In this document: positions 1-58,795 of the stretch, piece after piece | How the letters are laid out: every line of letters begins with the position of its first letter | Position numbering within the stretch: the first letter of the stretch is position 1 | Source: Candidatus Gottesmanbacteria bacterium RIFCSPLOWO2_01_FULL_39_12b | GTDB taxonomy: Bacteria > Patescibacteriota > Microgenomatia > 2-02-FULL-39-11 | Length of the DNA: 58,795 nt | Assembly (NCBI GenBank): GCA_001780955.1 | Contig: MFJR01000013.1 | Location: 34,506 to 93,300, forward strand | Direction: 5' to 3' | Position numbers and translations under genes: made by a program | The notes under the pieces: model-generated | The model's database searches: none | What the model saw: the letters and a program-made list of their open reading frames with translations, nothing else | Told to the model about the DNA's origin: nothing

Positions 1-1
1 G

Positions 2-313
2 GATGGGTCCGGCAATATAACTGACGAGCAAAGATATACCTATGAATCCTGGACCGGCTCGACATTTACATTGTTGAGCGGCACTACTACATCCTATGCC
101 TACGATACTACCGATACGGTCTATGTACCATATATAGATGAACAGGCCACCGGCACTTCTGTTTCCAAAAGCGTAATTTACGTATCGGATAGAGATGTTG
201 TTCTTAGGGTCAGGAAAAAAGGTATCATTCCCTTTGAACAAAAAGGTAAACAAATTACCAGTGCTGGATTTTCCGCCACCGCCACCAGAACCGAAGACTC
301 CGTCGTAGTCTAA
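2..313 (+). CDS. Partial phage-virion-like structural protein (C-terminal part, runs off the left edge)
   Basis: The frame is open from base 2. EQRYTYESWTGSTFTL...LRVRKKGIIPFEQ...TRTEDSVV matches the C-terminus of ORF 1903..4968 (EQQYQYASWTGAIFTL...VRVRRGSSGVSNKILPFE...IRTLDSIV). Confidence 0.6.
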   Translation, partial: DGSGNITDEQRYTYESWTGSTFTLLSGTTTSYAYDTTDTVYVPYIDEQATGTSVSKSVIYVSDRDVVLRVRKKGIIPFEQKGKQITSAGFSATATRTEDSVVV

Positions 314-324
314 CAGCCTGACAC

Positions 325-355
325 CTGGAAGGTGAACAGAAGCGACACCTTCTAA
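325..355. repeat. REP-like element (RAYT-associated)
   Basis: gacacctggaaggtgaacagaagcgacaccttc. Confidence 0.75.
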
Positions 356-444
356 AATCTTGGCTTTCGACGATCATAAATTTCAGCTTGACAGAAGCTC
401 CGGTACAGGACACAATAGAAGATAAAAGCAAGATATGTAAAACT

Positions 445-735
445 ATGATCAGTAAAGATTTCAAAATAGATTTTGTTGAAAAACGAATTTACCATAATCC
501 AAAAGGGAGCAAGAAAATTTATACGGTTAACGAACTTTACTCTTTCCTGCAAGACGCGTTCGATGAGCCGGATAATATGGACGATGATATCCCCATACTG
601 GCTAAGTCAAAAACTGAATTCCTTCTCATCAACGGCTGGGTAATGGGCGAAGACGTTATTCCCTATCTTACCCAAGGAGAAATATCAATCATGACAAAGA
701 TGCCAGCCAAGAAAACTCTGACACCTGGAAGGTGA
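445..735 (+). CDS. Short phage-like protein, probably a truncated paralog of the N-terminal part of ORF 1903..4968
   Basis: YTVNELYSFLQDAFDEPDNMDDDIP..TEFLLINGW aligns with WSVNALYSFLQDQFDELGNMDDKVP..TEYRFINNW. ATG at 445 is in frame with ORF 388..735. The stop codon lies in a REP-like repeat. Confidence 0.6.
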   Translation: MISKDFKIDFVEKRIYHNPKGSKKIYTVNELYSFLQDAFDEPDNMDDDIPILAKSKTEFLLINGWVMGEDVIPYLTQGEISIMTKMPAKKTLTPGR

Positions 736-756
736 AAAGGTATTGACACCTCCTAA
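719..756. repeat. REP-like element upstream of the RAYT gene
   Basis: ctgacacctggaaggtgaaaaggtattgacacctcc. Confidence 0.8.
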
Positions 757-777
757 TTTTCGTGCTACCGTCAAATC

Positions 778-1464
778 ATGGCCTACCACCAAACCATTTT
801 TGCCAATCAGCAAATCTACCATATCTTCAACCGGGGCGTTGAGAAGAGAACTACTTTCTTAGACAAAAGAGACTATCGACGATTTTTAGACAGCATGGAT
901 TATTACAGGATAAAAAACCCTACACGATTCTCTTTTAAAAAAAGATCAACTCTTATTGAAAATGTCACGATTGATACTCCCCTTGTTGAAATTCTTTCAT
1001 TCTGTCTTATGCCAAACCATTTTCACTTGCTACTTAGACAAATTGAAGAAAAAGGAATAACAAATTTTATCAGCAAGCTTAGCAACAGTTACACCAGATA
1101 TTTTAACGTGCGCCATAAACGGGTTGGCCCGCTTTTCCAGGGAACTTTTAAAGCGGTAAGAGTTGAGGATGACGAACAGCTCCTCCATGTTTCCCGATAT
1201 ATTCATCTAAATCCATATGTGGGATATCTTACTAAGAATCTTCGAACGTATCCGCATTCTTCTTATCGGGAGTTTTTGGGGATGGAAAAAGGATTTTGTC
1301 AAAAGAAAACCATCCTTGACTTTTTTGAATCACCAACGCATTATGAAACATTTGTTTTAAATCAAGCAGATTATGCAAAATCTCTTAAGGATGCAGGGAA
1401 ACTCTTGCTTGACGTAGTAGATGATGGTGCCAAGGTGTCTCCTCGTATCACCTGGAAGGTGTAG
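778..1464 (+). mobile_element. REP-associated tyrosine transposase (RAYT, Y1_Tnp/HUH family)
   Basis: HxH motif in CLMPNHFHLLLRQ; ISKLSNSYTRYFNVRHKRVGPLFQGTFKAVRVEDDEQLLHVSRYIHLNP is typical of RAYTs. Flanked by CACCTGGAAGGTG repeats. Confidence 0.93.
1425..1463. repeat. REP-like element at the RAYT 3' end, containing the gene's stop codon
   Basis: ggtgccaaggtgtctcctcgtatcacctggaaggtgtag. Confidence 0.75.
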
Positions 1465-1555
1465 CTTTATAACTAATATTTTAGCCTTGGGGGTAAAAAG
1501 TGGTTTTCCAATTGATATCTTGACAAGATAGAAAAATTTATACTACATTATATAT

Positions 1556-1882
1556 ATGGCGCAAAGATGGTATCTTAAAACCGATGTTGGACGATTGAAA
1601 AAGGGCGCTATTAGCCACGCTCAATTTATGAAGCTAGGGAGACACGACAGGGAAAATAACACCATGCCTTTAAGCTGGGCGCTGGCTGACGGACTTGTAG
1701 AAGCAGATGCATCAGAAGCAGATACTATTGACAAGCTAACCATATACGCACCCGGTGAAATGCCGAAATCAGTAGCCGCAGAGGACCAAAACAATAATCC
1801 CCCAGAAAACCCTCCGAAAAAGAAAAGGTTTCTCGTAAATAAACTTGGCGAAATTATTCGCGCCAAAGAAACAAAGAAATAA
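1556..1882 (+). CDS. Small hypothetical protein in the phage-like island
   Basis: ORF with an upstream TTGACA-18-TACATT promoter-like pair. Lies directly before the large structural-type gene. Confidence 0.6.
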   Translation: MAQRWYLKTDVGRLKKGAISHAQFMKLGRHDRENNTMPLSWALADGLVEADASEADTIDKLTIYAPGEMPKSVAAEDQNNNPPENPPKKKRFLVNKLGEIIRAKETKK

Positions 1883-1902
1883 ATAGTTAGGAATTTATTA
1901 TT

Positions 1903-4900
1903 ATGCCGATTGCAGACGACTGGACAGTTGATTATATTGATAAAAAAGTATCCCACGTCCAATTTAAGGACGAAATTACCGGCTCCGACTCCTCTGTCGC
2001 CGAAGTCTCTACCGTAAAATGTGTTGCTGTGTCGGGAAATATTTCCGCCGCTGATTACTTCTTTCTTTACTCTGCAACCGATGCTACTAAATATCATGTC
2101 TGGTATAAGGTTGGCGGCTCCGGTACGGATCCGGCTCCTGCGGGAAGCACTGCGGTTCTGGTAACCGTAGGCGGTACCGATACAGATGCCCAAGTTGCAA
2201 CCGCTACCCAAACAGCAATTGATGCCCTAGCCGATTTTACCGCTGCTGTTAACACCGACACCATTACCGTTACTATTACCAATGTTGACAAAGGTTCAAC
2301 AACCGATGTTGCCAACGGTGTGGGGCTGACCGAATTTGCCTATAATAAAGAAGTTGCAACCGTGCTGTGTGTCGGACAAACAGGTAATATCGCAAGCGCG
2401 GGTGCAGGGGATTATATCACCCTCTATTCTGCAAGCAACACGACAAAATACCATGTCTGGTATTTTGTCACAGGAGGAAGCAATACCGATCCGGCGCCGG
2501 CGGGAAGCACAGGGGTTCAGGTTACTATCGCTTCAGCCGCTGCAGATACTGCTGTTGCTTCTGCTACGGCAACTGCAATAGACAATCTGACCGATTTTGT
2601 CGCAACGGTCTCAACCGCTACGGTCACTATTACCAATGCCACGGCAGGACCAAGTACTAATGTTGCCAATGGTGTTGGACTTACTGAATTTACCTACACA
2701 ACTATTACCAATCCTGTCAAGGGAATCGGAAAGACTGTCTGGTCGGTTAACGCCCTCTACTCTTTCCTCCAAGACCAATTTGACGAACTTGGAAATATGG
2801 ACGACAAAGTCCCAATGGATGCCCAGACACCTACCGAGTACCGTTTTATCAATAATTGGTTTATTGATGAGGTAAGTATCAAATATCTAAAAGGCGGCGC
2901 TATTAAGACAAGCGGTTGGACAACAGGACAGATTGTTCAGCAAATTCTCGACGGAAGCTCTCCTACCTACACAAACGTTGTTTCCGGCGATATTGGTTTA
3001 ATCGTCACAGAAGCTGGCACCGGCGATACAGGAAATCTACTCTTTGCCGATAATGCCAGACAACGCTGGTGGATAAGACCGGATGTTCCCGGAACAGGCG
3101 GGGACGAATTTGACTCTGCAGGCGCTGGTTACTCAATCGGAAGCGGTACTGGTGCAGGCAGTTCTACTGCCGCTGCATTAACAGGCGAAAATACCTGGGC
3201 CAACATGTTTACCCTGGGTACTATTGAAACTAACACCGCAATTTATGTCGTGCAAGACACCGCAAAAGTTTCGGCCTGGTGGCCCACCGGACAAATTGAC
3301 GTCCTGCTCCGGGTCCTGGAAGCAGGCTCAACGGTAGGCGCAAACGGCGGAGACATCCGTGACATTTTTATCGGCGCCCGTGAATATAGCAAGCTATTCG
3401 ACCATTTTATCTCAAACGACATTACCGGCGGAAGAAACCCTGTACCTTTGGCTACTGCGGCCGATCTTAACAATACCACCGGTCAATACACCATTGCCCT
3501 TACCTCTGCTGATATCACTTTTGCCGTTGGCGATCGCTTTATTGTCTCCGGCACTCCCGCCAAAGAAGGCACCGTTACCGCCTTCACCGGCTCGCCGGCC
3601 ACCTCCATTGATTACTATCTTTCGGGCACATCGCTCACTCAATTTGCAGCTTCTGACGTCATCGTCAAAGTCGGTACCACTACTCCCGACTCAACTATTA
3701 ATGGTTCTCCAACCGATCTCGTGGCCGACTACGGCACTACCACGCCTGTCATTCTTACCTTTGCCTACAGTACACAAAATTTAAATAATGGCGCAGGTGC
3801 AAAACCATATGACTGCTCCATTGATTTAGGCGGTAGGACTGTAAAACAAATGTACGAATGGGTCAAGTTTATTACCAGACGCGGCGCGGTCGCTACTCCT
3901 CAGCTTAAGACCGGTACAGGCACAATCGCTTCCCCTGCTTTTGCCAATATTAACGGTGAACAGTACATTAAATTACTGGCAGGAACTCTGGCTGTAGACG
4001 ACTTTACTCCGGTAAAAGCATCTCCCTTTGGTACCTTCGCCGGAGGCAAATTCTTCGGCGCTCAAGGCGTATGGATAACTAATTACGCAGCTGCCGACGC
4101 GCAAGCCTTCCAGCTGATTGATTCCAACGGCGCAACCCAAACACCGCCAAATACTGTCTCTGTAACTATATCCAATCTTCGAGTCAGCGATGTAACAGGA
4201 GTATTTGTCTTAACCGAAGAAGGCGGAATCATTAACAAAGCAAAGTATGTAATGACAACCCAAGCTGCTAGCCTTACTACGATTACCGTAAACGCAATTG
4301 ATGCTGAGACACCGCAAGCTGGAGTTATCAGAGTAGTTGATTTCTCCGATCCCCTCAAAGCAGAACAGCAATACCAATATGCCTCATGGACAGGAGCTAT
4401 TTTTACCCTTAACCGGTTCCCTACAGCGGGAAACTATACGGTAACCGGGGGTTCGGGCACTACAACTATTCTTACCGACACTGACGCAGCAGTCAATTTT
4501 GTCACTGGCAAAGTTAAACCGGGCGATATTGTCAGAAACGTTACGGACGGCTCTGTGGCAACCGTAGTAACTGTAGACTCAGCAAGTCAAATTACCACAA
4601 CAGGATTAACAGGCGGCACAGACAATACCTTTACCAATACGGATACCTACAATATCACCACAGAGACTAACAGGGCTTATGAAGTAACCAACGACACCGC
4701 ATACGCGCCTATTATAAACGCGACCGGCGTTTATTATTCTTCAACAGCCACCAATTTTAGCGCCGGTGAAGGAACAGACGCCCTCCCAGCCTCGATGGCC
4801 AATACTCTTATTAAAGGCGCAGGCGGAGATATTCCGGTCCTAGTACGTGTACGTAGAGGATCTTCCGGCGTATCCAATAAGATTTTGCCCTTTGAAATTG

Positions 4901-4968
4901 CGCAAACAGTTGGCCAAAGTGGTATGTCTCAGGCTGCTATCCGCACACTTGACTCTATCGTCACCTAA
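1903..4968 (+). CDS. Large phage-virion-like/tail-like beta-rich repeat protein (1021 aa)
   Basis: Ser/Thr/Gly/Ala-rich. Two tandem copies of a domain with KYHVWY(K/F)V..G(S/T)..TDPAPAGST..V.(V/I)..TA(I)D.L.DF..NVANGVGLTEF. Homologous to the flanking partial ORFs. Confidence 0.65.
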   Translation: MPIADDWTVDYIDKKVSHVQFKDEITGSDSSVAEVSTVKCVAVSGNISAADYFFLYSATDATKYHVWYKVGGSGTDPAPAGSTAVLVTVGGTDTDAQVATATQTAIDALADFTAAVNTDTITVTITNVDKGSTTDVANGVGLTEFAYNKEVATVLCVGQTGNIASAGAGDYITLYSASNTTKYHVWYFVTGGSNTDPAPAGSTGVQVTIASAAADTAVASATATAIDNLTDFVATVSTATVTITNATAGPSTNVANGVGLTEFTYTTITNPVKGIGKTVWSVNALYSFLQDQFDELGNMDDKVPMDAQTPTEYRFINNWFIDEVSIKYLKGGAIKTSGWTTGQIVQQILDGSSPTYTNVVSGDIGLIVTEAGTGDTGNLLFADNARQRWWIRPDVPGTGGDEFDSAGAGYSIGSGTGAGSSTAAALTGENTWANMFTLGTIETNTAIYVVQDTAKVSAWWPTGQIDVLLRVLEAGSTVGANGGDIRDIFIGAREYSKLFDHFISNDITGGRNPVPLATAADLNNTTGQYTIALTSADITFAVGDRFIVSGTPAKEGTVTAFTGSPATSIDYYLSGTSLTQFAASDVIVKVGTTTPDSTINGSPTDLVADYGTTTPVILTFAYSTQNLNNGAGAKPYDCSIDLGGRTVKQMYEWVKFITRRGAVATPQLKTGTGTIASPAFANINGEQYIKLLAGTLAVDDFTPVKASPFGTFAGGKFFGAQGVWITNYAAADAQAFQLIDSNGATQTPPNTVSVTISNLRVSDVTGVFVLTEEGGIINKAKYVMTTQAASLTTITVNAIDAETPQAGVIRVVDFSDPLKAEQQYQYASWTGAIFTLNRFPTAGNYTVTGGSGTTTILTDTDAAVNFVTGKVKPGDIVRNVTDGSVATVVTVDSASQITTTGLTGGTDNTFTNTDTYNITTETNRAYEVTNDTAYAPIINATGVYYSSTATNFSAGEGTDALPASMANTLIKGAGGDIPVLVRVRRGSSGVSNKILPFEIAQTVGQSGMSQAAIRTLDSIVT

Positions 4969-5189
4969 TGAATACTCAGGATATACCGGATATTAAGGTA
5001 ACCATCACCCACCACGACGTACAACCTCCAAACTACGATATTACTGCTCTGAAAAAAAATATAGAGGACTCAAAAAAACACGTCCGGATGCTTCAGGAAG
5101 AAATTGACAAACAGCGGGCAAATCAAAAACTCCTTAAAAAACTCATCAAAGGCCAAGAATCCCGCAACCGCCTGACACCCTTCAGGTGA
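4968..5189 (+). CDS. Small coiled-coil hypothetical protein
   Basis: Start ATG overlaps the stop of the preceding ORF (TAATG). Heptad-like KKNIEDSKKHVRMLQEEIDKQRANQKLLKKLI. The C-terminus (LTPFR) is encoded by a REP-like repeat. Confidence 0.6.
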   Translation: MNTQDIPDIKVTITHHDVQPPNYDITALKKNIEDSKKHVRMLQEEIDKQRANQKLLKKLIKGQESRNRLTPFR

Positions 5190-5210
5190 AAAGGTATTGA
5201 CACCTATTCC
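5172..5210. repeat. REP-like element
   Basis: ctgacacccttcaggtgaaaaggtattgacacctattcc. Near-identical tail to the 719-756 copy. Confidence 0.78.
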
Positions 5211-5256
5211 CTAATTTGGGGTTGAAAAAAAGTGAGATTTCGACTACATTATTCCT

Positions 5257-6576
5257 ATGGCTCTTCCATTAACTTTTGATTTTTATAATAAAATTATAGA
5301 GGTGCCCGCAGACGACACTTCCCTATCGCTTCAATACCTTGTAGACCAAACCAGAGACGCCGAGGATGAAATTGCCCCAACTCCCGGAATGGTCACTTCT
5401 AAAATTATCGACGCTTTTGGGAAACAAAACTTGGGTGGCGGCAGTTTGGTCGGTATTACTGTCGTTATGCTCGGCGGCTGGAAGGTCAGGTTTGAAGATA
5501 GGACGCCCGGTCCTACCGTTGCTTGTATTATTAGCGGTGGTAATTTTGTGTCTGGAGACGGATCAAACCCTGTTGCTGCTTCTCCCTTTGTGCAAGTCAC
5601 CATTGCTCAATCCACCTCTGCTACGATCACTACTCCCGAATCAGATACTTCCCTTCTTTATCTTGTGGAATCACTGACAGGAAGAAACAGATCGGTTGGT
5701 TCGTATTTCTATTGGGATCCGGCAAACGGATTAGACACACAAGATGGCACAAAACCATCAACTGCCGTAAAAACATTCGCTGCGGCGTATGATCTGGTAA
5801 CAAGCGGAGCAAACGACACGATTTTTTGTCTTTCGACTAACGATAGCGGCATCACTACCGTTGACGAAACACTTCTCATAGAGAAAAATAACCTTAAACT
5901 GCGCGGTCCCGGCCATACTTTCCAGATTGCCCCCACTCTTGCAACCGGAGCTAACACCATTACGATTAATGCGAGTAACGTAGAAATTAACGGCCTCTAC
6001 ATCTCTACCAAAGCCAGTGACGCATGGGATGCAGTAGTAGTAAACGGAAACGATAACGTTGTCCAAGACTGCTGGGTAAGTACAGTTCAAGGTAATGGTA
6101 TTAATATTTCGAGTTCTGCCCGTACACGAATAGATACCTGCGTTATTGAGAAGTGCGGAGAATCCCTAACCGGAGACGGTATCAAAATAGGTAACACCGT
6201 AACGCAATCGCTCATATCAAAATGTATAGTATCAGACAATATCAACGGGGTTGTCCTCTCCGGCACTGGAATAGCGGATAATATTTTCGAAAATAATCTA
6301 ATCTACAATAATTCTGCTTACGGCATCACAATAGCAGTCGGCCCACTCCGAACTCACGTCAGATCCGGACATACATTCAGCAAAAACACTCTGGGAGATA
6401 CAGACTACCCCGCCGGCTATGACACCTTTGTAGAAACCCAAGCCGGCGGTCTTAATGCAACTCAAGTTGCCAACGCTGTCTGGGACGAAGTTATCTCCGG
6501 ACATGTGACCGCTGGCACAACAGGTAAAACCCTCAAAGACGCCAAGACAAAAGCCACTTTGGCTTCATTGAAGTAA
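5257..6576 (+). CDS. Phage-like protein with right-handed beta-helix region and terminal ANAVWDEVISGHVTAGTTG module
   Basis: Repetitive beta-helix pattern (NVEINGLYIS.., NVVQDCWVS.., RIDTCVIEKC.., LISKCIVSDN.., IFENNLIYNN). The C-terminal motif is typical of phage structural proteins. Confidence 0.7.
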   Translation: MALPLTFDFYNKIIEVPADDTSLSLQYLVDQTRDAEDEIAPTPGMVTSKIIDAFGKQNLGGGSLVGITVVMLGGWKVRFEDRTPGPTVACIISGGNFVSGDGSNPVAASPFVQVTIAQSTSATITTPESDTSLLYLVESLTGRNRSVGSYFYWDPANGLDTQDGTKPSTAVKTFAAAYDLVTSGANDTIFCLSTNDSGITTVDETLLIEKNNLKLRGPGHTFQIAPTLATGANTITINASNVEINGLYISTKASDAWDAVVVNGNDNVVQDCWVSTVQGNGINISSSARTRIDTCVIEKCGESLTGDGIKIGNTVTQSLISKCIVSDNINGVVLSGTGIADNIFENNLIYNNSAYGITIAVGPLRTHVRSGHTFSKNTLGDTDYPAGYDTFVETQAGGLNATQVANAVWDEVISGHVTAGTTGKTLKDAKTKATLASLK

Positions 6577-6579
6577 AGA

Positions 6580-6664
6580 CCCACCTTCTCCAGGTGTGCC
6601 GCAGGCGGAACGTCAAACGTTCCAGCCGCGTTTGACTGCGGCGCAACACCACCTGGAAGGTTGA
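6580..6664. repeat. Composite REP-like inverted pair (BIME-like)
   Basis: ccaccttctccaggtg...ggaacgtcaaacgttcc..ccgcgtttgactgcgg...acaccacctggaaggt. Confidence 0.7.
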
Positions 6665-6722
6665 TAGTTTGCCTCTTGCATTTATATTTTTCATTAGTTT
6701 ATGATTAGATTGTAAAATAAAT

Positions 6723-6971
6723 ATGCCATTTTTAAGTAATATAGGTAGCACCGAACTCGTAATTATAGGCGTAGTGCTTTTGGTGTTGTTTGGAGGAAAA
6801 AAACTATCTGAATTGGCAAGGGGAATTGGTGAATCAGGAAGAGAATTAAAAAAAGCTAAAAAGGAAATACTGAATGCTTTTAACGAAACAGAGGATGAGG
6901 ATCAAAAAGAAAGTCCGCCAGATGGCGGGAAAAAGGTAACAAAAAAGAAAGGGGGTGCAACTAATGTTTAG
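6723..6971 (+). CDS. tatA: TatA-family translocase subunit (copy 1)
   Basis: MPFLSNIGSTELVIIGVVLLVLFGGKKLSELARGIGESGRELKKAKKE: TM segment, FGGKKL hinge and amphipathic helix. Confidence 0.9.
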   Translation: MPFLSNIGSTELVIIGVVLLVLFGGKKLSELARGIGESGRELKKAKKEILNAFNETEDEDQKESPPDGGKKVTKKKGGATNV

Positions 6972-7113
6972 TAATTTTGGCTCAACTGAAATCGCCATAA
7001 TTGGATTATTAATTATCATCTTCTTTGGGGGTAAAAAAATTCCCGAGTTTATTAAAGGACTGGGAGAAGCAGTAAAAGAATTCCGGAAGGGACTTAAAGA
7101 CGACGAAAAGTAA
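6964..7113 (+). CDS. tatA: TatA-family translocase subunit (copy 2, 49 aa, not in the ORF track)
   Basis: My translation: MFSNFGSTEIAIIGLLIIIFFGGKKIPEFIKGLGEAVKEFRKGLKDDEK. Overlaps the end of tatA copy 1 by 8 nt. Confidence 0.88.
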   Translation: MFSNFGSTEIAIIGLLIIIFFGGKKIPEFIKGLGEAVKEFRKGLKDDEK

Positions 7114-7143
7114 ATATTTTAATTGGATACTTCATACTAATCT

Positions 7144-7245
7144 ACCTCAGCCAAGTTAGAAATGGCTGATTCTATGGCTAAATACAAGACTTCACGAAAA
7201 CCTGCCTCAGCTAAGTTAGAAATAGATAACTCTATGGCTAAATAC
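7144..7245 (+). repeat. Two-copy direct repeat (60-bp period) at the tatC 5' end
   Basis: acctcagccaagttagaaatggctgattctatggctaaatac (7144-7185) versus gcctcagctaagttagaaatagataactctatggctaaatac (7204-7245). Confidence 0.85.
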
Positions 7246-7938
7246 ATGCCTTTCCTTGTTGAGATTCGAAGAAGGCTCTTTTTTACGCTTTCCGTATTTA
7301 TTATTGCCACAGTACTCGGGTTTTTCTTTTACGAAAAAACAACCAAACTTATTCTTTCTCTCTTCAGCTTAAAAGGGCTTAACATCGTCTTTACTTCTCC
7401 ATTTCAATTTTTAAGTTTAGCCGTCAATTCAGGCCTATTAATCGGCTTCATCGTTGTTTTACCTTTATTAATCTCTCAAATCCTGACATTCCTAAAACCG
7501 GCTCTTAGTTCCAAGGAATACAGGACAGTTGTGTTCCTGTTACCGGTAAGTATTTTCCTGTTCATAATCGGGTTTTCTTTTGGCGTAATTATTATGAAAT
7601 ATATGATAGTTTTATTCTACGAAAAATCTCTTAATTTAGACATAGGAAACATTCTGGACGTTAACCGCCTTCTCTCTTCAATACTAATTACCGCTGTCCT
7701 GATGGGGCTGGCTTTCCAGTTTCCGATTGTTTTGACTGTTTTAATGCATCTTAAGATAATTAAATACCAAACTCTTACCAAACAAAGACTTTGGGCTTAT
7801 ACATCAGCCCTAATATTCGCTGCTATTCTTCCGCCAACAGATATTCTTTCTTTATTATTGCTGTTTTTGCCCCTTGCATTGTTATTCGAATTTACTTTAT
7901 TATTAAATAAGATGATTTTAAAAAATCATCTTCTGTAA
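7162..7938 (+). CDS. tatC: TatC, Sec-independent translocase
   Basis: MPFLVEIRRRLFFTL...FQFLSLAVNSGLLIGFIVVLPLLISQILTFLKPALSSKEYR: TatC core with six predicted TM segments. The true start may be the later in-frame ATG near 7234. Confidence 0.92.
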   Translation: MADSMAKYKTSRKPASAKLEIDNSMAKYMPFLVEIRRRLFFTLSVFIIATVLGFFFYEKTTKLILSLFSLKGLNIVFTSPFQFLSLAVNSGLLIGFIVVLPLLISQILTFLKPALSSKEYRTVVFLLPVSIFLFIIGFSFGVIIMKYMIVLFYEKSLNLDIGNILDVNRLLSSILITAVLMGLAFQFPIVLTVLMHLKIIKYQTLTKQRLWAYTSALIFAAILPPTDILSLLLLFLPLALLFEFTLLLNKMILKNHLL

Positions 7939-7979
7939 AACTCGCAGATAAATTTTAAAGAAAGGAGGAGATAAATATT

Positions 7980-8126
7980 ATGTTTAATGGAATCGGTACT
8001 ACAGAAATAATAATAATAGCTGTAATTTTATTGCTTCTGTTTGGAGGAAAGAAACTACCGGAACTGGCAAGAGGAATCGGTGAAGCGATAAAGGAATTTA
8101 GAAAATCTTTCAAAGACAAAAGCTAA
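7980..8126 (+). CDS. tatA: TatA-family translocase subunit (copy 3, 48 aa, not in the ORF track)
   Basis: My translation: MFNGIGTTEIIIIAVILLLLFGGKKLPELARGIGEAIKEFRKSFKDKS, with upstream RBS aaaggagga. Confidence 0.92.
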   Translation: MFNGIGTTEIIIIAVILLLLFGGKKLPELARGIGEAIKEFRKSFKDKS

Positions 8127-8135
8127 GCTATCCTG

Positions 8136-8528
8136 ATGTTAATTCCTTTGTTTGCCTCAATGGCTCCGTTATTAATTTGGCCCGTTGAGTTTATATTTCC
8201 TTATCCTCATATTATAGAAGAATTGGTTAAGGGTTTTTTGGTATACTTTATTCTTAAATCTTCGGACAATACAATAAGAATTAGGTCAACAATTTTGGCC
8301 GGTCTTCTTTTTGCTTTTTCAGAAAGTGTAATGTATATGTTTAATATCCTGCTTGTGGGAACCATTTGGACATTTATAGAAAGGCTAATACTTACGATCC
8401 CTCTTCATGTGATCACTACTCTACTTATTTTACTTTCAGGTATGAGGAAAAAAGAGCTTCTGCCGTTAGGAGTTGTTGCGGCAATGTTCCTTCATTATTT
8501 CTTTAACCTTTTCGTCCAGCGATTCTAA
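8136..8528 (+). CDS. PrsW/CPBP-like intramembrane metalloprotease
   Basis: HIIEELVKGFLVYF (EExxK-type motif), a later ESVMYM segment and LHYFFN, with multiple TM segments. Confidence 0.6.
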   Translation: MLIPLFASMAPLLIWPVEFIFPYPHIIEELVKGFLVYFILKSSDNTIRIRSTILAGLLFAFSESVMYMFNILLVGTIWTFIERLILTIPLHVITTLLILLSGMRKKELLPLGVVAAMFLHYFFNLFVQRF

Positions 8529-8531
8529 ACC

Positions 8532-11500
8532 TTATTCTTTTCCGGCGAATTCCTCGCTCACCCAACCCTTACTATACGTTACCTCGCCTTTTTCAACATC
8601 AACTGCGATTTGAACCCATCCGTCTCTCCGGTCAAGTTCTACAAACTGAGAAGTTTGTTCCAGCCGGGTTATGACAAACGAGTTTAACGATGAGTCGCTT
8701 CGAACATTTACCGAACCTCCGGAGGGGACAAATATTTTGACCGATTGTTCGACTTTTTTCTCATCCTTACTTTTACAGACCTTTTCCTTAACAATTGTTT
8801 GGTTGGAAGTACTTCCTAAAACATCCGGTTCCTGAGTTTTTTCGGCGACTGTTTTTGAGGAATCTGAAGCAAGGCTTGCTTTCCCCAAAATAATCCCTGA
8901 GCCTAAACCTAATCCAATACCAAAAAACATCAGGATAACGGAAAACTGTAGAGTATGTCTAAGTCTCGGCATTGGCTTCACGGGTACGTTTTCTCCATTA
9001 TGATGAGGTGAGTTTATTTCTTTGAGAGAAGATAGTTTTGTAACTACATCTTTCTCCTGCTTGACTAAAATCTTCATATACATAGCCATAAAAACAAAAC
9101 CGGCGACCAAAATTAGAATCAGACCCCAAACCGCCAGCGTTTGCGTCCCTCCCACAAATCCAAATAATGTGCCTATCGAGCCTGCTTGAGTGACAAGTTC
9201 TTTTAGTTTCTCAGTCTTTCCCAAAACGGCTTTCATTTCAATTTGCGCCTCCCGAAATGCTCTAATTTTTGCCTCAGGCGTACCATTGGATTTTATGAGG
9301 TTTAAGACCTTGTCCAGGGAAACATCAATATCGCTTTTGATGGTTACGCCCTGGGCAAAGAAGGAAGTTTTCTCAAGAGGATGGAATAGCTCTTCGGCTT
9401 GTTTTCTGAAACTGTCAATTTCTTCTTTATTAATTACCCAAATATCCGCAGTCCTGACAGAAATAGTCTTCGTTTCTGAGGGAGCAAGAAGAAATTCTCC
9501 GCTGACATAATATTGATTCTTCTCGGTATCGTATTTTACGGTTAATCCTGCGTCTGTCTCAATGATATCCTCTTCTTTCACTTCCGGAGGAAGATAATAC
9601 TTTATAGGAGCCTTTTGACTGATCAGGGTTGAAGGGTTGGTAACAAGTGTCTTAAAAACTATACTTCCCAGTTCAAGCCAGGTATTCGTAAGTGGCGAAC
9701 CGGGTTTTTTTGCCAGAAGTTTCTTGTTGGAAGAAATTATGCCTAATACAAAATAGCTTTTATTCTTGAGATCCTTCTCCAGGACAGAATCGGCAGAAAG
9801 CAATGTTTTGTTAATGCTGGGAATTCTATTGATAGTAACGACTTGTTTTGCGAGTTCGCTTAATTTTTTTTGTTTATCGGCTAACTGATATAAATCCCAA
9901 CCGGAAAGCAGCGACTTTGTATCTTCCTCTCTTTTATCCAATAAGTCAGCTAATAATCTCGTTTCTTTCAGCTTGCCGAATAAGGTTTTTTGACTTGACT
10001 TGTTGGATATATCCCCGATTGAGCTCTCCAGCTGTGAAAGATAACCAACCAAAGCCGTAACTTTATTATAGCTAGCTTTTGACCGGCCGGAAGATTCGAC
10101 CTCACTCTGAATAGAGGCTAAAACTTCTCTAACTGCTTTTACCTGGCTTCTTATGGTCTCAACAAGACTCCAATCCCAAGACTCCTTTAAAAAGCTTATG
10201 TAACCAAAGACCGAACCGGAAGAGGAAGGGTCGTTTTCTCCTCCAAGCTTTCTGGTGAGTTCTTGTACGCTGTCAAGCACTTCGCTATTTTCAAAACTAT
10301 TCCATTTAAGTTTTATAAGACCCGCCTTGCTTTTGGCGTACTGGGCGCTGGTAAACAACTGCGTAGCTACTCCTTCGGTTTCATTTAACTTTGCTCCAAG
10401 ATCGGGTACTTCTTCGATAGACACTTCAATTACAGGCTTGTTGATTACTCCTTCCAAAAGATTCCTTGTCTCCTGAGTAGTATTTTTAAGACTGGTAATC
10501 TCTGTGGTAATATTCTGGACATTGGTAACTGTTTGGGTGGAATTGGTGGATACTTTCTTGATCTCATCTTTTAACTCCTGAGCTTTGGCGTCCACCTTGG
10601 TCTCGACATCGCTTTTGGTGGCCAGCGAACCATCAGCAAGACCTGCTCCTGTAAGAGTCCTTGTAGTATTGCTCCAGATGTCAGAAACGAGCGTTCCAAA
10701 ACCGGTTAGAGTTCGGGTTGAGTTGCTCCAGATGTCAGAAACCAAAGTACCAAAAGTCGACAGACTTCGGCTTGAATATCCCCAGGTATCCGCAGCAATA
10801 TCGCTTGCGGAGGGAACAATGTTTTGGAGTGCTTGTCCAAAAGATCCTGCCGCCGTGTACGAAGTTCTTGAAGCATTCCACACAGCTGAAGTCACGTCAT
10901 TTTGGGTCAGTGTGGATTGGTTTCTTACTTCAAAAGTTTTATCCAGACACATGATATCATCACTTTCGACCGTATGAGTCCCAGAGCCTTGGCTTGTGAG
11001 GTCGATTGCGGTTCCCGCCTGGGCGTTGGCGACTGAAGTCGCAACTTTTATGGTCGTGGAGTTAACCTTTATCGCGTAGTATCTTGTCCCTGCTACCAAA
11101 CCCGCCGGCAAAGTACCGGTAGATGAGAACCTGATCGGGGTCGTGGTCGAAATATCCTTACCCACGACGATCTGGTCGCTGGTCGCATTCACGTCGGTAG
11201 TGTCGAAAGCGCTGCTTATTATTCTGCAGCAAACTTGAGTTCTATATACCCCTTCTGTTGTCTGGTTTGAGAATGTATGAGAATACCAGCCGTCATTTTC
11301 CGGCGAGACGGTCATCACCACCGAGTCCAAAAATGGAACTCCGCCGTCCGGGTCATGACTCGTAATAGTACAGGAAGCATCAGTTATAGGGATATAAGAA
11401 TCATCATAAAGAAATTCACCTATAACACAATTGGAGCTGGGTTGACAAATTTGGGTATTACCCGATGCAGCCCAAGCGGCTTTTGAAAACGCAAGGGCTG

Positions 11501-11561
11501 CAACGTTTATAAAGAGTACTGCCAATAATACATGAATTGCAACTTGGGCAGTTTTCTTCAT
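8532..11561 (-). CDS. Large secreted/membrane-anchored surface protein with signal peptide, phage-like modules, coiled-coil, two TM segments and C-terminal SH3b domain
   Basis: N-terminal signal (VLLAVLFINVAALAFSKAAWAA). LPAGLVAGTRYYAIKVNSTTIKVATS and repeated AVWN/DIWSN..RTLTG modules. C-terminal SVNVRSDSSLNSFVITRLEQTSQFVELDRRDGWVQI looks like SH3b. Confidence 0.75.
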   Translation of the reverse strand: MKKTAQVAIHVLLAVLFINVAALAFSKAAWAASGNTQICQPSSNCVIGEFLYDDSYIPITDASCTITSHDPDGGVPFLDSVVMTVSPENDGWYSHTFSNQTTEGVYRTQVCCRIISSAFDTTDVNATSDQIVVGKDISTTTPIRFSSTGTLPAGLVAGTRYYAIKVNSTTIKVATSVANAQAGTAIDLTSQGSGTHTVESDDIMCLDKTFEVRNQSTLTQNDVTSAVWNASRTSYTAAGSFGQALQNIVPSASDIAADTWGYSSRSLSTFGTLVSDIWSNSTRTLTGFGTLVSDIWSNTTRTLTGAGLADGSLATKSDVETKVDAKAQELKDEIKKVSTNSTQTVTNVQNITTEITSLKNTTQETRNLLEGVINKPVIEVSIEEVPDLGAKLNETEGVATQLFTSAQYAKSKAGLIKLKWNSFENSEVLDSVQELTRKLGGENDPSSSGSVFGYISFLKESWDWSLVETIRSQVKAVREVLASIQSEVESSGRSKASYNKVTALVGYLSQLESSIGDISNKSSQKTLFGKLKETRLLADLLDKREEDTKSLLSGWDLYQLADKQKKLSELAKQVVTINRIPSINKTLLSADSVLEKDLKNKSYFVLGIISSNKKLLAKKPGSPLTNTWLELGSIVFKTLVTNPSTLISQKAPIKYYLPPEVKEEDIIETDAGLTVKYDTEKNQYYVSGEFLLAPSETKTISVRTADIWVINKEEIDSFRKQAEELFHPLEKTSFFAQGVTIKSDIDVSLDKVLNLIKSNGTPEAKIRAFREAQIEMKAVLGKTEKLKELVTQAGSIGTLFGFVGGTQTLAVWGLILILVAGFVFMAMYMKILVKQEKDVVTKLSSLKEINSPHHNGENVPVKPMPRLRHTLQFSVILMFFGIGLGLGSGIILGKASLASDSSKTVAEKTQEPDVLGSTSNQTIVKEKVCKSKDEKKVEQSVKIFVPSGGSVNVRSDSSLNSFVITRLEQTSQFVELDRRDGWVQIAVDVEKGEVTYSKGWVSEEFAGKE

Positions 11562-11566
11562 GGTAA

Positions 11567-11713
11567 TTAAACATTATCGCCGACTGCTTTTCGGAACTCT
11601 TTTATTGAATCCCCCATTCCTCTTGCGAGTTCTGGAAGTTTCTTTCCTCCAAACATTACCAGCAGTACTAAACCAACGACAACAATTTCTGTTGTTCCAA
11701 TGCCATTTAACAT
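11567..11713 (-). CDS. tatA: TatA-family translocase subunit (copy 4, 48 aa, not in the ORF track)
   Basis: Reverse-complement translation: MLNGIGTTEIVVVGLVLLVMFGGKKLPELARGMGDSIKEFRKAVGDNV, with upstream aaaggggg. Confidence 0.9.
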   Translation of the reverse strand: MLNGIGTTEIVVVGLVLLVMFGGKKLPELARGMGDSIKEFRKAVGDNV

Positions 11714-11845
11714 GTTACGAGTCACCCCCTTTCTAATCTTAATTAGATCATATATTATTGCGGGTTGTCAAGAGGTATTTTGGACGTAAATAATCATATC
11801 GTATTCATATCAAATTTACCTATTTTGGCTTTAATTATTTCCCTA

Positions 11846-11874
11846 TTGACATCATGATGTGATTATGATAAGAT
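11846..11874 (+). promoter_or_regulatory. Promoter for the Fic-like gene, probably leaderless
   Basis: TTGACA (11846-11851), 17 bp, TAAGAT (11869-11874). The ATG at 11881 is 7 nt after the -10 box. Confidence 0.6.
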
Positions 11875-11880
11875 ATCTCG

Positions 11881-12816
11881 ATGCTTACAATTTCGTATAC
11901 TTTATCGCCATATTTACGGGAATCTTTGGAAAAAATAGATGATCTTCGCCGGAATATTCTTTTGGCTGTACTTACACCAAGAAACGAGTTACATCTTCGC
12001 TGGCAGGCAATGATAGAAAGAATTTACTGGTTGCTGACTTTTTCCGATACCCAGCTTAGCAAAAACGAAATAGCAAAAATCTTAAGTGAACATCTAAAGA
12101 GACAGCTGACGCCTCCACAACTGGAGGTATTGGCCTACAAAAAGGGGCTTGATTATATTGTCCAAAACTGGCTTGGTTTACAGGAACCGGTCTCTTCATC
12201 AACCGTCCTTCTTCTCTATCAGACCGCATTCTCAGGAAGGCTACGCGTCAACCAGGAGTTTTTAAAATCCTGCCTTTTGTATTTTCAGAGCAGCAGCGAG
12301 CACCCGGTTATTCAAGCGGGCCTCATCCATTTTCAAATTCTTTCTCTATCTCCCTTTACCGTGGACAACGACAAGCTGTCCCGCCTTCTTTCCTATCTGT
12401 TCCTTTACAAAGAAGGTTTTGACTGCCGGGGATTTTTGGTGTTGGAGGAATATTTCAGGCGAAACTTTACCGATTATAAACAACTTCTTAAAGAGACAGC
12501 GCGAACAGGCGCTCAAACCGCCTGGCTTGAGTACTTTGCCAAAGCAGTACAAAACAGTCTGGAAAAGACGCTCTCGGATATCGTCAAAGAAAAAGCGAGA
12601 ATGGAAATGCCTTCTTCAGTGCTCAAGTTAAATGAGAGGCAAAAGCAAATCCTTGAAATGCTGGGAAATCCGGATGCCACCATCACCAATCGCCAAGCAC
12701 AAAAATTATTTAAAATTTCGCAAATCACCGCCTCACGGGACTTGACTAAACTTGCCTCTTTAGAACTGCTATTTGCCCGTGGCCGGGGAAGATCCGTTTA
12801 CTACACCAGAGTATGA
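11881..12816 (+). CDS. Degenerate Fic-fold protein with C-terminal winged helix
   Basis: HPVIQAGLIHFQILSLSPFTVDNDKLSRLLSYLFLYKEGFDCRGFLVLEEYF matches the Fic core layout but lacks HPFxxGNGR. C-terminal TNRQAQKLFKISQITASRDLTKLASLELLFARGRGRSVYY is a wHTH. Confidence 0.7.
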   Translation: MLTISYTLSPYLRESLEKIDDLRRNILLAVLTPRNELHLRWQAMIERIYWLLTFSDTQLSKNEIAKILSEHLKRQLTPPQLEVLAYKKGLDYIVQNWLGLQEPVSSSTVLLLYQTAFSGRLRVNQEFLKSCLLYFQSSSEHPVIQAGLIHFQILSLSPFTVDNDKLSRLLSYLFLYKEGFDCRGFLVLEEYFRRNFTDYKQLLKETARTGAQTAWLEYFAKAVQNSLEKTLSDIVKEKARMEMPSSVLKLNERQKQILEMLGNPDATITNRQAQKLFKISQITASRDLTKLASLELLFARGRGRSVYYTRV

Positions 12817-12976
12817 ATGCAGTGGCACAAGGTGTGTATTAGCTTGAAAAAGAAATCGAACAACTCCACCGCAACTGAGGTTGAACCTCATATCTCATCA
12901 CTTTAATATGAACTCAACTTTCCTTCTTGAGAATCGCTTCTTTTTAAGCAATAATATTATTATTCTCTATAAAAAA

Positions 12977-13672
12977 ATGTTTAAGAAAAAGCAAAACAGG
13001 CTGAATTCCGGTGTCACCATGATCGAGCTTATGGTAGTAGTAGCCTTTATTGCGCTTATGGCTTTCATCGTCCTTTTTGCTAATTTTAATAAAAATTTAC
13101 AAAAAACCAGAGATAGTAAAAGGAAACAGGATATTAGTCAGCTGACTCGGGTACTGGAAGAATATTTCAACGATAAACAACTCTATCCAAATCCCCATAA
13201 CCCCAAAGACGGCTCTCTGGCTGATGCGAAGTGGGGACAATCTTTTCCTTCATATAATTTCGTTCTCCCCAAAGACCCGCTTTCACCCAGACAGGATTAT
13301 TATTATGAATCAGATCTGGTAAAACCCAGTTTTTTTATTGTTTACACAAGGCTGGAAAATACAGACGATAAAGACCCGATCACTTTAGGCTGCCAGTATG
13401 GTTGCGGACCAAACAGGGCATTCAATTATTATGTCTCCAGTTCTAATATAAAAATTAAGGATTTAGGAATGCCGGACAGCGGGCAACTCGGTACCTACCC
13501 TACCAAACCTGTCGATCCTGTTACCATTGGTTCAGATTCATGTTATATTGATAGATGCTCCCCCTGCAAAAAATGTGGCGGTATCTCAACAAGCGAAAAT
13601 TGTTACACCCGACAGCGCTGTAGATTTGACGGTAGTAGTTGGTATTGCGGTTTTGCCGAAGTCTGTCCATAG
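12977..13672 (+). CDS. Type IV prepilin/pseudopilin-like protein
   Basis: SGVTMIELMVVVAFIALMAFIVLFANFNKNLQKTRDSKRKQDI: class III-type cleavage site plus pilin helix. C-terminus Cys-rich. In-frame ATG at 12977 within ORF 12881..13672. Confidence 0.85.
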   Translation: MFKKKQNRLNSGVTMIELMVVVAFIALMAFIVLFANFNKNLQKTRDSKRKQDISQLTRVLEEYFNDKQLYPNPHNPKDGSLADAKWGQSFPSYNFVLPKDPLSPRQDYYYESDLVKPSFFIVYTRLENTDDKDPITLGCQYGCGPNRAFNYYVSSSNIKIKDLGMPDSGQLGTYPTKPVDPVTIGSDSCYIDRCSPCKKCGGISTSENCYTRQRCRFDGSSWYCGFAEVCP

Positions 13673-13681
13673 TGACCTAGT

Positions 13682-15490
13682 ATGATAAACTCTTATATTA
13701 GATTCGTTATCTACTCATTTATATTTTTGTTTCCTCTTTTTTATACCAGTCTCACCCCCGACTCGTATGAAATCAATAAATTTGTCTTTCTGATAGTTAC
13801 CGCTCTAATTCTGCTTTTATTATTTACTCTAAAAGTTATTATCAATAAAAAATTAACCCTCTATAAAAGCACGTTTGGTTTGATTCTAATCTTTTTAACT
13901 TGCGTTGTCTTTATTTCTTCGCTCTTTCAATCACCCAATTTCACTATCACTCTCATTACTCCCCTTTCGAATACGACCATTTTTTTTGGCTCGCTCTTAT
14001 ATTTTCTCCTTATCCATCTGGTAAGTGAAGAAGAAAGAGCTTTATTAATCAATATTCTGATCGGAGACGGGATTATTTTATCCGTCTTTGTCATACTTGC
14101 TTTTACAGGCATTCTGCCCGGGAGTAATTTCACCCCTGCAGGTTCGCTTCTGACCACTTCAATCTTTCTTGGGGTACTCTCCATATATCTCATAAGCCGC
14201 TTCATAGAAATTTTCATGAAAAATTCGAGTCATAAACCGGAGCTTGAAAGTACTGTCTACTATTTTGTCGTTCTTCTGATCATTTTATCCTCAACCGGAA
14301 TAACTGTTTTCGAGCTTCTGACCACTCAAAAGCCGCTTATCCTGCCGTTTCAGTTCGGCTGGTCAATTTTTTTGGACGTAATGAAAAATATCAGGACTCT
14401 GTTTCTGGGGATTGGTCCGACCAACTTTTTACCCGCCTTTACGATGGCAAAACCGATCGCTATAAACTACTCGCCGAATTGGAATGTCTTTTTTACCTCC
14501 TCCTCTTCATTTCTTTTAAATTTAGCCACCGAAAGCGGAATTTTTTCTGCCGTTTTATTTCTTATTCTTTTAATCAAGTCGGTGAAATTATTTTTTTCTA
14601 TAAAAAATAATTTATTTCCAGTTATTTGTGCTTTAGTTACCATCCTGATTATCCAAATTTTTCTACCCGCCACCATGACTATTTTTTTAGCGACTATAGT
14701 TTTGCTTTTTCTCTCATCTTCAAAAGAAGAGTCTCTCATCATTAATTTTCAAAATTGGGGTTCCCTGACTTACATTCTACTTGTCCCTCCACTGATATTT
14801 ACCATCCTGACACTGTACTTTGGCGGACGGGCATACCTGGCTGAAGTAATGTTTAAAAGTTCGTTGGATGCCATGGTAAATAATCGCGGTACGGAAGCTT
14901 TCAACTTTCAAAAAAACGCGGTCAATCTGAATCCCTATGTGGATCGATACCATGTAGCCTACTCCCAAACCAGCTTGGGATTAGCCAATGCCTTAGCCAG
15001 TAAAAAAGATATTCAGGAAGCTGATAAACAGAATATTCCCCGCCTGGTTCAACAATCGATTGATGAAGCCCGTCAGGCGGTTGTTTTAAACCGCATCAAT
15101 GTCAACAACTGGGATAATCTGGGCAGAAACTATTCTGCCTTGATTAATTTTGCCCAAGGCAGTGAAAACTGGGCACAGGAGAGTTACAAACAAAAAATTG
15201 CCCTTGATCCGGTCAACCCCAATAGCTATCTTGTCTTGGGAGGACTTTATCTCAAACTGAACAAATATGAAGAGGCGAGAAATATACTCATCCAGGCAGT
15301 CAACTTAAAATCTGATTATGCCACCAGTCATTATAATCTGGCCCAGGCCTACCGGTTACTCTCTGACCACGATAATGCCTATAAGCAGTTGCTGATAACA
15401 AAGGGTCTGCTCGTTTCAGACTCCGAAGATGCTAAAAAAGTTGATGACGAATTAAAGAATTCTACCGGTTCTGCTCTTCCCAAAGAGTGA
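13682..15490 (+). CDS. O-antigen ligase/Wzy-like membrane protein with C-terminal TPRs
   Basis: Polytopic. LGIGPTNFLPAFTMAKP...NLATESGIFSAVLFL is ligase-like. The C-terminus has SYLVLGGLYLKLNKYEEARNILIQAVNLKSDYATSHYNLAQAYRLL TPRs. Confidence 0.8.
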   Translation: MINSYIRFVIYSFIFLFPLFYTSLTPDSYEINKFVFLIVTALILLLLFTLKVIINKKLTLYKSTFGLILIFLTCVVFISSLFQSPNFTITLITPLSNTTIFFGSLLYFLLIHLVSEEERALLINILIGDGIILSVFVILAFTGILPGSNFTPAGSLLTTSIFLGVLSIYLISRFIEIFMKNSSHKPELESTVYYFVVLLIILSSTGITVFELLTTQKPLILPFQFGWSIFLDVMKNIRTLFLGIGPTNFLPAFTMAKPIAINYSPNWNVFFTSSSSFLLNLATESGIFSAVLFLILLIKSVKLFFSIKNNLFPVICALVTILIIQIFLPATMTIFLATIVLLFLSSSKEESLIINFQNWGSLTYILLVPPLIFTILTLYFGGRAYLAEVMFKSSLDAMVNNRGTEAFNFQKNAVNLNPYVDRYHVAYSQTSLGLANALASKKDIQEADKQNIPRLVQQSIDEARQAVVLNRINVNNWDNLGRNYSALINFAQGSENWAQESYKQKIALDPVNPNSYLVLGGLYLKLNKYEEARNILIQAVNLKSDYATSHYNLAQAYRLLSDHDNAYKQLLITKGLLVSDSEDAKKVDDELKNSTGSALPKE

Positions 15491-16489
15491 GAAAAATGCT
15501 CCCCCAAGGATAGAAAGATATAAGGCAATTCCTGTAAAAAATGAGTTTAGGGCAAAAACAATCCCCTCCTCCCTCATCACAAACCAGAGGAATTTACGCA
15601 CACCGAAGAGGTGGATAACTGTCGCTACTACTAGAGTTATATCCAATAAGTGACTTAAGTAACTCAAGTGACTTAAGTGACTTATGAAAGTAAGAGCCGA
15701 AAACACTACCACCCCTCCCGCCGAAATCGTTGTAATCGCTTCCTTACTTGTCGTTGCCACCGGATCAAATTTCTTTCGAGATCTATAGATTTTGCTCCAG
15801 TAAAAACTTCGCCAGAAATATTTCTTTGCCACGACCCAAAAATCTTCAAATTCATGATGAACCACTATTTTAGGATTAAAAACCACGGCATACCGCCTGG
15901 CAATTCTATAAGTCAGCTCAATATCCTCCACCAGAGCGGCTTTATAGGTCGTATCAAATCCCCGCAACCTTAAAAAAAGTGCCCGGTTAATCGCTGCCAC
16001 ACGAGTTGAAAAAAGATAATAATAATTCTTCGGATCCCGCTCATTGATCCAATAACTCCAATCCCGCAGCGCCTTAAATTTAGGGAAAAATTTCTGACTT
16101 TTTTGCTTCTTATCCCATACCCCAGTCATTGCATAAAGATCCGGATCATTTTTAAAGGATCTTATTGCTTCAAAAAGCGATTCTTTATATAAAACAACAT
16201 CAGAATCAAGAAACAAAACCACTTTCCCTTTGGCGTATTTCACTCCCACGTTCCTCGCATGCGCTGGCCCGCCGTTTTTCTTCAAACAAATCGCCCTCCC
16301 CCTACCTTTAAAGGTTGAACCCTTAAAGGTTACTTTCTTAACCGTCCCATCCCCCGAACAATCATCAACTACAACTAACTCAACCTCACCAAAATCCACT
16401 TTTTTACTTTTTCTGATTGATTCGAGTAAGGGAATAATTGTTTTCTCAGAATTATAAGTGGGAATGATGATAGAGAGAAATGGACTCAT
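15452..16489 (-). CDS. GT2 family glycosyltransferase
   Basis: LSIIIPTYNSEKTIIPLLESI...ELVVVDDCSGDGT...VVLFLDSDVVL. Confidence 0.92.
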   Translation of the reverse strand: MSPFLSIIIPTYNSEKTIIPLLESIRKSKKVDFGEVELVVVDDCSGDGTVKKVTFKGSTFKGRGRAICLKKNGGPAHARNVGVKYAKGKVVLFLDSDVVLYKESLFEAIRSFKNDPDLYAMTGVWDKKQKSQKFFPKFKALRDWSYWINERDPKNYYYLFSTRVAAINRALFLRLRGFDTTYKAALVEDIELTYRIARRYAVVFNPKIVVHHEFEDFWVVAKKYFWRSFYWSKIYRSRKKFDPVATTSKEAITTISAGGVVVFSALTFISHLSHLSYLSHLLDITLVVATVIHLFGVRKFLWFVMREEGIVFALNSFFTGIALYLSILGGAFFSLFGKSRTGRIL

Positions 16490-16510
16490 AAAATCCTTCC
16501 CATCTTAAGT

Positions 16511-16516
16511 TATAAT
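16511..16516 (+). promoter_or_regulatory. -10 element TATAAT of a likely leaderless promoter
   Basis: TATAAT lies 6 nt before the ATG at 16523. Confidence 0.4.
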
Positions 16517-16522
16517 TAAGGT

Positions 16523-18316
16523 ATGGTCAAGTATAAAAACTGGGTTTTTGTTGTTCTAATTCTCTTCTTCCTTCTCTTCTCCTTCTCACCCACTATCTTT
16601 GAGCTTTTTCAATCAAACAATCTGACAGACAAAAACAGGGAATTTATTCTGGAACATAACTACTACTGGCCGGACTATAATCTTTATCTGTCCAAGATAA
16701 GACAGGGTTTTGAGGGTCACCTAACTGCCAAGGAATTATATACGAGCGAATCCCACCGGGGTTCCTTGATTCAGGAATTCTATGTTGTTTTAGGTCTTTT
16801 GGGACGATATCTGAAACTGGTTCCCAACTATTCATATTTACTGGGAAGAATCATTTTTGCCCCGCTATTACTGATAGTAATACTCAAACTGGTAAAATAT
16901 TATTTCCCATCAACTTCAGTAAGGGTCAGACCTTTAGCGCCTTTAAGGTCTGACCCTATTGCTTGGCAAATCATTTCCTTTCTAATCATTATTGTCTCAG
17001 GTTCGTTCCCCAGATTCTGGTTTGACCAGAACGGCGCTCTCCAAATCGGCCGCTACATGGAGTGGTGGAGCAATATCGATTCACTGCAAAGAATTACTTT
17101 CATCCCCCATATTCTTTTTGGACAAGTCGTCTCGTTTTTTCTTTTATATCAGTTGGTAATAAGGGTCAGACCTTTAACGCCTTTAAGGTCTGACCCTGTA
17201 TTAATCTTTTATATTATATTAGGCAACCTCGTGGGCCTTGTATTCCCCCCGAGTTTGATTACGCTGAATGGAGTAATCTTATTGCTTATATTCGTAAAAT
17301 CTTATAAATCTTTAGTTTTAATAGCGGGTGACGTGAAAGAGGGGATCCCAAACGTAGCTTCACCGGCCTTGAGCCCCGCTGAGCGGGGCGATTTTGAAGC
17401 GAAGATTGGGAAACTTTCACGGCAGGACCCGCAAATTATAGTATATTTTTTATTTATTATTTTTACACTTCCCTCTCTCTTGTATATTTACCTCCTCACC
17501 AAACAGCTCCCCTGGTCGGCTCTCCTTAACTTCCACCGCACGCATCCGATGATGATACCGCTAGATCAATACGTCTTAGGCACGGGCCCAATAATCTTTT
17601 TAGGATTTTTTGGAGCAATTATTTCAATTATAAAAAAAGAAGAAAAATATCGACCCTTAATTCTCTGGCTGGTCGTTACTTTTGGCCTGGCAAGCTTTTT
17701 CTCTATCGTAAAAGAACAAAGCCCTTTAAGGTTCACCCAAACGGGATTGTTTATACCTTTGGGAATACTTGGGGCATATTTTCTAAGGCGCTTAAGTAAC
17801 TTAAGTTACTTAAGATACTTAAGTTACCTATCCATTATTATCTACATCTTTGGCAATCTCTTCATGATGAAAGTTTCGTTTGACTGGCAGGTAAGTTGGA
17901 TAGGTCAATTAATCGCAGCAACTTACCCGGCCGTTCCTTACCCGCCCCAAACCGTCTTTCCGCTCAAAGACTGGATGGCTGGAATTAGGTGGCTTAGGGA
18001 TAACACTAAGTCAGATGATGTTATCCTGGCAGAAATTACTGCCGGAAATTATATTCCGGCCTACTCTGGTAACACCGTCTATTTTGGCCAAGCCAATACG
18101 TATGATTACGAAAACAAGCAAATATTAGTAGATAAATTTTTTAAAGGAGAATTTAATCTTAATCAGGCAGAAATCTTTATCAAAAATGGGAGAATTAAAT
18201 ATGTTTTTGAAGATAAAAACCTGCCTGCCGGCGAGACAGGTCTTTCCGGTATCTACCCGTTTTTAAAACCGGTTTTTCATAATTCTATTGTCACGATCTA
18301 TAAGGTGAAATCTTAA
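16523..18316 (+). CDS. GT-C-like polytopic membrane protein (paralog family A)
   Basis: NREFILEHNYYWPDYNLYLSKIRQGFEGHLT...WWSNIDSLQRITFIPHILFGQ...AGNYIPAYSGNTVYFGQANTYDYENKQ. Closely matches ORF 43161..44828. Confidence 0.75.
   Translation: MVKYKNWVFVVLILFFLLFSFSPTIFELFQSNNLTDKNREFILEHNYYWPDYNLYLSKIRQGFEGHLTAKELYTSESHRGSLIQEFYVVLGLLGRYLKLVPNYSYLLGRIIFAPLLLIVILKLVKYYFPSTSVRVRPLAPLRSDPIAWQIISFLIIIVSGSFPRFWFDQNGALQIGRYMEWWSNIDSLQRITFIPHILFGQVVSFFLLYQLVIRVRPLTPLRSDPVLIFYIILGNLVGLVFPPSLITLNGVILLLIFVKSYKSLVLIAGDVKEGIPNVASPALSPAERGDFEAKIGKLSRQDPQIIVYFLFIIFTLPSLLYIYLLTKQLPWSALLNFHRTHPMMIPLDQYVLGTGPIIFLGFFGAIISIIKKEEKYRPLILWLVVTFGLASFFSIVKEQSPLRFTQTGLFIPLGILGAYFLRRLSNLSYLRYLSYLSIIIYIFGNLFMMKVSFDWQVSWIGQLIAATYPAVPYPPQTVFPLKDWMAGIRWLRDNTKSDDVILAEITAGNYIPAYSGNTVYFGQANTYDYENKQILVDKFFKGEFNLNQAEIFIKNGRIKYVFEDKNLPAGETGLSGIYPFLKPVFHNSIVTIYKVKS
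16923..16956. repeat. In-frame palindromic element, GGTC-ACC family
   Basis: GGGTCAGACCTTTAGCGCCTTTAAGGTCTGACCC, perfect 12-bp arms, inside ORF 16523..18316. Confidence 0.92.
17163..17196. repeat. In-frame palindromic element, second copy in the same ORF
   Basis: GGGTCAGACCTTTAACGCCTTTAAGGTCTGACCC. Confidence 0.92.
17333..17420. repeat. In-frame 88-bp MITE-like palindrome
   Basis: GTGAAAG..TCCCAA..GCTTCA..CCCCGCTgAGCGGGG..TGAAGC..TTGGGA..CTTTCAC nested arms. Confidence 0.85.
18219..18243. repeat. In-frame palindromic element
   Basis: acctgcctgccggcgagacaggtct. Related to 21505-21525. Confidence 0.6.
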
Positions 18317-19004
18317 ATCTGACCAGCTCCCAAAAAGCTAAAAGGACCGCTTCCACCATTCTGTCCGGTTTAAACATCATACTCTCGCGGGCAAAATGGG
18401 TAACACCCACATCCCCTATTTTATACCCATATTTAGTTGCCCGAATAATTTGCTCTGAATTAAAATTATATTTTAAAAAGTTACTTTCCCGCACTAATTC
18501 CTTTCCGATTCGTGCTTTATATAATCTGAATCCGGCGTTGGCATCTCTGATTCTGACGTGGAACAAAATTCTAAGCACAAGGTTATTAATCCGGGAAATT
18601 AGATAACGGAACCTTGGTTTGCGATTCTGCTTATAAGCTACAACCGCATCAAAATTACCCTTCTTAAAAACGGAGTATAAATCCCAGAAACTTACGGGCT
18701 GCACTTCTCCATCCCCGTCCCAAAAAAAGATCAGTTCGCCGCTAGCTTTGGAATAGAGGTTTTTAACCGCTTTTATACATCCTAATCTTTTTTTACCAAG
18801 CAAGAGTTTCATCCCGTATTTCTTCTTTAGTCTTTGCAAAATGGCCCTGGTATTATCAGTACTGCCATCCTCTGCAATAATCACTTCAACTAATATTCCT
18901 TCCTTTTTTAGCGGTTTCACCACTCTTTGATAAAGCGATTCAACCAACTCGATTATATTTTCTTCATTCTGATAGACGGCAGACAAGATCGAAATTTTAT
19001 ACAT
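18291..19004 (-). CDS. GT2 family glycosyltransferase (DPM1-like)
   Basis: YKISILSAVYQNEENIIELVESL...VEVIIAEDGSTDNT...FFWDGDGEV. Confidence 0.9.
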   Translation of the reverse strand: MYKISILSAVYQNEENIIELVESLYQRVVKPLKKEGILVEVIIAEDGSTDNTRAILQRLKKKYGMKLLLGKKRLGCIKAVKNLYSKASGELIFFWDGDGEVQPVSFWDLYSVFKKGNFDAVVAYKQNRKPRFRYLISRINNLVLRILFHVRIRDANAGFRLYKARIGKELVRESNFLKYNFNSEQIIRATKYGYKIGDVGVTHFARESMMFKPDRMVEAVLLAFWELVRFKISPYRS

Positions 19005-19061
19005 AAATCTATAAATCTATAAACCCGACGGGTTGTTCAGCTTCAAACCTCTTCTTGACAA

Positions 19062-20771
19062 CTATTTATTTACTTTATAAATGGCTAATGACTGATCCCC
19101 ATATACTTTTCTTAATACATCAATCTCATTGATATTTTTCGTCCAGCGATAAGTTAACACGTAATCTATTTTACTTTTTAGCAAAAACTCCTTCATCTTG
19201 TCTTTATTCCAATCCCCCCAAAAGAAGTTTCTTGTCTCTAATTCTTTTCTCGGATAGTCGGTTGTGGCTAAAGAATGACCCTCATAAACCCGGCGTCCCG
19301 ATATCCCTGGAAATAATGAGTTGAAAGGCCAGATCACCAGAAAGGCGTCATCGATACCTGATATTTTTTGGGCTTCTTTTAACGTCCGGTAATCATTTTT
19401 AGAGATATAGTAGAAAGCATTACGTGTGTCTACAGTCAACCGGTTTTGAATTTGACTAATATAGCACGGAATAAAAACTGTGACGACTATTGCCATAATT
19501 ACGATAGCTGCCGCCTTCCTGAATTGCGAGATGGCTTCTGTTGCCAAAACGGCAAAAAAAAGCGTTGTGGTAGCGGGTAAAAAACGCGCGTTGACAATCG
19601 ATACTGCTTTCGGAATGGGTGAGAAAAATAAACCGATTGTTAGAAGCGGAAAGACTAATACTAAAATCCGCAGCAACCGTTCAGGACTTAGCAAAACTTT
19701 GTCATTGCGATCCGCCAGTTGGCGGAGAAGCAATCCCGTCCGGACGTACCGAAACCCAACGGGACCGCCACGTCCTCCGATTCGGAGGACTCGCGATGAC
19801 ATTTTCTTTAGAGACTCCTTAAGATATAAAAGCAATCCCGCTACCGCCAAAACCATCACCGGCCCGTTGCCTAAAATATAGTCAAATACATTTATAGACA
19901 AGGTCTGGGTTTTCTCCCAGTTTGCAAGCTGGGAATAAGGAAGAACGGAGAGAATTTTTTTTAAATATAAAGCCATGGGTAATCCTCCCAAGAAAAAAAA
20001 TATGGAAGGGGTAAAAAGTAGTAAGATCTGCGAGGTAATTCTTTCTTTCCGAAAGAATAAATAAATCAGAGGAACAAAAAAGACAATCATTACCAAAAGT
20101 CCCCAATGTACCGGATCGATACTGGCCAGAATAAACCCCAACAATGGAAAAATCAGTCCCTTTATTATTCCGTAATGATTTTTCTCCTTACTTTCCCACC
20201 AGATAATCGATAATAAAAGAAAGAGTGAAATAACAGTTCTGCCCAGAAGATGGTGCGGTACGCCTGCTAACCTGTTAAAAGGTTCTCCCATATTAAACCA
20301 GTAAGTATAATACGAAAAGCTTAAATAACCATTCTCAAAAACAAGTTTTGGGAAAGCATTGCTTGAGACAAAAAGGAAAAACGCGATCATCCTCTTCATC
20401 TTGTTTTCGTTAAATATTTTTCGAATCAATAAATAAGATACCCCTAAAAATGTAATCGTAAAAATAATAATTGAGAATTGATAAGAAAACTGATGATCAA
20501 AACCTAAAAGATATAAAAGGCGGCCCGTGAATACGTTGACCCAGCCGACCAGGGTCTTCTGATGGAAATCGGAGGTATAAAGATCATATGAATAAAACCA
20601 GTTCATACTGCCCTGGGCAAACTGGGATAAATAGCTGAAATAATCTCCGGGCCAGTGCATGGTCCCTAAAAAAACACTGCCCGACGGGGTTTTGAGAGTA
20701 CCGGCAATAAAAGGCAACCAATTTAAAACGGTAAATATCAAGATTACTGTACCAACAATTATTATTTCCAT
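19062..20771 (-). CDS. GT-C-like polytopic membrane protein (paralog family A)
   Basis: TPSGSVFLGTMHWPGDYFSYLSQFAQGSMNWFYSYDLYTSDFHQKTLVGW matches the family N-terminal motif. Many TM segments. Confidence 0.72.
   Translation of the reverse strand: MEIIIVGTVILIFTVLNWLPFIAGTLKTPSGSVFLGTMHWPGDYFSYLSQFAQGSMNWFYSYDLYTSDFHQKTLVGWVNVFTGRLLYLLGFDHQFSYQFSIIIFTITFLGVSYLLIRKIFNENKMKRMIAFFLFVSSNAFPKLVFENGYLSFSYYTYWFNMGEPFNRLAGVPHHLLGRTVISLFLLLSIIWWESKEKNHYGIIKGLIFPLLGFILASIDPVHWGLLVMIVFFVPLIYLFFRKERITSQILLLFTPSIFFFLGGLPMALYLKKILSVLPYSQLANWEKTQTLSINVFDYILGNGPVMVLAVAGLLLYLKESLKKMSSRVLRIGGRGGPVGFRYVRTGLLLRQLADRNDKVLLSPERLLRILVLVFPLLTIGLFFSPIPKAVSIVNARFLPATTTLFFAVLATEAISQFRKAAAIVIMAIVVTVFIPCYISQIQNRLTVDTRNAFYYISKNDYRTLKEAQKISGIDDAFLVIWPFNSLFPGISGRRVYEGHSLATTDYPRKELETRNFFWGDWNKDKMKEFLLKSKIDYVLTYRWTKNINEIDVLRKVYGDQSLAIYKVNK
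19701..19800. repeat. In-frame 100-bp MITE-like element
   Basis: GTCATTGCGA...TCGCGATGAC termini, with internal TCCGCCAGTTGGCGGA and GTCCTCCGATTCGGAGGAC hairpins. Confidence 0.85.
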
Positions 20772-22405
20772 AAGAAACGTTTCAAAAAGAGAAATATTAC
20801 TGCGCCAAGAGAAATTAAGTTGGCTATCTGTTCAATCTTGGAAACTGCAAAAATTAACTTTAGACTGTGCGTTCCCGGCTGTAGTCTAACCAGGATTCTG
20901 CCAACATTATCCATATTTATTTTTGCCTGTCTTCCGTCAACATAAACCTTCCAATTTGGAAAATAAAACCTGTTGATGGTCAACTCATCTTCTTTTTCAT
21001 TTTTTACATCAAAACTTAACCTTTCGGCGCCGCTGTAATTTATCTTCACTTTCTCCTGGTTTACCGTCTCTCCCTTCGATTTTACCAAAAAATCCATATC
21101 AGCTAATTTCGGCAAAAACTCTGCGATCAGCATATTCTTCTTAGTTCCCGGTGCCGCTGTCACGGTCTGCTTCTGATAAAAATACGTGTTGGGGAAAGGA
21201 AAAATATCTGTATAAGGATTTAAATAAGGTTTGCCCTGAATGAGCGTCAGAATAATTATCACAACTGCAAAAGTCTTGCTCCGTTTGGCTATTACTCCTC
21301 CCAACAGCGCACCGGCAAAGCTAGTCACAAACAGAAAGCGGAAGGGGTAAAGGATATAAGTAAATGGAGGGATACTCCAAAGCCAACTGGATAGATAGTT
21401 TGTAAGGTAGAGACTGAAAGATAATAATACCAATAATCCAATCCGCCAGCTGGCGGACCAATGATCAAAAGATTTTCTGCTATTTCGAATTAGACGAATT
21501 AATCCCTGCCTCGCCGGCAGGCAGGCAATTAGACCAATCAATAATATCGGCAAACCGACCGTAAAGTCTAAATAATGAGTTATTCCGTCTCTAATCACTC
21601 TAAACGCAGTCTCCGTCTGAAAGCTGAACGACTTGAAAAACGATCCGCGTATCGCTCCTTCCGTCATCAAAAACATCGGGTATTTCATCTCGTTTTGTAA
21701 AACTAACGCAGGCAGCCAGAAAAAAGCAGATAATACTACCGCCAGTAAAAAAGCGTTAAGTCCCAACAATCCCAAACGAGGTTGTCCGCCAGCTGGCGGA
21801 TCGTTTGGACCTATCACAAAGCCTAATAATAAAAGCACAGGAGTAAACATTAATACTGAAACGTTATGAGAAAGAATGAATAAGAACCAACAAATAGTCA
21901 AAAGCAGGGCGTTTTTTTTAACTTTTAATAAGTAAAGTATCAATGGAGGAAAAACGAAAGCTAATTCTTCTCCCCACGCGTCGTACAGATATGTCATCTG
22001 AAGATGATAAGGCGTATAAGTATATAAAATTGCCGCAACTATTCCTCCCCAATTTCCGAACAATTTTCGCCCCAGGAGAAACATAAACAATCCCGACAAA
22101 AATAAAGACAAAGCGGACAAAATCTGACCTGCCTGATCGACGGAAAATCCTAAAAATAAAAATAATGAGCCAAGATAATAAGGAAGAGGATAATTAAAAA
22201 GGAAAGTGGGAGCACCATATCCAAGCGCCGCCTCCTTTGCCCAACGAGGCCTGATATTTCCCTCTTTTAAGGAATTATAAAAGGAAACAAGCCTGAACCT
22301 GTGCCCCAAACCGTCGGCAGTTCCCGAAATATACGGCTTGAACAATGGCAGGATTACAAATAACAAATTTAATAACAGAAAACCCCAAATTATTATTTTT
22401 TTCAT
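20762..22405 (-). CDS. Polytopic membrane glycosyltransferase-like protein (6-PTP-synthase-related/YfhO-like)
   Basis: SGTADGLGHRFRLVSFYNSLKEGNIRPRWAKEAALGYGAPTFLFNYPLPYYLGS. C-terminal beta domain RFYFPNWKVYVDGRQAKI...GRILVRLQPGTHSLKLIF. Confidence 0.75.
   Translation of the reverse strand: MKKIIIWGFLLLNLLFVILPLFKPYISGTADGLGHRFRLVSFYNSLKEGNIRPRWAKEAALGYGAPTFLFNYPLPYYLGSLFLFLGFSVDQAGQILSALSLFLSGLFMFLLGRKLFGNWGGIVAAILYTYTPYHLQMTYLYDAWGEELAFVFPPLILYLLKVKKNALLLTICWFLFILSHNVSVLMFTPVLLLLGFVIGPNDPPAGGQPRLGLLGLNAFLLAVVLSAFFWLPALVLQNEMKYPMFLMTEGAIRGSFFKSFSFQTETAFRVIRDGITHYLDFTVGLPILLIGLIACLPARQGLIRLIRNSRKSFDHWSASWRIGLLVLLSFSLYLTNYLSSWLWSIPPFTYILYPFRFLFVTSFAGALLGGVIAKRSKTFAVVIIILTLIQGKPYLNPYTDIFPFPNTYFYQKQTVTAAPGTKKNMLIAEFLPKLADMDFLVKSKGETVNQEKVKINYSGAERLSFDVKNEKEDELTINRFYFPNWKVYVDGRQAKINMDNVGRILVRLQPGTHSLKLIFAVSKIEQIANLISLGAVIFLFLKRFLWK
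21442..21457. repeat. TCCGCCAGCTGGCGGA palindrome in CDS
   Basis: Perfect 16-bp palindrome inside ORF 20762..22405 (encodes SASWR). Confidence 0.9.
21505..21525. repeat. In-frame palindrome
   Basis: CCTGCCTCGCCGGCAGGCAGG inside ORF 20762..22405 (LPARQG). Confidence 0.75.
21785..21800. repeat. TCCGCCAGCTGGCGGA palindrome in CDS
   Basis: Perfect 16-bp palindrome within larger CCAAACGA...TCGTTTGG (encodes PPAGG). Confidence 0.9.
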
Positions 22406-22418
22406 TTTGAATTTTGAA

Positions 22419-24020
22419 TTATTTTACTTCCCCTACCACAACATCCCCACTCCGAAATACTTCCTCAATTCCATTAACCTTCCCCTTTTTTACAAACTGA
22501 TCATATCCTATATGATCCAGACCAAAAATTATATACTGGACTGCCCACTTTTTTAACTGTTCTGTAATTTTATCGTCCCCGATTTGCCGTAGATATATCG
22601 AGTCAACTGCCTGTTTTACTTTCCCATAGTCTAGCCGTGAATCTAGCCTGCCTAAAACTACCTGATTGTCAGTAAATGCCGGAAGTAGATTCGAGATGTT
22701 TTCACCTGCCAGAATAGTCACCGATGGTCTGCTGTTTTTATTTATGAAATTAATAGCATCCATCAATTTATCAGGCAACAGCACATTGTAATAAGAGGGA
22801 GTCGGAGTATCATAAGTTTGACTTAGAGAAAATATAAAACCGCTTGACAGTGAAATAATTAAAAAAAGTGCTATCACTGCTTGAAACATTTTTGCCGTCT
22901 CCTTTTTCGGCTGAAAGTTTTCCCAAAAAAATACCGTCAGAATTGAACAGGGAATAAAAACGTTAAGACTGAACAACCTGCTCATGGAATACGGTAACTG
23001 CCTGCCCACAAACGGAAAACTCGCAACCGGTAAAAACGCCCATAAAGCTAAAAGGATATGATTAAAGCGGAATTTCCTGATGTAAACAAAAGACAACCCT
23101 GCGGTAAGAAGTAACGGTCCTAACGAGGCAAGATAAGATATATAAGAAACAAGATAGCGACCTACTTTCTCGCCGTAATAATAATATTGCCAGGGATTAC
23201 CGTAGTTGAAGAGGTAAAAATTGTAAAGCATAAGGGGCAGAACACTTAAGAAGATTATTATAAATTCTTTATAAGGGGACCCCTTGCGTAGGCAAACGGA
23301 AACTATACCCAAAACAGCCAGCATAAATGTCATAAGAGCAGGATTAACCAGCATAATAATAATTGAGACAACAACGATTTTAACGATTATACGAGTTTCG
23401 CCCCTCCCGTCATTGCGATCCGCCAGCTGGCGGAGTGGCAATCTCATCAATAAAATTAATAAACAGTTAAAAAGAGTATTAGCCAATCCGTGATGTAAAG
23501 GGATCATAAATTTTTGAAGCGTGTAAAATGATTGCCAAAAATCGATTATGGGCAGTAATTTTATCGCTCCGTATGTCTTTGAAACATAAGGAAATGAACT
23601 GGAAAAAAGCATGAGTAAGAGTGCCAGCTTTCTGGATTTTGATGAATCAAGAATAGTTTTTATTAAATACCAGATACTCAAAATCCAGGTTAAAATAAAT
23701 ACGTTTCTGCCCAGATGATAAGTGATGTCGATGGGAAGATTAACTAATCTGCTAAGCATTCCTAAGGTGGGAAACAGGGGTTGAAAAAGAACCTGTTTTT
23801 CAATCTCGGGTATATATTTGGACCGGATCAGTATTTTTCCGTTCCAGCCATCTCTCATCCAGGAAAGGAACTGATAGTAATCAAAATAATAACCGGTAGC
23901 TCCGTAAAATCTAGAACCCGCCGGTGGTTTCACATAACTTTTAATCAGGGGATAATCCAAGAGAAAAAATACTAAGAGTATGAACGATACGGAAAGGATT
24001 ATTGCAAAATGCTTCCTCAT
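22419..24020 (-). CDS. GT-C-like polytopic membrane protein (paralog family A)
   Basis: PPAGSRFYGATGYYFDYYQFLSWMRDGWNGKILIRSKYIPE...MIPLHHGLANTLF. Confidence 0.72.
   Translation of the reverse strand: MRKHFAIILSVSFILLVFFLLDYPLIKSYVKPPAGSRFYGATGYYFDYYQFLSWMRDGWNGKILIRSKYIPEIEKQVLFQPLFPTLGMLSRLVNLPIDITYHLGRNVFILTWILSIWYLIKTILDSSKSRKLALLLMLFSSSFPYVSKTYGAIKLLPIIDFWQSFYTLQKFMIPLHHGLANTLFNCLLILLMRLPLRQLADRNDGRGETRIIVKIVVVSIIIMLVNPALMTFMLAVLGIVSVCLRKGSPYKEFIIIFLSVLPLMLYNFYLFNYGNPWQYYYYGEKVGRYLVSYISYLASLGPLLLTAGLSFVYIRKFRFNHILLALWAFLPVASFPFVGRQLPYSMSRLFSLNVFIPCSILTVFFWENFQPKKETAKMFQAVIALFLIISLSSGFIFSLSQTYDTPTPSYYNVLLPDKLMDAINFINKNSRPSVTILAGENISNLLPAFTDNQVVLGRLDSRLDYGKVKQAVDSIYLRQIGDDKITEQLKKWAVQYIIFGLDHIGYDQFVKKGKVNGIEEVFRSGDVVVGEVK
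23409..23450. repeat. In-frame element with TCCGCCAGCTGGCGGA core
   Basis: gtcattgcgatccgccagctggcggagtggcaatctcatc inside ORF 22419..24020 (RQLAD). Confidence 0.88.
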
Positions 24021-24030
24021 TAATTCTACC

Positions 24031-25497
24031 TCATTTTCTCACCAAAAAACTACTGTCAGATGCGGGGATAAAATTTTCCCTGATATATTTAGCTTGTAAA
24101 CCCGGCAGAACGTTTAATCTTTCAACATTCCCCACATGAACAAAATTTGTTTGCCTTTTTTTCATGTCTGTCTCCAAATCAGGAAATTTAAAACGAATAG
24201 ATTCTTCATACTGACCGTATGGAAGGCAGCAAAAATAATATCCATCAGGAAACAGAATCGTCTCACCGGTCAGGTCAAAAATTGGCGAATCTTTAGGTAT
24301 ATTTTTGATCAGATTTTCTAATTTGGTGAGACTGACTTTATTCGTCCATTGCATTTTCTTTTTATAGAGAGTCTCGCCTATAAAACCCAGATAAATAATA
24401 AATACCAGGAAAAGTAATCCTTTCGTGCTTTTTTGTTTTTCCAAAAAAAGAACGGAAATAAACTCGGCAAAGAATATGGCAATAAAGGGAGCAACAGGAA
24501 TAAGATATTGTGAGTGCTTAAGGGGATAAACGTAAACAAAGGCATATAGATTTATCCAAAAAGAGGAGATTATTAAAAATTCTCTGGTAGATTTTTCCCC
24601 GTCATTATCCTTAAATATGGATACAAAGCGGAAAATGGCATAAAATGAGGCGATCAGATAGATGAGGAGATTCATCACGTATGGTGGGCTAAATCCCGGC
24701 AATCCGTAAAAAGTATCATTAGGATAAAAGAATAAATCCGGCCGCATATAAAACTTTGCTCCTAAGGTAGCCGTTACGTCAGAGGCCATTTTGGTCATAT
24801 TATAAAAAGCCAGTTTTGGCTTCCCCCAGACAACAATCAAAACCAGAATCGTAATGACGGGCAACAGAAAACCTGCCCCAAACTGTACCAGCTCCCTTAG
24901 GACTCCCTTTTTGAAGTTTCGAAATAATCTGTAAATAAAAACCAATACCACGGGGATACAGAAAAAAAGCGTTTTGGGAACAAATCCCAAGCTTAAACTA
25001 TAAAAAAACCCTGAGATATATAACAGCCATCCTCTCTTTTTTTCGAAACTTTTGATCAAGAGGTATAATCCAAGCAGTGATAAAAATACAGACAGTAAGT
25101 CCGGACGTATTTCCAGCATTTTATCATTTGGCAGTGGTATTAAAACAAATATCAGGGCGCTTAATAAACCCGTTTGCCGATTGCGTAATTTTCTCCCTAA
25201 AAGTATGATCACGCCCGCAGTTGCCAGATAGATACCGGAGATAAATGTCCGGGCCATGATAATCGTACCCACCGACCGGCCAAAAACAGCAAAAAGTCCG
25301 GCTATTGGATAGAGAAAAAATGGCGGAATCAGATAAAAGAAATTTACATAAGGACGCTGCCCAAGAAAAAAACTATATCCCCAATGCAGATGGGTATACT
25401 CGTCGACGTCAAAGTACCGGACTAAACCTAGCCGAAACCTCAAATACAAGAAGTACAGAAGCGATATTCCTAATATTAAATAGATAATCTTTTTCAT
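24031..25497 (-). CDS. GT39/PMT-like membrane glycosyltransferase
   Basis: GLVRYFDVDEYTHLHWGYSFFLGQRPYVNFFYLIPPFFLYPIAG with acidic motif DVDE. Paralog of ORF 27279..28862. Confidence 0.8.
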   Translation of the reverse strand: MKKIIYLILGISLLYFLYLRFRLGLVRYFDVDEYTHLHWGYSFFLGQRPYVNFFYLIPPFFLYPIAGLFAVFGRSVGTIIMARTFISGIYLATAGVIILLGRKLRNRQTGLLSALIFVLIPLPNDKMLEIRPDLLSVFLSLLGLYLLIKSFEKKRGWLLYISGFFYSLSLGFVPKTLFFCIPVVLVFIYRLFRNFKKGVLRELVQFGAGFLLPVITILVLIVVWGKPKLAFYNMTKMASDVTATLGAKFYMRPDLFFYPNDTFYGLPGFSPPYVMNLLIYLIASFYAIFRFVSIFKDNDGEKSTREFLIISSFWINLYAFVYVYPLKHSQYLIPVAPFIAIFFAEFISVLFLEKQKSTKGLLFLVFIIYLGFIGETLYKKKMQWTNKVSLTKLENLIKNIPKDSPIFDLTGETILFPDGYYFCCLPYGQYEESIRFKFPDLETDMKKRQTNFVHVGNVERLNVLPGLQAKYIRENFIPASDSSFLVRK

Positions 25498-25513
25498 GTC
25501 TTGTAATTGTAAA

Positions 25514-26086
25514 TTATTTAATTTTATACAGGTAATAGTTTATCTTTTGTCTACCTATATAAAAACTGGTTTTCTTTTGACAACCTATTTTTTGGTAAAA
25601 TCCATATGAGGGTAAATAGTCGTAGACGCTAATTCTAAATTCTTTCACACCCTTTTTTTTAAATTCTGCCACGATTTTCATAAATAATTTTCGTCCCATT
25701 CCCTTTCTTCGATATCTGGGATCAACAACTATAGTTAATAACTCTGGGATATCGCTTTTAAACCCGGGGTACAGCATCATTTGGATTATTTTGATAAGAA
25801 GTACCGGTCGAGTAATAAAAATACCCAAAAATATGGAAGTGAAACCTAATATATCTCGAAGAAATATTGTTTTATATAGACCACCTACGCTTAATATTCC
25901 GCTTGTTAAACCTAAAATTTGTTCATCTTCTTTTTCCACAAATACCCAACAGTCTGGTAAACTCAGTAATACCTTATAGAATTTTTTCAAAAACCCGGTT
26001 CCCAGTTCTGCTAATAAACCGGGAAGTTCCCGCCTGTAAAGTTTTACGGCCTTGTCAATATCCTGATGGGTTAACTTTTGAATCAC
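25514..26086 (-). CDS. GNAT family N-acetyltransferase
   Basis: LLTIVVDPRYRRKGMGRKLFMKIVAEFKKKGVKEFRISVYDYLPSYGFYQKIGCQKK. Confidence 0.9.
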   Translation of the reverse strand: MIQKLTHQDIDKAVKLYRRELPGLLAELGTGFLKKFYKVLLSLPDCWVFVEKEDEQILGLTSGILSVGGLYKTIFLRDILGFTSIFLGIFITRPVLLIKIIQMMLYPGFKSDIPELLTIVVDPRYRRKGMGRKLFMKIVAEFKKKGVKEFRISVYDYLPSYGFYQKIGCQKKTSFYIGRQKINYYLYKIK

Positions 26087-27249
26087 TTTAGAAATTTAAT
26101 CGTTTTCTCTGCTACTTGCTGCACTTCATCGTCAGTAAGTTCAGGAAACATCGGTAATGATAAAATCTCGTTGCAGGCAGTCTCACTTTCCGGAAAATCT
26201 CCTTTTTGGTCGACTAAGTACTTCATCGAGGGAACAAAATGTATCGGGACAGGATAATGAATGGCTGTTTTAATCCCTATTTTATCTAAATAAGATTTCA
26301 GTTCATCCCGCTTTTTTACCCGAATAACGTAGAGATGGTAAACGTGTCTAACATATGGAGCTTCGTAGGGAAGTATAATTGTAGGCCTTAAAGACACCTG
26401 GAAGGTGGCCGAAGGACTCCTTCCAGGTGGAGGAGTCAGTAAATGATACAGTTCTGCTATCTCTCTCCTCCTCTCATTCCATTTATCAAGGTATTTTAAT
26501 TTGACCAGAAGAACTGCCGCCTGAATTTCATCCAGTCTGCTGTTTCTACCAATCAGAATACTGTTATAACGAGACTCTTCTCCATACATTCTAAGCAGTT
26601 TTACCTTTTTATATATATCCGGATTGTTTGTCACCACCATTCCCCCGTCTCCAAAACAGCCAAGATTTTTGGTCGGGTAAAAAGAGAAACAACCAACGTC
26701 GCCAAGGCTTCCTACCTTTTTCCATTCAGTCTTCTCCTTAAGTGACTTTTGAACTTTCACCTCCGCCCCATGCGCCTGGGCGCAATCTTCAACGACAGGA
26801 ATATTAAATTCCTTACTAATCTTTATAATCGCCTGCATATCCGCCGGCTGTCCGTATAAATGGACCACAATAATCGCTTTCGTCTTTTTTGTAATCGCAG
26901 AGGAAAGCATCTTGGGATCAATATTGAAAGTCTCTTTTCCAATATCTACCAGTTTAGCAACTGCACCTATTGCCGTAATGGCAAAAGCGGTAGGATAAGA
27001 GTTGGCAGGAACAACCACCTCGTCTCCTGGTTTGATACCTAATGCCAAAAGAGCCAGAGACAGAGCATCCGTCCCGGAGGCTACACCCACCGCATAGAAA
27101 CTCCCTATATATTTGGCAAATGCAGTTTCAAAGTCTGAGACGTGCTTGCCTAAGATAAATACTCCTTTTTGTATTACATCCGAAAAAACTAGAGAGAGTT
27201 CCCTCTTGAGAATTTTATTTTGTCTGGTAATATCAAAAACAGGAATCAT
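26083..27249 (-). CDS. DegT/DnrJ/EryC1/StrS family sugar aminotransferase
   Basis: AVGVASGTDALSLALLALGIKPGDEVVVPANSYPTAFAI...VVEDCAQAHGA...GCFSFYPTKNLGCFGDGGMVVTN. Confidence 0.95.
   Translation of the reverse strand: MIPVFDITRQNKILKRELSLVFSDVIQKGVFILGKHVSDFETAFAKYIGSFYAVGVASGTDALSLALLALGIKPGDEVVVPANSYPTAFAITAIGAVAKLVDIGKETFNIDPKMLSSAITKKTKAIIVVHLYGQPADMQAIIKISKEFNIPVVEDCAQAHGAEVKVQKSLKEKTEWKKVGSLGDVGCFSFYPTKNLGCFGDGGMVVTNNPDIYKKVKLLRMYGEESRYNSILIGRNSRLDEIQAAVLLVKLKYLDKWNERRREIAELYHLLTPPPGRSPSATFQVSLRPTIILPYEAPYVRHVYHLYVIRVKKRDELKSYLDKIGIKTAIHYPVPIHFVPSMKYLVDQKGDFPESETACNEILSLPMFPELTDDEVQQVAEKTIKFLK
26395..26429. repeat. REP-like inverted pair inside the aminotransferase CDS
   Basis: CACCTGGAAGG (26395-26405)/CCTTCCAGGTG (26419-26429), perfect 11-bp arms. 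Same core as the repeats near the RAYT. Confidence 0.85.
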
Positions 27250-27278
27250 AAGGGTAGAATATAATAAAAATATACAAA

Positions 27279-28862
27279 TTGATAGATATGATCCGTATCC
27301 TGAGAAAAATACACCCCCAGCATCTCCTTCTGCTTGGAAGTATTCTTCTTTTTCTTTTCTTTGCTTTTTGGCGGTATAAGCTTGGACTAGTACGATATTT
27401 TGATAACGATGAATTTATGTATCCCAACTGGAGCTATCACATGTCGATAGGATACCGACCCTATCTGGATTTTCTTCTGATGGTGCCCCCCCTATTTCCT
27501 CTTGTACTTATTCCCCTTTTTTCTTTCTGGCATGGCACAGATCCTCTTATTATGGGACGAATTGTAGCATTTATTATTTCATTCTTTCTTGCCGGCATAG
27601 CTATGCTCCTTTTTTGGCAGATGCGGCGGTCCTGGCTTTTTATCCTAGTGGGACTTCTCTTTTTTACTCTCCCGATGCCATCAGATAAGCTTATGGAAAT
27701 ACGTCCTGATAATCTTGCCCTTCTTTTCTTTTTGTTGGGGTTGAGTATACAACTGAAATGGATGGAGAAACTCCCGCCTCAGCGGGAGGGACGATACTGT
27801 AATTCCTCATTTTTCGGAAACAGTATCGGGACAAAACCTTTCTATGCTTTTTGTATCGGAGTTTTTTATATGCTATCTTCTTTAACACTTCAGAAAATGT
27901 TCCCGTATATTGCTATTGCCCTTATTATTGCATATATCAGAGATATTACTCATTTAAAACGCCCCCAATTCCCATGGTCGATTGTATATATGATAGGAGG
28001 AGCTTTTCTCGTATCAATACCATTTCTCTATTGGACCTTTTCATCTGGGAATCCGCAGATTGTTTTCTACTCCCTGTTTACCCTCCCTTTGGAACATGCT
28101 CATATGTATACGAACAATAAACCTCCTCCTCTTTTTTACTTCCAACCCAACAATATCTATTATGGGCAGTGGGGATATGGTCTGGGATTTATCGTAAACA
28201 CTCTTCTTTGGATCAGTGGAGGAATTATCGGAATACTGCGTATTTTTTATGCATTATTACCGCGAACAAAGAATAAATTACAGGAACTTCTTATTGGACT
28301 TTTGACTGTTACCGCTATCGGGTTGTATTTTATCTCATCCATTCAATTCCCCCAGTATCTTCTTCCAGCATCTGTGTGGATCGTGTGGAATATTACCGAT
28401 CTTTTTTATCTTTTATGGAATCTGAGGGGGAATAAATCATTTCGATTTCTCTTTAGCATTCTCTATTGTATGGCATGTATTTTTCTCTATAAAACATTTT
28501 TCTTTGTGCATCTGCCTAAGTTTTCTTGGCCTAATACCGACCAGTTACAATATATCAGAGACATTCATACCTCCATTCCTTATTCAGAATATATTTTGGA
28601 TCTTGATGGGAGAACATTGTATTATCGCTATCCCCATTATGTGTGCTGTCTTCCCTATGCAGAGTTTCGTAGATTTTTGTCTGTCTCGATACCATCTATA
28701 AAAGAAGCACTCATCCGGACAAAAACAAAATACATCAACGGATTTCCGGCTCGGATCAATTTTCTTTCACTCCATGATACAATTTTTATCCATACCAACT
28801 TCGTACAAAAAAATGAGACGTTTTATACTCTCAAGTCTGAAATCACACCGACAGGGTTATAA
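27279..28862 (+). CDS. GT39/PMT-like membrane glycosyltransferase
   Basis: GLVRYFDNDEFMYPNWSYHMSIGYRPYLDFLLMVPPLFPLVLIPLF. Paralog of ORF 24031..25497. Confidence 0.8.
   Translation: MIDMIRILRKIHPQHLLLLGSILLFLFFAFWRYKLGLVRYFDNDEFMYPNWSYHMSIGYRPYLDFLLMVPPLFPLVLIPLFSFWHGTDPLIMGRIVAFIISFFLAGIAMLLFWQMRRSWLFILVGLLFFTLPMPSDKLMEIRPDNLALLFFLLGLSIQLKWMEKLPPQREGRYCNSSFFGNSIGTKPFYAFCIGVFYMLSSLTLQKMFPYIAIALIIAYIRDITHLKRPQFPWSIVYMIGGAFLVSIPFLYWTFSSGNPQIVFYSLFTLPLEHAHMYTNNKPPPLFYFQPNNIYYGQWGYGLGFIVNTLLWISGGIIGILRIFYALLPRTKNKLQELLIGLLTVTAIGLYFISSIQFPQYLLPASVWIVWNITDLFYLLWNLRGNKSFRFLFSILYCMACIFLYKTFFFVHLPKFSWPNTDQLQYIRDIHTSIPYSEYILDLDGRTLYYRYPHYVCCLPYAEFRRFLSVSIPSIKEALIRTKTKYINGFPARINFLSLHDTIFIHTNFVQKNETFYTLKSEITPTGL
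27771..27834. repeat. In-frame double hairpin element
   Basis: CTCCCGCctcaGCGGGAG then CGATACTGT...ACAGTATCGGGAC inside ORF 27279..28862. Confidence 0.85.
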
Positions 28863-30059
28863 GAAAAATATAAAACGGAATATCCCACTATAAAAATAAA
28901 AAGAGAAGATTAAAAAATAAAGAAACAGACCATATTCTACCTTCCATCCCCTCGTCTCCCGAAAAAGTAAAAAAAGAACGAAAGAAGTTATATAGTATCT
29001 CCACTCCATAAACCAGATGGGGATCAAAAAAATTGCTGTAATAGGATAGAGAAGATACCCTGCTTTTTCTTTCAATTTCACCACAAGAAGGAACAAAACT
29101 GCCATCACCAAGACGGAAAAAAATATAAGTTTCCGTAAGGTATCTCCCGTAAAATAGAGGATAAGGGCATTATGGAGAAAAAATGGTGCCTGATTGTAAA
29201 GATGAGTATTGGTAAAAAGTTTGTAGTAGATAAAAAATACCGGAACCAATAGTATTATATATACTCTATATTTCCACAATAGCTTCACCATATCGTGTCC
29301 GTACGAAAGCAATAGTGGCAAAAAAAGAAATGGAAAAAGAAAAATAATGATAAATATATTGCTTTGATTGAGTAGATTAAGATACATAAGTTGCCTATCT
29401 CCAATAGTCATAGCCCCATTCAGTATCAAAAATTCACAAAGAAGAAGAGGCCCTAAAACAAATGTATATGTCCGGCTAAGATGGATTATAAGATTCGTTC
29501 TTGATATATGCCAGCCAAATTTTTTGATGTAAATAAAAAGAAACAAAAAAATAAGCCAGACGATGTTATTTTGCCTGGCAAGGATACTGACCGAAGCTAT
29601 AATTCCAGAAGCTAAATAGTGTTTTTTATAGAGAGTGAACAAGGAAAGCAGGATAAAAAGAAGAGAAAATATATCCGTATATATAAGGGAAAAGTAAGGA
29701 AAAATAAGCGGGAAAAAACTATAGTGTAACGTTTTTACTAATGCGTTCTGTCGATCTATCTCTCGTGCCGTAAGATAAAAAATGGGGATAGTCAACACGT
29801 TTATGAGAAATCCTATCAATCTTATATCCTGAAAGCGCGATACATGTAATATTCTTGCTCCTGCTGCGAGTATTGCGTGGTATCCAGGTATCATGGAAAG
29901 GAGAGGATCGGGACGAAAATCACCACTCAAAAATCGCACTATCTGGCGATAGTGATAGTTCTCATCAATCATAAGAGAATGGTCTCTGATAAGTATGAAA
30001 GCACCTGTGTGGATAAGAAAGATGGTGAGGAAAACGAGGAGAAATATTCGCTTATTCAT
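28857..30059 (-). CDS. DIE2/ALG10-like alpha-1,2-glucosyltransferase family protein (bacterial)
   Basis: MIDENYHYRQIVRFLSGDFRPDPLLSMIPGYHAI, SLIYTDIFSLLFILLSLFTLY, LARQNNIVWLIF, LILNGAMTIGDR and EWRYYITSFVLF line up in order with eukaryotic ALG10 signature segments. Confidence 0.7.
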   Translation of the reverse strand: MNKRIFLLVFLTIFLIHTGAFILIRDHSLMIDENYHYRQIVRFLSGDFRPDPLLSMIPGYHAILAAGARILHVSRFQDIRLIGFLINVLTIPIFYLTAREIDRQNALVKTLHYSFFPLIFPYFSLIYTDIFSLLFILLSLFTLYKKHYLASGIIASVSILARQNNIVWLIFLFLFIYIKKFGWHISRTNLIIHLSRTYTFVLGPLLLCEFLILNGAMTIGDRQLMYLNLLNQSNIFIIIFLFPFLFLPLLLSYGHDMVKLLWKYRVYIILLVPVFFIYYKLFTNTHLYNQAPFFLHNALILYFTGDTLRKLIFFSVLVMAVLFLLVVKLKEKAGYLLYPITAIFLIPIWFMEWRYYITSFVLFLLFRETRGWKVEYGLFLYFLIFSFYFYSGIFRFIFFL

Positions 30060-30249
30060 ATAAACTTTCTTACCAATTTCATTTTCTCAAAACTCAATTG
30101 ACTACGTTTTTGGCAAAAAATTAACTCCCTATAAAAGCACCTTATCCCTGTCTGAACATATAGGTACCTTCCTATCTACAGAACGAAGTGAAACCACTCA
30201 GTTTCACTTTCTGTCTTCATTCCATATCCGGCAAAAAGAAAAAGACAGC

Positions 30250-31527
30250 TTATCCATTTAAGAATTTTAATAAAATTCGATAAGGTAATTTTTTTATTAG
30301 TATCCATATACTAAACCCGGTAAAAATAAATATTAAAGAGTATGCCGGAAGAGTATAACGTTCCTCACCTGAACTGACCGCATGGAAAACAGTCAGGTAA
30401 ATAATAAAAAATAATATCATGGAGCCAAACAAGATATATTTTTTATGTCCTCTTCTCTGACTTTTCATCCAGAGAGCAAATCCAATAATAGCACTGATTA
30501 ATATTCCTATATTACTCCAATAAACCAAAAAATCTACCCTTGAATTTGTCGGGCCTATATCGTAAGGAAAAAGATAATTTTTTTCCCAGATATACCACAT
30601 TTTGGCCGCACTTACCCGTATTATCTTAACCGGATCCTCTCTTATTTTTTTGATTATCAATCCATAATACTTTTGGTCACGTAGCCCTGCCTGTTTTCTG
30701 TCGTAGTTCGGGGCGAAATCTTCGAAAGCCTTGTTAACTTCCACTGCATGCGGTTTCCATTTGTTTGAAGTCACCGGATAACTTCTTTCAATAAACATGG
30801 AGACATAAAAATTCTGCAGAAATGCACTGTCAACATTCAATAGAGCCGGTTGCCCCCAGTATTTGAGATTACCGATAATGTTATAAGAAAACGGGAGAAA
30901 GTAAAACAAGATTAGAAGACCGGCGTTAAGAATCTGAATTCGCCATGTTTTGGCCATTCTTCTAATCAAAAAAATCATCAGGACAAGTATCGTAACCGTA
31001 AAAGCCATAAATATCGGTTTTACCTCTACCAAATATGCCAAAAGCAATCCCAAGACAGATATCAGAAGTAAACTTCTTTTCTCAAGATATCTTAGAAGCA
31101 GATAAAAAACCAGCGTGGTTAGAAAAATTGCCAAGACCTCAGTGAGCAATACACCAACATATGCGCTGGTATAGGGGTTAAAAAGATAGAGAATGTAGGC
31201 TATATAGGCCGGTCCATAAGTCATCAATTTTTTAGCAATCAGAAATACCAAAAAAGCGGTTCCGGTATCAAAAAGAGCCTGGATAACTTTCCAGTAAATT
31301 TCTCCTGTACCAAAAACACGGTATATAAGGGCAATCATCATGGAATAACCGTACGGTCTTATGGAATCAGAAAAGAAAGGATACTGTAGAATCCTCTGGG
31401 CATAGTCATGATACTGTACCTGATCAAAAACAAAAAACTGGGGAACAAGTTTGATAAACCAGAGACGGAAGAGAAAACCGAGAATAAATAGGAAAACTAT
31501 AACATAACGCATACAACTATTTACCAA
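30250..31527 (-). CDS. GT39/ArnT-like membrane glycosyltransferase
   Basis: VFDQVQYHDYAQRILQYPFFSDSIRPYGYSMMIALIYRVFGTGEIYWKVIQALFDTGTAFLVFLIAKK. Confidence 0.8.
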   Translation of the reverse strand: MVNSCMRYVIVFLFILGFLFRLWFIKLVPQFFVFDQVQYHDYAQRILQYPFFSDSIRPYGYSMMIALIYRVFGTGEIYWKVIQALFDTGTAFLVFLIAKKLMTYGPAYIAYILYLFNPYTSAYVGVLLTEVLAIFLTTLVFYLLLRYLEKRSLLLISVLGLLLAYLVEVKPIFMAFTVTILVLMIFLIRRMAKTWRIQILNAGLLILFYFLPFSYNIIGNLKYWGQPALLNVDSAFLQNFYVSMFIERSYPVTSNKWKPHAVEVNKAFEDFAPNYDRKQAGLRDQKYYGLIIKKIREDPVKIIRVSAAKMWYIWEKNYLFPYDIGPTNSRVDFLVYWSNIGILISAIIGFALWMKSQRRGHKKYILFGSMILFFIIYLTVFHAVSSGEERYTLPAYSLIFIFTGFSIWILIKKLPYRILLKFLNG

Positions 31528-32576
31528 TAGTATTTTCTATATTTCTTATAAAATAAGATAGTTTTTTTTATCCCTTCCTCAAGATTTGTTTTGGGCTCCC
31601 ACCCGTAAGTCTTCTTTATTTTCTCGATTGAGGCGATATAATCTCCCACCTCAATCTTTTTGCGGTCTACAGGATACGGCTTCAAGACAATCTCTTTACA
31701 AGGTTGGACCTTGTTTTGGACCGAACTGATAACCTCATAAGTTTTCCTGACAAAGTCTATTAACGATATCGGTGTTCCGCCGAGATTGTAAGCCTCTCCC
31801 CAGCCTTTTTCTGCCATTGCTACCATAAGTATAGCTTCAACAACATCGTCAACATAATTGACGTCCCGTATTTGCACGCCTTTTCCATAAAGTTCTATCT
31901 GTTCTCCATCTAAAATTTTTCTGATGAACCAGTTAAGCACTCCTTGTCTCTCATGCTTCATCTGATGCCTCGGACCGTAAGTATTGGTCATGCGAAGAGA
32001 GACTGTTTTTATGCCATAAACAGCATGGTACATCAAATGATATTTTTCGGAAGCAATGTTATTGATTCCGTTTATGTCCGTGGGCTCCTGGGGATGATTT
32101 TCATCAACCGGTAAATATTTTGCCTTGCCATACTGATTTCTAGTACCGGCAAAAATAATGCGTGCTTTGGGATTGAATTTTCTGACTGATTCCAAAAGTG
32201 ATAACTGAGCTCGACAGTTTATCTCCAAGTCAGTCATAGGATCAACCATGCTGTCAACATGGGAAAGAGTCCCGGCAAGATTGAAGATAAACTCTTTATC
32301 TTTGACAAGTTTTTCTATTTTTTTGGTATCTCTAATATCGGAAAAATCGACCGTAACTTTCTCTTTTATTGATTCAATATTGAAAAGATTTCCTCCATAA
32401 GCGGCAATCATGGAATCAACCAGAGTCACCCGGGCTCCGTATGAAACTAACCGGATGGCAAGATTGCTTCCGATAAACCCTAAGCCTCCGGTGATAAGTA
32501 TTTCTTTGTTTTTAAAAAAATTTCCCATTCCCATTAAATAAATATTATACTCTTCATTAGTAATCGAGTTCCCCAA
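31521..32576 (-). CDS. NAD-dependent epimerase/dehydratase (extended SDR)
   Basis: ILITGGLGFIGSNLAIRLVSYGARVTLVDS...NEYHPQEP-like VDENHPQEP...YHLMYHAVYGIKTVSLRMTNTYGPR. Initiation is probably downstream of the ORF start. Confidence 0.93.
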   Translation of the reverse strand: MGNSITNEEYNIYLMGMGNFFKNKEILITGGLGFIGSNLAIRLVSYGARVTLVDSMIAAYGGNLFNIESIKEKVTVDFSDIRDTKKIEKLVKDKEFIFNLAGTLSHVDSMVDPMTDLEINCRAQLSLLESVRKFNPKARIIFAGTRNQYGKAKYLPVDENHPQEPTDINGINNIASEKYHLMYHAVYGIKTVSLRMTNTYGPRHQMKHERQGVLNWFIRKILDGEQIELYGKGVQIRDVNYVDDVVEAILMVAMAEKGWGEAYNLGGTPISLIDFVRKTYEVISSVQNKVQPCKEIVLKPYPVDRKKIEVGDYIASIEKIKKTYGWEPKTNLEEGIKKTILFYKKYRKYYW

Positions 32577-33253
32577 AAAATAATCAGGTCTCTTATTACC
32601 GGCAGTACTATTTTCAAATTCATTACTCCTATCCCCCCCAAGGCACCTCTGGGATAATGCGGTATTTCTACTTCACTAATTTTAAATCCATTCCTGATTG
32701 TTTTAATGCATAATTCTGTATCGATAAAAGCAGAACTGGTCACAAGGGAAATCTGACCCAAGATTGATCTAGGAAATAATTTGGTAGAATTAACATCTCT
32801 AAGGTTAATCTGAAATAATATTCTCATAAGTCTATTATAACTTCTGGATTGAAGCCTTCTTAGCCAACTGTCCATCCGCTTTTTTCGCAGTCCAATGATA
32901 AAATCATGAGTTTTCAGTTGAGGAATTAATAACTTTATGACATCTGCTCTTATCTGTCTGTCTCCTGGAATAGAAAAAATATAATCATACCTGGCTGAGT
33001 AATATAACTCTTTGATGGTAACTCCAAAGCCCAGATTTTTTAAGTGATATTTGAACTTAATCCGTTTATTTTTCTGAGATTCTCTTTCAATTTTTTTATA
33101 AGTTTTGTCTGTCGAACCATCATCTATTACCACTATTTCATACTGATTTGAATATTCTTCTCCTATTTGTACCGCCTGTGCCAATACTTTCTCAATAGTA
33201 ACCTCATCATTAAATGCCGGTATAATAATAGAAAGAGAGGAAATTTTGTCCAT
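32534..33253 (-). CDS. GT2 family glycosyltransferase (DPM1-like)
   Basis: LSIIIPAFNDEVTIEKVLAQ...YEIVVIDDGSTDKTYKKIER...YIFSIPGDRQI. Confidence 0.92.
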   Translation of the reverse strand: MDKISSLSIIIPAFNDEVTIEKVLAQAVQIGEEYSNQYEIVVIDDGSTDKTYKKIERESQKNKRIKFKYHLKNLGFGVTIKELYYSARYDYIFSIPGDRQIRADVIKLLIPQLKTHDFIIGLRKKRMDSWLRRLQSRSYNRLMRILFQINLRDVNSTKLFPRSILGQISLVTSSAFIDTELCIKTIRNGFKISEVEIPHYPRGALGGIGVMNLKIVLPVIRDLIIFWGTRLLMKSIIFI

Positions 33254-33958
33254 TTACGGTAAGAATTTTCCCGGCGTATCCATCACTACTCTAGCCGGAA
33301 CTCCCAAGGCTAACTTTCGATCAGGTATATCTTTGGTCACCACGGCTCCAGCCCCCACTACCGCATATCTCCCTACTACAACTGCCGGCAAAAGAACGGC
33401 TCCACCCCCAATGAGTGCTCCTTTTTTTACCCTGGGTCCTTTATGAGTGATATGTATCGCTCTCCCGAATGAATTGTCGTTACTCGTTACCACGTGAGTA
33501 CTGATAAAGACGTCATCTTCTACAACCATCTCGCCCGTCAGATGAGTCAAATCAAGGATCTTACAATTTTTCCCGACCTGTGTATGATAATTAATCGTTA
33601 CGTGCCGGGCAATCAGAGTCTTACTACCTATGACACACTCTTCCCGAATATGAGCTCCGTCCCCGATAAGACAGTTTTCTCCGATAGTTGTACCTCTAAA
33701 TATTACTGCATTGGTACCTATATATGTTTTTTTACCGATGTGAAGAGGTGGCAACTTTGTATTCAATTTACGGGTAATCGCTTTTGAAGAAACCGGTAAT
33801 TTACCTAGCACCGCCCCATCTTCAATCACACACCCGTCATCAATGATCGTATCTTTATAGACAACAATATTGTTTTTGAAAATGCAATTATTTCCTATTT
33901 TCACACTCTCACCGAGAATACAATTGTGGCCAAATACAGCACGTTTTTTATTTGACAT
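33254..33958 (-). CDS. Left-handed beta-helix acyltransferase (hexapeptide repeat)
   Basis: Repeated hexapeptides: FGHNCILGESVKIGNNCIFKNNIVVYKDTIIDDGCVIEDGAVLG...VGAGAVVTKDIPDRKLALGVPARVV. Confidence 0.92.
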   Translation of the reverse strand: MSNKKRAVFGHNCILGESVKIGNNCIFKNNIVVYKDTIIDDGCVIEDGAVLGKLPVSSKAITRKLNTKLPPLHIGKKTYIGTNAVIFRGTTIGENCLIGDGAHIREECVIGSKTLIARHVTINYHTQVGKNCKILDLTHLTGEMVVEDDVFISTHVVTSNDNSFGRAIHITHKGPRVKKGALIGGGAVLLPAVVVGRYAVVGAGAVVTKDIPDRKLALGVPARVVMDTPGKFLP

Positions 33959-34748
33959 AAGAAGTTTTTTTCTTTCGCCGGTAATAGGTTACCCAGGATG
34001 AAAGTTTCTTCTCCTCAGATGAAAAAAGGTTCCGAAATATCACATCTGCCGTATCAACCCCAATAAAATCGAGAAGTTCAAAAGGACCCATGGGGTGTTT
34101 GAGAGATTTTTTGATAATGGTGTCAACAGTAACTTCAGAAATACCCCCACGGATAACTAGGTCAACTGCAGATAGTAGAGCCGAAAAAAGGATAGTGTTG
34201 GCAACAAAACCTGGAATATCCTTTACAACTTCGTACTCATACCCGAGCTGATCTAAAAAAAGGAGAAGTTTCGCAAGAAGTTGTTTTTGAAATTTATCTG
34301 CCGGAATTACTTCCAAAAAAGAGATGGCTTGGGGGGGATTGAAAAAATGTAGACCAATAAGCTGTTCTTCAAGATGACCTTTCTTTGCCAGTTCACCAAT
34401 AGAGAACGATGAGGTAGTTGTACCGACAATAGTCTTTTTATTGATATGTTTTTTTAGCTTTTGATATACATTTACTTTCTCTTGAAAATCCTCTGAAATC
34501 GCCTCGATAATTACGTCGCAGTGAGAAAGATCTGAATACCTCAGAACATAGGTTATATCAAGAGGAATCTGCTTGGGAAATTTTCGTTTCTGATAGTCTA
34601 AAAACTCTTTTTTGAGTCTTGGAATACGCTCTTTTCTCCGCACGTAAATTTTAGGACGTATTCTCTTTTTCAAAAAAAGCTTGATAAGTCCTTTGGCAAT
34701 TTGCCCGCTTCCCACGATTCCTACCGAGATATGTAACACCTTTTTCAT
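33948..34748 (-). CDS. 3-hydroxyacyl-CoA dehydrogenase-like protein
   Basis: ISVGIVGSGQIAKGLIKLF (Rossmann), DVIIEAISEDFQEKVNVYQKL, LIGLHFFNPP, VVKDIPGFVANTILFSALLSAVDLV, HPMGPFELLDFIGVDTA. Confidence 0.9.
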   Translation of the reverse strand: MKKVLHISVGIVGSGQIAKGLIKLFLKKRIRPKIYVRRKERIPRLKKEFLDYQKRKFPKQIPLDITYVLRYSDLSHCDVIIEAISEDFQEKVNVYQKLKKHINKKTIVGTTTSSFSIGELAKKGHLEEQLIGLHFFNPPQAISFLEVIPADKFQKQLLAKLLLFLDQLGYEYEVVKDIPGFVANTILFSALLSAVDLVIRGGISEVTVDTIIKKSLKHPMGPFELLDFIGVDTADVIFRNLFSSEEKKLSSWVTYYRRKKKTSYVK

Positions 34749-35519
34749 TCACTTTTCATATTCCTTTTTAACCATTAATTTCCACCAGAGCTTAAAAAGA
34801 TTAAGTCCGGTGTAAAATAACCTTTTAAAGTTAAAGAATTGGCTTTTACCGCTGGTTCGGAAGTAATGATGTACAGGTATTTCCGCAATATTATAACCCA
34901 GATAATCAATCTTTTTAACCAGTTCTACGCAGATTGAGCCAGTATTTTCGAACAGAATCACTCTATCAAAAACACTTTTTCTTATGAGGCGAAAGTCACA
35001 ATCAGTATCCATTAGAGGTAATTGGAAAGCGAATTTGACAAAATGATGATAGATGTTTCCGGCCACTATTCTAAACCAGGGATCGCTTCTTTTGATCTTA
35101 TAACCATTTACCATTCCTGTTCCATCTTTCATAGCTTCATAAAGTTTGGTTAGCTCTCTCGGATCATACTGCGCGTCACAATCGGTATAAAAAATGAGGT
35201 CTTTAGTCGCTTCCGAAAAACCGGTCCTTAGCGCCCCGCCATACCCTCTATTTTTCGCATGGTCAATTATTCTTATTCTTCCTTTCAAAGAGGTCTTAAT
35301 AATCATCTCTAATGCCTCTCGATCTTGCGGATTACTCCTGTCGTTAATAATTAAAACTTCCCAATCATCTGTTAATTTTTCCACTGTGGCCACTGCCAGG
35401 CCAATGAGACTTCCTACCGTCCCCCAATCGTTTAAAAAGGGAAAAAAAATTGATATTGAAGGATTTTTTTTCATATCTTTAGCCTTTTTTTTGAGCAACA
35501 ATAAACATTTGTTTTCCAA
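34749..35519 (-). CDS. GT2 family glycosyltransferase
   Basis: PSISIFFPFLNDWGTVGSLIGLAVATVEKLTDDWEVLIINDRSNPQD...LIFYTDCDAQYDPRE. Likely start is MKKNPSISIF, internal to the ORF. Confidence 0.9.
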   Translation of the reverse strand: MENKCLLLLKKKAKDMKKNPSISIFFPFLNDWGTVGSLIGLAVATVEKLTDDWEVLIINDRSNPQDREALEMIIKTSLKGRIRIIDHAKNRGYGGALRTGFSEATKDLIFYTDCDAQYDPRELTKLYEAMKDGTGMVNGYKIKRSDPWFRIVAGNIYHHFVKFAFQLPLMDTDCDFRLIRKSVFDRVILFENTGSICVELVKKIDYLGYNIAEIPVHHYFRTSGKSQFFNFKRLFYTGLNLFKLWWKLMVKKEYEK

Positions 35520-36141
35520 AAATTGGGAAAAGAAACGGCATCTTCAAGTATAGCTTAACTAACAATGGTATCTTTGGTAAACGATCGGCAATTGTATTGG
35601 GAACAAATCTGGGTAGGCAAATTTTAATTAGATATTCCAAAGAAGTTAATACTTCAACTATGCTACGATCGCTTACGGGAGTCAGATGATCGAAATAATC
35701 CCAGAAATCGCTTGTCGAGAAACGGATGTTTGGATTAAGGATTAGTAGCATACCGCCCTTTTTTAGCACTCTTTTCACCTCTAAAAACACTTTGATGATA
35801 TCATCTTTTGAAGGAAGATGTTCTAATAAACAACCCATAAATACAACATCAATATTACTTAGCTCATTTGGAAGTTTCGAGGCATTACAAACATATACTC
35901 TCACATTTTTATTGGCATGCTGTATGACTCTTTTATTAAGATCGACCGCATATTTTCTCCGGCAAGTAATATGATTTATAAATTCGCAATGACCTGCGGC
36001 AATATCCAGAACACTATCGCTTTCTTTTACATATTGCTGGAGAAAATCTTTACATAGGACCTGCCAGATCTCATTTTTCTTTTTTTCATCCCGTGGTGAA
36101 TAACGGATCTTATAGATAGCATCAAGAATATTGTTTAACAC
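35479..36141 (-). CDS. SAM-dependent class I methyltransferase
   Basis: SDSVLDIAAGHCEFINHITCRRKYAVDLNKRVIQHANKNVRVYVCNASKLP...VVFMGCLLEHLPSKDDIIKVFLEVKRVLKKGGMLLILNPN. Confidence 0.93.
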   Translation of the reverse strand: MLNNILDAIYKIRYSPRDEKKKNEIWQVLCKDFLQQYVKESDSVLDIAAGHCEFINHITCRRKYAVDLNKRVIQHANKNVRVYVCNASKLPNELSNIDVVFMGCLLEHLPSKDDIIKVFLEVKRVLKKGGMLLILNPNIRFSTSDFWDYFDHLTPVSDRSIVEVLTSLEYLIKICLPRFVPNTIADRLPKIPLLVKLYLKMPFLFPIFGKQMFIVAQKKG

Positions 36142-36176
36142 ATTCTGTAGTATAATTTAATATCTTTTAATTCACA

Positions 36177-36905
36177 ATGACTCCAAAGTTCTCCGTTATA
36201 TTACCGGCCAGAAATGAGGCAGCGAATTTAGGAAAATTAATATCTTCTTTAATCTCAAAATATAAAGGTTTAATAAATGAAATTATTATCGTTGAAGACT
36301 GTTCTACCGATAAAACTCTTGAAATAGCTTTGCTGCTACAGACAAGATATCCAAAATATATCAAAATAATAAAACGTAAATCCCCGCCGGGTGTGGGTTT
36401 AGCCTTACGGGATGGTATGAAAAACATTTCTCATAAAAGTCATTATGTATTATTCATGGACTCTGACTTTCTAATAAACATCCCTGATATTGCTAAAATG
36501 ATTGCCAAAATTCCTCAATATGACGGTGTAGTCGGTTCCCGTTTTATGAGTGCAAACAGCTTGCTTAATTACCCTAAACTAAAATTCATCGCTAACCGCT
36601 CATATCACTTTTTAACCCGTCTGTTTCTCGGGATAAAACACACTGATTTAACCAATAATTTTAAACTTTATCAGACTGAGTTGGTTCACAAAATTTATCC
36701 CTTCCTTACCTCTTCTGACTTTTCTGTGAACTCTGAAATTGGTTATTATCCGGTTTTACTGGGAGCAAAAATTGGGGAAGTGCCCGTAAAATGGCAAGAA
36801 AGATCAAAACAGATGGGTGTCTCCAAATTTAAACTTTTTCTTGTTGGTCCGTCTTACCTAAATGTTTTTTTAAAACTGATATTGATGAAAATCAAACTTT
36901 TATGA
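36177..36905 (+). CDS. GT2 family glycosyltransferase
   Basis: FSVILPARNEAANLGKLISSLIS...EIIIVEDCSTDKTLEIA...YVLFMDSDFLI. Confidence 0.92.
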   Translation: MTPKFSVILPARNEAANLGKLISSLISKYKGLINEIIIVEDCSTDKTLEIALLLQTRYPKYIKIIKRKSPPGVGLALRDGMKNISHKSHYVLFMDSDFLINIPDIAKMIAKIPQYDGVVGSRFMSANSLLNYPKLKFIANRSYHFLTRLFLGIKHTDLTNNFKLYQTELVHKIYPFLTSSDFSVNSEIGYYPVLLGAKIGEVPVKWQERSKQMGVSKFKLFLVGPSYLNVFLKLILMKIKLL

Positions 36906-38515
36906 ATAAATCCTTATACCGTTTTATTTTATATTTTCTAATCGCTAATATCTTTTTAGTTTTAGCTTACCTTCCGCTTATGGTCAAAAACGCCCGCGTT
37001 CCTTCAAACAGGTTTAACCCTTTGGTTTCTACATGGGCCCATGATTATTATCTTTATCTATCTGTAATCACTCAGGGTAAAAACGGGTTCTGGTTATATC
37101 ACGATCCCTACACTACAGAACCGACAAAATCAGGGATATTTTATATCTTTTATATTGGAGCAGGCAAAATTGCGTCAATCTTTAATCTTTCATCGCCTGT
37201 TACCTACCATCTCTCAAGTATTATCTCGGCAGAACTGTTTATCATACTAACCTACGTTTTAGCTTCACAAATTGTCGGACCGAAAACTGGTTTTTGGGCC
37301 GGTATTATGGCGTTATCCGGTACTTTCGCTCCCCTAATTTTTTTTGAGAAGACGGCCGCCTTTCCGATTGGAGTAAACTTTGACGCTTTGGAAAGGCTCA
37401 TAGACATTCCCCATTATATTTTTGGACAAGCCATGTTACTGGCATCAGTCATTAGCCTTATTTATTTTTTTAGAAGCTCAAAGCTTGAATATATAATTCA
37501 AACAGCCATATTTTCATTCATCGGGGGAATAATTTTACCTTCAAGCCTTCTACCTCTAATTTTTGCTCTGCCTCTAATTTTGATTATCCTGTATAGAAAT
37601 ACTTATTTAGGTATTTTAAACAGAAAGTTTGTGCTTAACATAACGTCTGGAATCATTATAACAATGCTTTCCAGTGCTTTGGCTGCGTTATTGGTTAAGC
37701 TCCAGGAAAAGCAAGGTTTTCCCTGGAATATCTGGACTGATTGGAATATAGCCAGATGGAATTTGTACGAGCCGCACTTTAACAGCTATCTTTTCTTATC
37801 TTTTGGAATATTGCCGATACTTGCAATCCCTTCAATGATTAAATTCATTAAATCCAAAACAATTGAAAAAAACTATATAGTCATTTGGGCACTTCTGCCT
37901 TATCTTCTTTTACCGTTTGTAGATTTATTACAAATCCCAAAAATCAGGCTTATCCAAGAAGCGCCATTCCTTCCTTTTGCTATTTTAGCAAGTACTACTA
38001 TCTTTTCTACAATATCTTTTCAAAGGAAAAATATTTTTAGGCTGATTCTAATAATATTTTTCCTGTCAACGACGTTACCTGTTTCCCTGTCACTTCTTAC
38101 AACCCGTATTAATCAATCCAGAAAAGAATCATTTTCCAGGTCAAATAACCATATTTATATTCCTAATCAAGAATATTCTGCAATATCGTATATTGCGCAA
38201 AACCTGCCAATAAATTCTATTATCCTGGCAAATCAAAGAATGGGAAGTATCATTCCCGCTTTTACTCCAGTGGTTAGTTTCTTAGGCCATCAAAACCAGA
38301 CGAAAAACTTTTCTCAAAAACTCTTGGAAACGGAGGCTTTTTATAAAGACTTACAAAACGAGGTTCAAACCAAAAACTTTCTTATTACCAATAAAATTAA
38401 TTATGTCTACTTTGGATTAGATGAAAACGAGTTAGTCTCTGAAAAATTCAGTTTTAGTTTTCTCAAACCAATTTTTAACAACCAAAATATTATTCTTTAC
38501 CAGGTTAATCTTTAA
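36902..38515 (+). CDS. GT-C-like polytopic membrane protein (paralog family A)
   Basis: VPSNRFNPLVSTWAHDYYLYLSVITQGKNGFWLYHDPYTTEPTKSGIFYIFYIGAGKIASIF. Its start overlaps the upstream GT2 gene. Confidence 0.75.
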   Translation: MNKSLYRFILYFLIANIFLVLAYLPLMVKNARVPSNRFNPLVSTWAHDYYLYLSVITQGKNGFWLYHDPYTTEPTKSGIFYIFYIGAGKIASIFNLSSPVTYHLSSIISAELFIILTYVLASQIVGPKTGFWAGIMALSGTFAPLIFFEKTAAFPIGVNFDALERLIDIPHYIFGQAMLLASVISLIYFFRSSKLEYIIQTAIFSFIGGIILPSSLLPLIFALPLILIILYRNTYLGILNRKFVLNITSGIIITMLSSALAALLVKLQEKQGFPWNIWTDWNIARWNLYEPHFNSYLFLSFGILPILAIPSMIKFIKSKTIEKNYIVIWALLPYLLLPFVDLLQIPKIRLIQEAPFLPFAILASTTIFSTISFQRKNIFRLILIIFFLSTTLPVSLSLLTTRINQSRKESFSRSNNHIYIPNQEYSAISYIAQNLPINSIILANQRMGSIIPAFTPVVSFLGHQNQTKNFSQKLLETEAFYKDLQNEVQTKNFLITNKINYVYFGLDENELVSEKFSFSFLKPIFNNQNIILYQVNL

Positions 38516-39689
38516 TCAATTTCTGATCTATGAGGTAATCGCTTATGGTTTCTGCGGTAATCTTATTACCCAGGTTATTAAAATGGGCATCATTGACAAA
38601 ATAAGGATATCCCCTGCTCTTTTGTTTATCAAATACAGGATATAAATCAAGATAGGCAATATTATTACTTTTAAAAAACTCTCCAAGTCTTTTCTGTAAG
38701 AAATCTTTATTCCCCTCAGGCGGATTATAGGTAAATCCGTATTTCCCGCTCACGTTTGTATAAAGCTGTAAATCACCAGGAAGCAAAACTACGACCAGGG
38801 GAATCTGATTATCCAGGACAAGTTTATTGATGGCAGTGAGTACTTTATATGCCCTCTGCTCTTCAGGATAAAAGTAATGTAGGCAATCAGGATCCAACAC
38901 ACAATGCCGTTTCAACTCACTTTTTGGAAGCTGCAAATCCGGATCAGGAATTAGATTATATTTTTTCTGTAAAAAATCGGCCAATAGAATAAATAAATGT
39001 GAATCGCGTAAGACCGGGTATCTGTATTTAAAAGCGATATTTTTATTCCGCCAAATCTTCCAGTCAACCATATTACAACAGGAAATTACTTTTTGTGGCA
39101 GACCCTGGGAATCCATCTTTTCCCAAACCGTTTCAGAAAAATCCTGGATATCGTTTAAGACAAAAAAACCCATTATGATTAAGTCTGGTTTAAGCATCAG
39201 CCCTCTTTTTTTAAGGTATACATAATAGCTGTCAGGGCTAAATCCATCGGCGTAACCGGCGTTTATCACTTCAATATTTTGAAGTTTTTTTCTAAGTTCC
39301 TGTTCCAAAAGAAACGGATAAGTATTTTGATCGGAAACCCCGTGACCGAAAGTAAATGAATCTCCAAGAACCAGTATCCTCTTTGTCTTTGGCTCTTTCT
39401 CCAGGCTAAACTCTCTACCACGATAACCATGACTGTTTAGCGTGGCGTAAGTATTAAAATCGCCCAGATAATATTTCATGAGGCATTTATGGTTTTTTAA
39501 AAGCGTGAAGGGCAGATCAGGATCTTTGGTAAAGCAATCAAAAGTCAATGTTTTAGCATTTACAAAAGTCAACTGAGGTTTAATATATTTTACGATCACT
39601 TCGGCAATAAGAAGTGAGAATAAAAATCCAAGAAAAGTTATCCCTATTCTTACTATAATTTTTTTAATATGTTTTCGATCATCTCGCAT
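38505..39689 (-). CDS. SGNH/GDSL hydrolase-like membrane-anchored protein
   Basis: KRILVLGDSFTFGHGVSDQNTYPFLLEQEL...EVINAGYADGFSPDSYYVYLKKRG...YFVNDAHFNNLGNKITAE (GDS and DxxH motifs). Confidence 0.9.
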   Translation of the reverse strand: MRDDRKHIKKIIVRIGITFLGFLFSLLIAEVIVKYIKPQLTFVNAKTLTFDCFTKDPDLPFTLLKNHKCLMKYYLGDFNTYATLNSHGYRGREFSLEKEPKTKRILVLGDSFTFGHGVSDQNTYPFLLEQELRKKLQNIEVINAGYADGFSPDSYYVYLKKRGLMLKPDLIIMGFFVLNDIQDFSETVWEKMDSQGLPQKVISCCNMVDWKIWRNKNIAFKYRYPVLRDSHLFILLADFLQKKYNLIPDPDLQLPKSELKRHCVLDPDCLHYFYPEEQRAYKVLTAINKLVLDNQIPLVVVLLPGDLQLYTNVSGKYGFTYNPPEGNKDFLQKRLGEFFKSNNIAYLDLYPVFDKQKSRGYPYFVNDAHFNNLGNKITAETISDYLIDQKLIKD

Positions 39690-39774
39690 ACACTCCTACA
39701 AAACTTCCCGCAGTCTCCCGGTCGTTGAGAAAGGGGAAAAGACAGAAATGCCGGATTGTTTTTTTTCATACGGA

Positions 39775-40782
39775 TTATCTACCCAACTTTCTGATCGAAC
39801 TGTTTAAAAAATAACTTACAAGAGTATAAATATACCCTATCATCAAAGAAAATAAAACTGATAAGGCAAAAACTCCAATAAACTGAATAGGAGAAACTAT
39901 TGGATACTTGGTTGCCTGGTCTAAAAAAAAATAATGCAAAAGATAAATAAAAATTGAATATCTTCCCAATATGGACAAAATATAGCCAATTCCCTTTTTA
40001 AGGGGTAACAACTCAAGGCTTTTTTTAACCAGTAAAAGCAAAGCTATAGACCAAAGAATAAGATGTATGTTGGTTGCCCTTATCAATAATACGCTTGTTG
40101 TATTGATAATTACCTCATAGTAAATAAACACCGTAGCAAGGGTCGCGATCACGATTGCATTTTCATGAAAAATCTTCTTTGCATACAAGATTCCCAACCA
40201 AAAGACAAAGAAATAATAACCGCCGAAAATCATAGCCATCGAATAAAACGGCCATATATGTATTTGACGCATAAATACCTTATCAGAAAGGAAAAAAACT
40301 ACCAGTATAAGAAGAACAAACCAATATTTATTTTTTATTTTTGAAACCAAGATGTATAAAAAAGGGAATAAAAGATAAAGCTCGAGTAGAAGATTAATAA
40401 AATAGTATGTCGGTTGGGCGGAAAAATTAACTATTTCCGTAAGTATTTGTTGAGCGTTAATCTTTGGATAATTGTAGTAAGTATAGATAACCAAAGTTGC
40501 CAAAACATAAGGAATGATTATTGCCGAAGCTCTTTTTAACCAGAAAAGGAGAATAAAAACAAGCGGAGGACTTGTTTTTTTCATAGAAGAAAACGTGTTT
40601 GTCACAGCGGATAAGAAAACAAACCATGTTATGGAAAAGAAAGAATGTTGCCAAAGATAAATATTCTGAAATTTGGGGTAAATGAAAGAAGCGTGATCAA
40701 AGACTACTGCCAGGATAGCCAAACCCTTCATGATATCGATCCAACCTTCTCTTTTCATAAATCCAGATAATGTAACACTCAA
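39775..40782 (-). CDS. Acyltransferase family 3 membrane protein
   Basis: REGWIDIMKGLAILAVVFDHASFIYPKF...SFFSITWFVFLSAVTN. Polytopic, C-terminal SIFIYLLHYFFLDQ. Confidence 0.9.
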   Translation of the reverse strand: MSVTLSGFMKREGWIDIMKGLAILAVVFDHASFIYPKFQNIYLWQHSFFSITWFVFLSAVTNTFSSMKKTSPPLVFILLFWLKRASAIIIPYVLATLVIYTYYNYPKINAQQILTEIVNFSAQPTYYFINLLLELYLLFPFLYILVSKIKNKYWFVLLILVVFFLSDKVFMRQIHIWPFYSMAMIFGGYYFFVFWLGILYAKKIFHENAIVIATLATVFIYYEVIINTTSVLLIRATNIHLILWSIALLLLVKKSLELLPLKKGIGYILSILGRYSIFIYLLHYFFLDQATKYPIVSPIQFIGVFALSVLFSLMIGYIYTLVSYFLNSSIRKLGR

Positions 40783-40835
40783 TATAGCAAATACAAAAAA
40801 TTATTGTAAGATATTACTTGTTGACTAAAATTTCC

Positions 40836-42467
40836 ATGAATAAGTTGCTGCTAATATTAACATCAAAAACTACTTTTTTTATATTAACCACACTTTTAAT
40901 ACTGGGACTCAATCTCTTTCCTCTTATTTCTCATATTAAACATGCACCGCCTGGTCGCACCTTCGGCCTCATCCATAATAACGTCCAGGATTTTTATTTC
41001 TACCAATCACTTATGAATGAGGGGGCAAACGGAAGCTGGCTGACGTATGACCCCTATACTTCTGAAAACCATAAGCCTTCTGTTATTTTTTCATATTTTC
41101 TGGCTTTAGGTAAAGTCAGCAGTTTATTAGGACTTTCTAATGCTGTTACTTATCATTTATTAAGAATTATTCTTGGGTTTTTATTTCTTCTTGCTTCTTA
41201 CTTCTTAATTCTAAATTTCTCATCATTCCATCGTAAACTTACCTATCTATTATTTCTCTTTGCCGCACCCCTTATGAACGGAGATAAACCTTTTATGAAC
41301 TGGTGGACGGGGGTAGATCCGATCAGACGCGTGGCGTATCTTCCTCATCACATGGCCGGCAGTTTACTTCTGGTACTGTCAATAATTTTTCTTATTAAAT
41401 TCTTTAAATCAGGGCATAACAAATATCTTTTATATGCAATAGTAATTGCTCCGATACTTGCCTTTATCCATACTCCTAGTCTATTTATTTTACTTTTAAT
41501 TCTCCCTCCGACGTTGGGTTTACAGATAGCCTTAAAACACCTCGCGGGTGGCAGGCTGATCCCGCTTAGCGGGAGAAGCCATGACTCCCGCGAGGTGGAG
41601 AAACCGATAATTGGCTTACTTGTTTATTGTTTAATTGGGTTTTTTTTACTTATCTTGATGGTTTCCCTAACCAAAACCGGCTTTCCCTGGAGTCAGTATA
41701 TCGATTGGGAAAAAAGATTGCAATTCCCTTTAGATAAAGAACTTATTGGCGCTTTAGGCTATCTTTTCCCCTTCGCTCTTATTGGCGGAATTAAAGCGGT
41801 CTTATCTAAAAGGTTTGATCTGATTCTTATATTTTGCTGGCTTTTTATACCAATTCTTTTTATTCCTTTTGCACCAAGACTTAATATTTCAAACATCCGT
41901 TTGATTCAAGGGACACCGTATTTACCATTGGCAATTTTAGCAGTGATGGGCATAATAACAATCGAAAAATTCTTGAAAAAATTTTCAAGGTTACTGTGTT
42001 ACTGTGTTACTGTGTTACTGGCGTTACTATTTATAATCTTCACCTACCCTACTCTCTCCTGGAGCCTCAAAGATCAAATCAGGGAATACTGGCCGATTTT
42101 TGGCAACGTTTATCTTGATAACAGGCTTAAGTATGCTTTTGAGTTTATCAATAAAAATTTTCCTGCTCATACCGTAACCCTCGCCACGTTTTACACCGGT
42201 AACTATTTACCGGCTTCTACTAATACAGTCAGCTTTATAGGACACTTCGGATATACATATAATATTGATGAAAAACAAACCTCGGTACAAAAATTCTTTG
42301 AAAATAAAATGCTGGAAAAAGAGGCTAAAGAATATCTTCTGAACAACAAAATTACTCTTGTCTTTCAAGGCCCTGAAGAAAAGCCTATATATAAAGACAA
42401 ACTTTACCCAGAAATCCTAAAACCTGTCTACGATAAGGAAGAAGTCACTTTGTACGTTTTAAAGTAA
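40836..42467 (+). CDS. GT-C-like polytopic membrane protein (paralog family A)
   Basis: PPGRTFGLIHNNVQDFYFYQSLMNEGANGSWLTYDPYTSENHKPSVIFSYFLALGKVSSLL...TGNYLPASTNTVSFIGHFGYTYNIDEKQ. Confidence 0.75.
   Translation: MNKLLLILTSKTTFFILTTLLILGLNLFPLISHIKHAPPGRTFGLIHNNVQDFYFYQSLMNEGANGSWLTYDPYTSENHKPSVIFSYFLALGKVSSLLGLSNAVTYHLLRIILGFLFLLASYFLILNFSSFHRKLTYLLFLFAAPLMNGDKPFMNWWTGVDPIRRVAYLPHHMAGSLLLVLSIIFLIKFFKSGHNKYLLYAIVIAPILAFIHTPSLFILLLILPPTLGLQIALKHLAGGRLIPLSGRSHDSREVEKPIIGLLVYCLIGFFLLILMVSLTKTGFPWSQYIDWEKRLQFPLDKELIGALGYLFPFALIGGIKAVLSKRFDLILIFCWLFIPILFIPFAPRLNISNIRLIQGTPYLPLAILAVMGIITIEKFLKKFSRLLCYCVTVLLALLFIIFTYPTLSWSLKDQIREYWPIFGNVYLDNRLKYAFEFINKNFPAHTVTLATFYTGNYLPASTNTVSFIGHFGYTYNIDEKQTSVQKFFENKMLEKEAKEYLLNNKITLVFQGPEEKPIYKDKLYPEILKPVYDKEEVTLYVLK
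41538..41597. repeat. In-frame 60-bp nested palindrome
   Basis: CACCTCGCGGG/CCCGCGAGGTG perfect 11-bp arms with inner CCCGCTTAGCGGG, inside ORF 40836..42467. Confidence 0.9.
41990..42020 (+). repeat. 8-bp tandem repeat in CDS
   Basis: gttactgt x about 3.9 in ORF 40836..42467. Confidence 0.9.
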
Positions 42468-42840
42468 AGAATTTGAGTTTCGGAATGCCTTTGAAGTGAT
42501 CTTTATTTCTGGTAACGACTTGAGCTTCGATAAACACGGCTGTTGAAGCTATGACGAAGTCAGCTAAAGGCAAAGACAATTTCCAGTCTCGGGTTAACTC
42601 TCCCGCAAACTTAGCCAAATTTTCATCAAATGCAACCACTTTGAAACCGGCCACTAACTCCGAAATTTTAGACTCGTCTTTTTTCGAGAAACTGCCCGCA
42701 AACAGTTCAAATACTGTCATGGAAGAAACATAAATCTCAATCTTTCCCTGTTCTTGTAGAGATAAAAGATCGGGCAACCGGCCTTTTGAAGTTCTCAAAT
42801 AATCTATGATAATATCGCTGTCAACGACTACCTTTGCCAT
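42445..42840 (-). CDS. PIN-domain ribonuclease toxin (VapC-like)
   Basis: MAKVVVDSDIIIDYLRTSKG...VSSMTVFELFAGSF...LPLADFVIASTAVFIEAQVVTRNKDHF. Confidence 0.93.
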   Translation of the reverse strand: MAKVVVDSDIIIDYLRTSKGRLPDLLSLQEQGKIEIYVSSMTVFELFAGSFSKKDESKISELVAGFKVVAFDENLAKFAGELTRDWKLSLPLADFVIASTAVFIEAQVVTRNKDHFKGIPKLKFFTLKRTK

Positions 42841-43147
42841 CTTTTTTCTTCCTCCAGGAACCAAGTTTTTTCATGTATTCCAATTCTTTTTTTCCTCTGA
42901 AAAATTCCCTATGCTCTTTAAATTTATCATCGGGTATATCTTTCCATATGCCTCCTAACTTTGGCAGAATCTCAAGTGCTTTTTTTGCCCTTTCTCTGGG
43001 ATCGTCTTCTATTTTGACCAATTTCACGATCCTTCTCCCCTCTTTTTCCACTTCAACCTCAATCCCCTTAAAAGCTACCATGTCAGCGATTCTAAAGAGG
43101 TCTTTTCTAAGATCAGTAATAGAGATAATCTGTGTCATAACGTACAT
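42821..43147 (-). CDS. Phd/YefM-type antitoxin
   Basis: MTQIISITDLRKDLFRIADMVAFKGIEVEVEKEGRRIVKLVKI. Overlaps the PIN gene. Confidence 0.85.
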   Translation of the reverse strand: MYVMTQIISITDLRKDLFRIADMVAFKGIEVEVEKEGRRIVKLVKIEDDPRERAKKALEILPKLGGIWKDIPDDKFKEHREFFRGKKELEYMKKLGSWRKKKDGKGSR

Positions 43148-43160
43148 CAGTGTACGCTAA

Positions 43161-44828
43161 TTATGAAGACTTGTCAACTTTGTAAATTATTACTTGCTTA
43201 TTATTATAAATTGGAGAAATAAAAGAGTAATATGCTGTCAAATCTTCTATTCTACCCAACTCTCTTTCCTGCGGGCCGAAGAAGATATAAGAAATATTTT
43301 CTCTTCTAAGAAACTCTTTTGCGTCATTACTCTTCATTTTCCCAGAATAAAACTCGGCTGCTATTTTTTCCTTAGCATCTTCATCTGGCGTATTGGCATG
43401 CCCTATGTAAACAAAATTTCCAGCGTATGCAGGAATGAAATTTCCCGCTGTAATATAAGCCAGAACAACTTCTTCTCCTTTTGTGTTATCTCTCAAGTAA
43501 TAAACACCTTCCATGAAGTCTTTTAAAGGATAAGCCAGTTGGGCACCAATTGGCACCGTCCAGGTTGCTTCTCTTTTCCACGTAGCTTGATCCGTCAACC
43601 ACAAAACCATAGACCCCATTATCCCTAACCCCATAACTATAATTCCTGCTACTATAATCCAAACTCCAATCTTGGACACTAATACATGCGATCGCGTGAA
43701 TGTGTGTCCAATAAATTTATAAAGCTGAAAGAAGAAATATGCTACCAGTATGCCTAGAGGTATATGAACCGCTGCTTCAGTCCAACGCAAAGGAGATTGC
43801 TGCGGAACTTTTTCAAAGACGACGATTAATATTATTACCGCGAGTATCCAAGAGACACTTGCAAATAGCTTTTTCTCTTTTTTAATCAAAGCGACCAATA
43901 AACCAGCAAGACCAAGAGGTAATAAAGGCCCTAACGCTAAAGCATATTCTTTATAAGGCAAAGGCATGCGGTGTTCAATATCAAAGAGTGCCAAAGCGCT
44001 CCATGGCATGACTTGAAACATTACTTTTAGATAAAGAAATGACGGAAAAGACAGAAAAATAAACAATAGTCTTGGTATGATTTGTTTTATGAAGGTCTCA
44101 CCTTGCGAGGCAAGGTGAGACCTTGTAAAGCTAAATTCTAAAACAGATAAAACTCCAAAAACCGTATAAACTATAATTAAGGTGGGCGGAAATATGATTC
44201 CGACAATTAACCCCGCTATTCCCCAAATTATCAACTTAAGATACTTTAATGAATTACTGGTTTCAGAAAACCGCCAAATGAATAACAGAATAAATATCTG
44301 ACCCAAAAGTACGTGGGGTAGAAAAGTAATTCTTTGTAGACTGTCAACTGCCGACCACCAACCCATATAGGTCGCAAAACGCCAAAAATTATGGAACCAG
44401 ATTGGAATTGGCCAACTTCCCAAAGTGACTGCCAATAAAAAGGCAGGAATCGCCCACCAGCCGGAAAATATGCCTCTCAGATATCGACTAATTAAAATTA
44501 AGAAAATCAAGCCTAACAAAAGACGGGCCGTGTGGTAAACCATCGGGGGATCTAGCCTAAATACGCCTCCTATTTTACCGATCATGAGATAAAAAATCTG
44601 GAAAAAAGAACCGGAGTGTGGACGATTATAATATTTTTCGGAAACGGTCCATCTCCCCTCCTGACCCTGCCTGATTCTGGATAGATAAAAATTATAATCG
44701 AACATGTAATTATGCTCCAAAACAAAAACCCGGTTTGAAGGAATCTTTGCAGATTGATAAATCTCGTAAAATGAAGGTATAAAAGAAAAGATGACAAACA
44801 GGAAACTGAGTATTATTAATATTCTCAT
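43161..44828 (-). CDS. GT-C-like polytopic membrane protein (paralog family A)
   Basis: IPSNRVFVLEHNYMFDYNFYLSRIRQGQEGRWTVSEKYYN...WWSAVDSLQRITFLPHVLLGQ...AGNFIPAYAGNFVYIGHANTPDEDAKEK. Confidence 0.77.
   Translation of the reverse strand: MRILIILSFLFVIFSFIPSFYEIYQSAKIPSNRVFVLEHNYMFDYNFYLSRIRQGQEGRWTVSEKYYNRPHSGSFFQIFYLMIGKIGGVFRLDPPMVYHTARLLLGLIFLILISRYLRGIFSGWWAIPAFLLAVTLGSWPIPIWFHNFWRFATYMGWWSAVDSLQRITFLPHVLLGQIFILLFIWRFSETSNSLKYLKLIIWGIAGLIVGIIFPPTLIIVYTVFGVLSVLEFSFTRSHLASQGETFIKQIIPRLLFIFLSFPSFLYLKVMFQVMPWSALALFDIEHRMPLPYKEYALALGPLLPLGLAGLLVALIKKEKKLFASVSWILAVIILIVVFEKVPQQSPLRWTEAAVHIPLGILVAYFFFQLYKFIGHTFTRSHVLVSKIGVWIIVAGIIVMGLGIMGSMVLWLTDQATWKREATWTVPIGAQLAYPLKDFMEGVYYLRDNTKGEEVVLAYITAGNFIPAYAGNFVYIGHANTPDEDAKEKIAAEFYSGKMKSNDAKEFLRRENISYIFFGPQERELGRIEDLTAYYSFISPIYNNKQVIIYKVDKSS
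44092..44124. repeat. In-frame 33-bp palindrome, GGTC-ACC family
   Basis: AAGGTCTCACCTTGC gag GCAAGGTGAGACCTT, perfect 15-bp arms inside ORF 43161..44828. Confidence 0.95.
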
Positions 44829-44829
44829 A

Positions 44830-44857
44830 TTGACTCTTCTTACCTAAATGCTAAAAT
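44830..44857 (+). promoter_or_regulatory. Promoter upstream of ORF 44869..45552
   Basis: TTGACT (44830-44835), 16 bp, TAAAAT (44852-44857). Confidence 0.4.
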
Positions 44858-44868
44858 TTTAGCATAAA

Positions 44869-45552
44869 ATGAATAAAGAAGATCATAATATCATAAAAAT
44901 TGTTTTTCTTACTTCTTTTGGAATCCTGATAATTTCCGGTACAATCTATATTTCATTTCTCTATTCGCAAAGACAATCAAACAATATAATATTGCCTGGA
45001 GGAGTTACATATTTAGGGCCTTCTGAGAATAAAAACGCGACACCACCACAAACATCCTCTCCCACTCCCGTACGATTTACCGCCCTCTCAACTGAAAGCT
45101 GGAAATCTTTTGGGGGGGAAATCTATCCATACTCCTTTTCTTATCCTTCCAGTCTGCCATTAGTGGTTTTTCCTGACGATACGACTGATAGCGTAGCTAT
45201 CGCCTGGAATAATATTCCGCCACAAATCAATATTCTCTTAAATATGGAGTTCATGGACAAACGGGATCCCAAGTCTCTGCAACAATCTAAAATAGAATAT
45301 GTGAAAAATTGGTATCGCTACTTTTCCGGACTGAAGGGTCTTTCTAAAATAGACAAGTTTACCAATACTAATGGTCTTAAGGGATATAAAGCCATCTATA
45401 TTAATACCATCAATCAGACTCCTAACGTTGATGTTTTCTTCGAAGTTCCGAATAACCCGGATAAACTGATCCATATGGGTAGTGGCGTCCTGGATCCGGA
45501 ACTTTTTGACCGGATGGTTGACAGTCTAAGATGGAATTCTGCACATTCTTGA
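44869..45552 (+). CDS. Membrane-anchored hypothetical protein
   Basis: Single N-terminal TM (IIKIVFLTSFGILIISGTIYISFLY), then a Pro/Thr/Ser linker and a globular domain. Confidence 0.7.
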   Translation: MNKEDHNIIKIVFLTSFGILIISGTIYISFLYSQRQSNNIILPGGVTYLGPSENKNATPPQTSSPTPVRFTALSTESWKSFGGEIYPYSFSYPSSLPLVVFPDDTTDSVAIAWNNIPPQINILLNMEFMDKRDPKSLQQSKIEYVKNWYRYFSGLKGLSKIDKFTNTNGLKGYKAIYINTINQTPNVDVFFEVPNNPDKLIHMGSGVLDPELFDRMVDSLRWNSAHS

Positions 45553-47420
45553 CTATGCCTTCATTATTTTTAATTCTTTTCATAGGACTCGCAACAAGAC
45601 TCTTATTAGTCGGTAATCCGGGTTTTCTGGCTGATATCGCCTTCTGGAAATCCTGGAGTCTTGCAGCTCTTGATCACGGTTTTGTCTGGACAACTTATAA
45701 TTCCAACATTAATTATCCTCCCGGTTTTATTTATATTCTCTATCTGATGGGTAAAATTTATTCATTTTTGGGTAATCCCCATGACTACAATTCTTACTGG
45801 TCCCAGAATAACTTTGGCTTTCTTTTTGCCTCAAAATCCATTGCCATCATCTCAGATGTACTCGTAACGTTAATTATTTACTGGTTTTTCTCGCACTTCT
45901 CCCGTGTCATTCCGAGCCCGCCAGCTGGCGGGTCGAGGAATCTAGGCCATCAGGCCGCATCTTCACGCTCACAACGATTGCTAGATCCCTCGACTCCCTC
46001 GCAAAGCTCGGTCGCTCGGGATGACAAATTAAGACTTTTTTTCTCCGCTATTTTCTTCCTCAATCCGATCGTAATTTTGGATTCAGCTGTCTGGGGTCAG
46101 GTCGAATCGTTTGGAATTCTTTGGACCTTGCTTGCCATTATCTTAATCTTTAATCGCCGTCCTCTTCCGGCTACTATTTTTTTTACTGTCGGGATACTCA
46201 TGAAGTTGCAAAATATTATCTATATTCCTCTTTATTTCCTTTTTATCTTCCGGTATTTTGACCTTCGAACTGTCTTTAAAAGTCTGGCTGTGGCAACCGC
46301 AACTTTTTTTATGGTCAACTTGCCTTTTGTCTTAGCCAATGAAATGAAACAGGTACTCTATCTGATGACTGTCAATAGCGACTATTTTCCCTGGATGTCA
46401 CTCAACGCTCATAATCTCTGGTGGATTGTTTCTGGGGCCTCCGGCATGGAAGTAACTGATAGAATTACCGTTTTTGGAATCTCAAATGCAAAAACGATCG
46501 GACTGCTTATTTTTTCCGGAATTTATTTTCTATTATGTCTTCTTATATACCGCAAACCAACACCAAGAAACTTTTTACTGGTACTCTTAATGGCAATTCT
46601 AGCCTTCTTTCTTTTCACTACAGAAAGCCATGAAAGGTATAGCTACCCGGTAATAATACTTTTATTATTCCTATATCCTTTTCTTGAAAGAAAAACAAAT
46701 AATGTGCAAAAATACTTCTGGTTTGTTTACCTTCTTCTCTCTCTAGCTATTTTTTTCAACATCCACACCGGATTAGTCATCAATTATCCTCAAAACGGCA
46801 TTGGTATACTGACAAAAATCACCACCAGCCAGCTTACCCTGCTCAACTCTTACGTTTTTATCCTGGGATTCATTCTCCTCTTGCCGTATATATTCTCCGA
46901 GATGTCTTACTGGTTCATAACAATCCCGTTTTTAATCATAGTTTCAGGCATAACTCTAAGTAACGCCTCATATTTTTTCAAAAGAAAAGTTTCACTGACA
47001 GCTTTTAAACCAGTTATAGAGAAGCAGGATTATGGTACACCTCAAATAAATAAAGCCGTTAATTCAATCCAGGGCTGGAAATCATGGAGCCGGTTATCCG
47101 GTAATTACTTTTATTACAATAAAGGTTTTGGTTCTCACGCCAATTCCCATCTGGTTTTTGACATCAACCGTAAATTCAACAAGTTTACCACCGATTTTGG
47201 AGTCGATACAGAAAGTTCAACCCTGGCCAGCGTTGTTTTTAAAATCTATGGCGATAATACCGAGCTCTATACAAGTTCAAAAATGGGCCGGTTTGATTTT
47301 CCCCAGCACGCTGAAATTAACGTCAAGGGGGTAAAACATCTTGAACTAACGATAACCGATGCCGGAGATGGTATCAATAACGATCATGCAGACTGGCTGA
47401 ATCCGGTACTATATAAGTGA
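45531..47420 (+). CDS. GT-C membrane glycosyltransferase fused to a C-terminal NPCBM-like domain
   Basis: Polytopic N-terminal part with IAFWKSWSLAALDHGFVWTTYNSNINYPPGFIYILYLMG. C-terminal NKGFGSHANSHLVFDINRKFNKFTTDFGVDTESSTLASVVFKIYGDNTELYTS...HLELTITDAGDGINNDHADWLNPVLYK. Confidence 0.82.
   Translation: MEFCTFLTMPSLFLILFIGLATRLLLVGNPGFLADIAFWKSWSLAALDHGFVWTTYNSNINYPPGFIYILYLMGKIYSFLGNPHDYNSYWSQNNFGFLFASKSIAIISDVLVTLIIYWFFSHFSRVIPSPPAGGSRNLGHQAASSRSQRLLDPSTPSQSSVARDDKLRLFFSAIFFLNPIVILDSAVWGQVESFGILWTLLAIILIFNRRPLPATIFFTVGILMKLQNIIYIPLYFLFIFRYFDLRTVFKSLAVATATFFMVNLPFVLANEMKQVLYLMTVNSDYFPWMSLNAHNLWWIVSGASGMEVTDRITVFGISNAKTIGLLIFSGIYFLLCLLIYRKPTPRNFLLVLLMAILAFFLFTTESHERYSYPVIILLLFLYPFLERKTNNVQKYFWFVYLLLSLAIFFNIHTGLVINYPQNGIGILTKITTSQLTLLNSYVFILGFILLLPYIFSEMSYWFITIPFLIIVSGITLSNASYFFKRKVSLTAFKPVIEKQDYGTPQINKAVNSIQGWKSWSRLSGNYFYYNKGFGSHANSHLVFDINRKFNKFTTDFGVDTESSTLASVVFKIYGDNTELYTSSKMGRFDFPQHAEINVKGVKHLELTITDAGDGINNDHADWLNPVLYK
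45906..46025. repeat. In-frame 120-bp MITE-like element
   Basis: GTCATTCCGAGC...GCTCGGGATGAC termini, internal CCCGCCAGCTGGCGGG, inside ORF 45531..47420. Confidence 0.88.
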
Positions 47421-47430
47421 CAATCGATCA

Positions 47431-49869
47431 ATGAAATACGTAGCCTATCTCATATTAATAGCAAATATTATCTTTAATCTCTGGCTCAACTTTCCCGAGA
47501 CCAAAATCCTGGCTGACCCCAATGACAACATCTTCCAGTTTTCACTTGTTAACCGAACTAATTGGGTCTGGCAAAATTATGGATGCCCTTTATCTCTTTC
47601 CTGCCTACCTAACTTAATAGATCATTTAGTCCCGAACTGGGCGGAAGGCTATCCCTTGCCATTTTATTACAGTCATATACCTCAAATTGCGATTGTTTCT
47701 TCATATAATCTCATAATTAAACCTCTCAGTTCTCTTTTTTCTTCGCCCATTACACTTTACACATACTATAACTGGAGCAGATACCTCCTTTTTACCCTGT
47801 TCCCGATACCTGTTTATCTAGCCCTTAGAATTGTAGGTTTAAACCCTTTATTATCCTCTCTCGGAGCTTTTTTTGCTTCACAATTCTCAACCGATGGACT
47901 TTATGGTATCGACCCTCCGAGTTTCCTTTGGCGGGGATATGGGCTTACATCCCAACTGTATGGGATATTCTTTTTACCACTGGGACTGGCGTTTGTATAT
48001 AGAGCTTTAAGCAGACGCGGGGAGGCCATGCTTTTTGAGCATGCCCACGGCCTCGAGTCCCGACCGAGTCGGGACGAGTTTGGGAAGTGCGCAAAAAAGT
48101 CATGGCTGACCTCAGCGGCTGCGATAGTTTTCCTAACCCTCACTACTGCCGGACATCTGGGGATCGGAATTATCGGCATACTTTCAACTATACCTTTTAT
48201 ATTTTTAGACCTTAATCTCAAAAATATTATTTTAAGAGCGAAAAAATTATTATTTGTTATCTGTTGTCTGTTTTTAGTTCTCGCTTACTGGCTTATCCCC
48301 ATACTTTTAAACAATCAATACCATATTGTCTCTTTTTGGGATCCAATCTGGAAATTTAACTCTTACGGAGTTTATGAGGTGGTACGGCAGTTTTTACAGG
48401 GTGAAATATTTGACTGGAAAAGAGGTCCTATTATCACCATCCTTGTGATGATTGGTTTTTTTAATATCATTTTAAACACCTCTTTATTCCCATTTGCCTT
48501 ACTTTTCATATTCTGGGTCTTTTTTTATTTTGGCCGAACGACCTGGGGAGGATTAATAGACTTGATTCCGGGAATGAAAGATTTTCACCAGCACCGTTTT
48601 ATAGTCGGAGTCCATATTGCGTCTTTATTCCTCATTCCAAGCGGGCTGGATTATATTTTTAGATTAGTTAGACAAACTCTAGGGAAAATTACCAATATCA
48701 TCGAAATAGTCTCAAATCTTAAAAATTCCCCCGATGGCCATCGGGGGATCCACGATGCTGTAATCCCGATTAAATCGGGAACAGCATCGGGACAAAATAT
48801 AATCTTCTATATCTTATCAATAGCTTTAGTATCAATTTTATCTTACTTTACTGTTAAACAAACCATGGATTACGCTTCACTCAACAATCGATGGATTGGT
48901 GAAGCCAACACCGCCTATAAATATGACGAGGATAATTTCCAAAATCTCCTGAGTCGCCTTGATAGCCTTCCCTACTCTCGTCTCTATGCCGGTCGTCCCG
49001 GTAACTGGGGCAAAGACTTCCGTCTTGGTTCTACCCAACTGTATCTTTTGATGGGTTCCTATGGATACGATATCAGTCAGTTCTTACCGGAAACCTGGTC
49101 GCCCTTATCGGAAAACGAGCAGAATTTTGATGAAAGAGTCGCTGAAGATTATGATCTTCTAAATATAAAGTACATCGTCACAGATAAAAATCATGATTTC
49201 ACTGTCAAAGCAAAACTGGATAACAAATACGGTCCGTTTGAACTCTATACCGTTCCTACCACCGGCTGGTTTGATGTAGTTACCGCACCTCAGTTTGTGA
49301 AATCAGATAAAACAAATTTTATAAATATCGTCCATCTTTGGCACCAGTCTTATCCCAGACGCTGGAAAATGCACCCTTTAATTAGTGTTGAAAAGAAACC
49401 CTTGATTCCGCAGGGGATGCAAAAAATCTTAGAAATGAAAGACGAAGTAAGTTATTCAGAGGGGTCAGGCCTTAAAGGCGCTAAAGACCTGACCCCATCA
49501 ACTAAAAACATTTTCTCTGATTATCCCTTTGTCTTTCCCGAATCAACTCCTTCAGGAAAGATAGTTAGTGAAAAAGTCGAACGCCAGACTTATACAGGCA
49601 CGGTTGAGGTTCCTAATAACTGCCGAAACTGCTTTGCCATGTTCAAAATGAGCTATCATCCCGACTGGACAGTCAAACTTGACGGAAACGTAACGGGGAA
49701 ATATGCCGTATTCCCCTTTTATCTGGCTGTTCCGATAACCTCCGGCACGCACACTGTGGAATTCACCTATCAACCGAATAGATTGAAAATTATACTTATG
49801 ATAGGAGAAATAATTATTCTTCTCACTTTCATCTGTTTTAGGTTTTATAAGAAAAATAAATTATCCTAA
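47431..49869 (+). CDS. Large polytopic membrane protein (6-PTP-synthase-related/YfhO-like)
   Basis: Many TM segments. C-terminal beta domain NNCRNCFAMFKMSYHPDWTVKLDGNVTGKYAVFPFYLAVPITSGTHTVEFTYQPNRLKI. Confidence 0.75.
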   Translation: MKYVAYLILIANIIFNLWLNFPETKILADPNDNIFQFSLVNRTNWVWQNYGCPLSLSCLPNLIDHLVPNWAEGYPLPFYYSHIPQIAIVSSYNLIIKPLSSLFSSPITLYTYYNWSRYLLFTLFPIPVYLALRIVGLNPLLSSLGAFFASQFSTDGLYGIDPPSFLWRGYGLTSQLYGIFFLPLGLAFVYRALSRRGEAMLFEHAHGLESRPSRDEFGKCAKKSWLTSAAAIVFLTLTTAGHLGIGIIGILSTIPFIFLDLNLKNIILRAKKLLFVICCLFLVLAYWLIPILLNNQYHIVSFWDPIWKFNSYGVYEVVRQFLQGEIFDWKRGPIITILVMIGFFNIILNTSLFPFALLFIFWVFFYFGRTTWGGLIDLIPGMKDFHQHRFIVGVHIASLFLIPSGLDYIFRLVRQTLGKITNIIEIVSNLKNSPDGHRGIHDAVIPIKSGTASGQNIIFYILSIALVSILSYFTVKQTMDYASLNNRWIGEANTAYKYDEDNFQNLLSRLDSLPYSRLYAGRPGNWGKDFRLGSTQLYLLMGSYGYDISQFLPETWSPLSENEQNFDERVAEDYDLLNIKYIVTDKNHDFTVKAKLDNKYGPFELYTVPTTGWFDVVTAPQFVKSDKTNFINIVHLWHQSYPRRWKMHPLISVEKKPLIPQGMQKILEMKDEVSYSEGSGLKGAKDLTPSTKNIFSDYPFVFPESTPSGKIVSEKVERQTYTGTVEVPNNCRNCFAMFKMSYHPDWTVKLDGNVTGKYAVFPFYLAVPITSGTHTVEFTYQPNRLKIILMIGEIIILLTFICFRFYKKNKLS
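48022..48074. repeat. In-frame palindromic element
   Basis: GAGGCC-ATGC..GCAT-..GGCCTC then TCCCGACcgaGTCGGGA inside ORF 47431..49869. Confidence 0.85.
48728..48792. repeat. In-frame double hairpin element
   Basis: CCCCCGATGGCCATCGGGGG perfect palindrome, then CGATGCTGT..TCCCGATTAAATCGGGA..ACAGCATCGGGAC. Resembles 27771-27834. Confidence 0.92.
49461..49496. repeat. In-frame palindrome, GGTC-ACC family
   Basis: GGGGTCAGGCCTTAAAGGCGCTAAAGACCTGACCCC, inverse orientation of the 16923/17163 copies. Confidence 0.9.
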
Positions 49870-49872
49870 AAC

Positions 49873-49911
49873 ATATACTATTTAACTCGCGGCCGCGAAG
49901 AAATAATATAT
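49873..49911. repeat. Related palindrome at the 3' end of the PaaX-like gene
   Basis: ATATACTATTT (49873-49883)/AAATAATATAT (49901-49911) around CTCGCGGCCGCGA. Resembles the upstream palindrome at 50683-50728. Confidence 0.6.
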
Positions 49912-50681
49912 CTTTCCTTAAGTCTCTTATAGACATGGTAAGCTTTATCTCCTAACCACCATTGCGGCAAAAGTGCAAAAGGAAGCTGCGGATCGTCTTT
50001 AAGAATAGAAAGGTATTGAAAAATCAAATCTCGCCACGATCCTTCATCTCCCCTAGCATCTTTTAGAAATTCTTCATACTTATCGTTTATCTTCTCAAGC
50101 AAGTATAGTTTTACTAACAAGTCTTGAATAGTTGTTTCGCCAACGCCACCATCTTGACCGATATCAGATACGATGACTGTACCGGGAATTTTAAATTTCT
50201 GAACAAATCCATTTACTAATTCCCGCGGATTATACGGAGTCAACCAATTACTTTCCTGTAAAAGTTTACACCCTAAATTTTTAAGGAATAGTCTAAACTG
50301 ATCTCTTTTCTTATGGGCTATTTCTGGAATATCGTAAGTGATAAGATAAATTCTTTTATCCCAAGGGCGTTTAGCTTGATAGTGAGGTAGTGTTTTTGTG
50401 AGTCTTTTCCTCCCAAATTCTGTAATTTGCGGACTATATAGATTATTTCTTTTCTTATATGTTATTAAGCCTTTCTTAAGAAGTTGATGCCAAGTAGCGG
50501 CAAGAGTTGTATGATTCACCTTGTTTAGAAATTCATCTGCTTCGGTAAAAGCCTGATAAACTCCTCTTGAGCCGTATTTCCCCACCGATACTCCCACAAG
50601 AGCAACTTGCCAGATAAGAATATCAACGAGTGAACCGAAAATTCCGTAAGTTATCTCTTTTACTTTGGATTTCCTACCCAT
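49878..50681 (-). CDS. PaaX-like transcriptional regulator with Cas2-like ferredoxin-fold domain
   Basis: wHTH N-terminus. WDKRIYLITYDIPEIAHKKRDQFRLFLKNLGCKLLQESNWLTPYNP resembles the Cas2-like domain of PaaX. Confidence 0.8.
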   Translation of the reverse strand: MGRKSKVKEITYGIFGSLVDILIWQVALVGVSVGKYGSRGVYQAFTEADEFLNKVNHTTLAATWHQLLKKGLITYKKRNNLYSPQITEFGRKRLTKTLPHYQAKRPWDKRIYLITYDIPEIAHKKRDQFRLFLKNLGCKLLQESNWLTPYNPRELVNGFVQKFKIPGTVIVSDIGQDGGVGETTIQDLLVKLYLLEKINDKYEEFLKDARGDEGSWRDLIFQYLSILKDDPQLPFALLPQWWLGDKAYHVYKRLKERYIISSRPRVK

Positions 50682-50682
50682 A

Positions 50683-50728
50683 AATATATACTATTACATT
50701 CTCGGCCGCGATAGCAATAGTATATATT
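50683..50728. promoter_or_regulatory. Palindrome upstream of the PaaX-like gene (probable operator)
   Basis: Perfect 13-bp inverted repeat AATATATACTATT (50683-50695)/AATAGTATATATT (50716-50728), spacer containing TCTCGGCCGCGA. Confidence 0.65.
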
Positions 50729-50777
50729 GCTAATTTGTTGCGTTTAGAGCAAATTGCTCTTATAATTCCAAAACACT

Positions 50778-51251
50778 ATGCCACGCTTAGATGGAACACC
50801 AATTACACCAACACAACTTAAAGATGTTTTAAATCTAAAAGATCTTCATAGCTCTGGTTTTCAGTTGCATAAATCCCATAGATTCATCGGTTATTTAAGA
50901 AGTAAAATTGTTAAACAAGCTACTCCACCACCTGAATTACCTGACGGATCAGGATCACATAGTTTACTTTTTTATTCTGGAAAAGAACCTAAAAGACTAT
51001 ATAGAGTAGTAGAAGAAATAGTGCTAAAACGAAATCCACAAATAGACCCAGATGAAATTCTTCTAAATGAACGACTTCATGAGCACTATAACCATGTCGA
51101 TAAGGCTTTAGACGTATTTACTAGACGTAATACCGACGAAGTCACTCGTGGCTTGGTTCTTTTATGTGGCGGAAAACACACAGGAACTCTCGTAAATATG
51201 CTTCATGAATGGACTGGAACCGCTTCTCCCTTTACACAAAACGTGAATTAA
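50778..51251 (+). CDS. Hypothetical protein, 5' part of a possible frame-split gene
   Basis: 157-aa ORF MPRLDGTPITPTQLKDVLNLKDLHSS... ending at TAA 51249-51251. Confidence 0.6.
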   Translation: MPRLDGTPITPTQLKDVLNLKDLHSSGFQLHKSHRFIGYLRSKIVKQATPPPELPDGSGSHSLLFYSGKEPKRLYRVVEEIVLKRNPQIDPDEILLNERLHEHYNHVDKALDVFTRRNTDEVTRGLVLLCGGKHTGTLVNMLHEWTGTASPFTQNVN

Positions 51252-51507
51252 TCCACCAATCACTCAAAAAAGGGGTTCACTGTCTCGCTTAAGAGGTTTT
51301 CTCAACTCCAGGATAACTAACCTTGTTGATGATGATACTATTGCTGATGCTCTTGGATTCTGGTTTAATGATATCGGACTTACTCAACATTATGAAATAG
51401 AGCTACCTCTTTTCTTCCATGCGCTAGCTGCCGGTAGTTATCAAAATTCTAAACAAACAGTAGGCTACTTTGATAAAGTCATGGGGCTTAGTATGTGGGT
51501 GACTTAA
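51247..51507 (+). pseudogene. Continuation ORF of 50778..51251 in the +1 frame (no start codon of its own at the junction)
   Basis: Open frame from 51247: INPPITQKRGSLSRLRGFLNSRITNLVDDDTIADALGFWFNDIGLTQHYEIELPLFFHALAAGSYQNSKQTVGYFDKVMGLSMWVT, then stop and terminator. Confidence 0.5.
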
Positions 51508-51544
51508 TAAAAAGCCCCGCGTCAAACGCGGGGCTTTTTATTAA
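51504..51544. terminator. Bidirectional intrinsic terminator
   Basis: TTAATAAAAAGCCCCGCG tcaaa CGCGGGGCTTTTTATTAA: perfect 18-bp arms with U-tract potential on both strands, between convergent genes. Confidence 0.95.
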
Positions 51545-51563
51545 TTAGTTACAAATTTAAAAA

Positions 51564-51878
51564 TTATCCCTGACTTTGTCTTTGCTTAGAAAAACATTCG
51601 CGACAAAGCACTCCTGTTCCCTTTCGGGGTACAAAAGGTACTTCATCTTCTTTACCGCAATTACTGCAAGTAATTTTGGTCATTTGACGATCGGTCATAC
51701 GGTCAGCTTTTCTTTTTTGACGACAATCTCCACAACGGAATGGCGGATTATCAAAGCCTTTTTGCTGATAAAATTCCTGCTCTCCCGCTGTCCAGACAAA
51801 TTGCTTACCACAGTCTTTACAGACTAATGTTTGATCTTGAAAATTTGATGTTTGCATCCTGGTTTCACCTCCCTTCAA
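51564..51878 (-). CDS. Zinc-ribbon protein with two CxxC pairs (CxxC-x17-CxxC type)
   Basis: LVCKDCGKQFVWTAGEQEFYQQKGFDNPPFRCGDCRQKRKAD...ITCSNCGKEDEVPFVPRKGTGVLCRECF. Likely start MQTSNFQ. Confidence 0.88.
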   Translation of the reverse strand: MKGGETRMQTSNFQDQTLVCKDCGKQFVWTAGEQEFYQQKGFDNPPFRCGDCRQKRKADRMTDRQMTKITCSNCGKEDEVPFVPRKGTGVLCRECFSKQRQSQG

Positions 51879-52003
51879 ACTGGTCCTTATGTTTCCAGGA
51901 TGCCCAAGGAGAAAACCTAGAGTATACCGTGGAATAACTATAGACCTTTATACTAATCGGTAGTATAGCACATTATGAAATAAAAAAGAAACCTCTTCAG
52001 AAA

Positions 52004-53506
52004 TCAACTCTCCACAAAATGTGCGCCGAGGCTTTTTTTCCTGTTTAAGGCAAGTTTTAAAATATATTTTCCGACCAGCGCCATATTTTTTACTTCAGAA
52101 AAATCACAATTAATTTCTCTTGTCTTCTCCAATTCACTATTCCACTCACTAAGCTTTTCATACGCCTCCTGCATCGTTTTGTGATTTCGAACAATCCCGG
52201 CACTTTTCCACATAAGCTTTTTTATATCCTCCCTTAAATTGCCTGTCTTTATATTCTCTTTATAATCTGAGAGTTCACAATCAAAATAATCTCCTGCTTT
52301 AACTTCATGAATTACTTCAGGAAGTCTTAAAGGAAAAACTGCCGCCTCCAAAAGCGAATTTGAGGCAAGCCTGTTTGCTCCCTGAACTCCGGTATAAGCC
52401 GTCTCACCGAAAATAAAAAGATTTTTAATTTTGGTTCTGCCGTATAAATCAGTCATTACTCCGCCACAACTGTAATGGGCAGCAGGAGTCACCGGAACAC
52501 AATCCTTTGTCATATCGTATCCTCGGCGTTTTACTTCCCTGTATAAATTGGGGAATCTCTTTTTTATAAACGTTTCTCCCTTATGTCTGATATCCAAAAA
52601 AACCTGGTTGCCTTTTTTTTGCTCCTCATAAATAGCACGCGCGACAATATCCCTCGGCGCCAGTTCTGCCCGCCGATCCACTTTATGCATAAATCTGTCT
52701 CCGACTTCATAATTTTTGATCTTTGATCCGCCAGCTGGCGGATGATCTTTGATTTTTATTAGGTATGCTCCTTCTCCTCTCAAAGCCTCGGAGAGCAAAA
52801 ACAAAGGCGCTTCATTATGTTTCAGGGCCGTTGGATGAAACTGAATAAATTCCAGATCGCAGACGCCAAGATCCGCCCTTATCCCTACCGCCAGACCATC
52901 TGCTGTGGCAACTTGCGGATTTGTCGTCCATTGGTATAACTGACCAATCCCACCTGTAGCCAGAATTACTGCCCTTGCGTAACAATTTGCAACTTTTTTA
53001 TGCTTTATAATCTGTATGCCGGAACAGCTGTTTTTCCTCACTAACAATTCCAGTAAAGAGGTATCCTGCCAGATCTCGATATTTTTAACTTTTTTGACCT
53101 TATTGATTAAAGCAAGCTCAATGCTTCTGCCTGAAAAATCAGTCGAGTGCAGGATACGCCTACGTGAATGACCTCCCTCTAAAGTCAAAGAGAATTCACC
53201 ATCCTTTTTGTCAAAAACAACGCCCTGCTTAATAAGCCACCCGATCGCCTGCGGAGATTTTTTGATTAGAGTCTCAACCGCTCTTTTTTTGTTGTGGTAT
53301 GCTCCTGCAACAAGCGTATCTTTAATATGAGAAGCAAAAGTGTCATTACGATCTACGACTGCCGCTATTCCCCCTTGAGCGAGCATACTTGCAGAGTCTG
53401 TAAGTTCTTTTTTGGTAATCAGAAGAACTTCCCCATATTCTTTTAACACCAAGGCAGAGGTCAAACCTGCAAGTCCTGAACCGATAACGATGAAATCGTG
53501 CTTCAT
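52004..53506 (-). CDS. nadB: L-aspartate oxidase
   Basis: DFIVIGSGLAGLTSALVLKEYG, SASMLAQGGIAAV, EGGHSRRRILHSTDFSGRSIE, DLEFIQFHPTAL, PVTPAAHYSCGGVMTD, GETAYTGVQGANRLASNSLLEA. Confidence 0.97.
   Translation of the reverse strand: MKHDFIVIGSGLAGLTSALVLKEYGEVLLITKKELTDSASMLAQGGIAAVVDRNDTFASHIKDTLVAGAYHNKKRAVETLIKKSPQAIGWLIKQGVVFDKKDGEFSLTLEGGHSRRRILHSTDFSGRSIELALINKVKKVKNIEIWQDTSLLELLVRKNSCSGIQIIKHKKVANCYARAVILATGGIGQLYQWTTNPQVATADGLAVGIRADLGVCDLEFIQFHPTALKHNEAPLFLLSEALRGEGAYLIKIKDHPPAGGSKIKNYEVGDRFMHKVDRRAELAPRDIVARAIYEEQKKGNQVFLDIRHKGETFIKKRFPNLYREVKRRGYDMTKDCVPVTPAAHYSCGGVMTDLYGRTKIKNLFIFGETAYTGVQGANRLASNSLLEAAVFPLRLPEVIHEVKAGDYFDCELSDYKENIKTGNLREDIKKLMWKSAGIVRNHKTMQEAYEKLSEWNSELEKTREINCDFSEVKNMALVGKYILKLALNRKKSLGAHFVES
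52717..52753. repeat. Palindrome in nadB flanked by an 11-bp direct repeat
   Basis: TGATCTTTGAT (52717-52727), CCGCCAGCTGGCGGA, TGATCTTTGAT (52743-52753). Confidence 0.9.
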
Positions 53507-53584
53507 GATGCTTGCCCCGAAGTTGCGCTCCTTGCGGGTGAGGACGTAACCCTCAACGCAAGGGAAGCATACTTTGGGGACTTA

Positions 53585-53613
53585 TTGTAAAATATACACT
53601 TAGTAGATATAAT
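53585..53613 (+). promoter_or_regulatory. Promoter upstream of nadA
   Basis: TTGTAA (53585-53590), 17 bp, TATAAT (53608-53613). ATTGTA..TACAAT imperfect dyad overlaps it. Confidence 0.6.
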
Positions 53614-53637
53614 ACAATTATAAATCTCAAAGCTCAA

Positions 53638-54612
53638 ATGTCAAAACTCAAAACTAATAACAATTTAATAAAAGAAATCCAATACTGGAAAAAGAAACGG
53701 GAAGCTGTAATCCTGGCTCATAACTACCAAATTCCGGAAGTTCAAGATATTGCTGATTTTGTCGGTGATTCTTTGGAACTATCTCAACAAGCAGCGAAAA
53801 CTGACGCCAAAATCATCATTTTTTGCGGCGTGCATTTTATGGCCGAATCAGCGGCTATCTTTTCTCCTCAAAAGACGGTTTTGATACCTGATCTTAAAGC
53901 CGGTTGCTCCCTGGCAGCCTCAATAACTGCGCAAGAGCTTAGAAAGTGGAAAAAACAATATCCAAAAGCAGTCGTGGTTACTTACGTCAATACCAGCGCA
54001 GAAGTCAAAGCAGAAAGCGATTACTGCTGCACTTCGACTAATGCGGTTAAAATTGTCAATTCTTTACCATCCAACCAGGAAATTCTTTTCGTTCCTGATA
54101 TGTTCCTGGGTGATTACGTGGCGAAAATGACCGGAAGAAAAAATATGATCATTTATCCGGGCGAATGCCACGTCCATGCCAGAGTCAGACCGCAGGATAT
54201 AACCCACAAAATGGATGAACACCCCAAGGCCGAATTTCTGATCCACCCCGAATGCGGCTGTGTCTCAACCTGCATGCATTATGTAGCAGCAGGTGATATA
54301 CCAGTCCGCCAGCTGGCGGATAAAACCCACATCCTTTCCACCGGAGGCATGATGAAATATGCCAAATCTTCCGCAGCTTCCGAATATGTAGTAGCTACAG
54401 AAACCGGTATTCTATACCGTCTCAAGAAAGAAAATCCCAAGAAAAATTTTATACCGCTGCGTGACGATATGGTCTGCCAGTTCATGAAAATGATCACTTT
54501 ACCCAAACTTTTAAACTCCTTAAAAAATCTGGAATTTGAAGTCAAAGTACCCAAAGAAATTGCAGATCGTGCCAGAATACCGATTGAAAGGATGCAACAA
54601 CTATCGAATTAA
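53638..54612 (+). CDS. nadA: Quinolinate synthase
   Basis: AVILAHNYQIPEVQDIADFVGDSLELSQQAAKTDAKIIIFCGVHFMAESAAIFSPQKTVLIPDLKAGCSLA...DYCCTSTNAVKIV...HPECGC. Confidence 0.97.
   Translation: MSKLKTNNNLIKEIQYWKKKREAVILAHNYQIPEVQDIADFVGDSLELSQQAAKTDAKIIIFCGVHFMAESAAIFSPQKTVLIPDLKAGCSLAASITAQELRKWKKQYPKAVVVTYVNTSAEVKAESDYCCTSTNAVKIVNSLPSNQEILFVPDMFLGDYVAKMTGRKNMIIYPGECHVHARVRPQDITHKMDEHPKAEFLIHPECGCVSTCMHYVAAGDIPVRQLADKTHILSTGGMMKYAKSSAASEYVVATETGILYRLKKENPKKNFIPLRDDMVCQFMKMITLPKLLNSLKNLEFEVKVPKEIADRARIPIERMQQLSN
54305..54320. repeat. TCCGCCAGCTGGCGGA palindrome in nadA
   Basis: Perfect 16-bp palindrome, encodes VRQLAD between AAGDIP and KTHILSTGG. Confidence 0.92.
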
Positions 54613-54619
54613 GCAATTT

Positions 54620-54674
54620 GTCATCGTGAGAGATTGTCACGTCGTCCGCCAGCTGGCGGCCTCCTCGCAATGAC
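54620..54674. repeat. MITE/REP-like palindromic element between nadA and nadC
   Basis: GTCATCGTGAG...CGTCCGCCAGCTGGCGG...CTCGCAATGAC. Shares termini with the elements at 19701-19800 and 45906-46025. Confidence 0.75.
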
Positions 54675-54686
54675 ATAAAGCATAAT

Positions 54687-55685
54687 ATGACAAATAAATC
54701 CTCTTTAATCCTTAAATACTTTCAAAAAGCTGGTCAATTAACGACGCAAGATAGTAATTATCAAAAGACCATCACTTCCCTGTTCAAGTGGCTTCTTGAC
54801 TCTGATCAATATAAAGATGATCGGACCACTAAACTATTAGAGCTTAAAACATCAATCACCGCTCAAATCATATCTCATGATACAGGTATTATTGCGGGTA
54901 TCGATGAAGTATCCTATCTCATCCCAAAATTTTCCTCACTTATCATCAAAGCAGGAAAAAGAGACGGTGAAAAGGTAGAAAATGGGCAGATTATTGCAGA
55001 AATTTCCGGTCTCTCACGGGAAATTTTATCTCTGGAAAGAACAGTCCTAAATCTCCTTCAACGTATGTCTGGTATAGCCACCGAAACAAACAAATTAATA
55101 GCTCTTATCAACTTACAACCCACAACCCACAACCCACAACTATATATTGCCGCTACCCGCAAAACTCCCTGGGGGCTATTGGACAAAAAAGCAGTTACTA
55201 TCGGAGGAGGATTGACACATCGGCTTAATTTAGGCGACGGGATTTTGATAAAAGACAACCATTTGGCTGTATTTAAAAAAGAGTTTGGATTAAATTCTAT
55301 CGATATGGCTGTGAGTTATGCGCTAGAGATTTCTTTAAGAGGTCCAACCCTGCCAGGCAGGGTTGGACCTCATCAACACAATCTTATCGAAATAGAAGTT
55401 ACGACTCCCGACCAGGCTCATATCGTATTAGAAACATTTTATAAATATAGTAAACTAAAGAATAATAATTTAGCAATTATGTTTGATAACTTTTCGCCCG
55501 AACAAACAAGATCAACTATCAGAAGTCTAAGAGAAAAATTTGATCTTAATCTTGTCATCCTAGAAGCCTCCGGGGGAATCAATGAGAATAATATAAGAGA
55601 TTGGGCAAAAACCGGAGTAGATATTCTCTCACTTGGCTCCCTCACCCACTCTTCTAAAACCTGTAACTTGTCACTGGAAATTTAA
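54687..55685 (+). CDS. nadC: Nicotinate-nucleotide pyrophosphorylase (carboxylating)
   Basis: SLERTVLNLLQRMSGIATETNKL...YIAATRKTPWGLLDKKAVTIGGGLTHRLNLGDGILIKDNHL...IEIEVTTPDQA...LVILEASGGINENNIRDWAKTGVDILSLGSLTHS. Confidence 0.96.
   Translation: MTNKSSLILKYFQKAGQLTTQDSNYQKTITSLFKWLLDSDQYKDDRTTKLLELKTSITAQIISHDTGIIAGIDEVSYLIPKFSSLIIKAGKRDGEKVENGQIIAEISGLSREILSLERTVLNLLQRMSGIATETNKLIALINLQPTTHNPQLYIAATRKTPWGLLDKKAVTIGGGLTHRLNLGDGILIKDNHLAVFKKEFGLNSIDMAVSYALEISLRGPTLPGRVGPHQHNLIEIEVTTPDQAHIVLETFYKYSKLKNNNLAIMFDNFSPEQTRSTIRSLREKFDLNLVILEASGGINENNIRDWAKTGVDILSLGSLTHSSKTCNLSLEI
55116..55140 (+). repeat. 7-bp tandem repeat in nadC
   Basis: caaccca x about 3.6. Confidence 0.9.
55340..55370. repeat. 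In-frame 31-bp palindrome in nadC, GGTC-ACC family
   Basis: AGGTCCAACCCTGCC a GGCAGGGTTGGACCT, perfect 15-bp arms. Confidence 0.95.
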
Positions 55686-56287
55686 GAAAATACCTTTACC
55701 ATTTCCGGTGTTCTTTTTCGAAATTCATAGACCAGTGCCGGTCTGGCTTTTATGCCTTTACGGACTTTAGCTGTCTTTCTCAAAATGCCTAAAAGAAGGA
55801 TTTTCTTCCTGAAATTTCGCTTGTCCAGTTCTTTTCCTAAAATTGCTTCATAGGTCTTTTGCAACTCGCTTAAGGTGAATTCCTTTGAAAGCAAACTATA
55901 GACAATATTGGTATATTCTATTTTCCACTGCAGCCTTTGGATTGCATAACTTATTATTTTTCTATCCACTAGCCTCGCCAAGTCTGACTTGGCAAGGCTA
56001 AACCAGTTGTTCAACGACTTTAATACAAACTTAGGTAACAAAATATAATATACTACCTCAATCTTGGTCGTGGTTTTGGCGGGTTTTGAAAAAGTGTAAA
56101 GTTGTTCGAAGTAATAATCATAAACAGATAAATTTAAAGTGTCCTTAAATATTCTCCCCACCGCAGCGTCTAATGATTCCCCGCTTTCTATCTTCCCTTG
56201 CGGAAGATGACTATCGGATAAATATACCAGTAATTTATCATCGTTAACCGTGAAAGTAACGATTTTGATCGTAAAGTCATTATTCAT
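55682..56287 (-). CDS. nrtR: NrtR-like regulator (degenerate Nudix domain plus wHTH)
   Basis: LPQGKIESGESLDAAVGRIFKDTLNL is a Nudix-box-like segment with the REUxEE core degraded. C-terminal wHTH. Adjacent to nadC. Confidence 0.8.
   Translation of the reverse strand: MNNDFTIKIVTFTVNDDKLLVYLSDSHLPQGKIESGESLDAAVGRIFKDTLNLSVYDYYFEQLYTFSKPAKTTTKIEVVYYILLPKFVLKSLNNWFSLAKSDLARLVDRKIISYAIQRLQWKIEYTNIVYSLLSKEFTLSELQKTYEAILGKELDKRNFRKKILLLGILRKTAKVRKGIKARPALVYEFRKRTPEMVKVFS
55970..56000. repeat. In-frame 31-bp palindrome in the NrtR-like gene
   Basis: TAGCCTCGCCAAGTC t GACTTGGCAAGGCTA, 15-bp arms with one mismatch. Confidence 0.93.
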
Positions 56288-56294
56288 GGGTAAA

Positions 56295-57581
56295 TTACAA
56301 AAATTCCGAAGCGTTTATAAACTTAACTTCTGCAGGCAGTTTGAATAAATCCGATTTTTCCAGGCTTATCAGGTTGAGGTTTTGACATTTAAGCGATCTA
56401 CCCGCTTTTATAAGTGATCGTAGTTCACGACTTCGGGTTTCTTCATCAGACAAATCAAAACAAACTTGATATAAAACAGCGGTGTTACCGTCCTCAAGTA
56501 TGGCAAAATCAACTTCGTTCCCTTTTTCATCCTTGTAGTAATGCACTGTTTCATGGTTTTTGGTCAACTTGTGATATATCAAATTTTCAAATAATCTACC
56601 CATGTTTTTTGAGAATTTAGTTGACAGTGCGGTCATAAATCCGCAGTCTATAAAATATACTTTGCGCGGATATTGAAGCTGGTTTAAAACTTTGGGGCTG
56701 CAAATATAAAGTTCATTCATAAAATACGAGCTCTCTATGTAGGAAAGATAATTGTCTATAGTAGACTTGCCAACTGCAATACCTATGCTTTTCAAGCTGT
56801 TGTGAAGTTTTGAAATAGTAATATAGCTTGAGTTAAGAAGCAGTTTCAAAAGTGTTCTAAGGGCTGCATTGTTATCTATTCTATACCTCTCAGCGATGTC
56901 TCTTTGCACCACTGTTTGAAAGTAGGCCTGTAAAAGTTCCTGCTTTTTCTCCCGTGGAGTGAGAACGACTCCTGGCAATGCTCCAAATGTTAAGTATTCA
57001 TCGAAAAGAAAATGAAAACGGGCAGTCTCATCTTTTACCAAAGCCAGTTTTTTAAAATCAACACTTTCTTTCTTAAAACGCAGAAATTCTCTAAAGTTGA
57101 GAGGGTAAACTTTTATTTCCCACGCTCTTCCCCGAAGTTCTGTCGGAAGCTCCCTGCTACTCATTTTCGAAGAAGAACCGGTAATATAAATCTGTATGTT
57201 TTCGCTGTCAAGAATCCGCCGTACCCATTTTGACCAGTTAGGAATAAATTGCAGTTCGTCTAAAAACAGATATGCAGGCTTTTTGCCATAAACTGCCTGC
57301 ACCTCTGGTATAAGATCGGTAAGAAGTTCTATTTTAGGTGAAATTATCCGCTCATCTTCAAAGTTAATATAAACCACTTCTTCCCGGGAATGGGTTTTTA
57401 ACAGTTTTTCTATTGCCTCGTAAAGCATATATGTTTTTCCTACCCTCCTGAAACCTGTAATCACGGTAGCCATTTTAGTCTCCTGATGCGGCGCAGTATC
57501 CAATTGGATATCGCGCCCTAATATCAGTGGTAACTTCCGCTCTTTCCATTCATATAAAAGTGTTCTTAATATTGTATTCAT
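56295..57581 (-). CDS. AAA ATPase with DUF4143-type C-terminus
   Basis: VITGFRRVGKTYMLYEAIEKLL (Walker A), AYLFLDELQFIPNWSKWVRRI (Walker B), ITGSSSKMSSRELPTELRGRAWEIKVYPLNFREFL. Confidence 0.93.
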   Translation of the reverse strand: MNTILRTLLYEWKERKLPLILGRDIQLDTAPHQETKMATVITGFRRVGKTYMLYEAIEKLLKTHSREEVVYINFEDERIISPKIELLTDLIPEVQAVYGKKPAYLFLDELQFIPNWSKWVRRILDSENIQIYITGSSSKMSSRELPTELRGRAWEIKVYPLNFREFLRFKKESVDFKKLALVKDETARFHFLFDEYLTFGALPGVVLTPREKKQELLQAYFQTVVQRDIAERYRIDNNAALRTLLKLLLNSSYITISKLHNSLKSIGIAVGKSTIDNYLSYIESSYFMNELYICSPKVLNQLQYPRKVYFIDCGFMTALSTKFSKNMGRLFENLIYHKLTKNHETVHYYKDEKGNEVDFAILEDGNTAVLYQVCFDLSDEETRSRELRSLIKAGRSLKCQNLNLISLEKSDLFKLPAEVKFINASEFL

Positions 57582-57652
57582 AAGACAACATTAGCATATT
57601 CTTGTCCTATTTGCAAGACGATTTACGGGATACTAACGCAGGAGGTATAGAG

Positions 57653-58633
57653 TTAAAACCTGAACCAACTTTTGACTGAGTTGATTAAGTTATCAAAACT
57701 TGACGTATTCGCACCCGGAACACAAGCACATAGATTTCCTGTTGTAAATTTACAAGTACACGTTCCACCTGTAATTCCTACGACTGTGCCTGGTGGCTTA
57801 CCAAGACAACCGGCAGAGGTTGGAGATGATGTTGAACAAAGTTGAGGTGGATTAGTTTGCGGTTGATTTTGCGCCACTCCTCCTGCAACTCCTTGATCAC
57901 TACTACCACCCGCACTTCCTCCAGAACCATTTTGTTGTTGTTGACCTTGGTTTTGGTTTTGCTGCTGACCTTGATTATTAGCATCATTTGTTTGTGAATA
58001 ATCATAAGCAGCGCAACCTGGCCTTTTATCAATCTTATACTGTTTTCCGTTCGGATATTTACAACTTGCCGGTCCAGAATTGGCTGAATCAGATCCATTG
58101 TCACAAGAACACGTTGGGCAGTCAATTCCGCATTTTAAACTTGGATCTGTACATGTTTGATTCACTGCCTCTAAGCATCCTAATTTTGCTGGATCAACAA
58201 CACATTTTCCTTGACAAACCTGCTGTGTACTAGTACCAACATCATTATCATAACTTATTGGTATTGAAGGTCTACAACCAGAAGGACACACCGCAACACA
58301 TTTCGCCCCACTATCACATAGGTGTCTATTGTAATATGTTCCACTTGCATCAGTCCAACTTGAACAAGTATAACATGCATGAGAAGAGCATATCGCAGGA
58401 TCATCCTTGTTACAAGCGGCACCATACCCTGGTGGTGGTTGGGTAAGCGGCTTCAAAGCGCTTCCGCCCCATATCCCTAATCGAGAAGCAGCCCTGGGTT
58501 CGTTGCCGAGATTTTGCGTCAGAAGGGCGTAAACAGTTACGGGAAGGGAGGCGATGATAAAAAGAAACAGGAAATATTTTCTAAAAAAATATCTAAAATT
58601 GCCTCCAGATTTTTTTGCGGGTTTTTGCGCCAT
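57653..58633 (-). CDS. Secreted/membrane-anchored Cys-rich protein with Gln/Asn/Gly linker
   Basis: N-terminal TM YFLFLFIIASLPVTVYALL, many Cys pairs, low-complexity QGQQQNQNQGQQQQNGSGGSAGGSS. Confidence 0.75.
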   Translation of the reverse strand: MAQKPAKKSGGNFRYFFRKYFLFLFIIASLPVTVYALLTQNLGNEPRAASRLGIWGGSALKPLTQPPPGYGAACNKDDPAICSSHACYTCSSWTDASGTYYNRHLCDSGAKCVAVCPSGCRPSIPISYDNDVGTSTQQVCQGKCVVDPAKLGCLEAVNQTCTDPSLKCGIDCPTCSCDNGSDSANSGPASCKYPNGKQYKIDKRPGCAAYDYSQTNDANNQGQQQNQNQGQQQQNGSGGSAGGSSDQGVAGGVAQNQPQTNPPQLCSTSSPTSAGCLGKPPGTVVGITGGTCTCKFTTGNLCACVPGANTSSFDNLINSVKSWFRF

Positions 58634-58795
58634 ATAATTAAAACCTGTCTTATACCAGTAAAATACATTTATGACTGGTTGTCAAGAGGAATTTGACAAA
58701 ATACTGTAGGGAGGTCAGCACATAGTATACAGTTTTCCGGTGTCCAGAGATTTGTAAACTACAGAAACAGGTGTTTAAAACTCTTCGGCCAGGAA

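Follow-up and report, generated by a model that had tools for sequence, protein, structure and literature searches.

Results

The glycan locus and its ALG10-family gene

The window, meaning the whole 58,795-nucleotide stretch of DNA analyzed here, belongs to a 1.27-Mb Candidatus Gottesmanbacteria genome that is 84% complete. An open reading frame on the minus strand at 28857..30059 is intact from ATG to stop and encodes a 400-residue protein, P0001; stops occur throughout the plus strand across 28857-30059. The surrounding genes are listed below, with their conservation in L029, a Patescibacteria contig from another genus of the same family.

24031..25497, minus strand: PMT_2-type GT-C protein, 488 aa; conserved in L029
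25514..26086, minus strand: GNAT acetyltransferase; conserved in L029
26083..27249, minus strand: DegT/DnrJ/EryC1 sugar aminotransferase; conserved in L029 (256/401)
27279..28862, plus strand: 527-aa membrane protein with no Pfam match; convergent with the ALG10-family gene, 6-base overlap
28857..30059, minus strand: ALG10-family (PF04922) GT-C glycosyltransferase P0001, 400 aa; D32/E33 putative catalytic residues in the first external loop
30250..31527, minus strand: PMT_2-type GT-C glycosyltransferase, 425 aa; directly upstream and co-directional; reciprocal best match and same neighbor in L029
31521..32576, minus strand: NDP-sugar 4,6-dehydratase/epimerase family protein; upstream in L029 too (246/333 identical)
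32534..33253, minus strand: GT2 glycosyltransferase, 239 aa
34749..35519, minus strand: GT2 glycosyltransferase, 256 aa; conserved in L029 (172/252)

The locus also holds hexapeptide transferase and methyltransferase genes. The membrane protein that converges on the P0001 gene is related to the PMT_2 protein at 24031-25497 and to a neighbor of the ALG10-family gene in L012. The dehydratase, aminotransferase and GNAT acetyltransferase together suggest the synthesis of an N-acetylated amino-deoxy sugar. L029 shares 13 reciprocal best matches with the window, and the dehydratase, PMT_2 and ALG10-family genes keep their order and strand between the two. P0001 and its L029 counterpart are only 37% identical, so this arrangement has been kept for long, which argues for a role of P0001 in the glycan. 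A 3-hydroxyacyl-CoA dehydrogenase-family protein at 33948-34748 (minus strand) is an odd companion in a Patescibacteria glycan locus.

P0001 is a member of the ALG10 family

Known ALG10 members perform the final step in assembly of the sugar chain used in eukaryotic protein glycosylation. A sequence-only reading had likened P0001 to these enzymes and proposed comparison with the family profile. P0001 matches PF04922 (DIE2_ALG10, Pfam) with E = 2.6e-24; its score of 86.7 bits exceeds the curated cut-off of 27, and the assignment is thus not confined to other GT-C families. In the best segment, residues 29-180 align with profile positions 4-167. The PMT_2 (PF13231) cut-off is passed too, with 31.7 bits versus 26.1, and the ALG10 score is the higher of the two. 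NCBIfam contains no model matching P0001, and a sequence search of the PDB with P0001 and the family profile as queries gave no match and hence no ALG10 template.

Alignment A4 contains 40 prokaryotic homologues. All 40 match PF04922 (best 9.1e-39), which places the resemblance between P0001 and ALG10 beyond chance; two match PMT_2 and one matches PIG-V. The best match per family member scores 39-134 bits and mostly covers both ends of the profile. PF04922 matches of other GT-C proteins are weak and below threshold, scoring 17-26 bits in the middle of the profile, and several weak matches in other Patescibacteria were rejected as members because they are PIG-V/PMT_2-type proteins.

The eukaryotic comparison used sequences of yeast DIE2 and Arabidopsis ALG10 from outside the collections, which contain no eukaryotic sequences; both were checked against Pfam, where they match PF04922 over the full profile at 383 and 443 bits, respectively. 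A profile built from prokaryotes only scores Arabidopsis ALG10 at 148 bits and yeast ALG10 at 87, while the highest score of any other GT-C protein in the loci is 50. Identity between prokaryotic and eukaryotic proteins is 21-26% (22-26% for the eukaryotic sequences against P0001 or the best prokaryote), almost as high as the 27% between yeast and Arabidopsis, and prokaryotic members are 22-41% identical to P0001. The nearest sequence families outside ALG10 are PIG-V/Gpi18 (PF04188) and the bacterial PMT_2 GT-C proteins, both of which score lower on the family profile. Two maximum-likelihood trees from different alignments, holding the two eukaryotic sequences and leaving out typical PMT_2 proteins, unite the prokaryotic set with eukaryotic ALG10 and separate it from a PIG-V-like outgroup clade at 100/100.

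These data bear on whether P0001 is an ordinary bacterial PMT_2/GT-C transferase whose likeness to ALG10 is local only. Its PMT_2 score and the sub-threshold PF04922 resemblance seen in other GT-C proteins fit that explanation. The gap between those weak matches and the scores of family members, the 38 of 40 members without a PMT_2 match, the ranking of eukaryotic ALG10 above every other GT-C protein tested with the prokaryote-only profile, and the tree topology all speak against it. It is already largely refuted and very improbable. On the sequence evidence, P0001 is a true homologue of eukaryotic ALG10.

Conserved loop motifs and predicted structure

The 40 homologues were aligned with the two Pfam-checked eukaryotic sequences. 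The motifs listed by the sequence-only reading are real and align with yeast DIE2 and Arabidopsis ALG10; the loop motifs DE..H, PG, YTD/E, RQxNxxW and ExRYY are present. Residues common to P0001 and both eukaryotic proteins are D32, E33, H36, Q39, P58, G59, R80, P117, Y127, T128, D129, R162, Q163, N165, W168, N214, P248, E352, R354 and Y355. Thirty-three positions are kept in 85% or more of the prokaryotic sequences, and about 20 of the 33, including DE, R80, YTD, RQxNxxW and ExRY, are identical in both eukaryotes. Eukaryotic ALG10/DIE2 (CAZy GT59, PF04922) and P0001 are further alike in the N/G..GD motif and the GT-C fold, the latter predicted for P0001.

The two groups differ in length, in a late loop and in genetic setting. 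P0001 has about 400 residues and lies in a surface-glycan locus, whereas eukaryotic ALG10 has about 510-525 residues. The late loop reads HP(F/Y)LLADNRHY in eukaryotic ALG10 and HPxNQ...LRN in prokaryotes, and the DNRHY loop is absent from the prokaryotic set in the joint alignment. The prokaryotic loop instead carries an N-(x)n-N signature, with N289 in 98% and N297 in 90% of the sequences. N234 is invariant among prokaryotes and is Q in both eukaryotes. The late loop that differs from DNRHY may read the acceptor, and for this reason the acceptors of the prokaryotic and eukaryotic enzymes probably differ. A search for the STT3 oligosaccharyltransferase (PF02516) found none in the window's genome at its 84% completeness. 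Because the DNRHY loop is replaced and no STT3 was found, P0001 is placed in a prokaryotic clade of the ALG10 family and is not eukaryotic ALG10 itself.

An AlphaFold2 model of P0001 computed with the 40-sequence alignment has a pLDDT of 95.5 and a pTM of 0.93. The model and hydropathy together give roughly 12-13 membrane helices, an approximate count, versus 13 for ALG10. Helix 1 runs to residue 24, and the next helix begins with D32/E33, at the place expected for the GT-C catalytic acid. Foldseek comparison with the PDB returned ArnT, AftB, ALG12, STT3/AglB, PMT, PIG-U, ALG9, GPI14 and ALG3, with probabilities mostly near 1. These high-probability matches are GT-C enzymes or structural relatives, and on this basis the predicted model confirms the GT-C class. 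The structural comparison proposed by the sequence-only reading yielded a confident GT-C model, with fold matches that are only moderate (TM values up to about 0.5, all E values 0.001 or higher) and with no ALG10 structure among the PDB matches from sequence and fold searches.

Distribution in prokaryotes

PF04922 scores above its cut-off in 2/380 genomes sampled over the phylum, 9/374 genomes of the class and 7/15 genomes of the organism's own family. The corresponding counts are 15/118 for Rhodanobacteraceae, 2/237 for the phylum of the Omnitrophota carriers, 2/237 for the phylum of the Woesearchaeota carrier and 0/14 for control genomes. Relatives occur in Patescibacteria, Omnitrophota, Rhodanobacteraceae, Myxococcota, Chloroflexota and other groups, and in DPANN archaea. 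The occurrence of an ALG10-like protein in a bacterial surface-glycan locus had been called unusual. This is half right: the family is rare overall, as the count for the phylum shows, but it recurs in the organism's own family and in the Rhodanobacteraceae, and a few DPANN archaea carry it as well.

A pattern scan of 85,462 species genomes found at least 31 loci. This count is a lower bound because the scan used two strict peptide patterns, which were derived from a six-sequence alignment since a ten-sequence alignment was too diverse. The carriers are Patescibacteria, Omnitrophota, Spirochaetes, Anaerolineales, SAR324, Gemmatimonadetes, Acidobacteria, Verrucomicrobia, Bacteroidetes, Archangium lansinium, Dyella, Luteibacter, Rudaea cellulosilytica and a Woesearchaeota archaeon. 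Some records describe the same protein: those on Candidatus Gottesmanbacteria contigs L035 and L030 coincide with the own-family homologues L013 and L015, and homologue L011 is the protein on L029. A scan of viral_contigs returned no relative, so no phage or viral copy was found there, and BFVD fold matches were weak. A plasmid search with a Dyella member returned nothing.

Some members have unusual forms or settings. An Omnitrophota genome (L034) carries six ALG10-family genes at 924-2216 and 6214-12703 on the plus strand, five of them in tandem; the tandem looks like an expansion, possibly with different sugar specificities. Two copies are adjacent in Dyella sp. C11. The Gemmatimonadetes and SAR324 members (L041, L040 and L059) are about 560-585 aa long and have an N-terminal extension.

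The distribution also bears on whether the genes came recently from eukaryotes or reflect eukaryotic DNA contaminating the metagenome bins. Patchiness across phyla speaks for such an explanation. Against it, the members share only 22-41% identity with P0001 and are spread over the whole tree, their contigs carry bacterial genes, synteny is conserved, GC is flat, and the family is present in the named strains Archangium lansinium, Dyella dinghuensis and Rudaea cellulosilytica. Recent transfer is already refuted, and the explanation as a whole is scarcely credible. An ancient transfer is possible in either direction (AU p = 0.24).

Putative donor synthase genes near ALG10-family members

Two Peribacteria and Archangium lansinium each have an ALG5-like GT2 gene directly beside their ALG10-family gene.

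L032, 11240-11953: ALG5-like GT2 neighbor, Peribacteria (the same locus as L002)
L050, 11276-11995: ALG5-like GT2 neighbor, Peribacteria
L042, 8818-9702: ALG5-like GT2 neighbor, Archangium lansinium

The scores were obtained with provisional sequences of yeast ALG5 and of DPM1 as queries. The two Peribacteria genes score 97-105 bits to ALG5 and 28-39 to DPM1. The Archangium gene scores 86 bits to ALG5 with no DPM1 match; it is divergently oriented and 122 bases away. In the loci, three genes resemble ALG5 at more than 80 bits, and every one of them adjoins an ALG10-family gene. By sequence similarity, these neighbors lend suggestive support to a Glc-P-lipid donor in those three genomes.

No clear ALG5-type gene is present in the window. 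The GT2 gene most like ALG5 there, at 36177-36905, was considered as a donor synthase and rejected, as it scores 51 bits, contains no ALG5 hallmark motif and lies 6 kb away. Elsewhere in the window's genome, a GT2-GtrA fusion protein is encoded at 685-1887 on the plus strand of L110. This protein is a candidate polyprenyl-phosphate-sugar synthase and flippase.

Proposed function of P0001

ALG10 and its kin take Dol-P-Glc as donor, and their conserved motifs lie in the same external loops (PMC6801728). A synthase for the polyprenyl-P-sugar, a flippase and a GT-C transferase working at the outer face make up the bacterial three-component systems (PMC11127046). By analogy with the family, P0001 would use a lipid-phosphate donor in an outward-facing active site and perform an inverting transfer. 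P0001 is probably an outward-facing GT-C hexose transferase of the plasma membrane with a polyprenyl-phosphate carrier as donor and the glycan of the locus as acceptor. D32, in the DE motif after helix 1, would serve as the catalytic base. One hexose would be taken from the polyprenyl-phosphate carrier and added to a lipid-linked or surface glycan made by the locus, and P0001 would thereby perform the third step of the synthase, flippase and transferase logic. The proposed logic resembles GtrA-GtrB-Gtr and GT136 periplasmic glycosylation (PMC11127046), and the GT2-GtrA fusion in the genome of P0001 is a further likeness. Unlike in those systems, the GT-C component here belongs to the ALG10 family, and the putative components are not in one operon.

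The surface glycan of the locus is our guess for the acceptor. The conserved gene arrangement favors this assignment, and the Rhodanobacteraceae genes (Dyella, Luteibacter and Rudaea; L051, L052, L055 and L057) count against a glycan-locus role because they lie outside obvious glycan clusters. Glucose as the donor sugar is likewise a guess, to which we give about even chances. Membership in the ALG10 family and the ALG5-like neighbors in other genomes make glucose plausible; the presence of dehydratase, aminotransferase and acetyltransferase genes in the locus counts against plain glucose and speaks for an amino-deoxy sugar.

P0001 could instead transfer the amino-deoxy sugar made by these three enzymes, whose genes accompany the ALG10-family gene in L029 too, with 47-74% identity. 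However, the sugar could serve any of the several glycosyltransferases that the locus encodes, and where the family adjoins a single donor gene, that gene is ALG5-like. Transfer of this sugar by P0001 is on the unlikely side, and the sugar may be the substrate of P0001 or of a neighboring enzyme.

The sequence-only reading had named the eukaryotic activity, addition of the terminal alpha-1,2-glucose. As a functional ALG10, P0001 would attach this glucose to a lipid-linked oligosaccharide destined for protein, in a bacterial N-glycosylation-like pathway. Family membership, the conserved catalytic motifs and the ALG5-like neighbors in three genomes are compatible with such a role. Counting against it are the missing DNRHY loop, the failure to find STT3 in the 84% complete genome, neighbors that are mostly surface-glycan genes, and sugar genes that resemble an amino-deoxy sugar pathway. 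The activity is not established, and the pathway is improbable. The outward-facing hexose transferase acting on the glycan of the locus is the reading we prefer.

Origin of ALG10

The luminal glycosyltransferases of N-glycosylation, Alg10 included, were described as unique to eukaryotes, with prokaryotic relatives that are only distant and PMT-like, and a link between Alg10 and Gpi18 was proposed (Lombard 2016, PMC4973528). This link fits the present data because PIG-V-like proteins are the nearest outsiders. An open-literature search, with subscription journals and the UniProt, InterPro and CAZy annotations outside its scope, found no report of prokaryotic ALG10; automatic annotation in these databases may already list such proteins.

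The suggestion that P0001 could bear on the origin of ALG10 is a fair point that the trees do not settle. In both trees the eukaryotic sequences share a single long branch, which is placed within the prokaryotic set. A bacterial ancestor of eukaryotic ALG10 was put to the AU test on one of the trees without a decision: keeping all prokaryotes together costs only 4.65 log-likelihood units (p = 0.24), in a test limited by long branches and only two eukaryotic sequences. The phylogeny proposed by the sequence-only reading thus joins the prokaryotic and eukaryotic proteins and leaves the origin undecided. The origin of ALG10 is newly testable, not answered. We tentatively suggest, with the odds somewhat against it, that ALG10 is an ancient prokaryotic family for glucosylation outside the cytoplasm, and that it had an ALG5-type donor synthase as its partner before eukaryotes acquired it from bacteria. 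If true, bacteria are the source of one luminal N-glycosylation step.

Prokaryotic ALG10 homologues that have diverged nearly as far as the yeast and plant proteins are the missing outgroup and source candidates for this luminal step. They also make the mechanism more accessible: Dyella, Rudaea and Archangium are carriers among named strains, those of the Rhodanobacteraceae lend themselves to genetics, and the short 400-aa enzymes are easier to study than ER proteins.

Other membrane proteins of the window

A 629-aa membrane protein at 45531-47420 (plus strand) has a sub-threshold match to Alg6_Alg8 (PF03155, E = 1.1e-4, 21.8 versus 25 bits). Its Alg6_Alg8-like part is fused to an NPCBM carbohydrate-binding-type domain, and it is the second luminal-glucosyltransferase-like protein of the region. 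Six further membrane proteins of 530-600 aa have no Pfam match (16523-18316, 19062-20771, 22419-24020, 36902-38515, 40818-42467 and 43161-44828). A phmmer comparison relates them to one another, they also have relatives in L029 and L035, and they are probably an undescribed GT-C-like family.
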